The notes under the pieces: generated by a model
Told to the model about the DNA's origin: nothing
Database searches by the model: none
The model's input: only the letters and a program-made list of their open reading frames with translations
From: an uncultured Candidatus Saccharibacteria bacterium
Lineage (GTDB): Bacteria > Patescibacteriota > Saccharimonadia > Saccharimonadales > Saccharimonadaceae
DNA length: 57,897 nucleotides
Assembly: GCA_947165975.1 (NCBI GenBank)
Contig: CAMVCL010000005.1
Span: 1 to 57,897 of the forward strand
Direction: 5' to 3'
In this document: one piece after another, positions 1 to 57,897 of the stretch
Layout of the letters: each line of letters begins with the position of its first letter
How positions within the stretch are numbered: the first letter of the stretch is position 1
Translations under genes and position numbers: made by a program

Positions 1-171
1 TCACTCTATCTCAGCTATTGCAAGAAGTAGCTGTTCCATCTGACGAATAGCCTCACGATACTTCTGCCTCTTTTCTGCATCATTGGTTGCAAAAGATTCG
101 TCCATGTAGTCGTCGATCTTCGCAACCAGTATTTCTTTAAAGCTATTGTTCTTGGTTTGTTTTGTAGACAT
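1..171 (-). CDS. Small 56-residue protein of unknown function
   Basis: A complete short reading frame with an ATG at 171 and a TGA at 1-3. An ideal Shine-Dalgarno AGGAGG lies about 7 nt upstream of the ATG, which makes translation credible. The peptide is charged and mostly helical in character (runs such as KRQKYREAIRQMEQ and LLLAIAEIE near the C-terminus), with no cysteines or membrane segment. A 22-residue frame at 183-251 lies immediately upstream on the same strand and could be a leader or the end of a larger decayed gene. A damaged copy lies at 2501-2585, so the two copies flank the FISUMP gene. It might belong to a retroelement or integrative cassette outside the window, but I do not recognise the family. 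Confidence 0.6.
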   Translation of the reverse strand: MSTKQTKNNSFKEILVAKIDDYMDESFATNDAEKRQKYREAIRQMEQLLLAIAEIE

Positions 172-338
172 GGTTAGCCTCCTTATATCATCTTCTTGAT
201 CATCTCTATGTTGGCTTTTATTGATTCGCCACTATAGAAGTGGTAGGTCATTACTGCCGATCCTATTCCTATTCAGTCTATAGTGTTTTAAATTGTTTTT
301 GAACACAAAAAAATATCCCTCTTAGGAGCTAATTTTTG

Positions 339-391
339 TGACACTCCACAAAATTTGCATTTATGCCAGCGCATTTTTTATAGGAGTGTCA
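339..391. repeat. Inverted repeat, 9-bp arms with 35-nt spacer
   Basis: TGACACTCC at 339-347 is matched by its exact reverse complement GGAGTGTCA at 383-391. It lies between the divergent small ORF (ending its 5' side at 171) and the FISUMP gene, just before the phased TGCCGTTC repeats. It could be the end of a mobile unit or a protein-binding site. Confidence 0.5.
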
Positions 392-396
392 TGTTT

Positions 397-497
397 TGCC
401 GTTCTTGTCAAGTGCTCAAATTTTGCCTGCCGTTCCAAAACAGCACACGAATTTTACTTGCCGTTCCAGAAAGGTCTGAAAACCAGTATGCCGTTTT
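397..497 (+). repeat. Four TGCCGTTY repeats phased at about 31 bp upstream of the FISUMP promoter
   Basis: TGCCGTTC or TGCCGTTT starts at 397, 428, 459 and 489, so the spacings are 31, 31 and 30 bp, close to three helical turns. The next position in phase (about 520) is the -10 box of the promoter. The first two units also share AATTTT near their ends. All sites therefore face the same side of the DNA, as expected for a regulator that binds cooperatively. The stretch 172-559 has no other gene that I can see apart from a possible 22-codon frame at 183-251 (minus). Confidence 0.55.
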
Positions 498-517
498 TCT
501 AGGCATTAAAAAATATA

Positions 518-526
518 TGTTATAAT
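518..526 (+). promoter_or_regulatory. Extended -10 promoter of the FISUMP gene
   Basis: TGT followed by TATAAT at 521-526 gives an extended -10 element. A start near 533 would leave a leader of about 27 nt before the ATG at 560, with AGGCGG just before the ATG as a weak ribosome site. No good -35 is visible, so activation from the phased repeats upstream is plausible. Confidence 0.6.
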
Positions 527-559
527 GGTTATGTAAGTAAAAACTAGAAACAGGCGGAT

Positions 560-2407
560 ATGTTAAGAAATAAAAAGATAATGATTACTCCATTAGGACT
601 AGTTGGGTTAACTATCCTTTCTGGAGCATTTTTAATGTCTTCTTATTCTTTTGCAGAAGATAGTATAGTAGATAACGTCAACATCACGGTCCCAGTCTCT
701 TGTTCTATAGAAGGTACCGGTATGAATACTCACAATGCCAATATCATCAACGGAACCTACCAAGCAGATATAGGCACTACTACCATGAAAGCCTATTGTA
801 ATGATAGTGAAGGCTTTGCTATCTATGCTATAGGTTATACAGACAATGAATATGGAAAAACAGTCCTAACAAATAGTACCCTAGGTACTTCTGCTGATAT
901 AGCTACTGGAACAGCTACAAGTGGTAGTACGTCTAACTGGGCGATGAAACTAGCTACTAATACAGGTGCTACCTATGCCTTAACTCTAGATAATGGATTT
1001 GGTAGTTATAGTTCAGTACCAGCAACTTATACTAAAGTCGCACATAGAGATAGTGGCACAGATACAGGTACTAGTGCCACTGGCTCAGAACTGACTTCAA
1101 CCTATGCAGCTTATATGAATCAAACTCAACCTGCTGGAACTTATGCTGGGCAAGTGAAATATACTTTAGTCCATCCAGCTAATGAAGAACCACTCCAGCC
1201 AATAGCCTGTGAAGCTGGGAAGATATGCTATAACGCCAGTTCCAGCACAGTACAAGGACAGATGGGAGACCAATCATTATTGGCAAAAGATTGGAGTAGT
1301 TGCGCAGATACAGATAATGAGACATATTGTTACGATAACGACGGGCATGAAATTGATATTAATACTCTCCCAGAATTGCCTGATCAATACGTAGAAAACA
1401 CTGCACTTTGGGCCTCTAACTTCAAACGAGATGGTTATGGCTTTGCTGGTTGGAATACCGCATTTGACTACTCGGGCACTTACTATGGTCCCAACCAAAC
1501 CATCACTGTTCCAGCTGATGTAGAAACAAACGGCCTATCTCTCTATGCTGTCTGGATCAAATCCGCTGGTTCACTTCAAAACTGGGATGGATGTTCTAGT
1601 CTAGCAAGTGGTGCTACTACTGCCCTCACAGACGAAAGAGATAATAACACCTACGCCGTAGCCAAACTCGCCGATGGTAAATGTTGGATGATAGAAAACC
1701 TGCGTCTAGCAGACAAAGACAGCAGTAATAACGACATAGAACTATCTAGCATTAACACCCACAACCCATCTCTCCCTCTCACCAATGATTACGCCAGCTC
1801 AACTACATCTAATCACCTATCCCCAACCACAGATCCAACTACTACTGCCTGGTGCCAAACCCACTCCTCTGCCTGTGATGATCAGTCTATGCTAGCCACC
1901 AATAACACCACTCTCTTCACCAATAATACTGCCTCAAGTTACAATGCCGATGGTGACGTATATAGTTATGGCAACTATTACAACTGGTATTCAGCTACAG
2001 GTGGTCATGGTAAATATGGTAGTTCCTACGGTTCTAGCTTTACTGCCCCAGGTGATATTTGTCCAGCAGGCTGGCATCTACCAACAGGCAAAGATGCTAC
2101 AGGTGACTTCGGTGTCCTAGATATTGCTTTAGGTGGTACAGGTGCATATTCAAATTATAGTACTACTCCTACTGGATCCACTATGTCTGGATTGTGGCGT
2201 TCTTATCCTAATAACTTTGTCTACTCTGGGTACGTGTATGGTTCGTCGGTCGACGGCCGTAATTCCTACGTGTACTATTGGTCGTCTTCGGCGGGCAGTA
2301 GCAGCCGCGCCTACGTCTCGCACTTCGGCAGTGAAACCGTCAGCCCAGGCACGGTCAGCAGCAACAAGAACTACGGGAGGATGGTGCGTTGCGTCGCTGG
2401 CGTGTAG
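560..2407 (+). CDS. Secreted FISUMP-domain surface protein, candidate DGR target
   Basis: 615 residues. Residues 1-33 form a signal peptide (hydrophobic LGLVGLTILSGAFLM, then SFAEDS). Residues about 35-210 are a beta-rich module that recurs in the Hint-domain protein at 9190-12462 (shared features: NNW/NWAMKL, P.GTY...V.Y). Residues about 255-335 resemble a Listeria-Bacteroides (Flg_new/InlB-B) repeat with WNT...G..Y and L..YAVW. The C-terminal half is a FISUMP domain (YAVAKLADGKCWMIENLRL, ICPAGWHLPT, GRMVRCV), a fold related to the C-type lectin/FGE scaffolds used by DGRs. From about base 2229 the DNA turns markedly GC-rich, unlike the rest of the gene, and a perfect hairpin follows the stop. 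A role in binding host or neighbour surfaces is inference. Confidence 0.8.
   Translation: MLRNKKIMITPLGLVGLTILSGAFLMSSYSFAEDSIVDNVNITVPVSCSIEGTGMNTHNANIINGTYQADIGTTTMKAYCNDSEGFAIYAIGYTDNEYGKTVLTNSTLGTSADIATGTATSGSTSNWAMKLATNTGATYALTLDNGFGSYSSVPATYTKVAHRDSGTDTGTSATGSELTSTYAAYMNQTQPAGTYAGQVKYTLVHPANEEPLQPIACEAGKICYNASSSTVQGQMGDQSLLAKDWSSCADTDNETYCYDNDGHEIDINTLPELPDQYVENTALWASNFKRDGYGFAGWNTAFDYSGTYYGPNQTITVPADVETNGLSLYAVWIKSAGSLQNWDGCSSLASGATTALTDERDNNTYAVAKLADGKCWMIENLRLADKDSSNNDIELSSINTHNPSLPLTNDYASSTTSNHLSPTTDPTTTAWCQTHSSACDDQSMLATNNTTLFTNNTASSYNADGDVYSYGNYYNWYSATGGHGKYGSSYGSSFTAPGDICPAGWHLPTGKDATGDFGVLDIALGGTGAYSNYSTTPTGSTMSGLWRSYPNNFVYSGYVYGSSVDGRNSYVYYWSSSAGSSSRAYVSHFGSETVSPGTVSSNKNYGRMVRCVAGV
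2229..2406 (+). other. Candidate DGR variable region (C-terminal tail of the FISUMP gene)
   Basis: The last ~59 codons are abruptly GC-rich, with many codons ending in C (GTC, GAC, GGC, TAC, TCC, AGC, CGC, GCC, CAC, TTC). This is what results when AAC-type codons of a template are mutated at adenines. The final ~30 bases are G/C-rich and could be the initiation-of-mutagenic-homology segment. Position (extreme 3' end), fold class and downstream hairpin all fit DGR targets. No reverse transcriptase or template repeat is in the window. Confidence 0.5.
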
Positions 2408-2443
2408 AATTATCCTAAAAGTTTAAAAAAATATGTTACAGAT

Positions 2444-2473
2444 TAATACCGCTGGACAATCCCAGCGGTATTA
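2444..2473 (+). other. Perfect 12-bp hairpin after the FISUMP gene
   Basis: TAATACCGCTGG at 2444-2455 pairs perfectly with CCAGCGGTATTA at 2462-2473 around a 6-nt loop, starting 37 bp after the stop codon. No T-run follows, so it is a poor intrinsic terminator. In characterised DGRs a stem-loop just 3' of the variable region is needed for efficient retrohoming, and this one is in that place. Confidence 0.6.
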
Positions 2474-2500
2474 GACATCTCATATTATTAATGCTTACTA

Positions 2501-2585
2501 TCACTCTATCTCAGCTATTGCAAGAAGTAGCTGTTCCATCTGACGAATAGCCTCATGCATCATTGGTTGCAAAAGCTTCGTCCAT
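2501..2585 (-). pseudogene. Decayed copy of the small ORF at 1-171
   Basis: Bases 2501-2555 are identical to 1-55. Then 20 bases present in the first copy (56-75) are missing, and 2556-2585 again match 76-105 with one change. The 20-bp deletion shifts the frame and the upstream part is largely lost; fragments resembling the first copy continue weakly to about 2624. The duplication brackets the FISUMP gene and borders the transposase gene. Confidence 0.8.
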
Positions 2586-2621
2586 ATTCATAGATTCACT
2601 ATTGTAGACATATAAATGTCA

Positions 2622-2627
2622 TATAAT
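2622..2627 (+). promoter_or_regulatory. -10 box of the transposase gene
   Basis: TATAAT ends 6 nt before the ATG at 2634 and no Shine-Dalgarno is present, so the transcript would be leaderless. Confidence 0.5.
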
Positions 2628-2633
2628 GGATGA

Positions 2634-3770
2634 ATGAAAAGAAGAATAAAACTTGCTAAGAAATATAAAATATTACAGCTATACTATGAAGGAGTTTCTG
2701 CCGAATCACTATGTAACGACTACCATATTGCACATAGTACTCTATATAAATGGATTACAGATTACCCTAGAGAAAATATAATACGAGCAAAACTAAAAAA
2801 GGATGATATTATCCACCTTCCTCGTATGATCAGCCATACAAAAAAAATTGAAGCTGAAATAGATTTCTTACATCGTACTGTCACTGATCACATGTCTCTT
2901 AGAGAACGTATGAAGATAATAGATAACGAGTATGGCAAAGAAAGTCTCCATGTACAATGTGATGCACTAGGAATAAATCGTACAACATATTTAAATCATA
3001 AATACTATGGGAAGAACGAAGATGCATGGTTTATTAAACGTGAAGCTGAATATACTGAAATAATTAAGAAAATATATGAAGATAGTGGACACGTATATGG
3101 AGCTAAAAAGATTGCAGCCATAATGAAGAAAAGTGGTAAGCCAGTTTCCGAACACTATGTCCGTAGAATTATGGCTAAATCTGGATTAATAAGTGCAAGA
3201 AGCTCTACACGCAAAGACCATCTCATCGTTGCAAGAAACATGCGTGAAGCGGCTCAATCTAGTCAGAACTTCAAACCAAATGCTCCTAACCAGGTATGGG
3301 TTAGTGATGTTACAGCTGTGTGTATCCATGGGCATTATTATCATATTTGTGTCTTTATTGACCTGTTCTCCAGAAAAGTAGTGGGTTATAACGTTGGTAG
3401 GAACGGCAGTGTCCAGCTAATTAAAAAAGCATTCCTTAAAGCTTTTAATGATAGACAACCAAAGTCATTGATTATTCATACAGATAACGGAGCAACCTAT
3501 ACTTCATATAGTTTTAATAGAACTCTTTTAGAACGAAAAGTTAAACACTCTTATTCGCGCCCAGGTGTTCCACATGACAATGCAGTAGCAGAGACTTTCT
3601 TTAATTCATTGAAACGCGAATCATTATTGCGCGACGATTATCCTCGCTCACTCCGAGACCTTAAGGATCGTGTAGATATTTATATGGAATGGTATAACGC
3701 TAAACGATTGCATGAGCATCTGAATTACGTTGCGCCAGATGTCTATGAGGAACAATATAAAACAAAATAA
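2634..3770 (+). CDS. IS3-family transposase, single-frame
   Basis: 378 residues. Residues 1-50 are a helix-turn-helix (YYEGVSAESLCNDYHIAHSTLYKWI), followed by a linker, an HTH_21-like segment (about 115-185, YGAKKIAAIMKK) and an rve integrase core with the DDE triad: D in WVSDVTAV, D in HTDNG and E in AVAETFFNSLK. The C-terminus has the WYNAKRLHEHLNY signature. In most IS3 elements orfA and orfB are separate and joined by a -1 frameshift; here both parts lie in one uninterrupted frame. The gene appears intact. Clear terminal inverted repeats could not be fixed; palindromes GACAT-ATAA-ATGTC at 2608-2621 and GGAC-TTTT-GTCC near 3814 lie close to the likely ends. Confidence 0.85.
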   Translation: MKRRIKLAKKYKILQLYYEGVSAESLCNDYHIAHSTLYKWITDYPRENIIRAKLKKDDIIHLPRMISHTKKIEAEIDFLHRTVTDHMSLRERMKIIDNEYGKESLHVQCDALGINRTTYLNHKYYGKNEDAWFIKREAEYTEIIKKIYEDSGHVYGAKKIAAIMKKSGKPVSEHYVRRIMAKSGLISARSSTRKDHLIVARNMREAAQSSQNFKPNAPNQVWVSDVTAVCIHGHYYHICVFIDLFSRKVVGYNVGRNGSVQLIKKAFLKAFNDRQPKSLIIHTDNGATYTSYSFNRTLLERKVKHSYSRPGVPHDNAVAETFFNSLKRESLLRDDYPRSLRDLKDRVDIYMEWYNAKRLHEHLNYVAPDVYEEQYKTK

Positions 3771-3851
3771 GTTATTAATATGAGCAGTTAAAACGTTAAT
3801 TTCTAAGTATTGGACTTTTGTCCGATTTAACAGAGGTAAAACTAAAAACTA

Positions 3852-3962
3852 GGGGGTCAGAATCGCGTATTTTTGTACTTTCTTTAACTCATTTTTTCAC
3901 TTTTTATTTTTCGTGTCCATTAAAAATACCCCTGGAGACGTGGACAGGGGGGTTAGAATCGC
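3852..3962. repeat. Two 15-bp direct repeats next to tRNA-Ala
   Basis: GGGGGTCAGAATCGC at 3852-3866 and GGGGGTTAGAATCGC at 3948-3962 differ at one base and lie 96 bp apart, 16 bp beyond the CCA end of tRNA-Ala. They may be insertion scars or attachment-site relics; the transposase gene lies just upstream. Between 3771 and 3977 I see no gene. Confidence 0.4.
3921..3950 (-). terminator. Terminator of tRNA-Ala
   Basis: Read on the minus strand, CCCCTG and CAGGGG form a 6-bp stem around a 10-nt loop, followed by TATTTTTA. It lies about 28 bp after the tRNA 3' end. Confidence 0.5.
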
Positions 3963-3977
3963 ATGCAGTGGATCATA

Positions 3978-4054
3978 TGGTGGAGCGTATGAGATTCAAA
4001 CTCATGACCTCTACTATGCCATAGTAGCGCTCTAATCAGCTGAGCTAACGCCCC
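3978..4054 (-). tRNA. tRNA-Ala (anticodon GGC)
   Basis: A standard cloverleaf is visible on the minus strand. The acceptor stem is GGGGCGT/ACGCTCC with one G-U pair. The D arm is GCTCAGCTGATTAGAGC. The anticodon stem is CTACT/AGTAG with loop ATGGCAT, giving anticodon GGC. The T stem is ATGAG/CTCAT. Discriminator A is followed by an encoded CCA (3978-3980). The accessory segment 1-3.97 kb abuts its 3' end. Confidence 0.93.
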
Positions 4055-4179
4055 GTGTTTTTATTTTATCATAAAATATGGTAAAATGAAAGAATGAAAA
4101 CTTATGATTCTGCATTTCTACCACATTGGCGTTAACCGACGAAATCTAGAGTAATTAATTTTGAATTTAAGGAGATGAT

Positions 4180-5193
4180 ATGAAAACTATTTTGACAGGG
4201 ATTCGTGTTAACAGTGAGTTGACAATGGGGAATTTCTTGGGGGCGCTTTTGCCGATGACGCGTTTAGCTAACAAATATTCAAAAGATAATCACGTTAATA
4301 TTTTTGTGGCGGATCTTCATACTATTATTGCGGAACAAGACGGCGCTTTGCAAGACAATTTATTGATGCTGATTAAAATGTATTTAGCTGCTGGGCTTGA
4401 AACAGGTGAAAATGTTCACATTTATCGCCAAAGTTATGTACCAGCTACTTCAGAAATGACTTGGATCTTGAATTGTGTAGCTACAATGGGTGAGCTTGGC
4501 CGGATGATCCAATATAAGGAAAAAGGCAAGGGTGAGGACTCTTGTAACGTGGGTATCTTCGACTATCCAGTGTTAATGGCGACAGATATTCTATTATTTG
4601 ATGCAAACTATATTCCGGTAGGTCAAGACCAATTCCAACATATTGAGTTGACGCGTGACATCGCGATTAGAGTCAACCACCGATTTAATGAAGACATCTT
4701 CACTGTTCCAGAAAAAACTTCGGAACAAGCTAAATTTATGGGTACCGATGACGGAATTAGAATTCGTGATCTTACGAATCCGGAAAAGAAGATGAGTAAA
4801 TCGGCTAAATCGGCGAATTCAAAGATTATGATGACCGATGAGCCTAAGTCTGCAGCTAAGAAAATTATGTCGGCGACGACTGATTCATTTGGCGAAATTA
4901 AATTTGATATGAAAGAACGTCCGGGGATCTCTAATCTATTGCAGATTGAGGCTTTGGTGAATGATCGGCCTTTGGATGAGGTAGTTAGGGAATGGGAAGG
5001 CAAGTCTAACTATGGTGACTTAAAGAAGCAGGTGGCAAAAAGTGTTGAGAAAATGCTGACAGAATTTCACGAAAAACTCAACAAGATTACTGATGAGGAG
5101 GTTTATGCATTAATGGAGACCGGTGAAAAATACGCTAATAAAAAGGCCAATACTAAATTATTGAAGCTACAGAAAGCTTTCCAATTAAGGTAA
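4180..5193 (+). CDS. trpS: Tryptophan-tRNA ligase
   Basis: 337 residues, normal for class I TrpRS. It charges tRNA-Trp in the cytoplasm using ATP; its tRNA is encoded at 28192. The HIGH-type motif is TMGNFLGAL near residue 15, the family signature VGQDQFQHIELTRDIA lies near residue 147, and the KMSKS loop is KKMSKSAKS near residue 208. A good Shine-Dalgarno (AAGGAGATGAT) precedes the ATG. The 125 bp between tRNA-Ala and the gene contain no recognisable T-box or leader. It is followed by the pseudouridine synthase gene, which has its own promoter. Confidence 0.96.
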   Translation: MKTILTGIRVNSELTMGNFLGALLPMTRLANKYSKDNHVNIFVADLHTIIAEQDGALQDNLLMLIKMYLAAGLETGENVHIYRQSYVPATSEMTWILNCVATMGELGRMIQYKEKGKGEDSCNVGIFDYPVLMATDILLFDANYIPVGQDQFQHIELTRDIAIRVNHRFNEDIFTVPEKTSEQAKFMGTDDGIRIRDLTNPEKKMSKSAKSANSKIMMTDEPKSAAKKIMSATTDSFGEIKFDMKERPGISNLLQIEALVNDRPLDEVVREWEGKSNYGDLKKQVAKSVEKMLTEFHEKLNKITDEEVYALMETGEKYANKKANTKLLKLQKAFQLR

Positions 5194-5194
5194 T

Positions 5195-5223
5195 TTGACA
5201 TTTTAGCATAAGCATGATATAAT
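5195..5223 (+). promoter_or_regulatory. Consensus sigma-70 promoter
   Basis: TTGACA at 5195-5200 and TATAAT at 5218-5223 with exactly 17 bp between them. The start site would be about 5230, leaving only a few nucleotides before the ATG at 5235. Confidence 0.85.
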
Positions 5224-5234
5224 AAGAGGTTAAG

Positions 5235-6113
5235 ATGATAGTAACTGGTAAGAAGTTTAGTAAACCGGAAATGTCACGTGTAATCAATGGTGACAAGGTA
5301 CTTTCTGACGCTCCTGAAGCTCCTGCGAAAAAACGTCTTGACCATATGATGGTGGAGATTTTCAAGAGCTACAATCGTTCGACTTTACAGAAATTTATCG
5401 AGAATGGATTCGTAAAGGTTGATGGCGTTGTAGCGAAAAAACCTAACCAAAAATTTGAGGATGGGGTTTATATAGAACTCGATGTCCCAGAAGAAATGAA
5501 AAATGCCGATATTGAGCCAGACGTGATCTATGAGGATAGTGATGTAATCGTGCTGAATAAGCCCTCAGGGCTTCTTAGTGAACCAAGAGGACAGTATTGT
5601 CCGGAAAAAACTTTGGCAGATTTTGGCTATATTGCACATCGATTAGACCGAGACACTTCTGGAGTGGTTATTTTGGGTAAAACTGAAGAAATACAACACT
5701 TCTTAAAAAGGCAATTTCAAGATAGAACCGTACATAAAACTTACGTGGCTGTGGTATGCGGACGACCAAAATTAGACGAAGCGAGAATTGATTTACCTTT
5801 AATTCGGGATTTAAAACGTCCGACGACTTTTCGAGTGGACGCTAACGGTAAAGAAGCGGAGACATTTTATAAGGTCTTAAAATCTAATGATAAATACTCG
5901 ATGGTGGAATTAAAACCTACTACTGGCCGTACTCATCAATTGAGAGTGCACATGAAATATCTTGGTCATCCAATCTTGGGCGATCCAGTCTATGGGATTG
6001 AGAAAGCTGACAGATTGTTTCTTCACGCACGTGAACTAGAAATCACTTTACCAAATGGGGAAAGAAAGACGTTTAAGGCGGACGTTCCGCAGGAATTTGA
6101 AGATGTATTTTGA
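5235..6113 (+). CDS. RluA-family 23S rRNA/tRNA pseudouridine synthase
   Basis: 292 residues. It isomerises uridine to pseudouridine in structured RNA. An S4 RNA-binding domain (about residues 34-90, RLDHMMVEIFKSYNRSTLQKF) is followed by the catalytic domain with the RluA motif HRLDRDTSG, whose Asp is the nucleophile, and the late motif GRTHQLRVHMKYLGHPILGD. The first 30 residues look unstructured, but the ATG at 5235 fits the promoter just upstream. The exact target site (RluC, RluD or other) cannot be told from sequence alone. The 3' end overlaps the next gene by 11 nt, so the two are translationally coupled. Confidence 0.9.
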   Translation: MIVTGKKFSKPEMSRVINGDKVLSDAPEAPAKKRLDHMMVEIFKSYNRSTLQKFIENGFVKVDGVVAKKPNQKFEDGVYIELDVPEEMKNADIEPDVIYEDSDVIVLNKPSGLLSEPRGQYCPEKTLADFGYIAHRLDRDTSGVVILGKTEEIQHFLKRQFQDRTVHKTYVAVVCGRPKLDEARIDLPLIRDLKRPTTFRVDANGKEAETFYKVLKSNDKYSMVELKPTTGRTHQLRVHMKYLGHPILGDPVYGIEKADRLFLHARELEITLPNGERKTFKADVPQEFEDVF

Positions 6114-6762
6114 ATCTATTGACGACATCTCGCGCATTGCGAGTCAATGCGGTACGGCGATTTTTGTAGTGCCGGACGATATTAAAATTATATTAAAAAA
6201 TGCGCTGACATTAAAGCCGGAAGAAAAGAGTGTCATTACGATTGAACAAGTACGCGATTTGCAGCAGCGATTGGGTGTTAAGCAATACACGGATCAGTTT
6301 GTTATCATTAGGCCTGCCGACAAAATGAACCCTGAGGCGGCGAATGCTCTATTAAAAAGTTTAGAAGAGCCAGGTGATAGAACGCATTTTGTTTTGATAA
6401 CTGAGCGTCCATCTCAATTGCTCCCGACCATTTTGAGTCGCGCTTCTTTGTATTTTTTGCGACAGAAGAATGACCTGAAGGTTATTAAGGCTAATGACAA
6501 GATTAAAAATCTAGCGAAACGTTTATTAGTGGCAAAAGGCGAGGAATTGGTTACTGTCGCGGAAGAAATTACTCGAAAACCTGATGGTGTAAGGGCTTTT
6601 GCGATGGAGGTTCTGGGGACCGCGATCGAAATGCTGACCAAATCTTATCTTCTAACAGGGAAGGATGCATTTTTGAAGAAGCTCCCAAGGTTTTTAAGAG
6701 CTTATGAGGGGATTTCTCGTAATGGACATGTTAAATTGCAGATTGTAGCCAATTTGTGTTAA
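6103..6762 (+). CDS. DNA polymerase III delta-prime-like clamp-loader protein, short form
   Basis: 219 residues if it starts at ATG 6103 (AGGAA 8-9 nt upstream); a longer frame from 6055 only reads rluA sequence out of frame. Residues about 60-110 carry the delta-prime/gamma signature NPEAANALLKSLEEPGDRTHF and LLPTILSRA, where an SRC-type motif is replaced by SRA. Compared with typical HolB (over 300 residues) the N-terminal P-loop part and the zinc module are missing, so it would not bind ATP. This may be the minimal delta-prime subunit of a reduced replisome; a non-replicative AAA-derived protein is the alternative. Confidence 0.7.
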   Translation: MYFESIDDISRIASQCGTAIFVVPDDIKIILKNALTLKPEEKSVITIEQVRDLQQRLGVKQYTDQFVIIRPADKMNPEAANALLKSLEEPGDRTHFVLITERPSQLLPTILSRASLYFLRQKNDLKVIKANDKIKNLAKRLLVAKGEELVTVAEEITRKPDGVRAFAMEVLGTAIEMLTKSYLLTGKDAFLKKLPRFLRAYEGISRNGHVKLQIVANLC

Positions 6763-6765
6763 AAT
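6760..6765 (+). promoter_or_regulatory. Extended -10 box, leaderless TPR gene
   Basis: TGT then TAAAAT at 6760-6765, 6 nt before the ATG at 6772, with no ribosome-binding site. An overlapping TATAAT at 6765-6770 would start transcription inside the gene and is less likely. Confidence 0.45.
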
Positions 6766-6771
6766 ATAATT

Positions 6772-7584
6772 ATGATAGCAGTGCTTGCGATTTTGTTGTT
6801 TGTGGTATATCTTTGTTTTTTCTTTCCTCTAGAACCGAAAGAGAAAAAAGTTGAGGAAAAGTCGCCTAAATACACCGCACAAATGAAAAAACTCTGGCAA
6901 GTGGCACAGACTTCGATGAAGGAGCGTAAGCCCTTCAAGGCCGAAAAGGCACTTTTGACGATTCTTAAATTCGATGAAAAAAATGCAGCAGCGTATAATC
7001 GGTTAGGGATATTATATGCGAAGGGTCAGAAATATGACGAAGCAGTAGAATGTTTTGAGATTGCTCAATCCCTTGATAATAATCCGGCTTCAATTCATAA
7101 TGTAGGTTTGATATATCTTGAAACTGGGGCTTATGAGAAAGCTGCGATGGCATTTCGACAGGCTATTGCTTTGGAGGGTGATGTTCCTTCGCGTCACATT
7201 GCTCTTGCAAAAGCAGAGGAAAAGATGGGCAATATGAAAAAATCTATTCAGGCCCTGGAGAGCGCCTATGAGCTTGATCCTAAGGTTTCAATCTTGCGAC
7301 AGATTTTGGCGATTTATGAAGAAACTGGTGACACTGAAGCTGCTACCGTTACTGCTGCTCGAATCGAAGAGCAGATAACTAAAGATAATGCCGCAAAAAA
7401 ACGAAAAGCTGCCAAGGCTATTGAAAAACGACCATTAGGACATGCTGCAATTCGCAATGTTCGAAAGACTGCCTCTAAAAATGTTTCTGTAGCAAAAAAA
7501 CCAACATCAGATAAGGCTAGCGTAGCTCCTTCCCATACTAATCGTAGAATTATCAAACCCCATGCGGGACGTAAGCGGATTTAG
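6772..7584 (+). CDS. Membrane-anchored TPR protein
   Basis: 270 residues. Residues 2-22 are a single membrane helix. Residues about 38-205 contain four to five tetratricopeptide repeats (for example AAAYNRLGILYAKGQKYDEA and SIHNVGLIYLETGAYEKA), a scaffold for protein-protein contacts. The last ~60 residues are strongly basic and rich in Lys, Arg and Ala, possibly binding nucleic acid or a cell-wall polymer. The N-out/C-in arrangement would place the TPR domain in the cytoplasm. The partner is not known. Confidence 0.75.
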   Translation: MIAVLAILLFVVYLCFFFPLEPKEKKVEEKSPKYTAQMKKLWQVAQTSMKERKPFKAEKALLTILKFDEKNAAAYNRLGILYAKGQKYDEAVECFEIAQSLDNNPASIHNVGLIYLETGAYEKAAMAFRQAIALEGDVPSRHIALAKAEEKMGNMKKSIQALESAYELDPKVSILRQILAIYEETGDTEAATVTAARIEEQITKDNAAKKRKAAKAIEKRPLGHAAIRNVRKTASKNVSVAKKPTSDKASVAPSHTNRRIIKPHAGRKRI

Positions 7585-7586
7585 TA

Positions 7587-7614
7587 TTGATTTTTGAACT
7601 ATTTTTGATATAAT
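7587..7614 (+). promoter_or_regulatory. Promoter of tRNA-Tyr
   Basis: TTGATT at 7587-7592, 16-bp spacer, TATAAT at 7609-7614; start about 7621, three bases before the mature tRNA. Confidence 0.7.
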
Positions 7615-7623
7615 TAAGGTACT

Positions 7624-7709
7624 GCTGGAGTCGTCTAGTGGCAATGACAAGAGACTGTAAATCTCTCGCGCTTCGCGCTTCGTTGGTTCGAGTCCAACCT
7701 CCAGCACCA
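7624..7709 (+). tRNA. tRNA-Tyr (anticodon GTA)
   Basis: A class II tRNA with acceptor GCTGGAG/CTCCAGC, anticodon stem AGAGA/TCTCT and loop CTGTAAA giving GTA. It has a long variable arm (GCGCTTCGCGC) and T arm TTGGTTCGAGTCCAA. CCA is encoded at 7707-7709. A degenerate copy of its 3' end occurs at 9061-9095. Confidence 0.95.
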
Positions 7710-7719
7710 AAATTAAAAT

Positions 7720-7740
7720 AGACCCGAAGGGTCTTTTTTT
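7720..7740 (+). terminator. Terminator after tRNA-Tyr
   Basis: AGACCC-GAA-GGGTCT followed by a run of seven T. The outer flanks AATTAAAA and TTTTAATT extend the pairing. Confidence 0.85.
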
Positions 7741-7754
7741 AATTTTGACATTGT

Positions 7755-7895
7755 GAGGTGGGACGAGAACCGTAGGTTCGGACGTCGTAGGAGCCGAGTG
7801 AAAATCTCAAATTTATTTGAGATTTTTTGAGGCGACGCCCGGCGTTGTTATTTTGCGAAGCAAAATAACTGTCCTGCCTCCAGCACTATTTTTTT
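7755..7895 (+). ncRNA. Candidate structured RNA: outer stem enclosing three hairpins
   Basis: GAGGTGGGAC (7755-7764) pairs with GTCCTGCCTC (7871-7880), ten pairs including two G-U. Inside are three helices. The first is GAACC-GTA-GGTTC (7767-7779). The second is an arm closed by 7780-7788 with 7832-7840 (one mismatch), capped by an 11-bp hairpin at 7801-7826. The third is a perfect 10-bp hairpin GTTATTTTGC-GAA-GCAAAATAAC (7847-7869). A seven-T run follows at 7889-7895. The text CTGCCTCCAGCACTA after it echoes the tRNA-Tyr 3' end. It could be a small RNA, a decayed tRNA-like element or an integration scar; no convincing promoter is visible. Confidence 0.4.
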
Positions 7896-7903
7896 CGATA
7901 ATT

Positions 7904-7912
7904 TGCTATAAT
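7904..7912 (+). promoter_or_regulatory. Extended -10 promoter of a membrane-protein gene
   Basis: TGC followed by TATAAT at 7907-7912, 7 nt before the ATG at 7920; no Shine-Dalgarno, so leaderless. Confidence 0.65.
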
Positions 7913-7919
7913 TAGTAGT

Positions 7920-8891
7920 ATGACGAGTGAAAAAGGTGAATCTAAAACTAACAAGAACAACACAAAAGTAAAGAAAGCTAATGAAAAGCTAGAAAAGACT
8001 AATTTCCTCCATAAGATTTTTGGTGGGCTCAATATGTCGTGGCCAGTAGTTATTGGTTTTGCGATAGCGATGGGCGTCTATACTGCTTTGATGGCGATTC
8101 TTGTGCCGGATGGTAATTCGTTTCACGACATAACTGCAACTTTAGAGTGGTGGTTGCTGCCAGCCATTCTTGTGATCGTTAACTGTAAGAAACCGCTTGA
8201 TGCAGCGCTTAAGGTTTTTGTTTTTTTCTTGATTTCTCAGCCGATAGTGTATTTGCTCCAGGTGCCGTTTAGCTATATGGGCTGGGGGCTTTTTCAGTAT
8301 TATCCGTATTGGTTTAAGGTAACGTTATGTACTTTGCCGGCTGGGTTTATTGGTTGGTACATGAAAAAAGACGAATGGTATTCTGGTGTTATTCTGTCGA
8401 GTATGACTTCTTTGCTTGCTTGTACAGCGATTGTTTTTATTAGAGGGTTCGGCGATAATTTCCCGAATCATTTAATTACAGTGATTTATTGTATTGCGAT
8501 TATACCAGTATTTCTATTTGGGATATTCCGGAAATGGCAACCGCGCATCGTTGCAATAGTTATAACTATTGTTGCTGCTGCAATATTTGGCTTTGTTACG
8601 GCTGGGCCTGAGGAATTTGAAACGTACCGCACTAGCTATGATGGCCCGAACGGGGAATTCGTTGATTATGAATTCGGAGAGAATCCATATGTTAGCTTTT
8701 GGAGTGGCGGTCACCCGGGTGGTGTTGAAATCATTAATGCGGGCGAGCTAGGATATACTTTGAAAATTAAAGGAACAAGAGATGACACTGTGTATCATTT
8801 TTCGGTGAGTGATGATTCGGGGGCTGAGTATAACTTTAAATATTATTATGATAAAAAGTCAAATTCTTTGATGTTAGAAAAAGAAGAATAA
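7920..8891 (+). CDS. Polytopic membrane protein of unknown function
   Basis: 323 residues. A Lys/Asn-rich cytoplasmic N-terminus of ~38 residues is followed by about seven membrane segments (roughly 40-62, 76-90, 95-118, 128-148, 152-174, 180-200, 203-224) and a soluble C-terminal domain of ~95 residues ending in a beta-rich segment (KSNSLMLEKEE). I do not recognise the family. It sits alone between tRNA-Tyr with its RNA-like element and a tRNA-Tyr 3'-end remnant at 9061, so it may be cargo of an old insertion at tRNA-Tyr. Confidence 0.75.
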   Translation: MTSEKGESKTNKNNTKVKKANEKLEKTNFLHKIFGGLNMSWPVVIGFAIAMGVYTALMAILVPDGNSFHDITATLEWWLLPAILVIVNCKKPLDAALKVFVFFLISQPIVYLLQVPFSYMGWGLFQYYPYWFKVTLCTLPAGFIGWYMKKDEWYSGVILSSMTSLLACTAIVFIRGFGDNFPNHLITVIYCIAIIPVFLFGIFRKWQPRIVAIVITIVAAAIFGFVTAGPEEFETYRTSYDGPNGEFVDYEFGENPYVSFWSGGHPGGVEIINAGELGYTLKIKGTRDDTVYHFSVSDDSGAEYNFKYYYDKKSNSLMLEKEE

Positions 8892-8953
8892 AAGTTAGTA
8901 AAGATAGTTGAGGATACAGTAAACGGACTATCAAGATAATTCTTTAATGGAAG

Positions 8954-8992
8954 AAAAAAAGATTCGATGGACAATTATTGCCCATCGAATCT
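8954..8992 (-). terminator. Terminator, minus strand
   Basis: An 11-bp perfect stem AGATTCGATGG/CCATCGAATCT with an 11-nt loop. On the minus strand it is followed by seven T, as expected for an intrinsic terminator of the surface-protein gene that ends at 9190. On the plus strand it could also end the membrane-protein gene. Confidence 0.65.
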
Positions 8993-9060
8993 CGTTTCAA
9001 CATAGTAGCAACTTCTTTCACTAAGGTGCAGATAGGTCTTTTTTTGTGGACTTGTTCTGC

Positions 9061-9121
9061 GAATCGAGTCTAACCTCCAGCACTAGGATTAAAATAAACT
9101 TCAATGGAGTCTATTTTAATC
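9061..9121 (+). repeat. Degenerate copy of the tRNA-Tyr 3' end with hairpin
   Basis: Bases 9061-9095 match 7686-7720 (T arm, acceptor 3' strand and flank) at most positions, including the uninterrupted AACCTCCAGCAC and ATTAAAATA. As after the real tRNA, an inverted repeat follows: CTAGGATTAAAATA pairs with TATTTTAATCCTAG, the sequence differing from the tRNA-proximal hairpin on both arms while keeping the pairing. The rest of a tRNA is not present. The stretch 8892-9189 holds this, the terminator above and no gene that I can see. Confidence 0.6.
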
Positions 9122-9189
9122 CTAGTCTTATCGTGATGGATGAGATCCTTTGTTCAAGCGTGGTGTGATACGCTAGTTCAAACGAGATT

Positions 9190-12100
9190 TTACTCTTCGC
9201 CTTCTTTCTCTTTTGATAAGAGTATCGCAGCAGCTAAGGCAGTCGAAGTAACAATAGAACCAGCAATAATGGCATCGACTACAGGATTTTTCGAGCTGAG
9301 ATTGCCGTCGGTTGAACCAAGGACTTTTGTTTGTGGTTCAACATCCTTATCTATTTCAGATGTTTCATAATCTTGATCAACTTCTTCAGAGGAGGATGGA
9401 GTAGAATTCGAAGTAGAAGTCGTATTTCTTGACGCGGAGTTAGTATTATTGGTATTATTAGGTGTTTGATTATTAGTCTCAGGTGCTACTGGACAAAACT
9501 CTTCCTTAAGTCTTACTGAACCATCGCAATAATGTAGCCAAATATCTGTGTTGAGCTGATTACTGAGCAAATATCCTTTAAATGCTTCGAGTGTGATCCC
9601 GTACTTTGTAGCCAAGTATTTAGCTTCACGTACACGTAAATCATCAAACATCTTGCGTGGCATACCTATATCTTCAAAATCTTCATAGCTGTATAGATTA
9701 TTTGGATCGGACATCACTTCTTCACGTATGCTTGGCCATTTAATATTCTCATCGAAACCGTATAAGTTTGAAAGGTATACGGCGCCATCAGTTGTTATGA
9801 TGCCATTAGCTATGATGTTGTAATATTGACTAGATACTACGTGGTAATAGTGGACTTCTTCTTCGACTCTTTCGATACTAGTTACGGTGACTACTTCGAG
9901 CTGGTCATTCTCGTTAACTTTATATACCCTAGAACCAACTTTAAAATCTGGATCATCAATTGAAATGAATGCATTTCTATCTACATCAAATACACCATGC
10001 CAACCCGAGGTCTTTAATTCAGTTCCATCATCAAATTTTGTCAATTGGTAAGAGGTGGTGACGGCTTTTTTCTCAATCCATGCAGGATATTCAGCCCCAA
10101 CACTGCCTGTCTCGTAATTCCAGACTTTGAGTAGAGAGTCATAAGTTATATCTTCAATTGGTACGGATGTTCCGTCGGCAAGAGCGATCATAGTGCCTTC
10201 GATCAAACACCAGTTCCATGGACAGTTAGCAGTGACCACAATGTCGCCGTCAACTGGGATTTGTATAGTGATTACTCCATTAGAATAAGTGTATTGACTG
10301 GTGGTTAAGTCTCTGCCATTCATTTGAACAGTTATTGATCCTGGTAGATTGTACCCGCTGTTTGCCCTAATAGTTCCAGTATAACTGCCCCCCATTTGAA
10401 CTGTACTGCCATTGTTGCTTAGTGTACCATTTGTGATTTGGCCAGTGACAGTAAACGTCCATTTAATCTCGGTGTCTGCACTTCTGCTAGCATGGCCAGG
10501 GTTGGTGGTTGCAGAATCAATTTCTTGCTGTGTAGCTGAATTACCTTCATCGTCGTATCCTACTACAACGACACCATATGTGCCATCGGAAAGTCCTGTC
10601 AAATTATATGAAGTATCGTTGCCACTGATTCCAGTTATAGGGCTACCGCAAGTATAACTATCATTGGTTTTAGTGCAAGGATAAATAGAATAACTTGCTA
10701 CTCCGACATTATCTGTCCCGCTCCAAGTTACGGTTGCTGAACCTATTGTGTCATTACGTACAATTGCGACATCACTAATGATTGGAGCTTCTGTGTCTAC
10801 ATATGAAGGATCTTTGTCCACGTCTAATTTTAGGGTGCCGACGCTCGATTGGGCACCGTCATAGTCGATCACTACCGTACGATTAACATAGTCGCTACCA
10901 TATGTTGCACCGTTTGCTTTCTTGACATAGAAAGTATATGTGGAACTTGAATTTGCTGCAATGGTTTGAGCTTCTAAGAATTGTCCCGATGCATTTGTTA
11001 CTTGAAAATCGGAACCTAGTAGTTCAATCGTAAAGACTTTATCAGACGAAAAAGTATTCTGCACATTTATTTGGAACATTGCTAGTTCGTTGTCACCAGA
11101 TAGATCGCCTTCGTTCGAACCGTTAATATTGCCGGTGAGGGAACCAGTTTTATCCTCTACTGGATTAACTTCTATATCTCCCTCTACGGCATGTGTTCCC
11201 GATGCATAGTCTGCTGATAAGATCACATCGAAGGTTACTGAATCGTTGGCCGGGATTGTATCCCCTACTGAAATACCACTCAATTCGTAGTATACTTCAC
11301 TAGTTGTAGTTGACGATAATCGCAAGACTAGATTGGAGACAGGTGCGGTGAAGATATATCCATTTGACGTGGTATTCGTTATGGTCATGCGGTATCTTGC
11401 TGTAAATGTATTGTCATCCTGCGTTGTGCCAGATTTAAAAGTTAAATCGAAATCTACACTATTATCTCCGGTTACAGTTGGGTGCGGCGTGCCATTTACA
11501 TTTGTTCCTGAAACATAACTAATGGCAGTGATCTTTACGTCGCCAGTCTCGAGATATTCGTATCCATCTTCGATTGTGTAATTGATTCCAAGGGAATCAA
11601 TACTCACTTCTACATCAGTTTGTTCTGGAGTATGTGCTTTGGTGTTACACGTGATTATTAGTGTGCCGGTGCTGATGTTGCCTTTAGGATTGTCGCAGGT
11701 TAACCCACCTATCGTAACATTGATACCGTCAGGGATAAAATCTGTCATTAGAGAAGTTGTAATAGTTACGGTTTCACCTCCAGTTTTTGGACCAGATGAA
11801 GGCGTAATTGTTGCTTCACCACCAACGACGTCTGTAGCCTCGATTAGAGCGTGATACGAAACATGCGTTTCGTAGGTACCTGGTGTTGAAAGTACATCCT
11901 GCCCAAGTCTTATACCATAATACAGATTAAAACTATCTGTGCCCGATATAGCGCTCTGTACATTACGTATTAATGTATAACCAGGATTAACTTCTATGCC
12001 AGAGTAGGTGTTGCTTGATGAGGGAGCGCTGGGGTTATATGTGGAACTAAAATTATTTGCTGGCAAACCTGTGACTGTATTTGGTATACCAAAGCCCCAA

Positions 12101-12462
12101 TTATTTGCGTTAAGCGTATTGGCGGTAGCTGGGGTTGATCCCGTTAAACTAATCTTAGGGTCTGATGAATCTCCGTCGACCAGGATTAAATCACCCTGAG
12201 ATGCTTCGGAGCTTGGTATGCTGGCGTAAATTCTATACCCAGAAGGGGCATTAGTCGAAACAGACAATCCGCGTTGGATCATTTCGTATCGTTCAGTGTC
12301 TGTAGTACCAGGGACAGATATTCCTTGGTTTTGATTTTGGATACTAAAATCTACTGAATAATTATTTGGATTGATTGTAGCAAAAACAGATCCATGACTT
12401 TGAATGGAAAACAACAAAAGTAAGAACATAACAAAATATTTTTTTGTTTTAAATACTTTCAT
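9190..12462 (-). CDS. Large surface protein with IPT/TIG, Fn3-like and Hint domains
   Basis: 1090 residues. A signal peptide (1-30, FVMFLLLLFSIQSHGSVFA) is followed by an N-terminal module also found in the FISUMP protein (about 30-210). Next come an IPT/TIG domain (about 215-305, ITPSSGPKTGGETVTI), beta-sandwich segments, a fibronectin-III-like domain (about 555-640), and a Hint domain (about 750-890) starting at Cys in CLIEGTMI and ending near YYNIIANGIITTDG. Hint domains (hedgehog/intein) perform N-to-S acyl shifts and autocleavage. A Thr/Asn/Ser-rich stalk precedes a C-terminal membrane helix (about 1060-1080) and a KEKEGEE tail. No LPxTG is present. The His needed in block B may be H in GWHGVFD. 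A stalked adhesin or self-processing toxin-delivery protein are both possible. Confidence 0.8.
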   Translation of the reverse strand: MKVFKTKKYFVMFLLLLFSIQSHGSVFATINPNNYSVDFSIQNQNQGISVPGTTDTERYEMIQRGLSVSTNAPSGYRIYASIPSSEASQGDLILVDGDSSDPKISLTGSTPATANTLNANNWGFGIPNTVTGLPANNFSSTYNPSAPSSSNTYSGIEVNPGYTLIRNVQSAISGTDSFNLYYGIRLGQDVLSTPGTYETHVSYHALIEATDVVGGEATITPSSGPKTGGETVTITTSLMTDFIPDGINVTIGGLTCDNPKGNISTGTLIITCNTKAHTPEQTDVEVSIDSLGINYTIEDGYEYLETGDVKITAISYVSGTNVNGTPHPTVTGDNSVDFDLTFKSGTTQDDNTFTARYRMTITNTTSNGYIFTAPVSNLVLRLSSTTTSEVYYELSGISVGDTIPANDSVTFDVILSADYASGTHAVEGDIEVNPVEDKTGSLTGNINGSNEGDLSGDNELAMFQINVQNTFSSDKVFTIELLGSDFQVTNASGQFLEAQTIAANSSSTYTFYVKKANGATYGSDYVNRTVVIDYDGAQSSVGTLKLDVDKDPSYVDTEAPIISDVAIVRNDTIGSATVTWSGTDNVGVASYSIYPCTKTNDSYTCGSPITGISGNDTSYNLTGLSDGTYGVVVVGYDDEGNSATQQEIDSATTNPGHASRSADTEIKWTFTVTGQITNGTLSNNGSTVQMGGSYTGTIRANSGYNLPGSITVQMNGRDLTTSQYTYSNGVITIQIPVDGDIVVTANCPWNWCLIEGTMIALADGTSVPIEDITYDSLLKVWNYETGSVGAEYPAWIEKKAVTTSYQLTKFDDGTELKTSGWHGVFDVDRNAFISIDDPDFKVGSRVYKVNENDQLEVVTVTSIERVEEEVHYYHVVSSQYYNIIANGIITTDGAVYLSNLYGFDENIKWPSIREEVMSDPNNLYSYEDFEDIGMPRKMFDDLRVREAKYLATKYGITLEAFKGYLLSNQLNTDIWLHYCDGSVRLKEEFCPVAPETNNQTPNNTNNTNSASRNTTSTSNSTPSSSEEVDQDYETSEIDKDVEPQTKVLGSTDGNLSSKNPVVDAIIAGSIVTSTALAAAILLSKEKEGEE

Positions 12463-12471
12463 GTTGACCTT

Positions 12472-12500
12472 AATATAACCTTTCCCAAAATGGTTATATT
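12472..12500. promoter_or_regulatory. Inverted repeat in the 5' region of the surface-protein gene
   Basis: AATATAACC (12472-12480) and GGTTATATT (12492-12500) are perfect 9-bp arms around 11 bp. The element lies directly upstream of the Shine-Dalgarno TTAAGGT of the minus-strand gene and close to its likely start site (TACAAT box near 12502-12507 on the minus strand). It could act as an operator or as an RNA hairpin that modulates translation. Confidence 0.45.
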
Positions 12501-12575
12501 TATTGTATCATTTTTTTATTAAATCTACAATAATTTATGAAAAAAGGTTTTATTTTATTTTTTTAGCATATGTAT

Positions 12576-12581
12576 TATAAT
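12576..12581 (+). promoter_or_regulatory. -10 box of the YgjV-like gene
   Basis: TATAAT ends 7 nt before ATG 12589; leaderless arrangement without a ribosome-binding site. Confidence 0.55.
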
Positions 12582-12588
12582 TTGTATT

Positions 12589-13137
12589 ATGGACAATGAG
12601 TTGCTTGTTTTTGTGCTTGGGCAAACGTTTGGGATTTTTGCATTGATTTGTACCGTAGTGAGTATGCAACTCAAAAAGAAAAAGCCTTTAATGATTTTGC
12701 AAACCGCATCAGAGGCTTTCATTATTGCTCAATACTGGGTCAAGGGTGCTATTACGGGATCATTTATGGCCGTCGTTAGTTTTGTTAGGGATATTATATT
12801 TACTAAATATGGCAAAAAACGCGCTCCACTATGGATCCTGATTACGATTTATGTTATTATGACTATTCTCACTATCATGAGTTGGGCTGGACCATTATCA
12901 CTTTTGCCATATGTTGGTTCGCTTATTTATTGTTGGTCTCTTTGGTATGGCAAAGTAAAATGGATACGCCTAGGTAATGGTATCGGCAATTCACCGTATC
13001 TGTTTTATACATTATTAACTGGAAACTATGCTCTCTTTATTATGACTCTATTAGAGGTTATCTCATCGTTCGTTGGGTTTTTCCGTATCGATGTTTTTGG
13101 CAAGCAAAAGAAATTAACTAAAAAATCTAAAAAGTAG
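12589..13137 (+). CDS. YgjV-family inner membrane protein
   Basis: 182 residues with five to six membrane segments (for example 8-25, 40-57, 82-103, 105-122, 140-160). The pattern FGIFALICTVVSMQLKKKKPLMILQ and the later GNGIGNSPYL resembles the Imp-YgjV family of small bacterial membrane proteins, whose function is unknown. The C-terminal tail is lysine-rich and cytoplasmic. It converges on the minus-strand gene pair that follows with only 3 nt between the stop codons, so a shared termination zone is implied, though no hairpin is obvious there. Confidence 0.65.
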   Translation: MDNELLVFVLGQTFGIFALICTVVSMQLKKKKPLMILQTASEAFIIAQYWVKGAITGSFMAVVSFVRDIIFTKYGKKRAPLWILITIYVIMTILTIMSWAGPLSLLPYVGSLIYCWSLWYGKVKWIRLGNGIGNSPYLFYTLLTGNYALFIMTLLEVISSFVGFFRIDVFGKQKKLTKKSKK

Positions 13138-13140
13138 TAA

Positions 13141-13398
13141 CTATTTTGTATTGTCGGCTTTTTTTGATTTTTCAATTAGGAGTTGAAGTACTTTTTCTTT
13201 TTCAGCCTTATCACTAATGGTAACAATATCAGTTTCGCCAGTGGTATTTAAGGGCCCTTTGGCAAACATAATTTCGAGCGGTTCGTTTGGAGTTGCCATG
13301 TACAAATACTGTATTTTATCATGGACTAAAGTTTCAAAAACTACATAAGATTTTCCGTTTTCGAAAGCAATAATAGAGCCGATTAGGTTATTATCCAT
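13141..13398 (-). CDS. Small DUF1292-like protein
   Basis: 85 residues, soluble. The pattern ENGKSYVVFETLVHDKIQYLYM resembles the beta-strand core of DUF1292-type proteins (E.G....F.VL.TFE..GK.Y), but the match is weak. A strong Shine-Dalgarno (AAGGAGG) lies before the ATG at 13398. It overlaps the preceding gene by 8 nt, so the two are co-translated. Function unknown. Confidence 0.6.
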   Translation of the reverse strand: MDNNLIGSIIAFENGKSYVVFETLVHDKIQYLYMATPNEPLEIMFAKGPLNTTGETDIVTISDKAEKEKVLQLLIEKSKKADNTK

Positions 13399-14603
13399 TG
13401 TTTCCTCCTTCTATTCCGTTATTAGTAATATCGTTGTAATCTACCCAACCAATCTGCTGCTGATCTGCATTGTCGTTTCTGCCAACATGAATTTTCGTGC
13501 CGGATTGCAAATCTTCAGGTGTAATATCTTGGCCGGTTTCGGTAGACATCTCTTCGGCGTTCTTTTCGATAAATTCGTTTAAGTCTGTGTCTTCATCCCA
13601 ATTTGAATCTACTATCTCATGGGTAACCGGATTTTGAACTGAAAAGCCTTGGATATCATATTCACCTTCGTCTAGATTAGTAGTATTGTTTTTACCGCCA
13701 TACTGGTAGTCGCTTGATTCGTGAGCTACGGCATCGGGAATAGAATATTTATCACCGATTTGAATACCGTCTGATTGGTTTTCTTGTATTGCTTGATTGA
13801 CGGCTTCTTCTGCTACATTATTAATTACTTGCTCGACGCCGAACGTCGGGGAAATATCAGGAACGGCATTTGTAGCATCAACTTTTTCATTGCCAGGAAT
13901 AGAAAGAAGGAGTAGGGCACCCAAAGTCAAGGCTGCAATCTTTTTACTGAGTTTTAAGGTTTTTTCCGTAAAAGGTTTTTTGGCGACACTTTTAGCTGGA
14001 GCTTCAGTTCCTATCATATATTTTTCTAGGGCTTCTTTTACGCTTTTTTCGGAAAGATATTCACCGTCAGAAATCTCGACTTCTTTATTAAATATTAAAA
14101 CTGAATTAGTTTTAACTTCATTGTTGCTATCGGTGATTTCTAATTTTTTACCACTCGCATTGTTTATTTGTTTTTCACTAAGATTAATTCCGTCGTTATC
14201 TTTTTTGACTTCATCAATGATATTGCTCATCGCTTCGTCTACTGAAACTGGCTTTGGCGGTTCATAAGAAGTATCTACTAATTGACCACCGCTGCTATTA
14301 GCCACTTCGGCATCAATCTGCGTTTTAATGTCTTCTGCGCTTACATATATACCATTGTCTAGATTTTCACCTTTGTCGGTTTTGCCAAACATAATTGAAG
14401 AGGTTCTGCTGAATTCTCCTTCTGGTGGGGCAACGGACGCGTTGCGATCGTCTCTCCCCTCACCGAAAGAATTTCCGGCCGAGGCTAGTTTTAGGCGACT
14501 TGCTTTTTCTGGATCGAATTTTATTTTTTTCATCGAATCCCATTCTGTGGGCTCTGCATTATTTTTTTCATGTTCGGCGTTGTTGTTCAATGTTTCTGGC
14601 ATA
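13391..14603 (-). CDS. Single-pass membrane protein with repeated DG-Y-S motif
   Basis: 403 residues from the ATG at 14603, chosen because AAAGGAG lies 5 nt upstream and a TATAAT further up; a longer frame to 14635 would begin inside that promoter. Residues 1-215 are acidic and cytoplasmic and contain two similar segments, LDNGIYVSAEDIKTQIDAEV and ISDGEYLSEKSVKEALEKYM. A membrane helix lies at about 222-242 (KKIAALTLGALLLLSIP). The outer C-terminal part ends in a segment of LysM-like character (EDLQSGTKIHVGRN). The family is not recognised; it may link a cytoplasmic activity to the cell envelope. Confidence 0.6.
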
Positions 14604-14653
14604 AAACTCCTTTCTACTATTATAGCAAAAAACATGATTCTAAGCGTTTATCG

Positions 14654-14682
14654 TTGGATTTTTTTGAAGATTATGATATACT
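14654..14682 (+). promoter_or_regulatory. Promoter of tRNA-Thr(GGT)
   Basis: TTGGAT at 14654-14659, 17-bp spacer, TATACT at 14677-14682; start about 14689. Confidence 0.7.
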
Positions 14683-14690
14683 TGGTGTGT

Positions 14691-14766
14691 GCCGCGATAG
14701 CTCAGTTGGTAGAGCGCATCCATGGTAAGGATGAGGTCACCGGTTCAAACCCGGTTCGCGGCTCCA
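14691..14766 (+). tRNA. tRNA-Thr (anticodon GGT)
   Basis: Acceptor GCCGCGA/TCGCGGC, D arm GCTCAGTTGGTAGAGC, anticodon stem CATCC/GGATG with loop ATGGTAA giving GGT, T arm CCGGTTCAAACCCGG, discriminator T, encoded CCA at 14764-14766. Confidence 0.95.
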
Positions 14767-14781
14767 TTTTTTTGTTTAAAA

Positions 14782-14805
14782 AATCCCCGATGTTTGTCGG
14801 GGATT
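14782..14805. terminator. Bidirectional hairpin between tRNA-Thr and the DUF5684-like gene
   Basis: AATCCCCGA and TCGGGGATT form a 9-bp stem around 6 nt. On the minus strand it is followed by TTTTTTAAAC, making a good terminator for the gene ending at 14822; on the plus strand it closes the tRNA transcript. Confidence 0.8.
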
Positions 14806-14821
14806 CTGTTGTAATTTTTAA

Positions 14822-15355
14822 TTATTCTTTGTCAAGTTTTTTCTTGTCGTATTTTGAGTTGCCGAACGCCAAAATTAAGAGGAAGATGTCACGTAGGAAG
14901 AATAATCCGACCGCAAAACCTTTGCCGTGGCCAAAAACTTTGGAGGTTCGATTTGAATTTATGATGGCTACAATGATTGAACTAATGATTAATACAAGGC
15001 TCGCGACAATAACCATTGGGTGGGCAGCCATATCATAGGCTTGTAATTGTTCTTCTGTCATAGTATTTGGATTAAATCCGTTCACTGTAAAAATGATTGA
15101 GCAAATGAAGCTTAGACAAAGCATACCCCAAAAGTACTCTTTCATATCTACGATTTTGTAAAGAATGTATTGATTATAGATTGGGATGAGAGCTTTCCAC
15201 CCTTTTTCGCCGGCTTTAGTGAAGATTTTCCAGCATGCAATAATTTGAATAACCATTATTATAATAGCTACCATCATTACAACGCCGAATACTGCGCCAA
15301 TAATTCCACCGATGGTTGCTGCTTGTGCGGTGGTGAGTGTTTCTGTTGCACCCAT
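14822..15355 (-). CDS. DUF5684-like membrane protein
   Basis: 177 residues with four membrane segments (about 14-42, 77-95, 115-135, 150-165). The loop KIFTKAGEKGWKALIPIYNQYILYKI is the signature of the DUF5684 family, in which small membrane proteins carry a short amphipathic W-K-x-LIP-Y motif. Its function is unknown. GAGGAG lies before the ATG at 15355. It is divergent from the polymerase gene at 15435. Confidence 0.7.
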   Translation of the reverse strand: MGATETLTTAQAATIGGIIGAVFGVVMMVAIIIMVIQIIACWKIFTKAGEKGWKALIPIYNQYILYKIVDMKEYFWGMLCLSFICSIIFTVNGFNPNTMTEEQLQAYDMAAHPMVIVASLVLIISSIIVAIINSNRTSKVFGHGKGFAVGLFFLRDIFLLILAFGNSKYDKKKLDKE

Positions 15356-15420
15356 ATTTACTCCTCTATGTTAATTACCGTAATTATAGTTTAAGAATTA
15401 TGTGTTTGCAAGTTTTTTTA

Positions 15421-15426
15421 TATAAT
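15421..15426 (+). promoter_or_regulatory. -10 box of the Y-family polymerase gene
   Basis: TATAAT followed 8 nt later by the ATG at 15435; leaderless. An AT repeat (ATATATATAT) fills the gap. No LexA-type operator is recognisable. Confidence 0.5.
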
Positions 15427-15434
15427 ATATATAT

Positions 15435-16793
15435 ATGAAGCAATATATTGCGATTGATCTAAAATCGTTTTATGCATCAGTGGAATGTGTGGAACGTGGA
15501 TTAGACCCATTAAAGGCGCGATTGGTTGTAGCTGATGAATCACGTACCGAAAAAACGATCTGTTTAGCCGTTTCTCCAGCCCTAAAGGCAGAAGGCGTAG
15601 CAGGACGCGCACGCCTTTTTGAGGTTTACCGCAAAGTGCCTCGAGGTAGCTTTATTATCGCACCTCCACGTATGCATAAATATATGGAGATCAGTGCACG
15701 AATCTTTGAGATCTATGCAAGTTTTGTGGCGACAGAAGACATTCATGTATATTCGGTGGATGAGGTCTTCATTGATGCAACGAGTTATCTAGAATCATAC
15801 AAAATGAATGCACACGAATTTGCTCGTATGATGATTCAGAAAGTTTTGGATGAGACTGGTATTACTGCTACGGCTGGTATTGGGACGAATCTATATCTTG
15901 CTAAGATCGCCATGGATATCGAGGCAAAGCATATGGATGCCGATAAAGATGGAGTGCGCATTGCTGAATTAACTGAAAAATCTTATCGTGAAAAACTGTG
16001 GGATTATCAACCAATTACGGATTTTTGGCGAGTGGGGCCTGGGTATGCCAGGCGTTTACGAGAATTAGGTATCTACACCATGGGAGAATTAGCGCGTTAT
16101 TCTTTAACTGGGTCGGATCAACTTTATAAAAAATTTGGCATTAACGCTGAGTTATTGATTGATCATGCCTGGGGATTTGAATCTGTTAGTATGAAGGATA
16201 TCAAAAATTACAAATCTGACAACCATAGTATTTCGCTGGGCCAGGTACTTGCTGAACCGTATGACTATGAAGGTGCAAGGATAATCGTTTTTGAGATGGC
16301 TGACGCTTTGACATTGGATTTAGTACGAAAGAGACTTGTGACTGATTCGATTGTTTTAACTATCGGCTATGACGTTAGTAGCACAGAGCGATATAAGGGC
16401 GAAATTATCAAAGATTGGTATGGTCGTAAAATACCTAAATATGCACATGGTACGATTAGTCTGGGTGAGTTTAATGCTTCGACGAAGTTGATAACCGATA
16501 AAACTTTGGAGCTTTTTGATAGAATTATAGACCCTGGTCTAAAGGTGCGTCGTATGTACGTGATAGCTAATCATGTAAAAATTGACGACGGTAAAAAATC
16601 TCAAAAACAATTAGATTTGTTTACAAATTATCAAAAACAGGCTGTTGAATTTAAAAAAGAGAGAAGTCGCCAGGAGGCTATATTAAAGATTAAGCAAAAA
16701 TATGGTAAAAATGCGATTCTTCGTGGCATAAACTTCGAAAAGGGAGCCACTATGCGAGACCGAAATAAGCAAGTTGGAGGGCATAAGGCATGA
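15435..16793 (+). CDS. Y-family DNA polymerase (UmuC/DinB-type, UvrX-like)
   Basis: 452 residues. Translesion polymerase that copies past damaged bases. The palm has the catalytic carboxylates: Asp in YIAIDLKSFYASVE (residue 8) and Asp-Glu in YSVDEVFID (about residue 108-109). These are followed by a thumb with a helix-hairpin-helix (FWRVGPGYARRLRELGIYTMGELA) and the little-finger domain. The insertions and C-terminal QLDLFTNYQK clamp-binding-like motif resemble Firmicutes UvrX/YqjW rather than DinB. The stop overlaps the next gene (ATGA at 16790), the same arrangement as umuC-yolD pairs of Gram-positive mobile elements, which suggests ancient transfer. Confidence 0.9.
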   Translation: MKQYIAIDLKSFYASVECVERGLDPLKARLVVADESRTEKTICLAVSPALKAEGVAGRARLFEVYRKVPRGSFIIAPPRMHKYMEISARIFEIYASFVATEDIHVYSVDEVFIDATSYLESYKMNAHEFARMMIQKVLDETGITATAGIGTNLYLAKIAMDIEAKHMDADKDGVRIAELTEKSYREKLWDYQPITDFWRVGPGYARRLRELGIYTMGELARYSLTGSDQLYKKFGINAELLIDHAWGFESVSMKDIKNYKSDNHSISLGQVLAEPYDYEGARIIVFEMADALTLDLVRKRLVTDSIVLTIGYDVSSTERYKGEIIKDWYGRKIPKYAHGTISLGEFNASTKLITDKTLELFDRIIDPGLKVRRMYVIANHVKIDDGKKSQKQLDLFTNYQKQAVEFKKERSRQEAILKIKQKYGKNAILRGINFEKGATMRDRNKQVGGHKA

Positions 16794-16993
16794 ATCTTTA
16801 TGAAATACCACATTTTCATGATCCTAAAAGACCCTATATGAGTAAACATGATCGTGCTGCGCAGTTTATGCCATTTAAATCTTTGCGGGGGTTTGATGAT
16901 ATGGTTGACGATAAGAATGAACAAGTACTAGGGACGGATTGGGAGAAGATAATTTATGATGATGAGTATTTGATCGATCCTGATAATGTATGA
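16790..16993 (+). CDS. YolD-like polymerase partner
   Basis: 67 residues. The core KHDRAAQFMPFKSLRGFDDMV matches the YolD-like family (DRAAQF.PF.AL.G.D), small proteins predicted to play the UmuD role for Firmicutes Y-family polymerases. It overlaps the polymerase gene by 4 nt (ATGA), so translation is coupled. The C-terminal helix of longer YolD proteins is shortened and ends in acidic residues (DDEYLIDPDNV). Confidence 0.75.
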   Translation: MNLYEIPHFHDPKRPYMSKHDRAAQFMPFKSLRGFDDMVDDKNEQVLGTDWEKIIYDDEYLIDPDNV

Positions 16994-17042
16994 TTTATTT
17001 GTGACAAGTTTGATATAATTAGAACAATAGAAAGGAGTTTTT

Positions 17043-17804
17043 ATGTTTAATTTAAAAGGGAAAGTCGCCGTTGTCACTGGTGCGTCTTCGGGGCTTGGAC
17101 AGCAGATGGCCATGGCCTTTGCAAAACAAGGCGCTTCATTAGTGATATTAGCTAGAAGACTGGAGCGACTTGAGGAATTTAAACCTAAACTTGAGAAAGC
17201 TGGCGCCAAAAAAGTTCTGGCAATTAAGTGTGATGTTACTTCAACGGATGATATTAATAATGCGGCAGAAAAAGCTGAGGAAGAATTTGGACGTGTTGAT
17301 ATTTTACTAAACTGCGCCGGTTCTTCAAAGGATAAAGGTGTATTAGAGATGACTGACGAAGAATGGGACTTTACGATCGCAACCGATGAGACGTCTGTTT
17401 TTAAAATGACGCGCGCATTTGCGAACATTATGAAAAAGAATAACTACGGTCGTATTATTAATATCGCTTCAATGTATGGATTAGTCGGTAATACAGAGAT
17501 TCACACTGTGGCATACCATGCATCGAAAGGCGCTGTAGTAAACTTTACTCGTGCCGTGGCAGCAGAACTGGCTACTTTTGGTATTACTTGCAATGCGATA
17601 TGTCCAGGGTATTTCGAGACTGAATTGACTAAAGCTGTACTTGATACTCCAAAATTCCAGGAATTCGCAAAAACGCATGTACCAATGCAGCGTTACGGAA
17701 AGCCTGGTGAGTTGGATGCAGCAGCAGTGTTTTTGGCTTCCAGTGAAGCATCTTATGTTACAGGTCTAATTATGCCGGTCGATGGTGGCTATACGGCAAT
17801 TTAA
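17043..17804 (+). CDS. Short-chain dehydrogenase/reductase (FabG-like)
   Basis: 253 residues, classical SDR length. NAD(P)-binding motif TGASSGLG at residues 12-19, NCAG at about 90, catalytic Ser in NIASMYG and YxxxK in YHASKGAV. The C-terminal [13 protein letters not shown] is the FabG-type closing motif. The substrate is not clear; a complete fatty-acid pathway is not expected in this group, so a sugar or polyol substrate is as likely as 3-oxoacyl-ACP. AAAGGAG lies 7 nt upstream of the ATG and a GATATAAT box further up. It forms an operon with rubrerythrin, 8 nt downstream. Confidence 0.88.
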
Positions 17805-17812
17805 GGAGGAAT

Positions 17813-18355
17813 ATGGATAAATACAAGGGAACTAAAACTGAAGAAAATCTCAAAAAAGCTTTCGCTGGCGAGTCTGAAGCTAGGAACAAATATACCTACT
17901 TTGCTTCAAAAGCCAAAAAAGATGGCTATGAGCAGATTGCGGCAATATTTTTGGAAACAGCTGACAATGAGAAGGAACATGCCAAAATGTGGTATAAGGA
18001 ACTTCACGGTGGCGCAGTAGAAGACACGATTACGAATCTGAAAGCTGCGGCTGACGGTGAAAACTATGAATGGACCGACATGTATGTCGAATTTGCTAAA
18101 ACTGCGCGTGAAGAAGGCTTCGATGAATTAGCGGATAAATTTGAAGGTGTTGCAGAGATTGAAAAACATCACGAGGAACGTTATCGTAAACTTTTAGAAA
18201 ATATTAATGATAAAAAAGTATTCTCACGCGATGGCGATGCGATTTGGGTTTGTCGAAATTGCGGCCATATTATAGTTGGAAAGGAAGCGCCTGAGGTTTG
18301 TCCGGTATGCGCTCATCCGCAATCTTATTTCGAGATTAAAGCTGAAAATTATTAA
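17813..18355 (+). CDS. Rubrerythrin
   Basis: 180 residues. Non-haem di-iron peroxidase that detoxifies hydrogen peroxide in anaerobes and microaerophiles. The N-terminal ferritin-like four-helix bundle has the ligands E in GESEARNKY, ExxH in NEKEHAKMW, and a second set in [10 protein letters not shown]. The C-terminal rubredoxin domain has CRNCG and CPVCAHP. AGGAGG lies just before the ATG. The operon with an SDR may indicate an NAD(P)H-linked route, but the electron donor is not visible here. Confidence 0.95.
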
Positions 18356-18360
18356 AAAAT

Positions 18361-18382
18361 AGCCCTTAAGGGGCTGTTTTTT
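18361..18382 (+). terminator. Terminator after rubrerythrin
   Basis: AGCCC-TTAAG-GGGCT followed by GTTTTTT. Confidence 0.8.
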
Positions 18383-18384
18383 AA

Positions 18385-18460
18385 TGGAGCCGTGAGCCAG
18401 GCTTGAACTGGCGACCTGCCGCTTACAAGGCGGCTGCTCTACCAACTGAGCTATCACGGC
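18385..18460 (-). tRNA. tRNA-Thr (anticodon TGT)
   Basis: On the minus strand: acceptor GCCGTGA/TCACGGC, D arm GCTCAGTTGGTAGAGC, anticodon stem GCCGC/GCGGC with loop CTTGTAA giving TGT, T arm GCCAGTTCAAGCCTGGC, discriminator T, encoded CCA. Confidence 0.95.
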
Positions 18461-18487
18461 CTACTTATATTATATCACACTTTTTTG

Positions 18488-18496
18488 TGATATAAT
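18488..18496 (+). promoter_or_regulatory. Extended -10 box of rmuC
   Basis: TGA followed by TATAAT at 18491-18496. An ATG at 18497 touches the box and would precede the transcription start; the in-frame ATG at 18503, 6 nt after the box, is the better start. Confidence 0.6.
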
Positions 18497-18502
18497 ATGG
18501 TA

Positions 18503-19654
18503 ATGGATATTTTGTTAGGTGTGATGGGGGTAGTAATCATTATTTTACTTGTTATTATGCTAATTAAAAAGCCAAAAACAAGTCAAGAGTCGGCGGATTA
18601 TAAAGCTATGGAGGAGCGTTTAATCAGGCTTGAAGGTGAAGTTAGCAAGATTAACCCTTCAATTGATCGTAATTTTCGGGAAAATCGTAAAGAGATAGCT
18701 GACAATCTTGAACGCATGCAAAATAGTAATGCAAAAAGTATTGAACAGTTGCGTACCGGCAATGAGAAGAAACTTGAAGAGATGCGCGAGACCGTAGATG
18801 AAAAGTTAAAGGCTTCGGTTGAAAAACGATTTAATGAAAGTTTTAAGTCTATTTCAAATCAACTCACGCAGGTTTATCAAGGGTTGGGTGAAATGAAAAG
18901 TCTAGCTACCGGTGTCGGTGATTTAAAAAAAGTCATGGAAGGCGTAAAAACACGAGGTATATATGGCGAAGTACAACTTGGTGCAATTATTGAAGACACA
19001 TTAAATAAATCTCAATATGAAGAAAACGTGATTACTAAGCATGGTTCAAATGATAGAGTTGAATTTGCTGTAAAAATGCCTGGAAAAGAAACTGACGTCT
19101 ATTTGCCAATTGATTCAAAGTTTCCGGTAGAGAATTATTCGAGATTGATTGCTGCCTATGATGAGGGTAATAAAAACGAGATTGCTTCTTATCAGAAAGC
19201 TTTAGGAGCAGATGTTAAAGAACAAGCCAAAAAGATTTCATCTAAATACATCGATCCACCAAAAACTACAGATTTTGGTATTATGTTTGTGCCGACTGAA
19301 TCATTGTATGCAGAAATAATCAGAATTCCAGGCCTTTCAGACGAGATTCGTCAAAAATATAGTATTACGATCGCGTCGCCTTCCACCTTGCCAGTGATGC
19401 TGTCGGGTCTTTTAATGGGTTTTAGGACTGTAGCCATAGAAAAGCGTTCGGCTGAAGTTTGGCAGACGCTTGGTGCAGTTAAGACTCAATTTGGTAAGTT
19501 TTCTGAGCTTCTAGAAGGTGTCCAGAAGAAATTGCAAGAATCCGCCAACAAGATTGAATCAGCCAAAACTACTTCTAGGCAAATTGAGCGTAAATTAAAA
19601 AATGTCGAGGAATTGCCCGAAAATGATTCGATAAAAATGATTGGAGAAATATAG
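18503..19654 (+). CDS. rmuC: DNA recombination protein RmuC
   Basis: 383 residues from the ATG at 18503 (leaderless, see promoter). Residues 1-20 are a membrane helix, about 30-115 a long coiled coil, and about 120-340 the RmuC nuclease-like domain (TRGIYGEVQLGAIIEDTL, LPIDSKFPVENYSRL, KYIDPPKTTDFGIMFVPTESLYAEI). RmuC limits inversions at short inverted repeats in E. coli and is predicted to be a PD-(D/E)XK nuclease. The coiled coil would hold it at the membrane. Stop and the next GTG overlap by one base (TAGTG), so the two genes are coupled. Confidence 0.92.
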   Translation: MDILLGVMGVVIIILLVIMLIKKPKTSQESADYKAMEERLIRLEGEVSKINPSIDRNFRENRKEIADNLERMQNSNAKSIEQLRTGNEKKLEEMRETVDEKLKASVEKRFNESFKSISNQLTQVYQGLGEMKSLATGVGDLKKVMEGVKTRGIYGEVQLGAIIEDTLNKSQYEENVITKHGSNDRVEFAVKMPGKETDVYLPIDSKFPVENYSRLIAAYDEGNKNEIASYQKALGADVKEQAKKISSKYIDPPKTTDFGIMFVPTESLYAEIIRIPGLSDEIRQKYSITIASPSTLPVMLSGLLMGFRTVAIEKRSAEVWQTLGAVKTQFGKFSELLEGVQKKLQESANKIESAKTTSRQIERKLKNVEELPENDSIKMIGEI

Positions 19655-21162
19655 TGAAAAAGATTGGTGTTTTTATTAATAAATACGCTGATTATCTTGT
19701 AATTTTTGTTTTGGATGCTATAGGGATGATTTTGGAACTAGTGGCAGCAAGACTAATGACTCCATATTTTGGTAATAGTAATTTTGTCTGGACGGCTATT
19801 ATTGGAATAATTCTTTTAGCTGGGGCGTTAGGCAACATTATTGGTGGAAAGATATCATCTTTAAAATTATCAAGATTTTTAGCCTGCGTACTATTACTTT
19901 TCGCAGCGATTTATATTGCGGTGACGCCATTAATCGAATATGATGTTTTGAAACCAATTGGCGAATGGGAAGCTGGTATACAAGCTGCATCGGTAGTGGG
20001 TAGTATTATATTTTTCTTAATCCCTTCGACTATTTTAGGAATTATTCCACCAATTGTGATGAAAGAGAAAATTGGACCGAGCAAAGATCAGGGTAAAGAA
20101 TCTGGTCGTATTACTGCCGTAATTGCTCTAGGTAGCCTTTTAGGTACTTTTGCCGGTGGTTTTTGGTTAATTCCAGTAATGGGTACAAAGGTGATATTCG
20201 TTTTGATCGCAATTTGTATTACAATTTTGACTCCACTATTCCAGCCACTTAAAAATAATAAGAATAGGAACCTAACTCTTTTTCTGATTTTTATTTGGAT
20301 CGTGGCTTTTATAACTTCTGTCGCCTCTTTTATCACGTTGAAAAATTTGAACATTAATTCTGCAGGAATCAGTATTGATACTGAATACGGACGTATAATG
20401 GTAGTTGACGATATTCGTGGTGGCGACGCAGTGAGATATTACAAACAAAGTGGTGCTTATTCCTCGGCGACTTATACCGATAAAGAACTTCGCAATGAAT
20501 TAGTATTTGATTACATGAAGAAATATGATGAAATGTTTGAATTTCGGGACGTTAATAATGTCGCAATGATCGGGGGCGCCGCTTATCAATATCCAAAGTA
20601 TTATATTTCACATTTTCCAAAAAAGCGTATGGATGTGATTGAGATTGATCCAAAAGCTACCGAGATTGCCAAAAAATACTTTTTCCTTGACGAACTATTG
20701 GCTGAGTATGGTGAGGATAGGTTGGGGCTTTATAATGAGGATGGGAGACTATTTTTAGCCAACAGCGATACAAAATATGATGCGATACTAAATGACGCTT
20801 TTTCAGGCGAAGTTCCAGTAGGCGAAATCGCAACTGTAGAAGCAGCCAAGATCATCAAGGATAGTTTGAGCGAAAATGGTGTATATATGTCTAATGTCCT
20901 AGGTGCTGTAAGTGGTAGCAAGGGAAAATTTTTACGTGCAGAAGTTAAGACTTTGAAACAGGTCTTCAAGAAAGTATATGTGGCTTCAGTCTACAATAGG
21001 CCAAAAAAAGATGCTTATATCAACTGGATGGTGATCGCGACTGATAATACAGATTATGTTCCGAGTAAACTCGTGGATATAGACATAACGGACGAAGATA
21101 TTATTTTGACCGATGATTATAATCCTGTTGATAGCCTAGTTACTACTGAATACTTCGATTAA
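19654..21162 (+). CDS. Membrane protein with spermidine-synthase-like domain
   Basis: 502 residues, GTG start coupled to rmuC. Residues about 12-240 hold seven to eight membrane helices resembling an MFS half (LVAARLMTPYFGNSNFVWTA, LGSLLGTFAGGFWLIPVMG). Residues about 255-500 are a Rossmann methyltransferase-like fold of the SpeE type (VAMIGGAAYQYPKYY, MDVIEIDPKATEIA, YDAILNDAFSGEVP). This fused architecture is widespread in bacteria as 'fused MFS/spermidine synthase'. Aminopropyl transfer is not certain because the key Asp-Tyr set is not obviously complete; a polyamine-binding or methylating role is possible. Confidence 0.82.
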   Translation: MKKIGVFINKYADYLVIFVLDAIGMILELVAARLMTPYFGNSNFVWTAIIGIILLAGALGNIIGGKISSLKLSRFLACVLLLFAAIYIAVTPLIEYDVLKPIGEWEAGIQAASVVGSIIFFLIPSTILGIIPPIVMKEKIGPSKDQGKESGRITAVIALGSLLGTFAGGFWLIPVMGTKVIFVLIAICITILTPLFQPLKNNKNRNLTLFLIFIWIVAFITSVASFITLKNLNINSAGISIDTEYGRIMVVDDIRGGDAVRYYKQSGAYSSATYTDKELRNELVFDYMKKYDEMFEFRDVNNVAMIGGAAYQYPKYYISHFPKKRMDVIEIDPKATEIAKKYFFLDELLAEYGEDRLGLYNEDGRLFLANSDTKYDAILNDAFSGEVPVGEIATVEAAKIIKDSLSENGVYMSNVLGAVSGSKGKFLRAEVKTLKQVFKKVYVASVYNRPKKDAYINWMVIATDNTDYVPSKLVDIDITDEDIILTDDYNPVDSLVTTEYFD

Positions 21163-21178
21163 TCTCGCTTTGTCGTTA

Positions 21179-21187
21179 TGTTATAAT
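21179..21187 (+). promoter_or_regulatory. Extended -10 promoter of gpsA
   Basis: TGT followed by TATAAT at 21182-21187, 7 nt before ATG 21195; leaderless. Confidence 0.6.
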
Positions 21188-21194
21188 ATACAAT

Positions 21195-21974
21195 ATGAAG
21201 ATTGCAATATTAGGTGCGGGTGCATTTGGGACTGCACTCGGAGGAATTTTGGCCGATAATGGCTACGATATAGATTATTATGATCCAAAATTTGAAAAGG
21301 AAAATCTGTCCCAAGTGATTAATGGTGCAAAATATGTTGTGCTTTGCGCTCCATCTGGTTCTGTCTCATACCTATTACCTTATCTGCCTAAGAATATTCC
21401 CTTAGTCATTGCTACGAAAGGTATCCTATCAGATATGGTTTTTCGCGATTTTTCGGACTATATGATTATTTCTGGACCTGGTTTCGCGAAAGATATCAAA
21501 GCGGCAAAAGAAACTTGGTTTACAATTACTGATGATAGACTAGAAAAACTATTTAAAACTGATTACGTATTCTTTGACAAGACTAAAGACTCTAAGGGCG
21601 TATTGATGTGCGGTGCATTAAAAAATGTATACGCCATACAGGCTGGGTTGTTAGGATTAGAGCGCGAATCTTCGGCTTGGCAACGTTTTATTAGAAGTGT
21701 CTTAATGGAGATGCGAGAAGTTTTGGAGTTTAATGGAGCAAGCGGCGATACAGTTGATTTGGTTTGCGGTGTTGCGGACCTAGAGTTGACATGTGGCTAT
21801 CCTTCTCGTAATTTTGAATTTGGTGATATTTTGCGCAAAAATCCTAAATTCAAGCCTGAAAAGACTGTCGAAGGTTTTTCTGCTCTGAAACGCATCCGTA
21901 GAAATGAGATAATGATTCCGGATGAAGCGTTAATCCTCAAAAATATTATTAGAGAAAGCGAAACATGGGGCTAA
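21195..21974 (+). CDS. gpsA: NAD(P)-dependent glycerol-3-phosphate dehydrogenase, short
   Basis: 259 residues against about 330 in typical GpsA. Makes sn-glycerol-3-phosphate from dihydroxyacetone phosphate for lipid head groups. Rossmann motif GAGAFGTALGG at residues 7-17, catalytic Lys in GALKNVYAIQAG, and the C-terminal signature GVADLELTCGYPSRNFEFG. The shortening comes from loops in the Rossmann half and the C-terminal domain. Its last 10 nt overlap the helicase gene, so expression is coupled. Confidence 0.85.
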   Translation: MKIAILGAGAFGTALGGILADNGYDIDYYDPKFEKENLSQVINGAKYVVLCAPSGSVSYLLPYLPKNIPLVIATKGILSDMVFRDFSDYMIISGPGFAKDIKAAKETWFTITDDRLEKLFKTDYVFFDKTKDSKGVLMCGALKNVYAIQAGLLGLERESSAWQRFIRSVLMEMREVLEFNGASGDTVDLVCGVADLELTCGYPSRNFEFGDILRKNPKFKPEKTVEGFSALKRIRRNEIMIPDEALILKNIIRESETWG

Positions 21975-24900
21975 ATCAGAAACAAAAGGAAGCGGTAGAA
22001 TATCTCGAGGGACCACTTCTGGTTTTGGCTGGCCCTGGTACAGGTAAAACGCAACTATTGTCTGAAAAAGTTGCTTATATTTTAAAAAATACTGATACGA
22101 GTCCGGAAAACATTCTATGTATGACTTTCACAGAGTCGGGTGCTATGAATATGCGCGAACGTCTTAAATCTATTATTGGTAAAGATGGTGCCAAGGTGAA
22201 TATTAACACGTATCATGCTTTTGGTTCGGATATTTTGGCTCAATATAAGAATTATTCTGATCAATATGATCGAAAACTTGATGCCGCTATTGACGAAGTG
22301 ACTCAATTTAAGATCGTTAAAGATATTCAAAACAATCTAAATGGTAGAGATATTTTGAGGGGAGATAGCGTAAAAGATATAATTGCCGTGATTTCTTCAG
22401 CAAAAGCTGCAGGTTTGACCGCCGATGATCTTGGACGTATTGCTGAGGTTAATATGGCAGATTCTGAAACTCTCTCTAAAGCTATTTCTCCACTGCTCAA
22501 AAACATTGTTCCAAGAGTATTTCGGGAATCTTATGAAAATGCCTATAAGCCGATATATGAGATTCTGCAAGGCTATACTTCGGCTGAATGTATCGTGAAG
22601 AATATCGAGCGTTCGATCGGCGTGATGGCACGTGACTTAAAGGAGGCTTTTGTCTCTGCCGAACAAAACCAGAAAATTAAACCACTTTCTGAATGGAAGG
22701 ATAAATATTTTGAAAAAGATGCCAAAGGCAATTATCGTTTACGCGACCGAATTGCTAATAAGAAATTACTTTCGATGTCTAATATAATGGCTCAGTATGA
22801 CAAGTATCTGCATGAAAATGGTCTATTTGATTTTGATGATATGATACAAGAAGCTTTAAATATTTTACGAAATGATGCTGGTTTTAAGGCTACTTTGATT
22901 GAGAGATATCAAGTGATAATGCTAGATGAGTTTCAAGATACTAACCCTTCACAATTTGCGATTATTAAAGAATTAACCGATTATGAAAAACCTTTGGTGA
23001 TGGCGGTTGGTGATGACGATCAGGCTATCTATGAATTTCAGGGTGCCTTGTCAACCAATTTATCCGATTTTCAAGAATATTACGAAGCACATGTAATTGC
23101 CTTGGTCGAGAATTATCGAAGTACGCAAGAAATCTTGGATTTTTCACGTAAGATAATTAATCAGGCTTCCGATCGTTTTGCGGATAAGGAACTTTTTGCC
23201 CATCGTGAATCTCCTGTAAAATCTCAGATTTATCGCCACGAATTCTTATCTTCTGATATGGAATATGGTTTTATTGCAGATGAAATTGCCAAACTTATCA
23301 AGAAGGGTGTTCCGCAAAATCAGATTGCAGTTATCTCATACAAAACGAAATATTTTATCCCCCTTTTACCATACTTAAAATCTCATCCCGAGATTAAGAT
23401 TTCTTATGAAAAGAAGGATAATCTACTTGAAGATGAAAAAATGCATGAAATACTGACTTTAGCACGATATATCAATGAACTTGCTAATGACAAACGCCCT
23501 AAAACTTCGGTTATGGAAATACTATCTTATCCATTTTTTGGTTTGCCGGCCTTAGAGGTAGTTAGATTGATATCAAAGGCACGTACGGATAAGAAGCCAA
23601 TTTTTGATGCCTTGGCCGATTCGGATAACCCTAAAGTTCAGTTTGTAGCTAATTTTATTGCAGGTCTAATCACGAGATCCTTTAATGAGCCGCTTGAAAT
23701 CTTTTTAGACTATCTAATCGGTACGGCCGAGTTTGATGGGATACGTTCTCCTTTTTTGGAGTATTATACGAATATTGGAGAATATGAGGCATTTACTCTT
23801 TATGAAAGAATCGCTTCTCTTAGAGGTAAATTGCGTAAGCATTTTGGCGAGAAGAGTCTAAAACTAACTGATTTGATACAAATGCTTGACGATTATGAAG
23901 AAGCCGATATGCCTATTAATATCTTTTCACCATACCGTGAAGCTGATGAGGCTGTTTCGATTCTATCTGCTCACAAAGCTAAAGGTTTGGAGTTTGAATA
24001 TGTCTTTATCATTTCAGCAGATCACTTAGCTTGGGGTAAGGGAAAAGGAAATAACAACTTACTAAGCTTACCAAAAAATCTAACTCAGATTCGCCATACC
24101 GGTACTACTGACGGCGAAAAATTAAGAATTCTATATGTAGCCTTGACGCGTGCTAAACATACTCTATTTATTACTAATTCTCTACACGATTTTAACGAAA
24201 AAAGCCCGAATAGATTGGAGTATTTAGATGAATACGTTAGCAATGATGAAGTTTTTTCACCAATGATTCCCACGGGTAAGGTTTTGACACACTACGAAGG
24301 AGGCGCCTACGTTTTGTCCGAAAATAACTTAAAAAACTGGTTAACGCCATATATTAATGCTACTCCTGACATGAAAGCCATCTATAAGGAACGTGTTTCG
24401 CGTTGGCGTATGTCAGCTTCGGCTCTAACTTCGTTTATAGATATTGTCTATGCGGGCCCAGAATCTTTCTTTAAGAACTATATTCTACAAGTTCCTCATG
24501 AACCAGAGACAGAAGCTTTGGCGTTTGGTGATTTGGTCCACAAAACATTTGAAAAAGTTACGAATTCAAAATTAACTGATGATGATGCCATTGAGTATTT
24601 CCTGGGTGAACTTAATAAAAAAGAATTGCCGATTGAAACTTTACAAAAGATTCGCGATAAAGGCCCGGTAGATTTGAAAGCGGCCTTGGATAGCTTTGGT
24701 GATATTTTACGTCAAGGTAGGGCTGAAGTCGATTTAGGATCCGAAAAACTATCTATTGATGGCGTACCAGTAACTGGTAAGATTGACCATATTTTAATTG
24801 ACGAGAAAACTAAGACGATTGAGATCTTTGATTATAAAACTGGCGGATATCACAAAGAACGATGGCAATCTCATGCAACTTTATATAAATATATGTTGCA

Positions 24901-25192
24901 ACTTGAATTCTATAAGTTATTACTAAATAATTCTCCTACTTATTCTAAATATAAAGTTGAAAAAGCTCATATATTGTTCGTAGTTCCTGATAAAGATGGT
25001 GAAGTATATGATAAAGTATACGAGTATAACGAGACTGACGAAACCGAAATTAAAAGTCTTATTAAAACAGTTTACCGGTTAGTCTCCTCACTTGATTTTA
25101 TTTCCGACGAACAGATTCTTCTTCCGGCTAATAATAATCTAGGTATCAAAGACATTAAAGAATTTATCAAGCTATTGCTTGCTAAGTATTAA
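21965..25192 (+). CDS. UvrD/PcrA-type helicase fused to a PD-(D/E)XK nuclease
   Basis: 1075 residues. SF1A helicase motifs in order: I LAGPGTGKTQLL (about 20-32), II MLDEFQDTNPSQF, III AVGDDDQAIYEFQGA, IV ENYRSTQEIL, V HKAKGLEFEYVF, VI LYVALTRAKHTL. The C-terminal ~230 residues form a RecB/AddB-like nuclease with GxxVH (FGDLVHKTFE), D in GKIDHI and DYK in FDYKTGG. This makes it an AdnA/AdnB- or RecB-like end-resection enzyme in one polypeptide. No four-cysteine iron-sulphur signature is apparent. Start ATG 21965 lies inside gpsA. Confidence 0.88.
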   Translation: MGLNQKQKEAVEYLEGPLLVLAGPGTGKTQLLSEKVAYILKNTDTSPENILCMTFTESGAMNMRERLKSIIGKDGAKVNINTYHAFGSDILAQYKNYSDQYDRKLDAAIDEVTQFKIVKDIQNNLNGRDILRGDSVKDIIAVISSAKAAGLTADDLGRIAEVNMADSETLSKAISPLLKNIVPRVFRESYENAYKPIYEILQGYTSAECIVKNIERSIGVMARDLKEAFVSAEQNQKIKPLSEWKDKYFEKDAKGNYRLRDRIANKKLLSMSNIMAQYDKYLHENGLFDFDDMIQEALNILRNDAGFKATLIERYQVIMLDEFQDTNPSQFAIIKELTDYEKPLVMAVGDDDQAIYEFQGALSTNLSDFQEYYEAHVIALVENYRSTQEILDFSRKIINQASDRFADKELFAHRESPVKSQIYRHEFLSSDMEYGFIADEIAKLIKKGVPQNQIAVISYKTKYFIPLLPYLKSHPEIKISYEKKDNLLEDEKMHEILTLARYINELANDKRPKTSVMEILSYPFFGLPALEVVRLISKARTDKKPIFDALADSDNPKVQFVANFIAGLITRSFNEPLEIFLDYLIGTAEFDGIRSPFLEYYTNIGEYEAFTLYERIASLRGKLRKHFGEKSLKLTDLIQMLDDYEEADMPINIFSPYREADEAVSILSAHKAKGLEFEYVFIISADHLAWGKGKGNNNLLSLPKNLTQIRHTGTTDGEKLRILYVALTRAKHTLFITNSLHDFNEKSPNRLEYLDEYVSNDEVFSPMIPTGKVLTHYEGGAYVLSENNLKNWLTPYINATPDMKAIYKERVSRWRMSASALTSFIDIVYAGPESFFKNYILQVPHEPETEALAFGDLVHKTFEKVTNSKLTDDDAIEYFLGELNKKELPIETLQKIRDKGPVDLKAALDSFGDILRQGRAEVDLGSEKLSIDGVPVTGKIDHILIDEKTKTIEIFDYKTGGYHKERWQSHATLYKYMLQLEFYKLLLNNSPTYSKYKVEKAHILFVVPDKDGEVYDKVYEYNETDETEIKSLIKTVYRLVSSLDFISDEQILLPANNNLGIKDIKEFIKLLLAKY

Positions 25193-25253
25193 AAAAGATA
25201 GTAGAATATTTTATATCTATTAATAGCGTACCTTTAGGAAGGGGGTGATTTAG

Positions 25254-25376
25254 ATGTCAATCATGGATATGTGGTTACGTAATGTTCATTTCATTACATG
25301 GAGCTGTCCTCGTTGTGGTAGACCTTTTACTACCGAACTAGCTCGCAATCTCCATATGCTCTCTTGTGGTTCCTAA
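25254..25376 (+). CDS. 40-residue zinc-finger peptide
   Basis: A short frame with a near-perfect ribosome-binding site (AAGGGGGTGAT, 5 nt before the ATG). The peptide begins MSIMDMWLRNVHF and contains C-x2-C-x12-H-x3-C (CPRC, then H and C near the end), a plausible single zinc-binding site of classic finger spacing. It is too short for ordinary gene finders. It lies between the helicase gene and bL33 and is followed by a terminator, so it forms its own small transcription unit. Function unknown; DNA or RNA binding is a guess. Confidence 0.6.
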   Translation: MSIMDMWLRNVHFITWSCPRCGRPFTTELARNLHMLSCGS

Positions 25377-25412
25377 ATCGGAGTAACCTAAATCAGGAGG
25401 GTGGCATCTAGC

Positions 25413-25440
25413 AATGGCAAGGCTTAGCTCTTGCCATTTT
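25413..25440 (+). terminator. Terminator after the zinc-finger peptide
   Basis: AATGGCAA and TTGCCATT form an 8-bp stem (plus a G-C pair) followed by a T-run into 25441. Confidence 0.8.
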
Positions 25441-25470
25441 TTTACTTCTGTGGTAAAATGATTGGTAATT

Positions 25471-25680
25471 ATGGCAAAGAAGAATAATACTAAGAGAAAG
25501 TTGGTTGGGCTCGTTTCTGAAGAATCGGGTGTGCGGGCTTATTATACCAAGAAAAACACCATGAATACTCCGGACAAACTCTCTCTAAAGAAATATGATC
25601 CGGTACTTCGTAAGCATGTCTTATTCGTAGAGACTAAGAAAAATCTTGGTCGTAACGAAGTAAAAGAGAAAAAGCGTTAA
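25471..25680 (+). CDS. rpmG: 50S ribosomal protein bL33, cysteine-free form
   Basis: 69 residues from ATG 25471 ([12 protein letters not shown]); an in-frame TTG at 25462 adds only three residues and lies at the TAAAAT box. The core [21 protein letters not shown] is the bL33 signature. All four zinc cysteines of the C+ form are absent, so this is a zinc-independent C- version. The C-terminal extension [11 protein letters not shown] is basic. Confidence 0.9.
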
Positions 25681-25709
25681 AATAATCCCTCTAAGGGGAT
25701 TATTTTTTT
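25681..25709. terminator. Bidirectional terminator between rpmG and the GH57 gene
   Basis: AATAATCCC/GGGATTATT stem followed by seven T on the plus strand; it overlaps the 3' end of the convergent GH57 gene by 10 bp. Confidence 0.8.
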
Positions 25710-26893
25710 GCTCTAAATTCTATATCTCGAAGAACATTCATGAAATACATAAATGATTCATATGGTGAAGCATAGGCCGAGAAATAAGCATGGACATCAC
25801 CATCATTCCAATACTTAGTACACATTGAATAAGGGTGATCTGAGGTGGTAAGATAGCGCCAGTCTGCGATTAATTGACCGTCGTGCGTAGCAAGAACGTC
25901 ATCTCTTAAAGCGTACAATTCTTGCATAGCGGAAGTTTGCATCTTATTAGATAGCCAAGCAGATAGATCACGCTCAGTGTCTGCCCATGTTACGGTATCT
26001 GGCATTGAAATCTCATCGGCGGCTTCTGATAAGTCGCATGCTTCGGAGACTGTAACGAATTTGTTTTCGTAACCAGATAACCACTCCTTAATTAATGTAT
26101 CCATGAAATTAAAAATACCAGTATCTTGCCATTGGTGCTCACCGAACGTTTCGAAGTCCATAAACAAGTTGATTAGATTACCGCGTAAACAGTCCATATT
26201 GAGCCAATTAATGTATTTTGGTACCGTGAGAGGCCATTCTGTCCAAGCGCGGTTAGAGAATCTAAAAGCAATATCATCAGATAAACGATAATTTTTGAGT
26301 AATAATTTGATGTTTTCACATCCTGCTGGTTTATATACATAGTTTGGACTACGCCAACCGAGTATTTTGTCCCATCCTTCTGCCAGAATACCTTTGTATC
26401 CTTTTTCGTCTGCCCATTTTGCCAAACTATCATTATATGCAAACTCGGTATTGCGGAAGACTTGCGGAGTAACACTAAACAAACGCTCGATTGCCTGTGA
26501 GTGCATCAGGACTTGATCATTAAATTCGTCAAGGTTATAGAAATATGCTAGGGAATGATAGTAAGTTTCGCCAACAATCTCTACTTGGCCTCTGTCTACC
26601 ATGCGTTTTATTTGTGAAATTAATTCTGGAGCCCATTTTTCGGCTTGCTCTAACCAAGTGCCAGTGATCGAGAATGATGCTTTGAAATCCGGGTACTTTT
26701 CCATGTTCTTTTCGAGCAGGTTAAGCATTGGTCGGTAACTTTTGTTAGCGACTTTCTTAAAAATTCTCTCATTTGACTGGCGACTATCGAAGTAATCATT
26801 GTAATAATTTGAATTATTGGCGACATCAAAAATAGAATATTCGCGATAACGGATAGGTTGGTGAATGTGTAGATATAAACAAATTGCACGCAC
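25700..26893 (-). CDS. Glycoside hydrolase family 57 (alpha-amylase type)
   Basis: 397 residues, GTG start two bases after the glycosyltransferase stop, with AGAGGAA upstream. GH57 enzymes cleave or transfer alpha-1,4/1,6-glucans. The N-terminal HIHQPIRYREY is the family hallmark. The nucleophile Glu is probably in RNTEFAYND and the acid/base Asp in MDFETFGEHQWQDTG. There is no signal peptide, so it acts in the cytoplasm. With the GT4 gene upstream it forms a glucan synthesis/degradation pair, as in many anaerobes that store glycogen-like polymers. Confidence 0.88.
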   Translation of the reverse strand: MRAICLYLHIHQPIRYREYSIFDVANNSNYYNDYFDSRQSNERIFKKVANKSYRPMLNLLEKNMEKYPDFKASFSITGTWLEQAEKWAPELISQIKRMVDRGQVEIVGETYYHSLAYFYNLDEFNDQVLMHSQAIERLFSVTPQVFRNTEFAYNDSLAKWADEKGYKGILAEGWDKILGWRSPNYVYKPAGCENIKLLLKNYRLSDDIAFRFSNRAWTEWPLTVPKYINWLNMDCLRGNLINLFMDFETFGEHQWQDTGIFNFMDTLIKEWLSGYENKFVTVSEACDLSEAADEISMPDTVTWADTERDLSAWLSNKMQTSAMQELYALRDDVLATHDGQLIADWRYLTTSDHPYSMCTKYWNDGDVHAYFSAYASPYESFMYFMNVLRDIEFRAKK

Positions 26894-26894
26894 G

Positions 26895-28121
26895 CTAATA
26901 ATTCCTCTTATGTTTTATTATCTTATTATAAATCTTCATACATTTTTTTGCAACTTGATTCCATGAGATTTTACGATATTCGTTCTTGACGTTTTCTTGG
27001 AGAGTTTCTTTTAAAGCTGGATTTTCTGCAACGGCAAGTATTTCATCGGCGAGTTTTTGTTTGTCCCAAAAGTCATATTTGAGAGCAGACCAAATAATTT
27101 CGGATACACCGGATTGGTTGGTGAGTATTAAAACATCGCTATGGTGAGCGGCTTCTAAAGCGGTCAAACCAAATGGCTCGGAAACCGAACTCATTACAAA
27201 AATGTCTGCCAAAGAATAAATATCACGTAATCTTTTACCACGAATAAAACCGGTAAAAATAACATTTTTTGCGATACCTAGCTCGGCCGCCATTTTAATA
27301 AGCTCATTACGTTCTTCTCCATCTCCGGCGAAGATAAATATTAATTTAGGATTTTTGCTGATTGCCAGTGCAGCGGCACGCATTAGATTTGGAAGACCTT
27401 TTTGAATAGTAAAACGACCTACAGTTGAAACAATGGTGTAGCCAGAATGTTTAAGGCTTTCAATGTATCGATAAGTTTTTTCGTCGAAATGATATTCTTT
27501 TTTGTCGTAATTTTCATCGAGAGAATTATAGACTACATCTATCTTTGATAACGGAATGCGGTACTTTTCGTGAATAATGCGTTTAGTAGTTTCTGATACA
27601 GCAATGATACGATCAGCCATCATGAGACCTTCGTATTCGATCTCATGAATTAGAGGATTACCGGTATTCATTCCAGCACGATCAAATTCGGTTGCGTGGA
27701 CATGGGCGATTAATGGGACGTTATATTCTTTCTTAGCTAAGACGCCAGCTTCATAAGTTAGCCAGTCGTGGGCATGAACTGCGTCTGGATGGTGGTTTTT
27801 AAGGTAGCCTTCGACAAATTTACAATATTCCTTTTGAACTTCTCGCATAGATACGAGGGTTTCTTTGTCAATGCTCGGTATTAATTCTTCAAAGATTTCT
27901 AATGATGCATATGCACCTCCGCCATATCGAAAAATTGGATCTAAACGCGTAGCGGCGAGTACTTCCATGAAATCTACATCAGGATGTTCGGCCTTATAAG
28001 GAACTACGAAATCAATATTTACACCCTGTCTCGCTAAGGCTTTTGCCATATTAAAACAGGCAACACCAAGGCCGCCGCTGTTATGCGGAGGGAGTTCCCA
28101 ACCTAACATAAGTATTTTCAT
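26895..28121 (-). CDS. GT4 glycosyltransferase, glycogen-synthase-like
   Basis: 408 residues, GT-B fold. N-terminal GLGVACFNMAKALARQG (donor-binding Gly-rich loop after WELPPHNSGG), middle HAHDWLTYEAG and C-terminal EPFGLTALEAAH with the conserved Glu pair of GT4 retaining enzymes. It resembles bacterial starch/glycogen synthases and alpha-glucosyltransferases that work beside GH57. An extended -10 (TGC TAAAAT at 28137-28129, minus) lies 7 nt before the ATG, giving a leaderless operon with GH57. Confidence 0.88.
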   Translation of the reverse strand: MKILMLGWELPPHNSGGLGVACFNMAKALARQGVNIDFVVPYKAEHPDVDFMEVLAATRLDPIFRYGGGAYASLEIFEELIPSIDKETLVSMREVQKEYCKFVEGYLKNHHPDAVHAHDWLTYEAGVLAKKEYNVPLIAHVHATEFDRAGMNTGNPLIHEIEYEGLMMADRIIAVSETTKRIIHEKYRIPLSKIDVVYNSLDENYDKKEYHFDEKTYRYIESLKHSGYTIVSTVGRFTIQKGLPNLMRAAALAISKNPKLIFIFAGDGEERNELIKMAAELGIAKNVIFTGFIRGKRLRDIYSLADIFVMSSVSEPFGLTALEAAHHSDVLILTNQSGVSEIIWSALKYDFWDKQKLADEILAVAENPALKETLQENVKNEYRKISWNQVAKKCMKIYNKIIKHKRNY

Positions 28122-28128
28122 CCATTCT

Positions 28129-28137
28129 ATTTTAGCA
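28129..28137 (-). promoter_or_regulatory. Extended -10 promoter of the GT4-GH57 operon
   Basis: On the minus strand TGC followed by TAAAAT, 7 nt before the ATG at 28121; no Shine-Dalgarno. Confidence 0.6.
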
Positions 28138-28191
28138 TAAATTTTATGTTTTGTGTGTAAAATATGATAAAATTATGTAAGGACATTATGT

Positions 28192-28267
28192 AGGGGTATA
28201 GCTCAGTTGGTAGAGCACAGGTCTCCAAAACCTGGTGTCGGGGGTTCAAGTCCCTCTGCCCCTGCCA
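28192..28267 (+). tRNA. tRNA-Trp (anticodon CCA)
   Basis: Acceptor AGGGGTA/TGCCCCT, D arm GCTCAGTTGGTAGAGC, anticodon stem CAGGT/ACCTG with loop CTCCAAA giving CCA, T arm GGGGGTTCAAGTCCCTC, discriminator G, encoded CCA. The anticodon reads only UGG, consistent with UGA being a stop. Confidence 0.95.
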
Positions 28268-28446
28268 CAAAATACATTATTTTGGAATGTAATTTGATTA
28301 ATAAAATTCCTATTCAGGGTATAGACGTAATTAAAGAAATCGCTTTTGACTTTATCGCTATGTTTATAAGCGATATTTTTTATTTCCGTATATACAAATA
28401 TAAACAATGGGCAATAGTGCGACATTTATTGATTTAAACAGTATCA

Positions 28447-28455
28447 TGATATAAT
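28447..28455 (+). promoter_or_regulatory. Extended -10 promoter
   Basis: TGA followed by TATAAT at 28450-28455, 6 nt before ATG 28462; leaderless. Confidence 0.6.
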
Positions 28456-28461
28456 TTAATT

Positions 28462-29379
28462 ATGAATTTTAATGATGTTGAAACGGCGCGAATTGCCTAT
28501 GCCAAAAAAATCAAAAAAGCCATAGTAATTTCTTCTACTGTTTTTATTTTGGCAGTTGTTATTGCTGTCGCTTCTGAGGGTGGCGGGGCATTATTTGCAT
28601 CAATATTTTTTGGGTTTTTCTTTGCTTGTATTATATATATTGTATGTTGTTTTATTTTTAATAAAGAGCGTATGGCTTATCGTAATGCATATAAAAAATA
28701 TTTTGTTGAACAAAACTTACGTAGAATTTTTACTGATATAAGTTACAGTCATGATTCTGGCGTTTCACGTGCTTTGCTCGATTCGACTGGCATGATTAAT
28801 ACCGGCGATGTTTTTTCTTCGAATGATTACACTACGGGTAAATACAAAGATGTTGATTTTCTGCAGTCGGATGTTACTATCCAAGTCGAGCAAACCGATT
28901 CAGATGGCGATACGACCTATCAAACTATTTTTAAAGGTCGCTGGATGACTTTCGAATTTCCTAAAAAATTTGCCTATCGAATTGAAGTTGTTCAAAAATG
29001 GTTTCCCGCCAAAAGAGTGCCTAAGACTGGCACAAACGGCAAAAAATTTGAAAAAGTTGAGGTCGAATCGCCAACTTTTCATAAAAAGTTTAAGATTTAT
29101 GCTGATGATGGTTTTGAGACATTTTACGTTTTAGATCCTGCGTTGATCGACCATATCGAATCTTTGAGTAGTAATTATACCGGTAAACTACTACTATGTT
29201 TTGTAGACAATAAACTTCATGTTGGCTTACATGATAACAAAGATGCATTTGAGCCACCATCCGCGCTTAAGAAGATAGATGAAAATGCTGAGTTCGAAAA
29301 GATTTCTAAAGATATTAAAATGATTACCGATTTTGTCGACTATCTAAAGCTAGACAATAAAATTTTTGGCAATAATTAG
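28462..29379 (+). CDS. DUF3137-family membrane protein
   Basis: 305 residues. Two membrane helices (about 20-40 and 44-65), then a cytoplasmic domain with the DUF3137 pattern: GDVFSSNDYTTGKYKDVDFLQSDV, FKGRWMTFEFPKKF and SPTFHKKFKIYADDGFETFYVLDP. Members are widespread, often near LemA-like proteins, with no known function. No LemA partner is seen here. The next gene, a P-loop ATPase, follows after 24 nt with its own weak TACAAT box. Confidence 0.75.
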   Translation: MNFNDVETARIAYAKKIKKAIVISSTVFILAVVIAVASEGGGALFASIFFGFFFACIIYIVCCFIFNKERMAYRNAYKKYFVEQNLRRIFTDISYSHDSGVSRALLDSTGMINTGDVFSSNDYTTGKYKDVDFLQSDVTIQVEQTDSDGDTTYQTIFKGRWMTFEFPKKFAYRIEVVQKWFPAKRVPKTGTNGKKFEKVEVESPTFHKKFKIYADDGFETFYVLDPALIDHIESLSSNYTGKLLLCFVDNKLHVGLHDNKDAFEPPSALKKIDENAEFEKISKDIKMITDFVDYLKLDNKIFGNN

Positions 29380-29403
29380 CTTTTATGATACAATAAAAGC
29401 ATT

Positions 29404-29895
29404 ATGGAAGGTAATAGAAGAAATAGACCGCGTGCATTGTTGGTTTTCGGTGCGCCAGCTAGCGGTAAATCGACTTTTGCGGAGAAATTTGCAAAAAAAT
29501 TTGGGTTGGCATATTATAATTTTAACGACTTGATGAGGGATTATAATCTGTCAAAAGATGTGATTTTGATTATTATGAATGAAATTCTTAAAACTGGTCA
29601 AACTATCCTCATTGAAGGCTGTATTGATACCGAAAAAGAAAGAGCCGAGATTCGCAATATCCTTCGTAAGGCCGGTTATGAGCCAGCTCTTGTCTGGGTT
29701 CAGACTGATATTACTACAATTCGCCAACGCCTTAAAAGCCGTTATAAAAACGTTTCAAAAGCAAAAGATGCTTATGATAGAGCTGTGAGCGAGATGGAAG
29801 CACCTACTGATATTGAAAAACCTATTATCTTGTCTGGCAAACATACCTTTGAGACACAAACACGACATGTTATTGCCGGTTTAGCGGATTTGTAA
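29404..29895 (+). CDS. Small P-loop kinase/ATPase (AAA_33 or zeta-like)
   Basis: 163 residues. Walker A GAPASGKST at about 18-26, a DLM-type lid segment, and IEGCIDTEKERAEIRNILRKAGYEP, ending with a kinase-like R-x4-R lid (TIRQRLKSRYKN). The size and fold resemble AAA_33/zeta-type nucleotide or small-molecule kinases. No antitoxin gene is adjacent, so a toxin role is not supported. It sits 3 nt before the metallopeptidase gene, indicating one operon. Confidence 0.7.
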   Translation: MEGNRRNRPRALLVFGAPASGKSTFAEKFAKKFGLAYYNFNDLMRDYNLSKDVILIIMNEILKTGQTILIEGCIDTEKERAEIRNILRKAGYEPALVWVQTDITTIRQRLKSRYKNVSKAKDAYDRAVSEMEAPTDIEKPIILSGKHTFETQTRHVIAGLADL

Positions 29896-29898
29896 AAC

Positions 29899-30444
29899 GT
29901 GATATTTAATGATTCTGAATTTGGCGAGGTAATTGTTAGGCGTAGCCCTTTGGCGCGCGGTGTTAAGTTTTCTATTTCAACTTCCGGCAGGCTTGCGATG
30001 TCTGTGCCAAAGTATACTTCTGATTTTTTAGTCAAGCGCTTTTTGAATACCAATCGTAAAATGATTCGCGAAAAATTACCCGTCAAAGACCCAAATGAGC
30101 AACGTGCAAGAGATTATCAAAAGAAATTATTAATGAAAAAGGCTAAAGAATACTTGCCTTATAGACTTGAATACTATGCGAAACTATATGGATATAAATA
30201 TGAAAAATGTAGACTAACTCATGCTAACACACGTTGGGGGAGTTGTTCTTCTAACAAAACTATATCATTAAATATTGGATTAATGAAAGTTCCTGAACCA
30301 TTGAGGGATTATGTTATTTTGCATGAATTAGCTCATCTAAATCATATGGATCATTCTAAAGCTTTTTGGGCCGAAGTGGGGTCACATGACAAGAATTACA
30401 AAAATCATGAAAAGAAATTGAAACTTTTTTCACCTGGTGTATAG
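29899..30444 (+). CDS. YgjP-like zinc metallopeptidase (DUF45)
   Basis: 181 residues, GTG start directly after the upstream stop. The C-terminal half has LTHANTRWGSCSSNKTISLN and the zinc motif HELAHLNHMDHSKAFW (HExxH with a third His), both diagnostic of the YgjP/SprT-like M48-related family. These soluble proteins are presumed metalloproteases; substrates are mostly unknown. The N-terminal half is beta-rich (KFSISTSGRLAMSVP). Confidence 0.85.
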   Translation: MIFNDSEFGEVIVRRSPLARGVKFSISTSGRLAMSVPKYTSDFLVKRFLNTNRKMIREKLPVKDPNEQRARDYQKKLLMKKAKEYLPYRLEYYAKLYGYKYEKCRLTHANTRWGSCSSNKTISLNIGLMKVPEPLRDYVILHELAHLNHMDHSKAFWAEVGSHDKNYKNHEKKLKLFSPGV

Positions 30445-30451
30445 TTCTTGT

Positions 30452-30459
30452 GCTATAAT
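30452..30459 (+). promoter_or_regulatory. Extended -10 promoter of the sortase gene
   Basis: TGC followed by TATAAT at 30454-30459; start about 30466, then AAGGAGGAG as ribosome site just before GTG 30478. Confidence 0.6.
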
Positions 30460-30477
30460 TTATTTAAGGAGGAGAGT

Positions 30478-30966
30478 GTGAGAATACATGAGCGTTTAGA
30501 CTCGAAAAATATTTTCATTATTATATATTGTCTATCCTTTTTTGCTTATATCGTATATGGTCTTCAGCCAGCTGAAGCTGTTCAATATAAAACAGACGCT
30601 ACTATCTCGATTCCATCTATTGGTTTATCTAGCGATGTTACAAAACTTGAATTAAACGGGCAGCACTTAGATACTCCTGATACGATTGTCGGTAGTTATT
30701 CCGATCATAACAACAAGACTTTATTGATCGGCCACTCAACTACCGTATTTCAGAATTTATTTAAGCTAAACCTAAGAGACTCGATCAAATATGACGATAA
30801 AACATATATTGTTGAACAAATACATATGGTAAAAAAATCAAAGATCAGCATGAAAAAACTATTAAATACAGCTGAAAAAGACACGATTGTTTTGATGACT
30901 TGCGCGGGGACTCTACTAGATAACGGTGATGCTACGCATAGACTGATCATAACCGCGTCAGTCTAA
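30478..30966 (+). CDS. Sortase (transpeptidase), class D/E-like
   Basis: 162 residues from GTG 30478, chosen for the AAGGAGG immediately upstream; the frame extends further but without a start signal. One N-terminal membrane helix (about 12-30). The catalytic triad is visible: His in LLIGHST, Cys in VLMTCAGT and Arg in ATHRLIITAS. The short size and lack of a large beta6/7 insertion suggest class D or E. It would join surface proteins to the envelope; no LPxTG substrate is found in this window. Its last 20 nt overlap the convergent GH97 gene. Confidence 0.82.
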   Translation: MRIHERLDSKNIFIIIYCLSFFAYIVYGLQPAEAVQYKTDATISIPSIGLSSDVTKLELNGQHLDTPDTIVGSYSDHNNKTLLIGHSTTVFQNLFKLNLRDSIKYDDKTYIVEQIHMVKKSKISMKKLLNTAEKDTIVLMTCAGTLLDNGDATHRLIITASV

Positions 30967-32902
30967 TTGCAAAACCACCACCAGGCGCCATATATAGATC
31001 AAATACATCGTTACACCCTACGCGTTTCTCTTGTTTAATAATTGCAAATGGCTCCTCACGATAATGTGCATGGTCCGCATCGGCGTAGATTGAAGCTTTA
31101 TAAACTGCACCTCTTTCAAGGAATTCTAGACTTATATGTATTCGTCGTCCGTTTTCGTCGGTGACTCCTCCGATATACCAATCTTCTGAGTTGCGATCTT
31201 TTCTGGCTACGACATAGTATTCACCTATCTCACCTGCCAAAGGTATAGTTTTGCTAAAATTCGTTGGTACTGAACGGATAAAATCAAATTCTTCTGGGAA
31301 ACGTTGCTCGTAGATAAAAGGCCGATCTGCTGCCATTTGCATGCCTGAATATATCGTCACAAAGTAGGCTAGTTGACGAGCGAGAGTAGTTGCCATACGT
31401 TTGACACTGTTAGTTAAGTCCAAAATACCTGGAGTATAATCCATGCCCCCTGATAACAATCTAGTATATGGTAGATAACAAGCATGTGACGGACTAAGAG
31501 CCCCACCTTCGTATTCCTGTCCGCGCGCTCCTTCGCGCGATAGTAGATTTGGCCAGGTGCGTTCAATTCCTGTACCTTTGATTGGCTCGTGAATATCGAG
31601 ACAGATATGTTTTTTGGCGGCTAATTCTACGGTCTTTTGATAGTGATTGACACCGAGCTGGCTGTGATGGTATTCTCTACGACCATTGATTGACATCTTG
31701 CTGCCAGCATAGCCAGTTTTTATATATCGTATTCCGTTTGCTGCATAATAATTATATGCTTCTTCGAGTTGTTTCTCATAGTTATCAATAAAACCTACTG
31801 TTTCATGATGGCCGACTATTTCAATTTTATGATTTCTGGCGTAACTCGCGACTTCTTCTAGATTGAAGTCTGGAGTTGCAATCGTGAACTTATTATTGAT
31901 ACCATTTTCTAGCCAGTCACCCTCCCAGCCATCATTCCAGCCTTCAATCAAAAGCCCTGATACGCCCAAGCGTACAGCTGCATCAATATATTCTTTGGCG
32001 TGAGTCGTAGTAGCACCATGACGATCACCGGGCGCCCAGGTCCATTCTCCTACATACATCGCCCACCAAATTCCGATAAATTTAAGCGTATGAACCCAAC
32101 TAAAATCACCGACCGGAGGCTCGTTTAGTGCATACATTGTGCGATTCGTTGTTAGTTCCGTAGCTGAATCTGCAATCATGATTAGTCGCCATGGAGTTTG
32201 GAAGGGAAGCACGACGTGTGCTTTTGTGCCATCTGATAATGGCGTAATGTCTATTTTAAGGGAATTGTTTTGGTTTAATTTTATGGTGGCAGAACCATAA
32301 TTATATAGTGCTGCTTCATGAATAGCGAGATAGTAACCGGTCGGTGTTTTCAGTGTCAATGGAGTATGAACTGAATTCTGTAATTGATGTACCATGGTCT
32401 TCTCATAATTGTATTCATATCGGTCTGGCTGATAAGCAGGTATTTTCCAGGCAATTGAATTAAGGTCTACGTTGAATTCAGTCAATTCATCCTTAATTGT
32501 AATTTGGCTAAATTTTGGTTGTGGTGGTATTTCATAGCGAAAAGCTACCGAATTATCAAATACGCGGAATCGTAAGGTAAAAATCCTTTTTTGTTCTTTA
32601 GCCTCTGACAAATAGAAGGCGAATTCATTATATGTATTATTGATATATCTATCCTCACCCCAAGGCATTTCGAAAAATTCTTCGTGATGCTTCCTTTGTT
32701 CACGAATTAGTTTAAGATTATTAACCAATGGTTGTTCGCCACAGATTAAGAAACCTAACCTTGAATTACGAATAATCAGTTTTTCGTTTCGAAAAACGGA
32801 ATATGTAACTTGGCCTGATTTAAGTGTAAAATGGCAACGGATATTCTTATTCGGAGAATAAATATCGCGTTCGACTTCGTTACGGCTGAACCATTTAAAC
32901 AT
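30947..32902 (-). CDS. Glycoside hydrolase family 97 (alpha-glucosidase/galactosidase)
   Basis: 651 residues, close to SusB. The N-terminal beta-supersandwich (1-270) is followed by a catalytic (beta/alpha)8 barrel beginning KFIGIWWAMYVGEWTWAPGD and HGATTTHAKEYIDAA, with VSGLLIEGWNDGW and an acid-rich region HEPIKGTGIERTWPN. The conserved calcium and base glutamates of inverting members (SusB) cannot be assigned with certainty by eye. Unlike SusB it has no signal peptide, so it should work in the cytoplasm on imported or stored alpha-glucans, in line with GH57 and GT4 nearby. Leaderless: extended -10 TGG TATAAT 6 nt before the ATG. Confidence 0.88.
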   Translation of the reverse strand: MFKWFSRNEVERDIYSPNKNIRCHFTLKSGQVTYSVFRNEKLIIRNSRLGFLICGEQPLVNNLKLIREQRKHHEEFFEMPWGEDRYINNTYNEFAFYLSEAKEQKRIFTLRFRVFDNSVAFRYEIPPQPKFSQITIKDELTEFNVDLNSIAWKIPAYQPDRYEYNYEKTMVHQLQNSVHTPLTLKTPTGYYLAIHEAALYNYGSATIKLNQNNSLKIDITPLSDGTKAHVVLPFQTPWRLIMIADSATELTTNRTMYALNEPPVGDFSWVHTLKFIGIWWAMYVGEWTWAPGDRHGATTTHAKEYIDAAVRLGVSGLLIEGWNDGWEGDWLENGINNKFTIATPDFNLEEVASYARNHKIEIVGHHETVGFIDNYEKQLEEAYNYYAANGIRYIKTGYAGSKMSINGRREYHHSQLGVNHYQKTVELAAKKHICLDIHEPIKGTGIERTWPNLLSREGARGQEYEGGALSPSHACYLPYTRLLSGGMDYTPGILDLTNSVKRMATTLARQLAYFVTIYSGMQMAADRPFIYEQRFPEEFDFIRSVPTNFSKTIPLAGEIGEYYVVARKDRNSEDWYIGGVTDENGRRIHISLEFLERGAVYKASIYADADHAHYREEPFAIIKQEKRVGCNDVFDLYMAPGGGFAIRLTRL

Positions 32903-32908
32903 AAGTAC

Positions 32909-32917
32909 ATTATACCA
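32909..32917 (-). promoter_or_regulatory. Extended -10 promoter of the GH97 gene
   Basis: Minus strand TGG followed by TATAAT (32914-32909), 6 nt before ATG 32902. Confidence 0.6.
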
Positions 32918-32948
32918 TTAAAGAAGCTACTATTCTAATATTGAATTA

Positions 32949-32957
32949 TGATATAAT
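32949..32957 (+). promoter_or_regulatory. Extended -10 promoter of the capA-like gene
   Basis: TGA followed by TATAAT at 32952-32957, 6 nt before ATG 32964; leaderless and divergent from GH97, whose -10 box lies 35 bp away. Confidence 0.6.
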
Positions 32958-32963
32958 AATGGT

Positions 32964-34448
32964 ATGGCTCGCAAAAAGCGAAATAGAGTGAAATATTTCT
33001 TGGTGGCACTAATCCTGTTTGTCGTGATGTTTGTTGGAGCTTTTTTTGGTATTCAATTTGTCACAAAAACTGGATTTTTCAAAATTCCAGGTGTAGTTTA
33101 TTATGACGAAAGCTTAAACGATGATGAGCTTCAACTATTAAAGTCTATTTTTACTGAAGAAGTAGAATTAGATAAAGACGTAACTATATCGGCTACTAAT
33201 AGTCTGGCTAGACCTGAAGCAACAGAGAATGAATATTTGTACGAGGTTTTGGTTCCAGTAACTGATTTTTATAGTACCGAAACTAATGTAATAGCCGAAG
33301 CTCCTGATGAGATTATTAAAAATGCAGACTCAAATTATGAATTAGTTGGTGTTGATGATTTAGATTTTAAGAAAAAGTTGCTAAGCATCAATAACCAATA
33401 TTACCTTGATAATTTTGATTCTGGTGCGATTTTTCGCACGATTAAATTTGATTCCGAAAAATTTACTGACGAAATCAAACCTTTAGTAAACGATTCTTTC
33501 AGTAAAAATTTTCCTGATAAATCTTCTGTGCTGACATTCGCCCAGACGGGCGTAACTGCACTAAGTCGCGGCATGAATTCCAAGCTGATCTCGGTCGGTG
33601 GTGATGCAACTTATTTTGCGACTAATATAAAGGATTATCTATCGGGCTTCGATTTAACACATACTTCCAATGAATCATCTTTTACTACGTTCGCTAACGG
33701 AGATAACATTTGCTCCGATACTCGTTTTATCAATACTTTGACCGCAATCGGATTAGATATCGTTGAGCTTACTGGTAATCACAACGAAGACTGTGGCGAC
33801 GATGCGGCAAGAGATAGCATTAAACTTTATAACGAAAATAACATCAAAATAGTTGGTGGCGGCGCGACGGCCGAAGAAGCCGCTAAACCACTTGAGATCA
33901 AAGAAAAGAATTCTAACATTACTTTTCTAGCTTACAATCAATCTACTGGTGGAGCAACTTATGACGCAACTCCAGGCGCTAATCAGTATTATGAAGAGAA
34001 CGCTAGAGAGGAAATTAAAAAAGCTAAGGAACGCGGTGACTTTGTAGTAGTCGATATTCAATATTATGAATGTAGTGCCTATGCGTCAGAGTATGAGGAT
34101 CCGACGTGTGATAGAGCAGACTCTTCGGCTGGTGATCAAGTTGGATTTTTCCGACAATTGATTGACTTTGGCGCTGACATGGTAGTAGGAACTAGTGCTC
34201 ATCAACCGCAAACTTTTGAATTGTATGGTAATGGTGTAATTTATTACGGCCTTGGAAACTTATTCTTTGATCAGATTTGGTGGCCGGGAACTACTCGTAG
34301 CTTGATTTTATCCCACTATTTTTATAATGGTAAATTATTACAAACAAAAGTTGTACCCACTGTATACGATAGTTCGATGCAAACAAAAATATTAGACGAG
34401 GAGACGTCAAAGTGGTTTCTAGGAAGGCTAATCAACGTAAGGCCGTAA
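32964..34448 (+). CDS. CapA/PGA_cap metallophosphatase-like protein
   Basis: 494 residues. One N-terminal membrane helix (about 10-32), an extracytoplasmic spacer (35-205), then a PGA_cap domain: SVGGDATYFA, VELTGNHNEDCG (the GNHN metal motif), VVGTSAHQPQTFELYGNGVIYYGLGNLFFD. CapA proteins take part in poly-gamma-glutamate or capsule synthesis; many others have unknown envelope roles. It overlaps the next gene by 37 nt, so both are co-translated. Confidence 0.88.
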   Translation: MARKKRNRVKYFLVALILFVVMFVGAFFGIQFVTKTGFFKIPGVVYYDESLNDDELQLLKSIFTEEVELDKDVTISATNSLARPEATENEYLYEVLVPVTDFYSTETNVIAEAPDEIIKNADSNYELVGVDDLDFKKKLLSINNQYYLDNFDSGAIFRTIKFDSEKFTDEIKPLVNDSFSKNFPDKSSVLTFAQTGVTALSRGMNSKLISVGGDATYFATNIKDYLSGFDLTHTSNESSFTTFANGDNICSDTRFINTLTAIGLDIVELTGNHNEDCGDDAARDSIKLYNENNIKIVGGGATAEEAAKPLEIKEKNSNITFLAYNQSTGGATYDATPGANQYYEENAREEIKKAKERGDFVVVDIQYYECSAYASEYEDPTCDRADSSAGDQVGFFRQLIDFGADMVVGTSAHQPQTFELYGNGVIYYGLGNLFFDQIWWPGTTRSLILSHYFYNGKLLQTKVVPTVYDSSMQTKILDEETSKWFLGRLINVRP

Positions 34449-35353
34449 AAAAGCCTAATAAAAAAATCCGTACTGTAATTTTGTTGATATTATTGTGGTT
34501 TATTATTGCTGTTATTACGATAACCATTCTGTTGCTCTTTAAACGCCGAGAACAGCCTTATGACGTCAATAGTGACACTAGTATTGAAACTGAAACTGAA
34601 TCTACCGATGACATAACGAAGCCTTCGTTGCCTAACAAGATTAATTTTCAGTCGATAATTGATGATTGGAATAAAAAGACGAGTGGAAATAAGAGTGTGT
34701 TGATATATGATCTAGAACGTGATGAGACAGTTGGTGAACTCAATCCAGATACGAAATATAACACCGCTTCATTATATAAATTATTTGTAGTGTACGAAGG
34801 CTACAGGCGATTACAAACTAATGTTTGGCAAAAAGATACAGTTTCCGCAAATGGCCATACAATATTAGAATGTTTAGATTTAGCGATAAGGGAATCGTAT
34901 TCACCCTGCGCAGAATCATTATGGGCTAAAATTGGGCATAGCGAATTAGACAAGATAATCCAAAACGACTTCAAGATCGCGCATTCAGATATCTCAAATC
35001 TTTCGTCAAATCCAAGAGATATCATGGCGATAATGAAGTTATTTTACTATCATAAAGACATCAGTAATCGTTCTTTTATTAATAGAATGAAAGATTCATT
35101 CCTGAACCAGCCTGCAACTACCTACGATTGGCGGCAAGGACTGCCGAGTGGTTTTAAAAAAGCAAGTGTCTATAATAAGGTGGGGTGGGATTATAATCCT
35201 GATGGTAAATATTGGAATATCTATCACGATGCTGCTATTGTTGAATTCCCGGATAAAAATAGACATTTTATAGTTGTAGTAATGACTAATCGTGTACCAT
35301 TTGAAAAAATCAGACAACTCGGAACCGATATCGAAAAAACTTTTTATAAATGA
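34412..35353 (+). CDS. Membrane-anchored serine hydrolase (class A beta-lactamase fold)
   Basis: 313 residues, GTG start inside the capA-like gene. A basic N-terminus and a membrane helix (about 22-45) precede the beta-lactamase2-like domain. SxxK is SLYK in NTASLYKLFVVYE, the second motif region is SPCAESLW, and KVGW stands where KTG is expected. A genuine beta-lactamase or a cell-wall D,D-peptidase/esterase are possible; the altered KTG makes antibiotic hydrolysis uncertain. The coupling to CapA suggests an envelope-building role. Confidence 0.78.
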   Translation: MVSRKANQRKAVKKPNKKIRTVILLILLWFIIAVITITILLLFKRREQPYDVNSDTSIETETESTDDITKPSLPNKINFQSIIDDWNKKTSGNKSVLIYDLERDETVGELNPDTKYNTASLYKLFVVYEGYRRLQTNVWQKDTVSANGHTILECLDLAIRESYSPCAESLWAKIGHSELDKIIQNDFKIAHSDISNLSSNPRDIMAIMKLFYYHKDISNRSFINRMKDSFLNQPATTYDWRQGLPSGFKKASVYNKVGWDYNPDGKYWNIYHDAAIVEFPDKNRHFIVVVMTNRVPFEKIRQLGTDIEKTFYK

Positions 35354-36316
35354 TTAATATGTACTAAAGAACTGTGACCAATAGGTCTTGTAGTCTGAAT
35401 TTAAATCAAAATTAAATCCTACTGATAGTTTGGTGTATTCTGGGTTTAAGATATTTGCTCGGTGAGTTTCTGAGCCCATCCATAGTGCGATCGTGCTAGC
35501 TGGCGAGACTGCCCCGTTGCCGATAGCGAGGTTTTCACCACTTACTCCGCCAGAATCTGGTGCCTTGCAGGCTGTCGACCAGCTACTACCGTCTGGACGT
35601 GTATGAGCGTATACTTTCATTGTTTCTTTAGCGCGGATATCGGCTGCATCTTCACAAGTATAGCCCCACTCGAGTTGATTGAGATCATTCTTAATTCGTA
35701 TCTTGTTGACTAGAGTTAGTACTTCGTGTTTCCATTGCTCTGCAGGGGGAGCAATTACTGTTACAATGATAGAATCTTTACGTTTGCCGTCGTAAGTTCC
35801 AGCCGTAATCGTGGTGGTACCGACACCGCTAATGACCGGATATCGACATGTCTCATTGTTGAATCCTAGCCACGTACGAGCAGAATTGTAGAAACCTGAA
35901 ATAACCTTGGAATCAGAAGTCTGCCAATACATTTCACCTAAATTTGATAGGCCTCCACCTACGCATAGATCGATGTCTGGTGTAGCATAAATAGTGACAG
36001 CTTTTTCGTTCCATAATTCGCCCGATGGTACAGGAGTATTATCAAACTCGTGACTTGAAGTCGAGACGTAATCATCATTGCCAGTGATGTTAGTATATTG
36101 TTCCGTCTTAGCATCAGAATCTGAGACCGACTCAAGTAACTCCATTTCATTGGCTGAATCTTCGACAATATCGGAGCGCTCGTCGACCGCTCGAAAAGTT
36201 AGCCCACCGTTCAGCCATATTGCGCTTGCAACCAAAACGCCAGCAATAAGAATCGCAGCTGCATTTACGGACAGCAAAATCGTCATCTTATTGTTTTTTG
36301 GACGTGGTTGTTCCAT
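35354..36316 (-). CDS. CAP (SCP/PR1-like) domain secreted protein
   Basis: 320 residues. A membrane anchor (about 12-34) is followed by an acidic linker (about 35-85), a bacterial Ig-like segment (about 90-190) and a CAP domain (195-320). The latter has LVNKIRIKNDLNQLEW, YAHTRPDGSSW, GENLAIG and HRANILNP, including the two conserved His and the GENLA signature. CAP proteins act outside the cell; bacterial members are often linked to sporulation or adhesion. It is 2 nt downstream of the 7TM-type gene, implying one operon. Confidence 0.85.
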   Translation of the reverse strand: MEQPRPKNNKMTILLSVNAAAILIAGVLVASAIWLNGGLTFRAVDERSDIVEDSANEMELLESVSDSDAKTEQYTNITGNDDYVSTSSHEFDNTPVPSGELWNEKAVTIYATPDIDLCVGGGLSNLGEMYWQTSDSKVISGFYNSARTWLGFNNETCRYPVISGVGTTTITAGTYDGKRKDSIIVTVIAPPAEQWKHEVLTLVNKIRIKNDLNQLEWGYTCEDAADIRAKETMKVYAHTRPDGSSWSTACKAPDSGGVSGENLAIGNGAVSPASTIALWMGSETHRANILNPEYTKLSVGFNFDLNSDYKTYWSQFFSTY

Positions 36317-36318
36317 AT

Positions 36319-37257
36319 TTATTTTTTCCTCTTATGGGTAGTTTCTTCACCCGAGATGAGAGTTTTAACGAATGATATCAGATTGGCCATTGCTGGCATC
36401 AAGGCCAGGAAGATAAGGATCATGATAAAGTTAAGGATGATCACTTCGCTTGATGGAGTTGAACCGCGGAAAAGGGCTGCAAATATCACCGAGAATATAA
36501 TCATATAGATAATAGCGATTGATGCGATAATTACAACGTATGAAAAAATACGCAACCAAATAGATGATAAGTTTAACATATGAAATCTTAGGATTGTGTA
36601 GTAGACCGCAATAATTGTAGCGGCAAGAGCGAGGGGCCCCAACCAAATTAATGACCAATTGTTAAATAGTGGGAGAATCAAGTTCACCACAAGCACAATC
36701 GTACTTGATATTCCAAAGCTTCCCATCGTGACGATATCGCCACCACGCTTACTTTGAGATTTGGTTTTAAAATATTGATGAGCAAAAACCCCCACAATTA
36801 CTGGCACGATTGCTCCAAAAAAAGCTATATAGCAGAAGTAGAGTAGACCGATATTCATAGTCACGCTATTTCCAGAATTACTAAGAACTACTTCCGAGTA
36901 CAGTGCGCCTGGATTCAATAAAATTGTCCCACCGACCAATAGGCCCAAGACCAAGAAGATTGCTGTAGTAATCTTGCCGTACTTTTTATTCCAAGCGCCG
37001 TAACCTAGAAAGGCTACGTCTAATAATATGGCACTGACAAATGTCCAGTTGACGTGCCAGACAATCGAGTCCATATCTTCTGGTTTTGCAACGAGAAAGA
37101 TAGAGATTGACGCCATCCAAACCGTTGCAAAAATTGCTGCTATAAAATACCAGGCAGAGCGGATCCGATCTTTTTTTGACGAGCCAAAGAATACGATCGC
37201 ACCTGATAGTAATGTCAAAATCGACACTGTGGCTAACAAGATAACAATTAGTTGCAT
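36319..37257 (-). CDS. Stand-alone 7TM sensor-type membrane protein (His_kinase_N-like)
   Basis: 312 residues, eight to nine membrane helices. The helices and loops (WYFIAAIFATVWMASISIFL, LLYFCYIAFFGAIVPVIVGVF, LGPLALAATIIAVYYTILRFHML) resemble the N-terminal 7TM domain of certain histidine kinases, but no kinase, cyclase or other output domain follows. A strong Shine-Dalgarno (AAAGGAGG) precedes ATG 37257. It may signal through the CAP protein encoded just downstream or have a transport role. Confidence 0.65.
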   Translation of the reverse strand: MQLIVILLATVSILTLLSGAIVFFGSSKKDRIRSAWYFIAAIFATVWMASISIFLVAKPEDMDSIVWHVNWTFVSAILLDVAFLGYGAWNKKYGKITTAIFLVLGLLVGGTILLNPGALYSEVVLSNSGNSVTMNIGLLYFCYIAFFGAIVPVIVGVFAHQYFKTKSQSKRGGDIVTMGSFGISSTIVLVVNLILPLFNNWSLIWLGPLALAATIIAVYYTILRFHMLNLSSIWLRIFSYVVIIASIAIIYMIIFSVIFAALFRGSTPSSEVIILNFIMILIFLALMPAMANLISFVKTLISGEETTHKRKK

Positions 37258-37310
37258 TTACCTCCTTTTACTTTATTATAGCATAAATACTATGTTTGTA
37301 ATACGTTTTG

Positions 37311-38951
37311 TTATCTGGGATTGTTGTAATTAGCGTTGCTATTACCGATTGTTGTTGTGATGTCGGAAATAGTAAAAGTTTTATATTTTTCTCCGTTAAA
37401 ATAAATCGTGTATGATTCGCCGAGCATGAATTTGCTAGAACCTGCAGCAATATGACTAAACGATTTAGTTGAGGTATGCGATAATATAGTGTTATCATTT
37501 TTATCTTTGATTTCTATCTTGGTGTTAGCACTTTCTTGTGAACTTAGATAAATATTAATATTATTTATCGTTGAAGTATTGCCAAGTGATTCTGCCATAC
37601 CGCTTGAGCCGATTGCAAGCACTTCGCCACCATTCATTACTATCTCTACTCCTGCGTCTAAGGAGCCATTGCCGTTATTGGTTGGGCCGTCGACTATCAC
37701 TTTACCTCCATTAAAATACAGCCAGCCGTTACTATCTATACCATCGCCAGTTGAATTAACATAAACCTCTCCATTGTTTATGGTCAGAATGCAGTTTTCA
37801 TTATTGTCAAAATTATTTGCTCCGGGACGAGTAGTAGAGGAATTGTCTGCGCCACCGCCCGCATTAATCCCGTCGTCGTTCGTTTTGATACTAATCTTGC
37901 CGCCGTTAATAGTTATTTTTTGCGATTCAATTCCTTCGTACGCTTTGGCGATAGCTATCTCTCCATCATCCACTATCAGCTCGCGATCGGCATGAATTCC
38001 ATCATCACCGGATGTGATGCTAATATTCCCGTTGGTGATTCCAATATAATTATCCGAATGAATTGCATCATCTTCCGTTGCTAAAACTATATTCCCGCCA
38101 TATATCAATAAGCTTGTGGTCGCTTTGATACCTTTGGCTTTAGTATTAAGTTTAAAGCTGCCATTTTCGACCAATATGAAGCCTTTACCTTTGTCGATAT
38201 CGTTAGTGGCTTTAACTCCGTCAGCCCCAGCTTCAATAGAGAATGTTCCGTTAACTATATAGACTGAATCTTTACCACGGATGGCGTCATCTTTGGCAGT
38301 TATAGTATAATTACCCGAGTTAAACTTAACATCATCTTTGCCAACGATTGCATCCTGATAATTACTCGTAAGCCCTAAAGAACCATCACCCTGAAAAGTT
38401 AAATCAGCCTTGGAATATATTGCTCCCGTAACATCTTCGTCGTATTCTGAACTGTACTTTTCACCATCTTTAATGGTGTTTTTACCAATCAGCTCAATAA
38501 CTAAGTCTTCGGCATTTGCGCAATAGATAGCTGGTCCGTTCTGATTGTTAATCGAAACATTATCTAAAACTAATCTAACCTCGCTAACACCTGCATCGAT
38601 ATTTATAGAACCATTTTCGAGCTCACCTGTTAGATGATAAGTTCCCGATTCGGATATAGTAAGACTTTCTGACAGTTTTATATCGACAGTCTGGTATCGC
38701 TCCCAATTGATTTTTAAATCACCGTTGTCGATATCAATCGAACTGGATATCTTAGTCAAGTCTTCATGGTCATATTCTTTATTGATAAAAAATGCACCGA
38801 TTATTACACCTACAAACAAAATCATTATAAAAAGCAAACGATAATCGATTTTTTTCTTAACTATTTTAACTTGCTTAACTTCCTTTTTAGTTAGTTTAAT
38901 CTCTTTTTCAACTGATTTACCGTTCCAAAAATTATTGTCTTCTTCGGACAT
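37311..38951 (-). CDS. Cthe_2159-like carbohydrate-binding beta-helix protein (DUF4353)
   Basis: 546 residues. Residues about 30-52 are a membrane anchor. The rest is a right-handed parallel beta-helix with many turns of the form GDDGIHADRELIVDDG and ATEDDAIHSDNYIGITNG, typical of the DUF4353/Cthe_2159 family of polysaccharide-binding, lyase-like proteins with Ca sites in the DD motifs. The gene starts on the last base of the DUF4956 stop region and belongs to the VTC-DUF4956 operon upstream. Confidence 0.85.
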   Translation of the reverse strand: MSEEDNNFWNGKSVEKEIKLTKKEVKQVKIVKKKIDYRLLFIMILFVGVIIGAFFINKEYDHEDLTKISSSIDIDNGDLKINWERYQTVDIKLSESLTISESGTYHLTGELENGSINIDAGVSEVRLVLDNVSINNQNGPAIYCANAEDLVIELIGKNTIKDGEKYSSEYDEDVTGAIYSKADLTFQGDGSLGLTSNYQDAIVGKDDVKFNSGNYTITAKDDAIRGKDSVYIVNGTFSIEAGADGVKATNDIDKGKGFILVENGSFKLNTKAKGIKATTSLLIYGGNIVLATEDDAIHSDNYIGITNGNISITSGDDGIHADRELIVDDGEIAIAKAYEGIESQKITINGGKISIKTNDDGINAGGGADNSSTTRPGANNFDNNENCILTINNGEVYVNSTGDGIDSNGWLYFNGGKVIVDGPTNNGNGSLDAGVEIVMNGGEVLAIGSSGMAESLGNTSTINNINIYLSSQESANTKIEIKDKNDNTILSHTSTKSFSHIAAGSSKFMLGESYTIYFNGEKYKTFTISDITTTIGNSNANYNNPR

Positions 38952-39622
38952 TATATCTCCTCTTCACAAACCGGCTCGGATAACAAAACTTTTAGATTAC
39001 AATTCTTCACACGAATCTCATCGAGAAAATCTTTCTCTTTGATGCCATGTCGTAGTTTAATATCGTAAGTTAATTTATATAAACTACCCATATTCATGGT
39101 CTTCATTCTGACAAGATGTGCCTTAGAGGTATATTTTTTGAAGATATCATCAAATACTTCTTCGTAATCTAGGTCTTCCGGGATGACTATCTTTAAAACG
39201 CGTTCATGCCTATCTGGTTCTAAGAAATGCGTATATGTAAAAAACACAATCACTGCTATTGCTATTGCCGTAATCACTGTAGCGAAGAGCACGTGGCCCA
39301 TACCTAAAGCCAGCCCGACCATCATTGCAAAGAATACTGAGAGAAGTTCATTAGCGCGTCCTTGGATTGAGCGAAATCTAATGAGTGAAAAGGCGCCAAG
39401 TATAGCAATTGACGTGCCCAAGTTACCATTTATCATGATCATTACGGCCATAACTAATAACGGTAAAACCGCAAGGGTGATCAGGAAGCCTTTAGAAGTT
39501 TGTGAAGTTTTTTGATGAGTTACAGCTATCGCTATACCAAGTAATATTGATACTCCTGCGCAAATTAAGACTGTTTTGATGTCGAGACCTGTTGCTGCTG
39601 TGTCAAATATTGTGTTAAACAT
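38951..39622 (-). CDS. DUF4956 membrane protein
   Basis: 223 residues with four membrane helices in the first 135 residues and a cytoplasmic ferredoxin-like domain after them. IAILGAFSLIRFRSIQGRANE is the DUF4956 signature. The family is nearly always next to VTC-domain genes and CotH or Cthe_2159 genes, suggesting a common envelope polymer task. It overlaps the VTC gene by 8 nt, with AAAGGAGC before its ATG. Confidence 0.85.
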   Translation of the reverse strand: MFNTIFDTAATGLDIKTVLICAGVSILLGIAIAVTHQKTSQTSKGFLITLAVLPLLVMAVMIMINGNLGTSIAILGAFSLIRFRSIQGRANELLSVFFAMMVGLALGMGHVLFATVITAIAIAVIVFFTYTHFLEPDRHERVLKIVIPEDLDYEEVFDDIFKKYTSKAHLVRMKTMNMGSLYKLTYDIKLRHGIKEKDFLDEIRVKNCNLKVLLSEPVCEEEI

Positions 39623-40340
39623 TGTGCTCCTTTATTATTTTTTCGTATATTTTGCCTACTTTACTAAATTGTTGAGGGTAAATCTTAAGTTTTGACATCT
39701 CCTCAACTAACCAAAGTGGAAGGACGCCATGAGCTTTGATCTCCATTATGATATTGTTTTTATCCTTAAAATAGATTTTATCATGCTTTCCTTTAATGAA
39801 ACTTAAATTATCTTCGCGGTACTTTAAATTTTCGTCAAAGGTGATACGCAAATTATCTGCCCCCTTATATGATTCTCGATCATAGATGACTAATATTTTA
39901 GGCTTAAGATTATAATGATCGATCAGATAATCTACTTCTTTTGCAATCTGAATGTCGCGAGATGTTTCGATTTCTTGAGACGCAAGTTCTACCATTGTGG
40001 CTTTTTTATTGACGAGCCTATCAAAATCCTTATTCGTAATCATGACTCTTCGTTTGAAGCCTGGATTCATATCTTTGCCACGGATTTTCGTTTTAATCTC
40101 TAAATATACTCTGTCGTATCCACCGTAACTCCTGGCACGAAGTTTATGCTTAAAAACTGGCTGCTCAATCGATTGAATGATTAGGTCGTAATTATCTGTA
40201 TCGAAATAAAGATTAAAAACTTTTGACTTATAGTATCCATCTTTTTTCATATACAGATTAATCGATTCCAACATCTTTTCTTTGCACTCTTTGGTGATTA
40301 AATACTTTTTCTCAATCCTATCGAAAACTTTTCCGTCCAT
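39615..40340 (-). CDS. VTC-domain polyphosphate-polymerase-like protein
   Basis: 241 residues. A beta-tunnel protein with basic residues facing the substrate: FDRIEKKYLI at the start, YFDTDNY, KLRARSYG, YLEIKTK and GFKRRV. In yeast Vtc4 this domain makes polyphosphate from ATP; bacterial copies without SPX are thought to be cytoplasmic or membrane-associated phosphotransferases. It heads the operon VTC-DUF4956-Cthe_2159. The region upstream is AT-rich with TATAAT boxes 2 and 9 nt from the ATG. Confidence 0.85.
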   Translation of the reverse strand: MDGKVFDRIEKKYLITKECKEKMLESINLYMKKDGYYKSKVFNLYFDTDNYDLIIQSIEQPVFKHKLRARSYGGYDRVYLEIKTKIRGKDMNPGFKRRVMITNKDFDRLVNKKATMVELASQEIETSRDIQIAKEVDYLIDHYNLKPKILVIYDRESYKGADNLRITFDENLKYREDNLSFIKGKHDKIYFKDKNNIIMEIKAHGVLPLWLVEEMSKLKIYPQQFSKVGKIYEKIIKEHNV

Positions 40341-40391
40341 ATATTATATATTATATTGGATAACTTAAAATTATTTAAAAAAACTGTACAT

Positions 40392-40441
40392 AGGTAGCTA
40401 CCTCTGTTTATATTGACAAAGACAGACAGTTGTGTTATAAT
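40392..40441 (+). promoter_or_regulatory. Consensus promoter with 12-bp palindrome
   Basis: TTGACA at 40413-40418, 17-bp spacer, TATAAT at 40436-40441. Ten bases upstream of the -35 lies the perfect palindrome AGGTAGCTACCT (40392-40403), a likely operator, and a related half-site (GACTACCTTTAG) follows the start. It sits between the divergent VTC operon and the gene at 40504 and may control both. Confidence 0.75.
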
Positions 40442-40503
40442 CAAAGTATAGACTACCTTTAGTTAGCACCTTTAAATCTGCGTATTCAATGAGGAGGGGG
40501 AAG

Positions 40504-40998
40504 ATGAAAAACTACAGTAAACGTGAAAAAATCATGGTCGCGATTATGGCTATTTTGATATCATGTCTAATCTTTTCTTTGATTGCTTGGCATAACACAC
40601 AGGTTCAACGCGATAATCTTAATGCACAAGTAATCAGCCAGAACGAATCATTCTGCGAACTCGCTGATGATCGTGATAGGATGGTTGATTATTTAGCGCG
40701 TGAACACCTGGTTGTATTAAGACATGACACTAAGCTTCTAGTCGCAAATCTAGCATGGTTAGATTTTGAAAATGACACCTACTACATGGATGCGTTCCTC
40801 GATATGAGTCCAGAAGAGGGTAATTCTTTTGAGAGGCTCAAGAAACTCTTTGACGAAGATAAAGAGGCTAGGGAACGTGCCATTACGATCGTAAGTTATA
40901 GCTCGCAAAACAAGGAATTATATAGTGTAACATCTGAATACTACGATTATTTAGTTTCAGATGAATACACCGAAACTCCGACAGATGTCGCTAAATAA
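40504..40998 (+). CDS. Single-pass membrane protein of unknown function
   Basis: 164 residues from ATG 40504, preceded by GAGGAGG; an upstream in-frame ATG at 40489 lies before this ribosome site. A membrane helix (about 12-32) follows a basic start (KNYSKREK), so the C-terminal ~130 residues, acidic and helical, lie outside. No family recognised. It has a leader of about 55 nt, unlike most genes here, and its own terminator. Confidence 0.65.
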   Translation: MKNYSKREKIMVAIMAILISCLIFSLIAWHNTQVQRDNLNAQVISQNESFCELADDRDRMVDYLAREHLVVLRHDTKLLVANLAWLDFENDTYYMDAFLDMSPEEGNSFERLKKLFDEDKEARERAITIVSYSSQNKELYSVTSEYYDYLVSDEYTETPTDVAK

Positions 40999-41011
40999 CG
41001 CAGATTAAAGT

Positions 41012-41042
41012 TAAATCCGAGGCAAACGCTTCGGATTTTTTG
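41012..41042 (+). terminator. Terminator
   Basis: AAATCCGA/TCGGATTT stem, extended inward by GC pairs around AAAC, followed by a T-run. Confidence 0.8.
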
Positions 41043-41073
41043 TAGACTATTTTTAAGTTACTTTTAAATTATC

Positions 41074-41084
41074 TATAATATAAT
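41074..41084 (+). promoter_or_regulatory. Overlapping -10 boxes of the response-regulator gene
   Basis: Two overlapping TATAAT boxes (41074-41079, 41079-41084); the second ends 7 nt before ATG 41092. Leaderless. Confidence 0.55.
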
Positions 41085-41091
41085 ATGAGGT

Positions 41092-41754
41092 ATGAGAATT
41101 TTGTATGTAGAAGATGAAAAATTTTTAGCTGAAGCTGTTATTCATATGCTTAAGAAGGAAAAAATTAGCGTAGATTGGGCTTCTGACGGTGAGGAAGGGC
41201 TAAAACTAGCCTTAAAGCCTAATTACGATGCAATTGTACTCGATATCATGTTGCCGAATCTTTCTGGATTAGATATCCTGAGGTCGCTTCGTGAACACGG
41301 CATCAAGACTCCCGTCATTATGCTATCGGCACTTAATGAGGTAGAAGATAAGATTCGTGGTTTAGATTTCGGTGCGGATGATTATCTTGCAAAGCCTTTC
41401 AAGACTGCTGAATTAATTGCTAGGCTGAGGGCTTTATTACGTAGGCCTGCCTTAGTTGAAGCTGAAATATTAAACTTTGAGGACTTGGAATTAAATTTGA
41501 CCAACCGTACACTCAATAATATCGAGTTGACCGATAAAGAAGCTAGCATTATCGAAATGTTAATCAAAACTCCTAATTCAACCGTTGCCAAGGAACAGAT
41601 CTTGGCACATGTTTGGGGTGCTGATTCTGTGTATGAAGAGAACTATGTTGAAGTATATATGTCTTACCTACGCAAAAAACTTAGGGCCGCCAAATCGAAA
41701 GTCAAGATTAAAACTGTTCGTAATCTAGGATATAAACTATGTTTGGAAAACTAA
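41092..41754 (+). CDS. OmpR-family response regulator
   Basis: 220 residues. Receiver domain 1-115 with acidic pair E7/D8, phospho-acceptor D51 (VLDIMLP) and Lys in LAKPF; winged-helix DNA-binding domain 125-218 (DKEASIIEMLIKTPNSTVAKEQIL, VEVYMSYLRKKL). It overlaps the kinase gene by 16 nt, so the pair is co-translated. It probably controls the ABC-FtsX exporter encoded next, as with antimicrobial-peptide-sensing BceRS-type systems, although that is inferred from position. Confidence 0.93.
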   Translation: MRILYVEDEKFLAEAVIHMLKKEKISVDWASDGEEGLKLALKPNYDAIVLDIMLPNLSGLDILRSLREHGIKTPVIMLSALNEVEDKIRGLDFGADDYLAKPFKTAELIARLRALLRRPALVEAEILNFEDLELNLTNRTLNNIELTDKEASIIEMLIKTPNSTVAKEQILAHVWGADSVYEENYVEVYMSYLRKKLRAAKSKVKIKTVRNLGYKLCLEN

Positions 41755-42665
41755 GAAATCGCTTAATTTTGATCAATCTTAGTATTACGACTTTAATTTT
41801 AATACTAACTTTCACTTTTGTTTATATATCTTCTGTTAATTCGGCAGATCGACGTCCTCCTATATTCGAAAATGACTATGAAATGTTTGATATTGATATG
41901 GAGCATATGGTAATACGCTCAGTTGAAAGTGAACGACGGGCGGCAGCCCAAAATCTCTTAATCAATCTTCTGTTAGCGGGTGTGATTATAGAGGTAGTAG
42001 TTGTTTTGGCTTCATATTTATTAGCCGAAACAGCTATTCGTCCAGTGCGGGACGCCTATGATTCCCAGAAGATCTTTATCGCTAACGCTTCCCACGAGAT
42101 TAAAACCCCACTTGCGGCGATCTCGGCAAATCTTGAAGCTGCCGATATTCACAACAATAAGTGGATCTCAAATGCTGAGAAAGAAGTGGCTAAATTAACA
42201 TCCTTAAATAATGAATTATTGGCACTGGCTCGCACAGACTTGATTGATGACGCCAAAGAAGATGAAGTTGAACTCGATGAATTAATTAAAGAAAATCTCA
42301 AGGTCTTTGAGCCAAGACTAAACAAAATTCATTTGACAAAAAAGTTCTCAACACGCGGAAAGGTAAAACTGGCTTCAATGGATTATATTCAAATCTTTAA
42401 TATCTTAATGGATAATGCAGTGAAATACTGTGATAAAGAGATTAAACTTTTCGTTGACAACCATAAATTAATTATTGAGAATGACGGCGCAAAAATCTCC
42501 CAAAAAAATCTACCGCACATTTTTGAAAGATTTTATCAAGCAGATAAATCCACCGATGGCGTTGGTCTCGGCTTATCCATCGCTAAAACTACAGCCGACC
42601 GTAATAAATGGACCTTGTCTGCCGAATCGGACAAAAAAATGACTAGGTTTATTCTTACTTTTTAG
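41739..42665 (+). CDS. Sensor histidine kinase
   Basis: 308 residues. Two membrane helices (about 10-30 and 70-92) flank a short extracytoplasmic loop of about 40 residues; HisKA with the phospho-His in NASHEIKTPLAAI, then HATPase with N box MDNAVKYC, F box FERFYQAD and G box GVGLGLSIAK. No HAMP or PAS domain. The tiny sensor loop resembles kinases that sense through a partner transporter. Confidence 0.92.
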   Translation: MFGKLRNRLILINLSITTLILILTFTFVYISSVNSADRRPPIFENDYEMFDIDMEHMVIRSVESERRAAAQNLLINLLLAGVIIEVVVVLASYLLAETAIRPVRDAYDSQKIFIANASHEIKTPLAAISANLEAADIHNNKWISNAEKEVAKLTSLNNELLALARTDLIDDAKEDEVELDELIKENLKVFEPRLNKIHLTKKFSTRGKVKLASMDYIQIFNILMDNAVKYCDKEIKLFVDNHKLIIENDGAKISQKNLPHIFERFYQADKSTDGVGLGLSIAKTTADRNKWTLSAESDKKMTRFILTF

Positions 42666-42673
42666 TCTGCTTA

Positions 42674-42682
42674 TGCTATAAT
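42674..42682 (+). promoter_or_regulatory. Extended -10 promoter of the ABC exporter
   Basis: TGC followed by TATAAT at 42677-42682, 9 nt before ATG 42692. Confidence 0.55.
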
Positions 42683-42691
42683 TATTGATAT

Positions 42692-45600
42692 ATGCTTGAA
42701 ATTCGGGGTGTGACTAAAGTCTACCAAACTGCGGGAGTTAAGCGAGCTGTACTTAAAAAAGTACGGGTGAATTTTCGTGAATCCGAATTTGCTGCAATTC
42801 TTGGCCCTTCTGGCTCTGGTAAAACTACACTGCTTAATATCATTGGTGGATTAGATCAATATACTTCAGGCGATTTGATTATTAACGAAAAGTCGACGAA
42901 AAAATTTCGCGATAAAGATTGGGATTCTTATCGCAACCACCGAGTCGGATTCGTCTTTCAAAGTTATAATCTGATTCCACATCAAACTGTTCTTTCAAAT
43001 GTGCGTCTCGCTTTGACCCTGTCTGGAATTTCAAAACGCGAATCAATCCGTCGCGCCAAGAATGCTTTAAAAGATGTTGGACTAGAAGAACACATTTATA
43101 AGCGTCCGGCGCAACTTTCTGGCGGGCAGATGCAACGCGTCGCGATTGCTCGGGCCATTGTCAACGACCCAGAGATCTTACTAGCAGATGAGCCTACTGG
43201 AGCTTTGGATTCGGAAACTTCTGTACAAGTAATGGAGATTCTGAAAAAAATTTCCAAAGATCGCCTAATTATTATGGTCACGCATAATCCAGAACTAGCA
43301 GAGAAATATGCTACACGTACCATCACCTTAAAGGACGGCAAAATTACTTCTGATTCTAATCCATATGATGGCAAAACCAAAACTAGCCTAGACGACAAGC
43401 AGGCAGGGAAACGTAGCAAAAAAACTAAGATGTCTTATTTTACGGCACTTTCCTTATCGTTCAATAATCTTTTAACCAAAAAAGCTCGCACGATTTTAGT
43501 TGCACTTGCAGGCTCAATCGGCATTATTGGCATTGCCTTGATTTCGGCTGTTTCTACCGGATTTCAAAATTACATCGACAAGATTGAAGAAGACACTTTA
43601 ACTTCGTATCCTTTGATTTTACAAAAAGAATCTGCCGATATTTCCGGAATGCTACTCAGCCTTTCAGGTGATGAATCCGCTGAAGAGATTGAAGGTAAAA
43701 TTCGCGAAAATCAAATGCTGACTTCTACGCTTGGCAACGTTTCAAACAACGACCTACCTAGTTTTGTTGATTACCTTGACGCACATTCTTCTGAAATCAA
43801 AGACGATATCAGGTTGATGGAGTATCAATACAATGTGGACCCAGTTATCTATACAAAAGACACCACTGATAAGGTCGCCAAAATGAATCCAAGTAATATG
43901 TTTTCTTCTCTGATTGGTGAGAATTCCTTACTGAGAAATTATTCGACAATGACATCGGTCTTTAGGCAATTTGACCCCGACAATTTAAAGAGTAATACTG
44001 AATTGCTGGCTGGCCGTTATCCCGAGGAATACAATGAGATGGTAGTGGTCCTAAGCCAGCGTTCTGAAATTTCGGAACTGCTAACTTATTCGCTCGGTTT
44101 TCATGATTCGCAAGAATTAAATGAAATTGTTTCGAAGATAATGAGTGGCGAAAAAGTTGATATTAAAAATGATCCTTTAGAATTAACTTATGACGATTTG
44201 ATGGGCGTTGATCTTAGATTGTTATCTCCGGCAGACTATTATAAATACAACGAAAAATATGGAGTCTACGAGGACATGTCCGGCGACAAAGAATTTATGT
44301 CAAAAGTCTATGATAAAGCCGAGAAACTACATATTGTCGGTGTCGTTGTGATGAATACTGAGATGATGTCAGGTGGCAGTGGGGTGGCGTATCTGCCTTC
44401 TTTGATCACTCATATTATCGATAAATCTTCACAGACAGAAATCGTCAAAAAACAACTTGCCAATCCTGAACTTGATATCTTCTCAAATACTAAGTTTGGT
44501 GAAGAAGGAAACGACTTTGATTTTAAATTTGAGGACTTAGTTTCAATAGATGAGAATAAACTAAAAAATGCATTTGGCGTAAACATCGATCAGAATGCCA
44601 TTGCTGCCAAAACTCAGGAATATATCAGTCAAATTTCTTCAGAGATCACCGCTGATATTTCGCCAATCAAAGACGTTTTAATTGAACGTTTCAAAAAACT
44701 AGCTGATGGTTTAAAGAGTGATATTTCGGGTTCAGAAGGTACAGGTAATTTTAAATCTGCGGATATCGAAAAAATTGTCGACGAGTTTTTAAAGAAGCAA
44801 GATTTTAGTGATCTAGAAAAACAGTATTATATTCCGGCCGATAAGTTTAAAGACATGTACAAAGGCCTCCTATCTGGCTACCTAAGCGCTTATGTAGGTG
44901 GTTATGCAGCTGCAATGCAGATGATGGGGCTACCTTTTGATATTGATGTTGATCCAATCTTTATTAATGCCGATATTTACCAACAGGCGCTCGAGACATA
45001 TTTAGGTATGACACAAATTGATGCAGTCTTTGAAGCTATTGCCATTCCTGTAACAGAAATCAATGTTAAGAAAGAAGTTTTGACGAAAGTTGGCGAATTG
45101 ACTACCTACCTCTCTAGTAGTTTTGCACAAGCTTTTCATGTTGATCAGAATGCCATTATCGGGGCTTTTAAACTTAACTTTTCCAAGGACGAACTTTCTC
45201 GAGTTGTTTCAGCAATGTTCACAAAGAAGAAAACTACCCTTGCAACTAATTTATCTACGCTGGGATACCAAGATATTGATGATCCTACCCAAATTTCTTT
45301 CTACTTCTGGAGCTTTGATGGAAAAACAAATTTTATAAATTTTTTGGATAATTACAATAATTTAATGGATTCTATGAACAATGAAGATCAAGTAATCGAA
45401 TACACCGACGCAACTGGTATTCTAATGTCGTCCGTTAAAACTATTGTCGATGCGGTCTCTTACGTTTTGATTGCTTTTGTATCTATATCTCTTGTTGTTT
45501 CTTCGATTATGATCGGAGTAATCACATATATTTCAGTATATGAAAGAACTAAAGAGATTGGGATTCTTAGGGCGATTGGTGCTTCTAAACATAATATTTC

Positions 45601-45859
45601 TAGTATCTTTAATGCGGAAACGTTTATTATTGGACTTTTGAGTGGATTGTTTGGTATTGGGCTTTCATATCTAATGATACCGCCAATTAATATGATCCTA
45701 CATCACTATACCGGTGATATCCCTCTCTCTGCCGCACTAGATCCGAGGACAGCCTTGTTCTTGATTGTCTTATCGGTGATTTTGACTATTATTGCCGGTT
45801 TAATTCCGTCGCGATCTGCCTCAAAGAAGGATCCGGTCGAAGCATTGCGAAGCGAATAA
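42692..45859 (+). CDS. ABC ATPase-FtsX permease fusion (MacB-like exporter)
   Basis: 1055 residues. ATPase domain 1-225: Walker A GPSGSGKTTLL, signature LSGGQMQRV, Walker B LLADEPTGALD. Then a membrane helix (about 265-288), a very large extracytoplasmic region (about 290-915) and three FtsX helices at the C-terminus (about 925-1040, with ISVYERTKEIGILRAIGAS). The fusion resembles MacB-type exporters, but the outer domain of over 600 residues is far larger than in MacB (about 200), so it may reach through the envelope or bind a peptide or partner-cell substrate. Upstream two-component genes suggest regulated expression. Confidence 0.9.
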   Translation: MLEIRGVTKVYQTAGVKRAVLKKVRVNFRESEFAAILGPSGSGKTTLLNIIGGLDQYTSGDLIINEKSTKKFRDKDWDSYRNHRVGFVFQSYNLIPHQTVLSNVRLALTLSGISKRESIRRAKNALKDVGLEEHIYKRPAQLSGGQMQRVAIARAIVNDPEILLADEPTGALDSETSVQVMEILKKISKDRLIIMVTHNPELAEKYATRTITLKDGKITSDSNPYDGKTKTSLDDKQAGKRSKKTKMSYFTALSLSFNNLLTKKARTILVALAGSIGIIGIALISAVSTGFQNYIDKIEEDTLTSYPLILQKESADISGMLLSLSGDESAEEIEGKIRENQMLTSTLGNVSNNDLPSFVDYLDAHSSEIKDDIRLMEYQYNVDPVIYTKDTTDKVAKMNPSNMFSSLIGENSLLRNYSTMTSVFRQFDPDNLKSNTELLAGRYPEEYNEMVVVLSQRSEISELLTYSLGFHDSQELNEIVSKIMSGEKVDIKNDPLELTYDDLMGVDLRLLSPADYYKYNEKYGVYEDMSGDKEFMSKVYDKAEKLHIVGVVVMNTEMMSGGSGVAYLPSLITHIIDKSSQTEIVKKQLANPELDIFSNTKFGEEGNDFDFKFEDLVSIDENKLKNAFGVNIDQNAIAAKTQEYISQISSEITADISPIKDVLIERFKKLADGLKSDISGSEGTGNFKSADIEKIVDEFLKKQDFSDLEKQYYIPADKFKDMYKGLLSGYLSAYVGGYAAAMQMMGLPFDIDVDPIFINADIYQQALETYLGMTQIDAVFEAIAIPVTEINVKKEVLTKVGELTTYLSSSFAQAFHVDQNAIIGAFKLNFSKDELSRVVSAMFTKKKTTLATNLSTLGYQDIDDPTQISFYFWSFDGKTNFINFLDNYNNLMDSMNNEDQVIEYTDATGILMSSVKTIVDAVSYVLIAFVSISLVVSSIMIGVITYISVYERTKEIGILRAIGASKHNISSIFNAETFIIGLLSGLFGIGLSYLMIPPINMILHHYTGDIPLSAALDPRTALFLIVLSVILTIIAGLIPSRSASKKDPVEALRSE

Positions 45860-45864
45860 ACTTG

Positions 45865-45873
45865 TGGTATAAT
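45865..45873 (+). promoter_or_regulatory. Extended -10 promoter of tRNA-Gln
   Basis: TGG followed by TATAAT at 45868-45873; start about 45880. Confidence 0.6.
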
Positions 45874-45884
45874 TGTCATTGTAC

Positions 45885-45959
45885 TGGGGATTCGCCAAGT
45901 GGTAAGGCAGTGGGTTCTGGTCCCACCATTCGGGGGTTCGAATCCCTCATCCCCAGCCA
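45885..45959 (+). tRNA. tRNA-Gln (anticodon CTG), integration site
   Basis: Acceptor TGGGGAT/ATCCCCA, anticodon stem GTGGG/CCCAC with loop TTCTGGT giving CTG, T arm GGGGGTTCGAATCCCTC, discriminator G, encoded CCA. The recombinase gene of the element to the right ends inside its acceptor 3' strand. Confidence 0.94.
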
Positions 45960-47527
45960 TTTTTTGTTTTTGAGTCCAAAAGGTTCCGAGCGAACGGTCC
46001 TGACCCCTGTAATATCAGTCCGCTAGGTCCTAAAGTTCGGTTCGAGCACGTGATGAGACCAATGAGGTCTCTTTTTTCGGCCGTCGTTGCAACGTCGAAC
46101 AATTTGTCGGCATATTTAAAGACTTTTAAGATATAGCCGGCGTTCGTATAGAAGTTGTCGTCAGCTCGATCTAGCGCGGCTTCTTGCGCCTGGATCTCAG
46201 CCAGCTCATTGCGATATCGCTCGTTATTTTGGTTATAAAGTTCCAGAGTAATACTCTTGTCCATCAACATATCGTAAGCTTCTTGCTGTCTAGCTTCTAG
46301 TTTCTTGCGCTTTTGAGACAAGCTTCGGCGTTGCTCGCGATAGAAATCTATCTTTCCGGCGTGCGCTTCGGCTAATGCCTTCCTTATCTCATCCAATTCA
46401 GTTTCAGTTAGTCTTAAACCTCGCAGGAATTCTTTTACCTTATCATCAAGATATTCTTCAGTGTAGCTTTTCATGCTTTTATGTACTCCGCGTCGGTTCG
46501 TACAGTGGTAGTATTTGTGATAATTGTAGCCCCCATGTCGTAGCTTACGCTTCTTAAATTCTGGCGTTATTGTACATCCGCACTCTTCACAGCGGATTAG
46601 TCCACGATAAGCCGATTCTATGCCACCATATTTCGGTACTTGGTCGTCGCCCTTAAGATTTCTCTTGTCTAATATCTGATTAACCATATCAAACAGCTCT
46701 CGATCTATTATCTTCTCGTAATTATGCGGATATTTCTTTCCGCCTTTTTTATCGATAATAAATCCGACATAAAACTCACATCTTAGGAATTTATGGATGA
46801 TTCCTTGCGAGAATTTAGTGCCGTATTTCTTATTCATTAGTCTGGCTAAGGTTCTACATGAATAAGTACCGGTCGAGAAGAGTAAGAATACCTCTTTTAC
46901 GATCGACGCGGCCGGTTCTACCGGAACGACGTTTTTAACCTTCGGTCTGACGCTAATAGTTCTAAATTCATAGCCATAAGGCGCGCTCCATGGTAACTCG
47001 CCGCGCGACAGCTTATTGATCTTCGTATTTAGGCCATCTTCCTTGATGCGGTTCAGATATTCCTGGCCCACAAAAACCTTCACATTCCAAGATGTGAGGT
47101 CGGTCGCGCGGCTATTTTCCGAGAGGATCAGCCTTTCATCAACGCAGTGGATGCGCTTGCCGTATTTGATGCGTAGATCTTCGATCGTTACCGCGTCGCG
47201 GAAGTTTCTAGTAATGCGATCTACGCGGAAGGCGATAATATCCGTTACATCTGGATTATCCTTTAGGAACTGAATCATCTCGTTGAAGCGTTTGCGCTCT
47301 TTATAGCTACCGCCAGTTTCGCCAATGGCGTATTCGCGCACGATCTTTAAGTTTTGCTCAATCGCATAATCGCGCATGCGCGGTAGCTGAATTTCATCGA
47401 GAGATAAGCCTTCTTTTTCTTGTCGCGCCGTTGATACGCGAGCGAATAGAACGGCTTTTTTGGTTAGTTGCGGCTCATTAGTTTTGCCGGTATTTACAGG
47501 GGTAGAGTTTCCCATGTTATCAAACAT
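45947..47527 (-). CDS. Large serine recombinase (integrase)
   Basis: 526 residues. Resolvase catalytic domain (24-170) with nucleophile Ser32 in FARVSTARQ and conserved Arg in AFRVDRITRNFRDA. A recombinase domain follows (about 185-290, RGELPWSAPYGYEF), then a zinc ribbon (about 305-345, RCEECGCTITPEF and YHC) and a coiled coil (about 375-445) of the kind that controls directionality. The last codons run into tRNA-Gln, placing the attachment core at the gene end. It would catalyse integration and excision of the element without host factors. Confidence 0.92.
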   Translation of the reverse strand: MFDNMGNSTPVNTGKTNEPQLTKKAVLFARVSTARQEKEGLSLDEIQLPRMRDYAIEQNLKIVREYAIGETGGSYKERKRFNEMIQFLKDNPDVTDIIAFRVDRITRNFRDAVTIEDLRIKYGKRIHCVDERLILSENSRATDLTSWNVKVFVGQEYLNRIKEDGLNTKINKLSRGELPWSAPYGYEFRTISVRPKVKNVVPVEPAASIVKEVFLLFSTGTYSCRTLARLMNKKYGTKFSQGIIHKFLRCEFYVGFIIDKKGGKKYPHNYEKIIDRELFDMVNQILDKRNLKGDDQVPKYGGIESAYRGLIRCEECGCTITPEFKKRKLRHGGYNYHKYYHCTNRRGVHKSMKSYTEEYLDDKVKEFLRGLRLTETELDEIRKALAEAHAGKIDFYREQRRSLSQKRKKLEARQQEAYDMLMDKSITLELYNQNNERYRNELAEIQAQEAALDRADDNFYTNAGYILKVFKYADKLFDVATTAEKRDLIGLITCSNRTLGPSGLILQGSGPFARNLLDSKTKNGWG

Positions 47528-47625
47528 AATACCCTAAACCTTTCATAAGTCCATACATTAAATGGACCTTTGGAGTTGGGCTATTCGCAACTAAAATAGC
47601 CGTAAAGAACCACCCTACATTTGCG

Positions 47626-48840
47626 CTAGTCTGGCCCAGCGCGCACCTTGTTTAATTCTGTAAAGTATTCAAGTAATCGTACTGGCTTAAACTCGGCCAG
47701 TTTATCTTCTATGTAGCTAGTAGAACTACTCTTTCTCGTTCTAAAGTAGATCTTTGATATTTTCTTCGTAAGCCTAGACCATTGTGCCGAGTTGGCGCCG
47801 GTCATCTTCCGCACATCTCGGCTTCCGGTTTCGCGCATTAGGCTCCATATCGCCAAAGTCTCTAGTCGTTGCGCCAAGGTCGCTTTTGGATTTAATGTAT
47901 TTATCTCATGAAGAAAGCTGGTAGCTGTATTCGTAATTGTTTCATTAAGGTCTAGATTCTTCGCCTCGATCTGCGCGAACTCATATTCTAATAGCGTCTT
48001 GGCTAGTTCTTCATTAAAGATATCTACAAAGACAAGCTTCTGTTTTATGGCCAGTCTTGTGACGTTGTCGCTCGCGCGGCCGTACTCGAGAGCGTGTTTC
48101 AGCGCTGTATTGAAAGCACGTTTCGTGTTGTATCGCGCTTCAACACGCACCACCTCAAAAGGCTTCTTGCTACGGATATTATCAAATAGCGTGAGTTGGC
48201 AGTAGTTATCTTTCTCGAGTAGTCCGCGCTCGCTGACGCGAGACTTAGCTAGTTCTCTTCGTTTATCGTAAATCGCTATGGCTTGGCTTGCGCTGTAAAA
48301 ATGCAGAGCCTCACCATCGTTCCGATAAACACGCATATCGGCTTGTTTTCTGGTCGATACATTTGCTTTTGCTATATCGCCAATTACACTTGCCGCAGTC
48401 CGGTAATCGTCAAAGACGATATTCTTGCCAAAGTGAACCGTCTTAACCTCGGCTCTTTCTATTTGGTTTCTTTTAATCTCGATTCCGAGCTTATATAGTT
48501 TGCGATAGAGTTCTGCGCAGACGGCTTTAAAGTCGCTAACACCAAGCTCATCGAAGTTATTGTTATAAAGAATCTTTGGTGCTGAAAATTCGATATGCAA
48601 GAATACGGATACGCCGCCGGCTCGTACAGCTTTCATGAGTGTTACGCGTGGCTGATATATGCCTAGCTTCTTATCTTTCGCTTTTAGCTGTAATACGCAT
48701 TTAATAACCTTGCCGGATCCAAAAGAATAATATGGCGGTCCAAAGATGCCATGAGCAGAAGGAGAAAACTTGTGATAGACGCTCGGGCTAATCCTGAAAT
48801 TGGGGTAGTTCACTCGGAGAATCACAGTATCGATCATCAC
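47626..48840 (-). CDS. Phage/plasmid replication initiator, gene II/X-like
   Basis: 404 residues. N-terminal MIDTVILRVNYPNF, the central LHIEFSAPKILYNNNFDEL and IAIYDKRRELAKS (conserved Tyr with following Lys), and VVRVEARYNTKRAF follow the order of motifs in filamentous-phage gene II/X and related rolling-circle Rep proteins. It would nick an origin, letting the excised element replicate or transfer as single strand. The 98-bp gap to the recombinase gene has two small hairpins (GTCCAT/ATGGAC; GGCTATT/AATAGCC) that could belong to an origin. Confidence 0.65.
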   Translation of the reverse strand: MMIDTVILRVNYPNFRISPSVYHKFSPSAHGIFGPPYYSFGSGKVIKCVLQLKAKDKKLGIYQPRVTLMKAVRAGGVSVFLHIEFSAPKILYNNNFDELGVSDFKAVCAELYRKLYKLGIEIKRNQIERAEVKTVHFGKNIVFDDYRTAASVIGDIAKANVSTRKQADMRVYRNDGEALHFYSASQAIAIYDKRRELAKSRVSERGLLEKDNYCQLTLFDNIRSKKPFEVVRVEARYNTKRAFNTALKHALEYGRASDNVTRLAIKQKLVFVDIFNEELAKTLLEYEFAQIEAKNLDLNETITNTATSFLHEINTLNPKATLAQRLETLAIWSLMRETGSRDVRKMTGANSAQWSRLTKKISKIYFRTRKSSSTSYIEDKLAEFKPVRLLEYFTELNKVRAGPD

Positions 48841-49105
48841 TAGCTCTCATTACATCTTCATATTTGCTAATCACTGCTTCTTCTATTTCTTGCCCGACAT
48901 ATCTGTCTATCGGGTAGAATATTCCGAAGCTATTCAGCCCAACCTTTTTGGTTGGAAAGGTGAGTCTATATGAGCCATCTAATCGCGTCATAATGCCAAC
49001 GGAACTGCAGTAGATCGTTCCGTATAGCACGAAGCTTGCGAAGGCCACTAGTCCGCCATGCGGCTTTACTGGCATTATTTCAATTTCCGATATAAAGCTA
49101 TTCAT
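48788..49105 (-). CDS. Small unknown protein upstream of Rep
   Basis: 105 residues from ATG 49105, which has AAGGATGA 8-9 nt upstream; an earlier ATG at 49129 is less well placed. It begins MNSFISEIEIMPVKPHGG and is beta-rich with the repeated feature V.AFASFVLYGTIYCSSVGI. The C-terminal sequence overlaps the Rep gene by 53 nt. The layout (small protein before Rep) resembles helper proteins of rolling-circle plasmids, possibly a SpoVG-like fold (SEIEIMPVKPHGGLVAFASFVL), which is suggestive but unproven. Confidence 0.6.
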   Translation of the reverse strand: MNSFISEIEIMPVKPHGGLVAFASFVLYGTIYCSSVGIMTRLDGSYRLTFPTKKVGLNSFGIFYPIDRYVGQEIEEAVISKYEDVMRASDDRYCDSPSELPQFQD

Positions 49106-49214
49106 TGTCGTCATCCTTATTAACGACATGCTCGCGCTTGTCTATATCGATTAATATTTCTAGAAACTTTACGAGCGCCTGTTGCTCTAGTTTCTTATCT
49201 TTCTGATACGTTAT
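49098..49214 (-). CDS. Tentative 38-residue ORF with apparent AUA start
   Basis: An open frame ending at TAG 49098-49100, overlapping the start of the following gene (AATGAATAG), as in coupled operons. It encodes a charged helical peptide (KDKKLEQQALVKFLEIL...DDDNE). No ATG, GTG or TTG occurs in frame; the only candidate is ATA at 49214 with AGAGG 4 nt upstream. It may use a rare AUA start or be a relic that lost its start. Confidence 0.3.
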   Translation of the reverse strand: MTYQKDKKLEQQALVKFLEILIDIDKREHVVNKDDDNE

Positions 49215-49284
49215 ATTACCTCTTCATTCCATATTCCAAGGATACAAAAAGAGAGTTCAGCGTTATTATTGCAATAATATTGCG

Positions 49285-50046
49285 CTATTTTAAGTATTTA
49301 GGATTGATTCTGACCGATTTTGTATTTAATTCAAATAGATCGTCTATTCCGGCGATATTGCGAATGCGCTCGTTAAGACGTTTTAAGACCTCGTAGACGC
49401 GGTGCCAGTCCGAAGGGCGTTCGTTGCCTATGTAGTCATATAAATCATCCCAGATGGTCTGAAAATCGCGTAATTCGTAAAGTTTTGTTGGGTTCTTAAA
49501 CATAATTTCGCAAAGAGCAGGAGTGAACGGCGCATCTTCGCGGAAACGCACGACTTTATTGCCGACATGGATTGTGCGAGTTTTTGGGTCGTAGCTTACT
49601 TTAATGTCTTTGTCGTCGTCGTAGAATAGTTGCTTATGGCCGCCTTCGTATTCTCGCTCGATTTCTGGAATAATCTCGGCCAACGTCTTCGTCTCAGCAT
49701 CAAAACATAATGCGATTATTTCGTAGTAATCTGTGTCATTTTGAATTTGGGCTTTTGAATTCATAAATTTGAAGATGAATCGTTGTGGCACGATATTACA
49801 GAGCAGATCTAGGCACTTTAGACCCCAGTCGTCGTAGTACTTTTTGGCTTTTTCTTTAGGACTGATTATATCTTCGTGCTTGTCGCCGAGATAAATAAGT
49901 TCGTAATCGATGTGTTCTAAGATAGCTTGATCGTCTTTGCCCGATTTCGAGAGTTCGGAAGTTTCATGAAATAAATTAGCAAAGTCGACTCCTTCGCGGT
50001 GAAGATCAATCAAGTCGGTTACTAATTCTGTTACATTTTCAGGCAT
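49285..50046 (-). CDS. Unknown protein with C-terminal winged helix
   Basis: 253 residues from ATG 50046 (GGAAG upstream; an ATG at 50058 is less likely). Residues about 1-90 are acidic and helical. The last ~85 residues (FTPALCEIMFKNPTKLYELRDFQTIWDDLYDYIG ... VYEVLKRLNERI) look like an OmpR-type winged helix-turn-helix. A TATAAT box lies about 30 bp upstream. It may regulate the element (excision, copy number or RM). Proteins of this kind seem recurrent in Patescibacteria mobile regions, but I cannot name the family. Confidence 0.6.
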   Translation of the reverse strand: MPENVTELVTDLIDLHREGVDFANLFHETSELSKSGKDDQAILEHIDYELIYLGDKHEDIISPKEKAKKYYDDWGLKCLDLLCNIVPQRFIFKFMNSKAQIQNDTDYYEIIALCFDAETKTLAEIIPEIEREYEGGHKQLFYDDDKDIKVSYDPKTRTIHVGNKVVRFREDAPFTPALCEIMFKNPTKLYELRDFQTIWDDLYDYIGNERPSDWHRVYEVLKRLNERIRNIAGIDDLFELNTKSVRINPKYLK

Positions 50047-50266
50047 TACAACTTCCAATTAGTTATCTATATTATACCATATCTTCTTGGGGTCGTAAGG
50101 TGTTAGAGTGACTTGCAAAATATCCCAAAGTAAGGTTAAATTGGACAACCCTGTAAAGGGATGCCGCAATTTTAACTAACCCACAACTGAATATTAACTT
50201 TAATCTAAAGTTGCTCTTTAATGGTCGGTGTTAGAAAAGACCTTGCAGGGTTTAAGGAGTATTTAT

Positions 50267-50617
50267 ATGAGTAATATTGGTATATGTGAATACGTTATTG
50301 GCGTCATTCACGATAAAGACATTTGGTATTATGTTGGCAAAAGTGACGCTAATGGCTTGACTCTTAAGCCGAACGAGCAATATTCTTCATTTTTGATTGA
50401 TGCTAAGCGTTACGACGACAAAGATATTCTACGGGAAGAACTTGAGTCTCTACCTAAGACTTTGACTTATAAGATTCTAGAGCTTCAGCGTTGTCCGAAA
50501 TGCAAGAAAGAGTTTACAGGGCATCCGGCTTTATCTCGCGTAGATAACGAGACGGAGATATGTCCGGAGTGCGGAGTTCGCGAGGCTGTAGAAGCGTATC
50601 AAAAAGCCACCCAATAA
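50267..50617 (+). CDS. Small zinc-ribbon protein
   Basis: 116 residues from ATG 50267 (AAGGAG 6 nt upstream); a longer frame from TTG 50228 has no such signal. The N-terminal half is mixed alpha/beta (MSNIGICEYVIGVIHDKD). The C-terminal half holds CPKCKKEFTGHPALSR and CPECGVREA, a four-cysteine zinc ribbon. Near-identical motifs occur in small proteins of Firmicutes plasmids and conjugative elements, where their role is unknown. It is the only plus-strand gene in the element and converges on hsdR. The 208 bp upstream contain an inverted repeat AACTTTA-ATC-TAAAGTT (about 50196-50212). Confidence 0.65.
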   Translation: MSNIGICEYVIGVIHDKDIWYYVGKSDANGLTLKPNEQYSSFLIDAKRYDDKDILREELESLPKTLTYKILELQRCPKCKKEFTGHPALSRVDNETEICPECGVREAVEAYQKATQ

Positions 50618-50628
50618 GGTGGCTTTTT
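50601..50628. terminator. Bidirectional terminator between the zinc-ribbon gene and hsdR
   Basis: AAAAAGCCACC and GGTGGCTTTTT form an 11-bp stem around 6 nt; U-runs result in both directions. Confidence 0.88.
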
Positions 50629-53600
50629 CTAGATCGCTCCGAAGTATTTCTCGAAGAAGCTCACAAGGCGCTCAATAACGCCTTTTTTCTTGCCAGAGCG
50701 ATTACTATCGCCAAAGCGTGACATAGCTGGCATAATGCGGTCTACATCGGTTCCTGTGGTCTTAAATACGCCATCACGGAACGAGTTGGCAATAAGCCTC
50801 CTAGTTTCTGCAGGATTTAGATTGTTATCCTCAATAATCTTTGTGAGCTCATTCTCGCGCTCAGCATTGATAAAGCGTTGCCATGCGTCGTGAATCTCAC
50901 CATTCTCGTTCAAAGAGTAGAGATTGATAAAGTCATGAATAAGCTCTTTCTTACTCCTGAGCTCGATGCTTGCGTCAACAGCCTTGTCGATGCTTGTGAG
51001 AATATCCTTATTCTCACAGTTAGATTCGTGGTACTTAGCAACCAACGCAAGAATGTAATCGACATTGACTTCTGCTTGGCGTACAAGCTCAATTTCGAAT
51101 ACTAAGTCGTCATTTACATCTTCTTTTTCAGTCTGGCCGGATGGGCGGAGTTCTTGATACAGGTCGAGATATTCACTCTGATAGTTCTGTAAATCTCTTG
51201 GCGACAAGATATCTTCTTGTTCGAACCTATCAAACGAGGTAAGAATATTGCGCATTCTTAGAATTTTGCCGAATAGCTTGATGAAGTCTTTCTGGTTTTG
51301 CTCGCCCTCAATACGCTCGCCGAGTGGAAATTTCTCAGAAAGCTCGGCGATTAACTCAGTGTATCCGACTTTATGCTCGCCATTTTCATCGTAGCCGTTG
51401 AAGTATTCGTCATAGCTTTTTAGAAGTACAATGCCACTCGCGTCGCGGTCGCCAAATAAGCCGATTGCTTCGTCGACTTTTTCGGCTAGGTTACGGAAAC
51501 AAATGATATTACCGAATTGTTTGACTGAGTTGAGAATGCGGTTAGTACGTGAGAATGCTTGTACTAAGCCATGCATCTTAAGTTCTTTGTCTACCCAAAG
51601 CGTGTTAAGCGTTGTTGCGTCAAAGCCGGTTAGGAACATATTGACGACGATGAGCAGATCTACTTCGCGGTTCTTTACGCGTAGTGACAAGTCTTTATAG
51701 TAGTTCTGGAACGAATCACTAGAAGTATCATAATTTGTATTGAAATCTTTGTTGTAATCAGCAATAGCTGATTCAAGAAAGTCACGTGACGACTGATCCA
51801 TTCCTGTAACATCTAAATCTTCGTCAAAGATAAAGCCTTCTTCTGGATCGTCTTCGTTCGCGGCAAAACTGAAAATAGTCGCGATTTTAAGAGAACTATT
51901 TCTATCACGAAGTTGTTTCTTGAATTCAGTGTAATACTTCATTGCGGCCGGAATGGATGCAACTGCAAAGATTGAATTAAAGCCATTCATTCTGCCGAGC
52001 AAAGTTTCGCGCTTTGAGTCGCCAAACTTCACAACGTCAGCAACATTCATTGTGCGGTTAAAGCTGTAGAATTGGTTTCTTTTAGTTTTTTGGTCAAAAT
52101 GGTCAAGAATGTAAGAAGTGACCATTGAGACGCGCTCGTCGCTTAATAGTGCATGTTCGCGGTCAATACTACTTACTTGTTTATCGGTAATATCGTCCTT
52201 TTCTTTGACGGTATTAATGTAGTCGATACGGAATGGTAGTACATTCTTGTCGTTAATGGCGTCTACAATCGTGTACGTGTGGAGTTTATCGCCAAAGGCT
52301 TGTTCTGTCGTTCTCAGCATTGGATTGCCGCCACTGCCGGCGTTAGACGCGAAAATTGGTGTGCCGGTAAAGCCGAATAGATGGTAATTCTTGAAGGCCT
52401 TTGCAATTGCGGTATGCATATCGCCAAATTGTGAGCGATGACATTCGTCGAAGATAATTACGACGTGTTTTTGATACACTTCGTGTTCTGGATTTTTCTT
52501 AATGAATACGCCAAGTTTCTGGATCGTCGTTACGATAATGCGTGAATTATCTGACTCGAGCTGTTTTTGAAGGACGCGCGTTGAAGTATTGCCGTCTGCG
52601 GCGCCTTTTTCGAAGCGGTCGTATTCTTTCATTGTTTGGTAGTCTAGATCTTTACGATCTACTACGAACAAGACCTTGTCGATATATGGCATCTTTGCTA
52701 CGAGCTGAGCGGTCTTAAAGCTTGTAAGCGTCTTGCCTGAGCCGGTAGTATGCCAAATATAGCCACCAGCGGCCGTTGTGCCGAGTTTCTTATAGTTGGT
52801 TGATGTTTCGATGCGATTAATGATTCTCTCAGTCGCTACAATCTGATATGGGCGCATTACAAGCAACTTGTTGTCGGTATCAAATACGCAGTAGCGTGTC
52901 AAAATATTGAGGATTGTATGCTTCGAGAAGAATGTTTTAGTAAAATCTACTAAATCTGGAATCGTCTTATTCTTTGCGTCTGCCCAGTAGCTCGTAAACT
53001 CAAAGCTATTGCTTGTCTTCTTTGACTTCTTACGTCCGGCTTCGCCAAGCTCTTTGATATGACTCTCTCGCGTTGTATTTGAGTAATACTTCGTGTGGGT
53101 GCCGTTGGAGATAACGAAGATTTGGACATATTCAAAAAGACCGCTACCAGCAAAGAAACTTTCGCGTGAGTAACGTTTTATTTGATTGAATGCTTCGCGG
53201 AGTCTCACGCCGCGTCGCTTAAGCTCAATATGAACAAGGGGAAGGCCATTAACGAGAATAGTAACGTCATAGCGGTTGTCATGTTCAGCTCCCTCATCTT
53301 TGCTGACAGCGTATTGGTTGATAACTTGTAGGCTATTATTATGGATATTCTTCTTGTCGAGAAGGCGAATATTCTGCGTATGCCCATCTTCTGCGCGGAA
53401 CGATATCGCGGTATCTTTTTCCTGGATCTTGCGAGTTTTTTCAACAACACCCTCGGAGTTTCCGACAATATTCTCGTAGAAGAATCTTTGCCATTCGCTA
53501 TCAGAGAAGGTGTAGTTATTTAGCTTTTGCAGTTGAATACGTAGATTGTCTTCAAGATCATGAGCATTATGGATTTGTTGGTATTCATATCCTTGCTCTT

Positions 53601-53730
53601 GCAAGTTCTGTATTAGTTCGCGTTCAAGGTCGGCTTCGCTTTGGTAAGCCGTATATTTTTTATCTTCAGGCTTGTATTCAGCGAGGACTGTAGAGGCTTC
53701 GCTTTCCGCAATCATATTGAACTTGCTCAT
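50629..53730 (-). CDS. hsdR: Type I restriction endonuclease subunit R
   Basis: 1033 residues, EcoR124-like (type IC) in length and layout. N-terminal nuclease (about 100-200) with D in YDVTILVNGLPLVHIELKRRG and the ExK pair of PD-(D/E)XK. SF2 translocase: Walker A HTTGSGKTLTS, DEAD-type box FDECHRSQFG, FGFTGTPIF, LTGFDATTLNTLW and QAFSRTNRI. The C-terminal helical region (SPRDLQNYQSEYLDLYQEL) matches the EcoR124_C region that docks to the methylase core. Cuts DNA lacking the methylation set by HsdM-HsdS. It has its own leaderless promoter. Confidence 0.95.
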   Translation of the reverse strand: MSKFNMIAESEASTVLAEYKPEDKKYTAYQSEADLERELIQNLQEQGYEYQQIHNAHDLEDNLRIQLQKLNNYTFSDSEWQRFFYENIVGNSEGVVEKTRKIQEKDTAISFRAEDGHTQNIRLLDKKNIHNNSLQVINQYAVSKDEGAEHDNRYDVTILVNGLPLVHIELKRRGVRLREAFNQIKRYSRESFFAGSGLFEYVQIFVISNGTHTKYYSNTTRESHIKELGEAGRKKSKKTSNSFEFTSYWADAKNKTIPDLVDFTKTFFSKHTILNILTRYCVFDTDNKLLVMRPYQIVATERIINRIETSTNYKKLGTTAAGGYIWHTTGSGKTLTSFKTAQLVAKMPYIDKVLFVVDRKDLDYQTMKEYDRFEKGAADGNTSTRVLQKQLESDNSRIIVTTIQKLGVFIKKNPEHEVYQKHVVIIFDECHRSQFGDMHTAIAKAFKNYHLFGFTGTPIFASNAGSGGNPMLRTTEQAFGDKLHTYTIVDAINDKNVLPFRIDYINTVKEKDDITDKQVSSIDREHALLSDERVSMVTSYILDHFDQKTKRNQFYSFNRTMNVADVVKFGDSKRETLLGRMNGFNSIFAVASIPAAMKYYTEFKKQLRDRNSSLKIATIFSFAANEDDPEEGFIFDEDLDVTGMDQSSRDFLESAIADYNKDFNTNYDTSSDSFQNYYKDLSLRVKNREVDLLIVVNMFLTGFDATTLNTLWVDKELKMHGLVQAFSRTNRILNSVKQFGNIICFRNLAEKVDEAIGLFGDRDASGIVLLKSYDEYFNGYDENGEHKVGYTELIAELSEKFPLGERIEGEQNQKDFIKLFGKILRMRNILTSFDRFEQEDILSPRDLQNYQSEYLDLYQELRPSGQTEKEDVNDDLVFEIELVRQAEVNVDYILALVAKYHESNCENKDILTSIDKAVDASIELRSKKELIHDFINLYSLNENGEIHDAWQRFINAERENELTKIIEDNNLNPAETRRLIANSFRDGVFKTTGTDVDRIMPAMSRFGDSNRSGKKKGVIERLVSFFEKYFGAI

Positions 53731-53737
53731 ATCCGAT

Positions 53738-53746
53738 ATTATACCA
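53738..53746 (-). promoter_or_regulatory. Extended -10 promoter of hsdR
   Basis: Minus strand TGG followed by TATAAT (53743-53738), 7 nt before ATG 53730; separates hsdR expression from hsdM-hsdS. Confidence 0.65.
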
Positions 53747-53791
53747 TAAATCTAAAGTGTTTTGAAGACTCACGCGACAAGCATAAGGCCT

Positions 53792-55512
<1,721 letters not shown>

Positions 55513-55520
<8 letters not shown>

Positions 55521-56178
55521 TTTTACCCTCTAGTTTCTTGCGTAGGTCTGGCAAAATTAAGCCATCGTACATAAAGTAATCTGTTCCAGGAATAACTGCA
55601 TTATCTGGCAAACCTAGTAATTTTCTAGCTAGAGTAGTACAACTCATAATCTCGCCGTTATATTCCAAGTGTCTATCGTCGGCGATCTTGACCTTTATGG
55701 ATTTGTCGTTTTTAAACGTAACGAAATCTCCTGGTTTTAGGCCGCACATGCTAAATTTAAGAGGACTACGCCTAGAGCTTTCCTCGATTTCTTGCGCGAT
55801 TTGTTCATCTAAAACTTCGTGGCCAGTTGGCTTCATACGTTTTAACCTTGATTCTGTGCCGCTAATCTTCGCGATGCATTCAAGTAACGTGTATGCGTCT
55901 TCTTTGCTCATAGCGTAGAACTCGCGCTTGCGTTCTTTGCCATCAAAGTTTTCTACGGTTCTAAGATCTGGATTTAGAGTATCAATCAATTCATGCAGCT
56001 TTTTATCGGTAAGTCTTTCGCATACTTCGTAAATCGCATATACACGAAAAGCAAAAGGCAAAGCTTCGCTCTGATTGAGATCTCGCATCCTTTGCTCAAG
56101 ATTGTTCGCGTAGCCGATTTTTACATATTCTGGAAAAGCTGGATTGGTGAGGATATAGATAACGCCTTTAGTTGCCAT
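55513..56178 (-). CDS. GIY-YIG protein (T5orf172-like) inside the RM operon
   Basis: 221 residues. N-terminal GIY-YIG nuclease fold (1-100): VIYILTNPAFPEYVKIGYANNLEQRM, with YIL and KIGYA as the GIY and YIG strands and R28 and E-type residues following. A linker of ~35 residues leads to a C-terminal domain (about 145-218, LKPGDFVTFKNDKSIKVKIADDRHLEYNGE) resembling RAMA/DUF4357 modules found with restriction systems. It lies 3 nt after hsdM and overlaps hsdS by 8 nt, so it is made together with the methylase. It may be a second, modification-dependent nuclease or an accessory defence protein. Confidence 0.75.
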
Positions 56179-56181
56179 ATT

Positions 56182-57744
56182 TTATCCCTCGATTTCTTCG
56201 ATTATTTTATCAATCTTCGCGCGTAATTCGTTCTCATGTGCAACGATGTCTTTTAGTTCGGCATTAAGTTTCTTAATATCAACTTTTTCGCGAGTATCTT
56301 CTGGCTCTACATAAGTCGATACGGAAAGGTTGTAACCTTGCTCGGCCACTTCGTCGTTTGGTACTAGGCGAACGAGATGGTCGACACCCTTACGCTCTTT
56401 CACCCATTCGAGAATCTTCTCGATATTTGCGTCGGTTAGCTTATTGCTATTCGTGACTTTAATAAATTCCTTGCTTGCGTCGACGAATAATGTTGAGTTC
56501 TCGGATTTGTTCTTTCGAAGAACCATAATACAGGTCGCGATGCTCGTGCCATAGAATAGGTTGTCCGGTAGTTGAATTACAGCATCTACGAAGTTGTTAT
56601 CTACTAAGTATTTACGTATTTTCTGCTCAGCGCCACCGCGATACATAATGCCTGGGAAACAAACGATTGCGGCTGCACCATTCGTCGCGAGCCAAGAAAG
56701 CGAATGCATAATGAACGCGAGGTCGGCCTTAGATTTTGGTGCTAAGACGCCAGCAGGAGAGAAGCGTTGGTCATTAATGAGAACTGGGTTGCTTTCGCCC
56801 TCCCAGTGTATTGAGTATGGTGGATTAGATACGATCGCTTCGAAAGGCTCGTCATCCCAGTGCTGTGGATCTATGAGTGTATCACCAAGTGCGATGTCAA
56901 ACTTATCGTAATCGATATCGTGAAGGAACATATTAATGCGACAGAGGTTGTAAGTCGTGATGTTAATCTCTTGGCCGTAGAAACCTTGGCGGACATTATC
57001 GCGGCCGAGGATTTTAGCGAATTTAAGAAGAAGCGAGCCGGAGCCACAAGCTGGATCGTAAACTTTATTGACGGATGTTTTGCCCATGACGGCGAGCTTC
57101 GTGAGAAGTTCTGATACCTCTTGTGGAGTATAGAATTCGCCACCAGATTTACCGGCGCTTGATGCGTACATACCCATAAGAAATTCGTAAGCGTCGCCGA
57201 ATGCGTCAATGGTGTTGTCTTGATAATTGCCGAGTTTCATCTCGCCAACGCCGTCCATAAGTTGAACGAGGTGGTCGTTGCGCTTTGCTACGGAGCTGCC
57301 CAGCTTATTACTGTTGACGTCGAGGTCGTCAAAAAGGCCTTTCATATCATACTCGGAATCATGGCCTTTAGCAGAATCTTCAATGGAGTTTAGTGCTTTT
57401 TCAAGCGTTTCGTTTAGATTCTCATCGTTTCGTGCGTTTTTACGAACGTTCTTAAAGAGTTGGCTTGGCAGGATAAAGAAGCCTTTGGTATCTACCATTT
57501 CTTCGCGGATTGCTTCGGCTTGTTCATCTGTAATATTCGCGTAATCAAAGCTTGTATTGCCGGCCTTATGCTCACCCTCGTTGATATAGTTTGTTAGGTT
57601 TTCTGAAATGAAACGATAGAAGAGCATGCCAAGAATGTACTGCTTGAAATCCCAGCCATCTACTGAACCACGTAGGTCGTTGGCGATATTCCATATAGTA
57701 CGATGCAATTCTGCGCGCTCCTGTTCTTTTTTGGTGTCGGCCAT
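56182..57744 (-). CDS. hsdM: Type I N6-adenine methyltransferase subunit M
   Basis: 520 residues, the same length class as EcoR124I HsdM. HsdM_N helical domain (1-150, WNIANDLRGSVDGWDFKQYILGMLFYRFIS), SAM-binding motif VYDPACGSGSLLLKF and catalytic NPPY in AIVSNPPYSIHW. It transfers methyl to N6 of adenine within the sequence chosen by HsdS. First gene of the operon hsdM - GIY-YIG - hsdS - third TRD. CGGAG precedes the ATG. Confidence 0.96.
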   Translation of the reverse strand: MADTKKEQERAELHRTIWNIANDLRGSVDGWDFKQYILGMLFYRFISENLTNYINEGEHKAGNTSFDYANITDEQAEAIREEMVDTKGFFILPSQLFKNVRKNARNDENLNETLEKALNSIEDSAKGHDSEYDMKGLFDDLDVNSNKLGSSVAKRNDHLVQLMDGVGEMKLGNYQDNTIDAFGDAYEFLMGMYASSAGKSGGEFYTPQEVSELLTKLAVMGKTSVNKVYDPACGSGSLLLKFAKILGRDNVRQGFYGQEINITTYNLCRINMFLHDIDYDKFDIALGDTLIDPQHWDDEPFEAIVSNPPYSIHWEGESNPVLINDQRFSPAGVLAPKSKADLAFIMHSLSWLATNGAAAIVCFPGIMYRGGAEQKIRKYLVDNNFVDAVIQLPDNLFYGTSIATCIMVLRKNKSENSTLFVDASKEFIKVTNSNKLTDANIEKILEWVKERKGVDHLVRLVPNDEVAEQGYNLSVSTYVEPEDTREKVDIKKLNAELKDIVAHENELRAKIDKIIEEIEG

Positions 57745-57785
57745 AAGTGAAACTCCGAGTTAAAATGATAAATAGCTTACCTACT

Positions 57786-57794
57786 ATTATATCA
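57786..57794 (-). promoter_or_regulatory. Extended -10 promoter of the hsdM operon
   Basis: Minus strand TGA followed by TATAAT (57791-57786), leaving a leader of about 35 nt with CGGAG before ATG 57744. From 57795 to the window end I see nothing I can name. Confidence 0.55.
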
Positions 57795-57897
57795 TGAAAC
57801 GCACTCTTTTCGGTGCCTGCGGCCGGCTTTTCACGCGTATATTTCACAAGTTTCTACCCACTCATGTCAAGAAAAAATCCCACCCCTATCTTTTGCA

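Follow-up and report, generated by a model that had tools for sequence, protein, structure and literature searches.

The diversity-generating retroelement (DGR) of Bordetella phage BPP-1 resembles the locus described here in its C-terminal variable region (VR), in differences biased towards adenine sites in AAC/AAT codons, in a conserved G/C-rich 3' end and in an inverted repeat after the stop. Unlike the BPP-1 target, however, the present one has no adjoining template (TR) or reverse transcriptase (RT), several targets share one scaffold, and the template was not found in the assembly. Among the trans-acting DGRs of Thiohalocapsa PB-PSB1 (PMC10907252), targets also lie away from RT and TR, and some VRs have no match elsewhere in the genome; for PB-PSB1, variants that retain an intact cassette were detected in the population, whereas the scaffold studied here is also common to distinct species. 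Treponema denticola SP32 (PMC4891356) likewise possesses a VR for which its own genome offers no template of the matching type, although it does contain a different DGR, but that case concerns one target in strains of one species, in contrast to a family of seven or more across species. The DGRs of CPR bacteria (DGR clade 2, Patescibacteria; PMC8144416) come from the same host group as our locus. The survey describing them states that remote targets are undetectable to it (PMC8144416); here, remote targets without a template are described directly. Remote and trans-acting targets of DGRs are already known, as is a leftover target lacking its template, while no description of a multi-copy family of template-less VRs with a cross-species scaffold was found in the openly licensed papers searched.

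The window, that is, the whole stretch of 57,897 nucleotides that was analysed, is an entire contig (C5) of a Candidatus Saccharibacteria genome of 882 kb in 31 contigs (99.5% complete). A gene close to its start encodes a protein with a FISUMP domain (PF09603, E=3.5e-9; TIGR02145, E=1.9e-16) and, as read from the sequence, an N-terminal signal-like segment (Table 1). The original prediction had pointed to a GC jump confined to the last ~178 bp of this gene, to many NNC codons and to a G/C-rich gene end, and all three were borne out. The GC content of 2229-2407 is 60.3%, compared to 42.3% in the remaining gene and 39.2% in the contig, making it the GC-richest stretch of that length in the contig: only 7 of 57,719 segments of equal length reach this value, all of them overlapping the same spot. 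Codons with a final C account for 30 of 60 in this tail versus 131 of 556 in the remaining gene, GC3 is 80% versus 31%, and a conserved G/C-rich 3' end is found among the VRs. The gene thus carries its VR at the 3' end, closed by a conserved G/C-rich end, as is typical of DGR targets. A foreign GC-rich insert as the origin of 2229-2407 was rejected, because the tail aligns in frame with the family and retains FISUMP residues. DGR targets typically have a C-type-lectin/FGE-like fold. The structure model of the variable domain is confident (pLDDT 87, pTM 0.88); a fold search with it returned no significant match among solved structures (PDB), and its best viral structural match is another FISUMP protein.

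Table 1 Features of the target gene and its flanks (positions in the 57,897-nt window).
Feature	Position	Strand	Basis or remark
Small 56-aa ORF	1..171	-	Homologues adjoin other VR genes and the serine recombinases of the contig-7 DGR
FISUMP-domain surface protein gene (target)	560..2407	+	615 aa; ORF; PF09603; TIGR02145
Variable core, codons aligning with AAC/AAT codons of relatives' templates	2231..2380	+	Alignments, A-site statistics
Conserved, IMH-like G/C-rich 3' terminus with the stop codon (putative position)	2381..2407	+	ATGGTGCGTTGCGTCGCTGGCGTGTAG, near-invariant among VRs
Perfect 12-bp inverted repeat, 6-nt loop	2444..2473	.	Conserved at the corresponding locus in species G003; candidate DGR stem-loop or terminator
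Second copy of the small ORF, internally deleted	2501..2604	-	First 55 bp are an exact repeat of the contig start

At least seven VRs of this family occur in the genome, namely the one in the window and others on contigs 25, 4, 2, 1, 21 and 17, together with some decayed copies. With adenine columns defined from the TRs that adjoin RTs in other species, the VRs of this genome differ pairwise on average by 52% at adenine columns and by 17% elsewhere, and 100% of the adenine columns fall at codon positions 1 and 2. Between the window VR and its sister on contig 25, 29 of 56 adenine sites differ as opposed to 10 of 124 other sites (p=2.5e-10). Across 15 other VRs, the Fisher p for this bias ranged from 0.03 to 2.5e-10, measured against the templates of other species, sister VRs and a consensus rather than against the cognate template. 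This concentration of differences at template-adenine columns supports the central claim of the original prediction, namely that this FISUMP surface protein ends in a variable region of the DGR type. At non-adenine sites, the window VR diverges from the consensus by 4% and other VRs by up to 23%; as this divergence is above zero, not all copies were written very recently. At the corresponding locus of species G003, identity to the window is 43% in the VR, 94% over the last 35 bp (2373-2407), 87% over the next 113 bp (2408-2520) and 60-80% in the framework, which is the pattern expected if only the interior of the VR had been replaced.

A perfect 12-bp hairpin downstream of the stop had also been predicted and is present, its stem separated by 36 nt from the stop of the target gene. 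Stems of at least 12 bp did not arise in composition shuffles of the contig, and the DNA fold z-score of 2444-2473 is -5.1. Perfect hairpins of 9-13 bp are also found elsewhere in the contig, some of them at gene ends, and a post-stop hairpin alone is therefore no sign of a DGR; downstream of the other VRs of the family lie unrelated hairpins or terminators. Copies of the 56-aa ORF flank the target gene on both sides, and the exact start of the contig at this repeat suggests that a further such unit upstream was left unassembled. Directly 3' of the VR, positions 2634-3770 encode an IS3-type transposase (rve, HTH_21), a 75% identical copy of which is located on contig 6. Further into the window, a 1090-aa secreted-looking protein (9190-12462, minus strand) gave no Pfam match at 0.001; by eye, one stretch of it (CLIEGTMIALADGT...NIIANGI) resembles a Hint/intein-type domain.

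A DGR with its own RT is encoded on contig 7 (L017, at 5071-5363 and 7560-7805) of the same genome and comprises a FISUMP target, a 306-aa ORF, a 379-aa RT and a template. The gapless 293-bp match between its VR and TR contains 35 mismatches, all of them located at TR adenines (24 to G, 10 to T and 1 to C). The match runs ~43 bp beyond the stop of the target, with adenine mismatches there too. The RT, situated between VR and TR, matches a PHROG reverse transcriptase (E=3.6e-67) and carries a YVDD motif as well as IGNLTSQ, a motif associated with DGR RTs; a DGR-type RT is thus present in the genome, without a link to the window VR. The 306-aa ORF between VR and RT (L017 5418-6338) has no family match; its location, together with a C-terminus that looks helical, would fit an Avd-like accessory protein. 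Two large serine recombinases are encoded directly upstream of this DGR (L017 332-3342), and their homologues adjoin a VR gene in G003 (L080 4222-7001). In all seven cassettes checked (L017, L073-L078), the template is encoded downstream of the RT and on the other strand, so that its RNA would probably need a promoter of its own. Cassettes with an inverted RT are known, though less common (PMC6642488).

No RT or template adjoins the window VR, which is therefore a remote target. In this regard, the prediction of a template and an RT outside the window was borne out in part: a DGR RT is encoded on contig 7, but the TR of that contig and the window tail belong to different types, and the genome search proposed at the time for an RT and a near-identical template yielded only VRs of the window type and no cognate TR. 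The query was a composed consensus template with AAC at the variable codons (predicted scaffold of the window-type template: GGTTCGTCGGTCAACAACCGTAATTCCAACGGGAACTATTGGTCGTCTTCGGCG...). As it recovers real templates beside RTs in many relatives, at ~82% identity, it would recover the cognate one too; in this assembly, which has gaps, it returned VRs only. The same query revealed no cognate template or RT in G003, G045, G096 and G157/G174 (97%, 77%, 86% and, for G157, 97% complete; G174 gives the same places as G157), and in G147 (91% complete) no RT was found and the sole match at the strict threshold was a VR. A weak RT-like match in G003 was rejected, the region reading as a tRNA-guanine transglycosylase. 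The window scaffold with adenine codons was not found in its own genome or in up to 170 genomes of the genus, nor in viral contigs, which were probed with two exact patterns and by a peptide search, nor in phage or plasmid records. The viral contigs yield other DGRs, with a similar template peptide and an RT ~34% identical to that of contig 7. At the contig ends of this genome, no pieces of an RT or of the ORF intervening between VR and RT were detected.

At non-adenine sites, the third-position identity of the window VR is 98% to G157a, 96% to G157b, 94% to G147, 89-93% to G3c and 91-92% to G3e (the last two depending on the alignment); summarised by species, this amounts to 98% for a VR of G157, 94% for one of G147 and about 92% for one of G003. 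The baseline from 52 orthologous or homologous gene pairs with G003 is a median of 48.6% with a maximum of 86%, and a helicase gene in the window (21965-25186) reaches 45% with G003, 49% with G147 and 43% with G157. Even the FISUMP framework, over the 600 nt upstream of the VR, shows only 52-71% third-position identity between the window gene and those of G157 (52%), G147 and G003. In the same cross-species VR pairs, the adenine columns are only 38-55% identical, so whole-gene copying or bin contamination as the cause of the shared scaffold was rejected. Furthermore, VRs and the TRs of other species share 52-72% at third positions; functional constraint therefore does not fix this sequence genus-wide. 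Two further pairs of RT-less genomes show what may be the same pattern (G026/G055, 96%; G036/G082, 91%). A near-identical scaffold in at least three other species, despite their diverged genes and genomes, argues that the template, and with it the writer, moved between species, which on this sequence evidence would be the best and simplest account of the sharing. That DNA can move between these species is indicated by window positions 45947-50058, likely an integrated mobile element. This region adjoins a tRNA-Gln gene and holds a serine-recombinase-like gene and neighbours with 92-99% protein identity and 81-86% third-position identity to G003; in most other genes, silent sites have reached saturation.

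We therefore regard it as highly probable that window 2229-2407 is a DGR VR written in trans, from a template that has moved between species. Reverse transcription of a template RNA with AAC/AAT codons would introduce errors at adenines, and the resulting cDNA would replace the 3' end of the FISUMP gene up to the conserved G/C-rich end, a retrohoming step to which the pattern of differences points. This would vary ~25-30 residues of the C-terminal domain, presumably to diversify ligand binding, and at least seven genes of the genome would owe their tails to a single template or to near-identical ones. The adenine-site bias and the cross-species scaffold are observed together with the absence of the cognate template and RT from the assemblies, and the writer may be lost, lie in an assembly gap or reside on an unbinned element.

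That the cognate template and RT are resident but were missed, in a gap of the assembly or on a small contig that was dropped, is a genuine if doubtful possibility. At least 9 of the 62 contig ends are inside FISUMP-family genes, the window contig begins exactly at a repeat, and the smallest contig measures 2772 bp, with the VR-to-TR part of a contig-7-like cassette taking up just ~2.2 kb; yet five further genomes of the VR family also lack both, RT cassettes were assembled in 96 of the 174 genomes of the genus, and a gap by itself leaves the sharing of the scaffold across species unexplained. It appears rather unlikely that the writer was once resident and is now lost, with the window VR persisting as an unchanging remnant of the kind suggested for Treponema denticola SP32 (PMC4891356). 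Loss would agree with the lack of a TR or RT of the window family in six genomes, with 17 of 59 genomes that have VR-like matches and no RT (12 of the 17 at least 92% complete), and with the graded decay of the scaffold among copies (4% to 23%). However, the window VR and several in other species are nearly intact at silent sites, so the loss would have to be of recent date or to have happened separately in every lineage. An alternative from the literature is a mixed population with the cassette retained in a subset of cells (PMC10907252).

Writing of the window VR by the contig-7 RT, the sole RT found in the genome, via a second template elsewhere is improbable: the TR beside it belongs to another type, a second TR was not found, and this RT is only 47-50% identical to those adjoining window-type templates in relatives. 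Ordinary FISUMP paralogues shaped by point mutation, selection and gene conversion without any DGR are scarcely credible, for although the genome has FISUMP domains at 25 places and rapid divergence is possible in families of this kind, the differences concentrate at template-adenine columns with near-identical silent sites within the genome, and the same pattern extends across species in whose genes the silent sites are otherwise saturated.

Returning to a VR written in trans, we tentatively propose, as a conjecture falling a little short of probable, that the DGR writers of this genus are mobile and transient: template and RT would travel between species on an element, overwrite resident FISUMP tails that have a matching 3' end, and then be lost or remain unintegrated. 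Unrelated species would in that case share a scaffold but differ at adenine-site residues. Since surveys anchored on the RT with a nearby search miss remote targets (PMC8144416), families such as this one are invisible to them. If the writer does move between species, DGR diversification would not depend on a resident cassette, and orphan VRs would preserve, in their silent-site scaffold, a record of past writer transfers that is readable from genome sequence alone.
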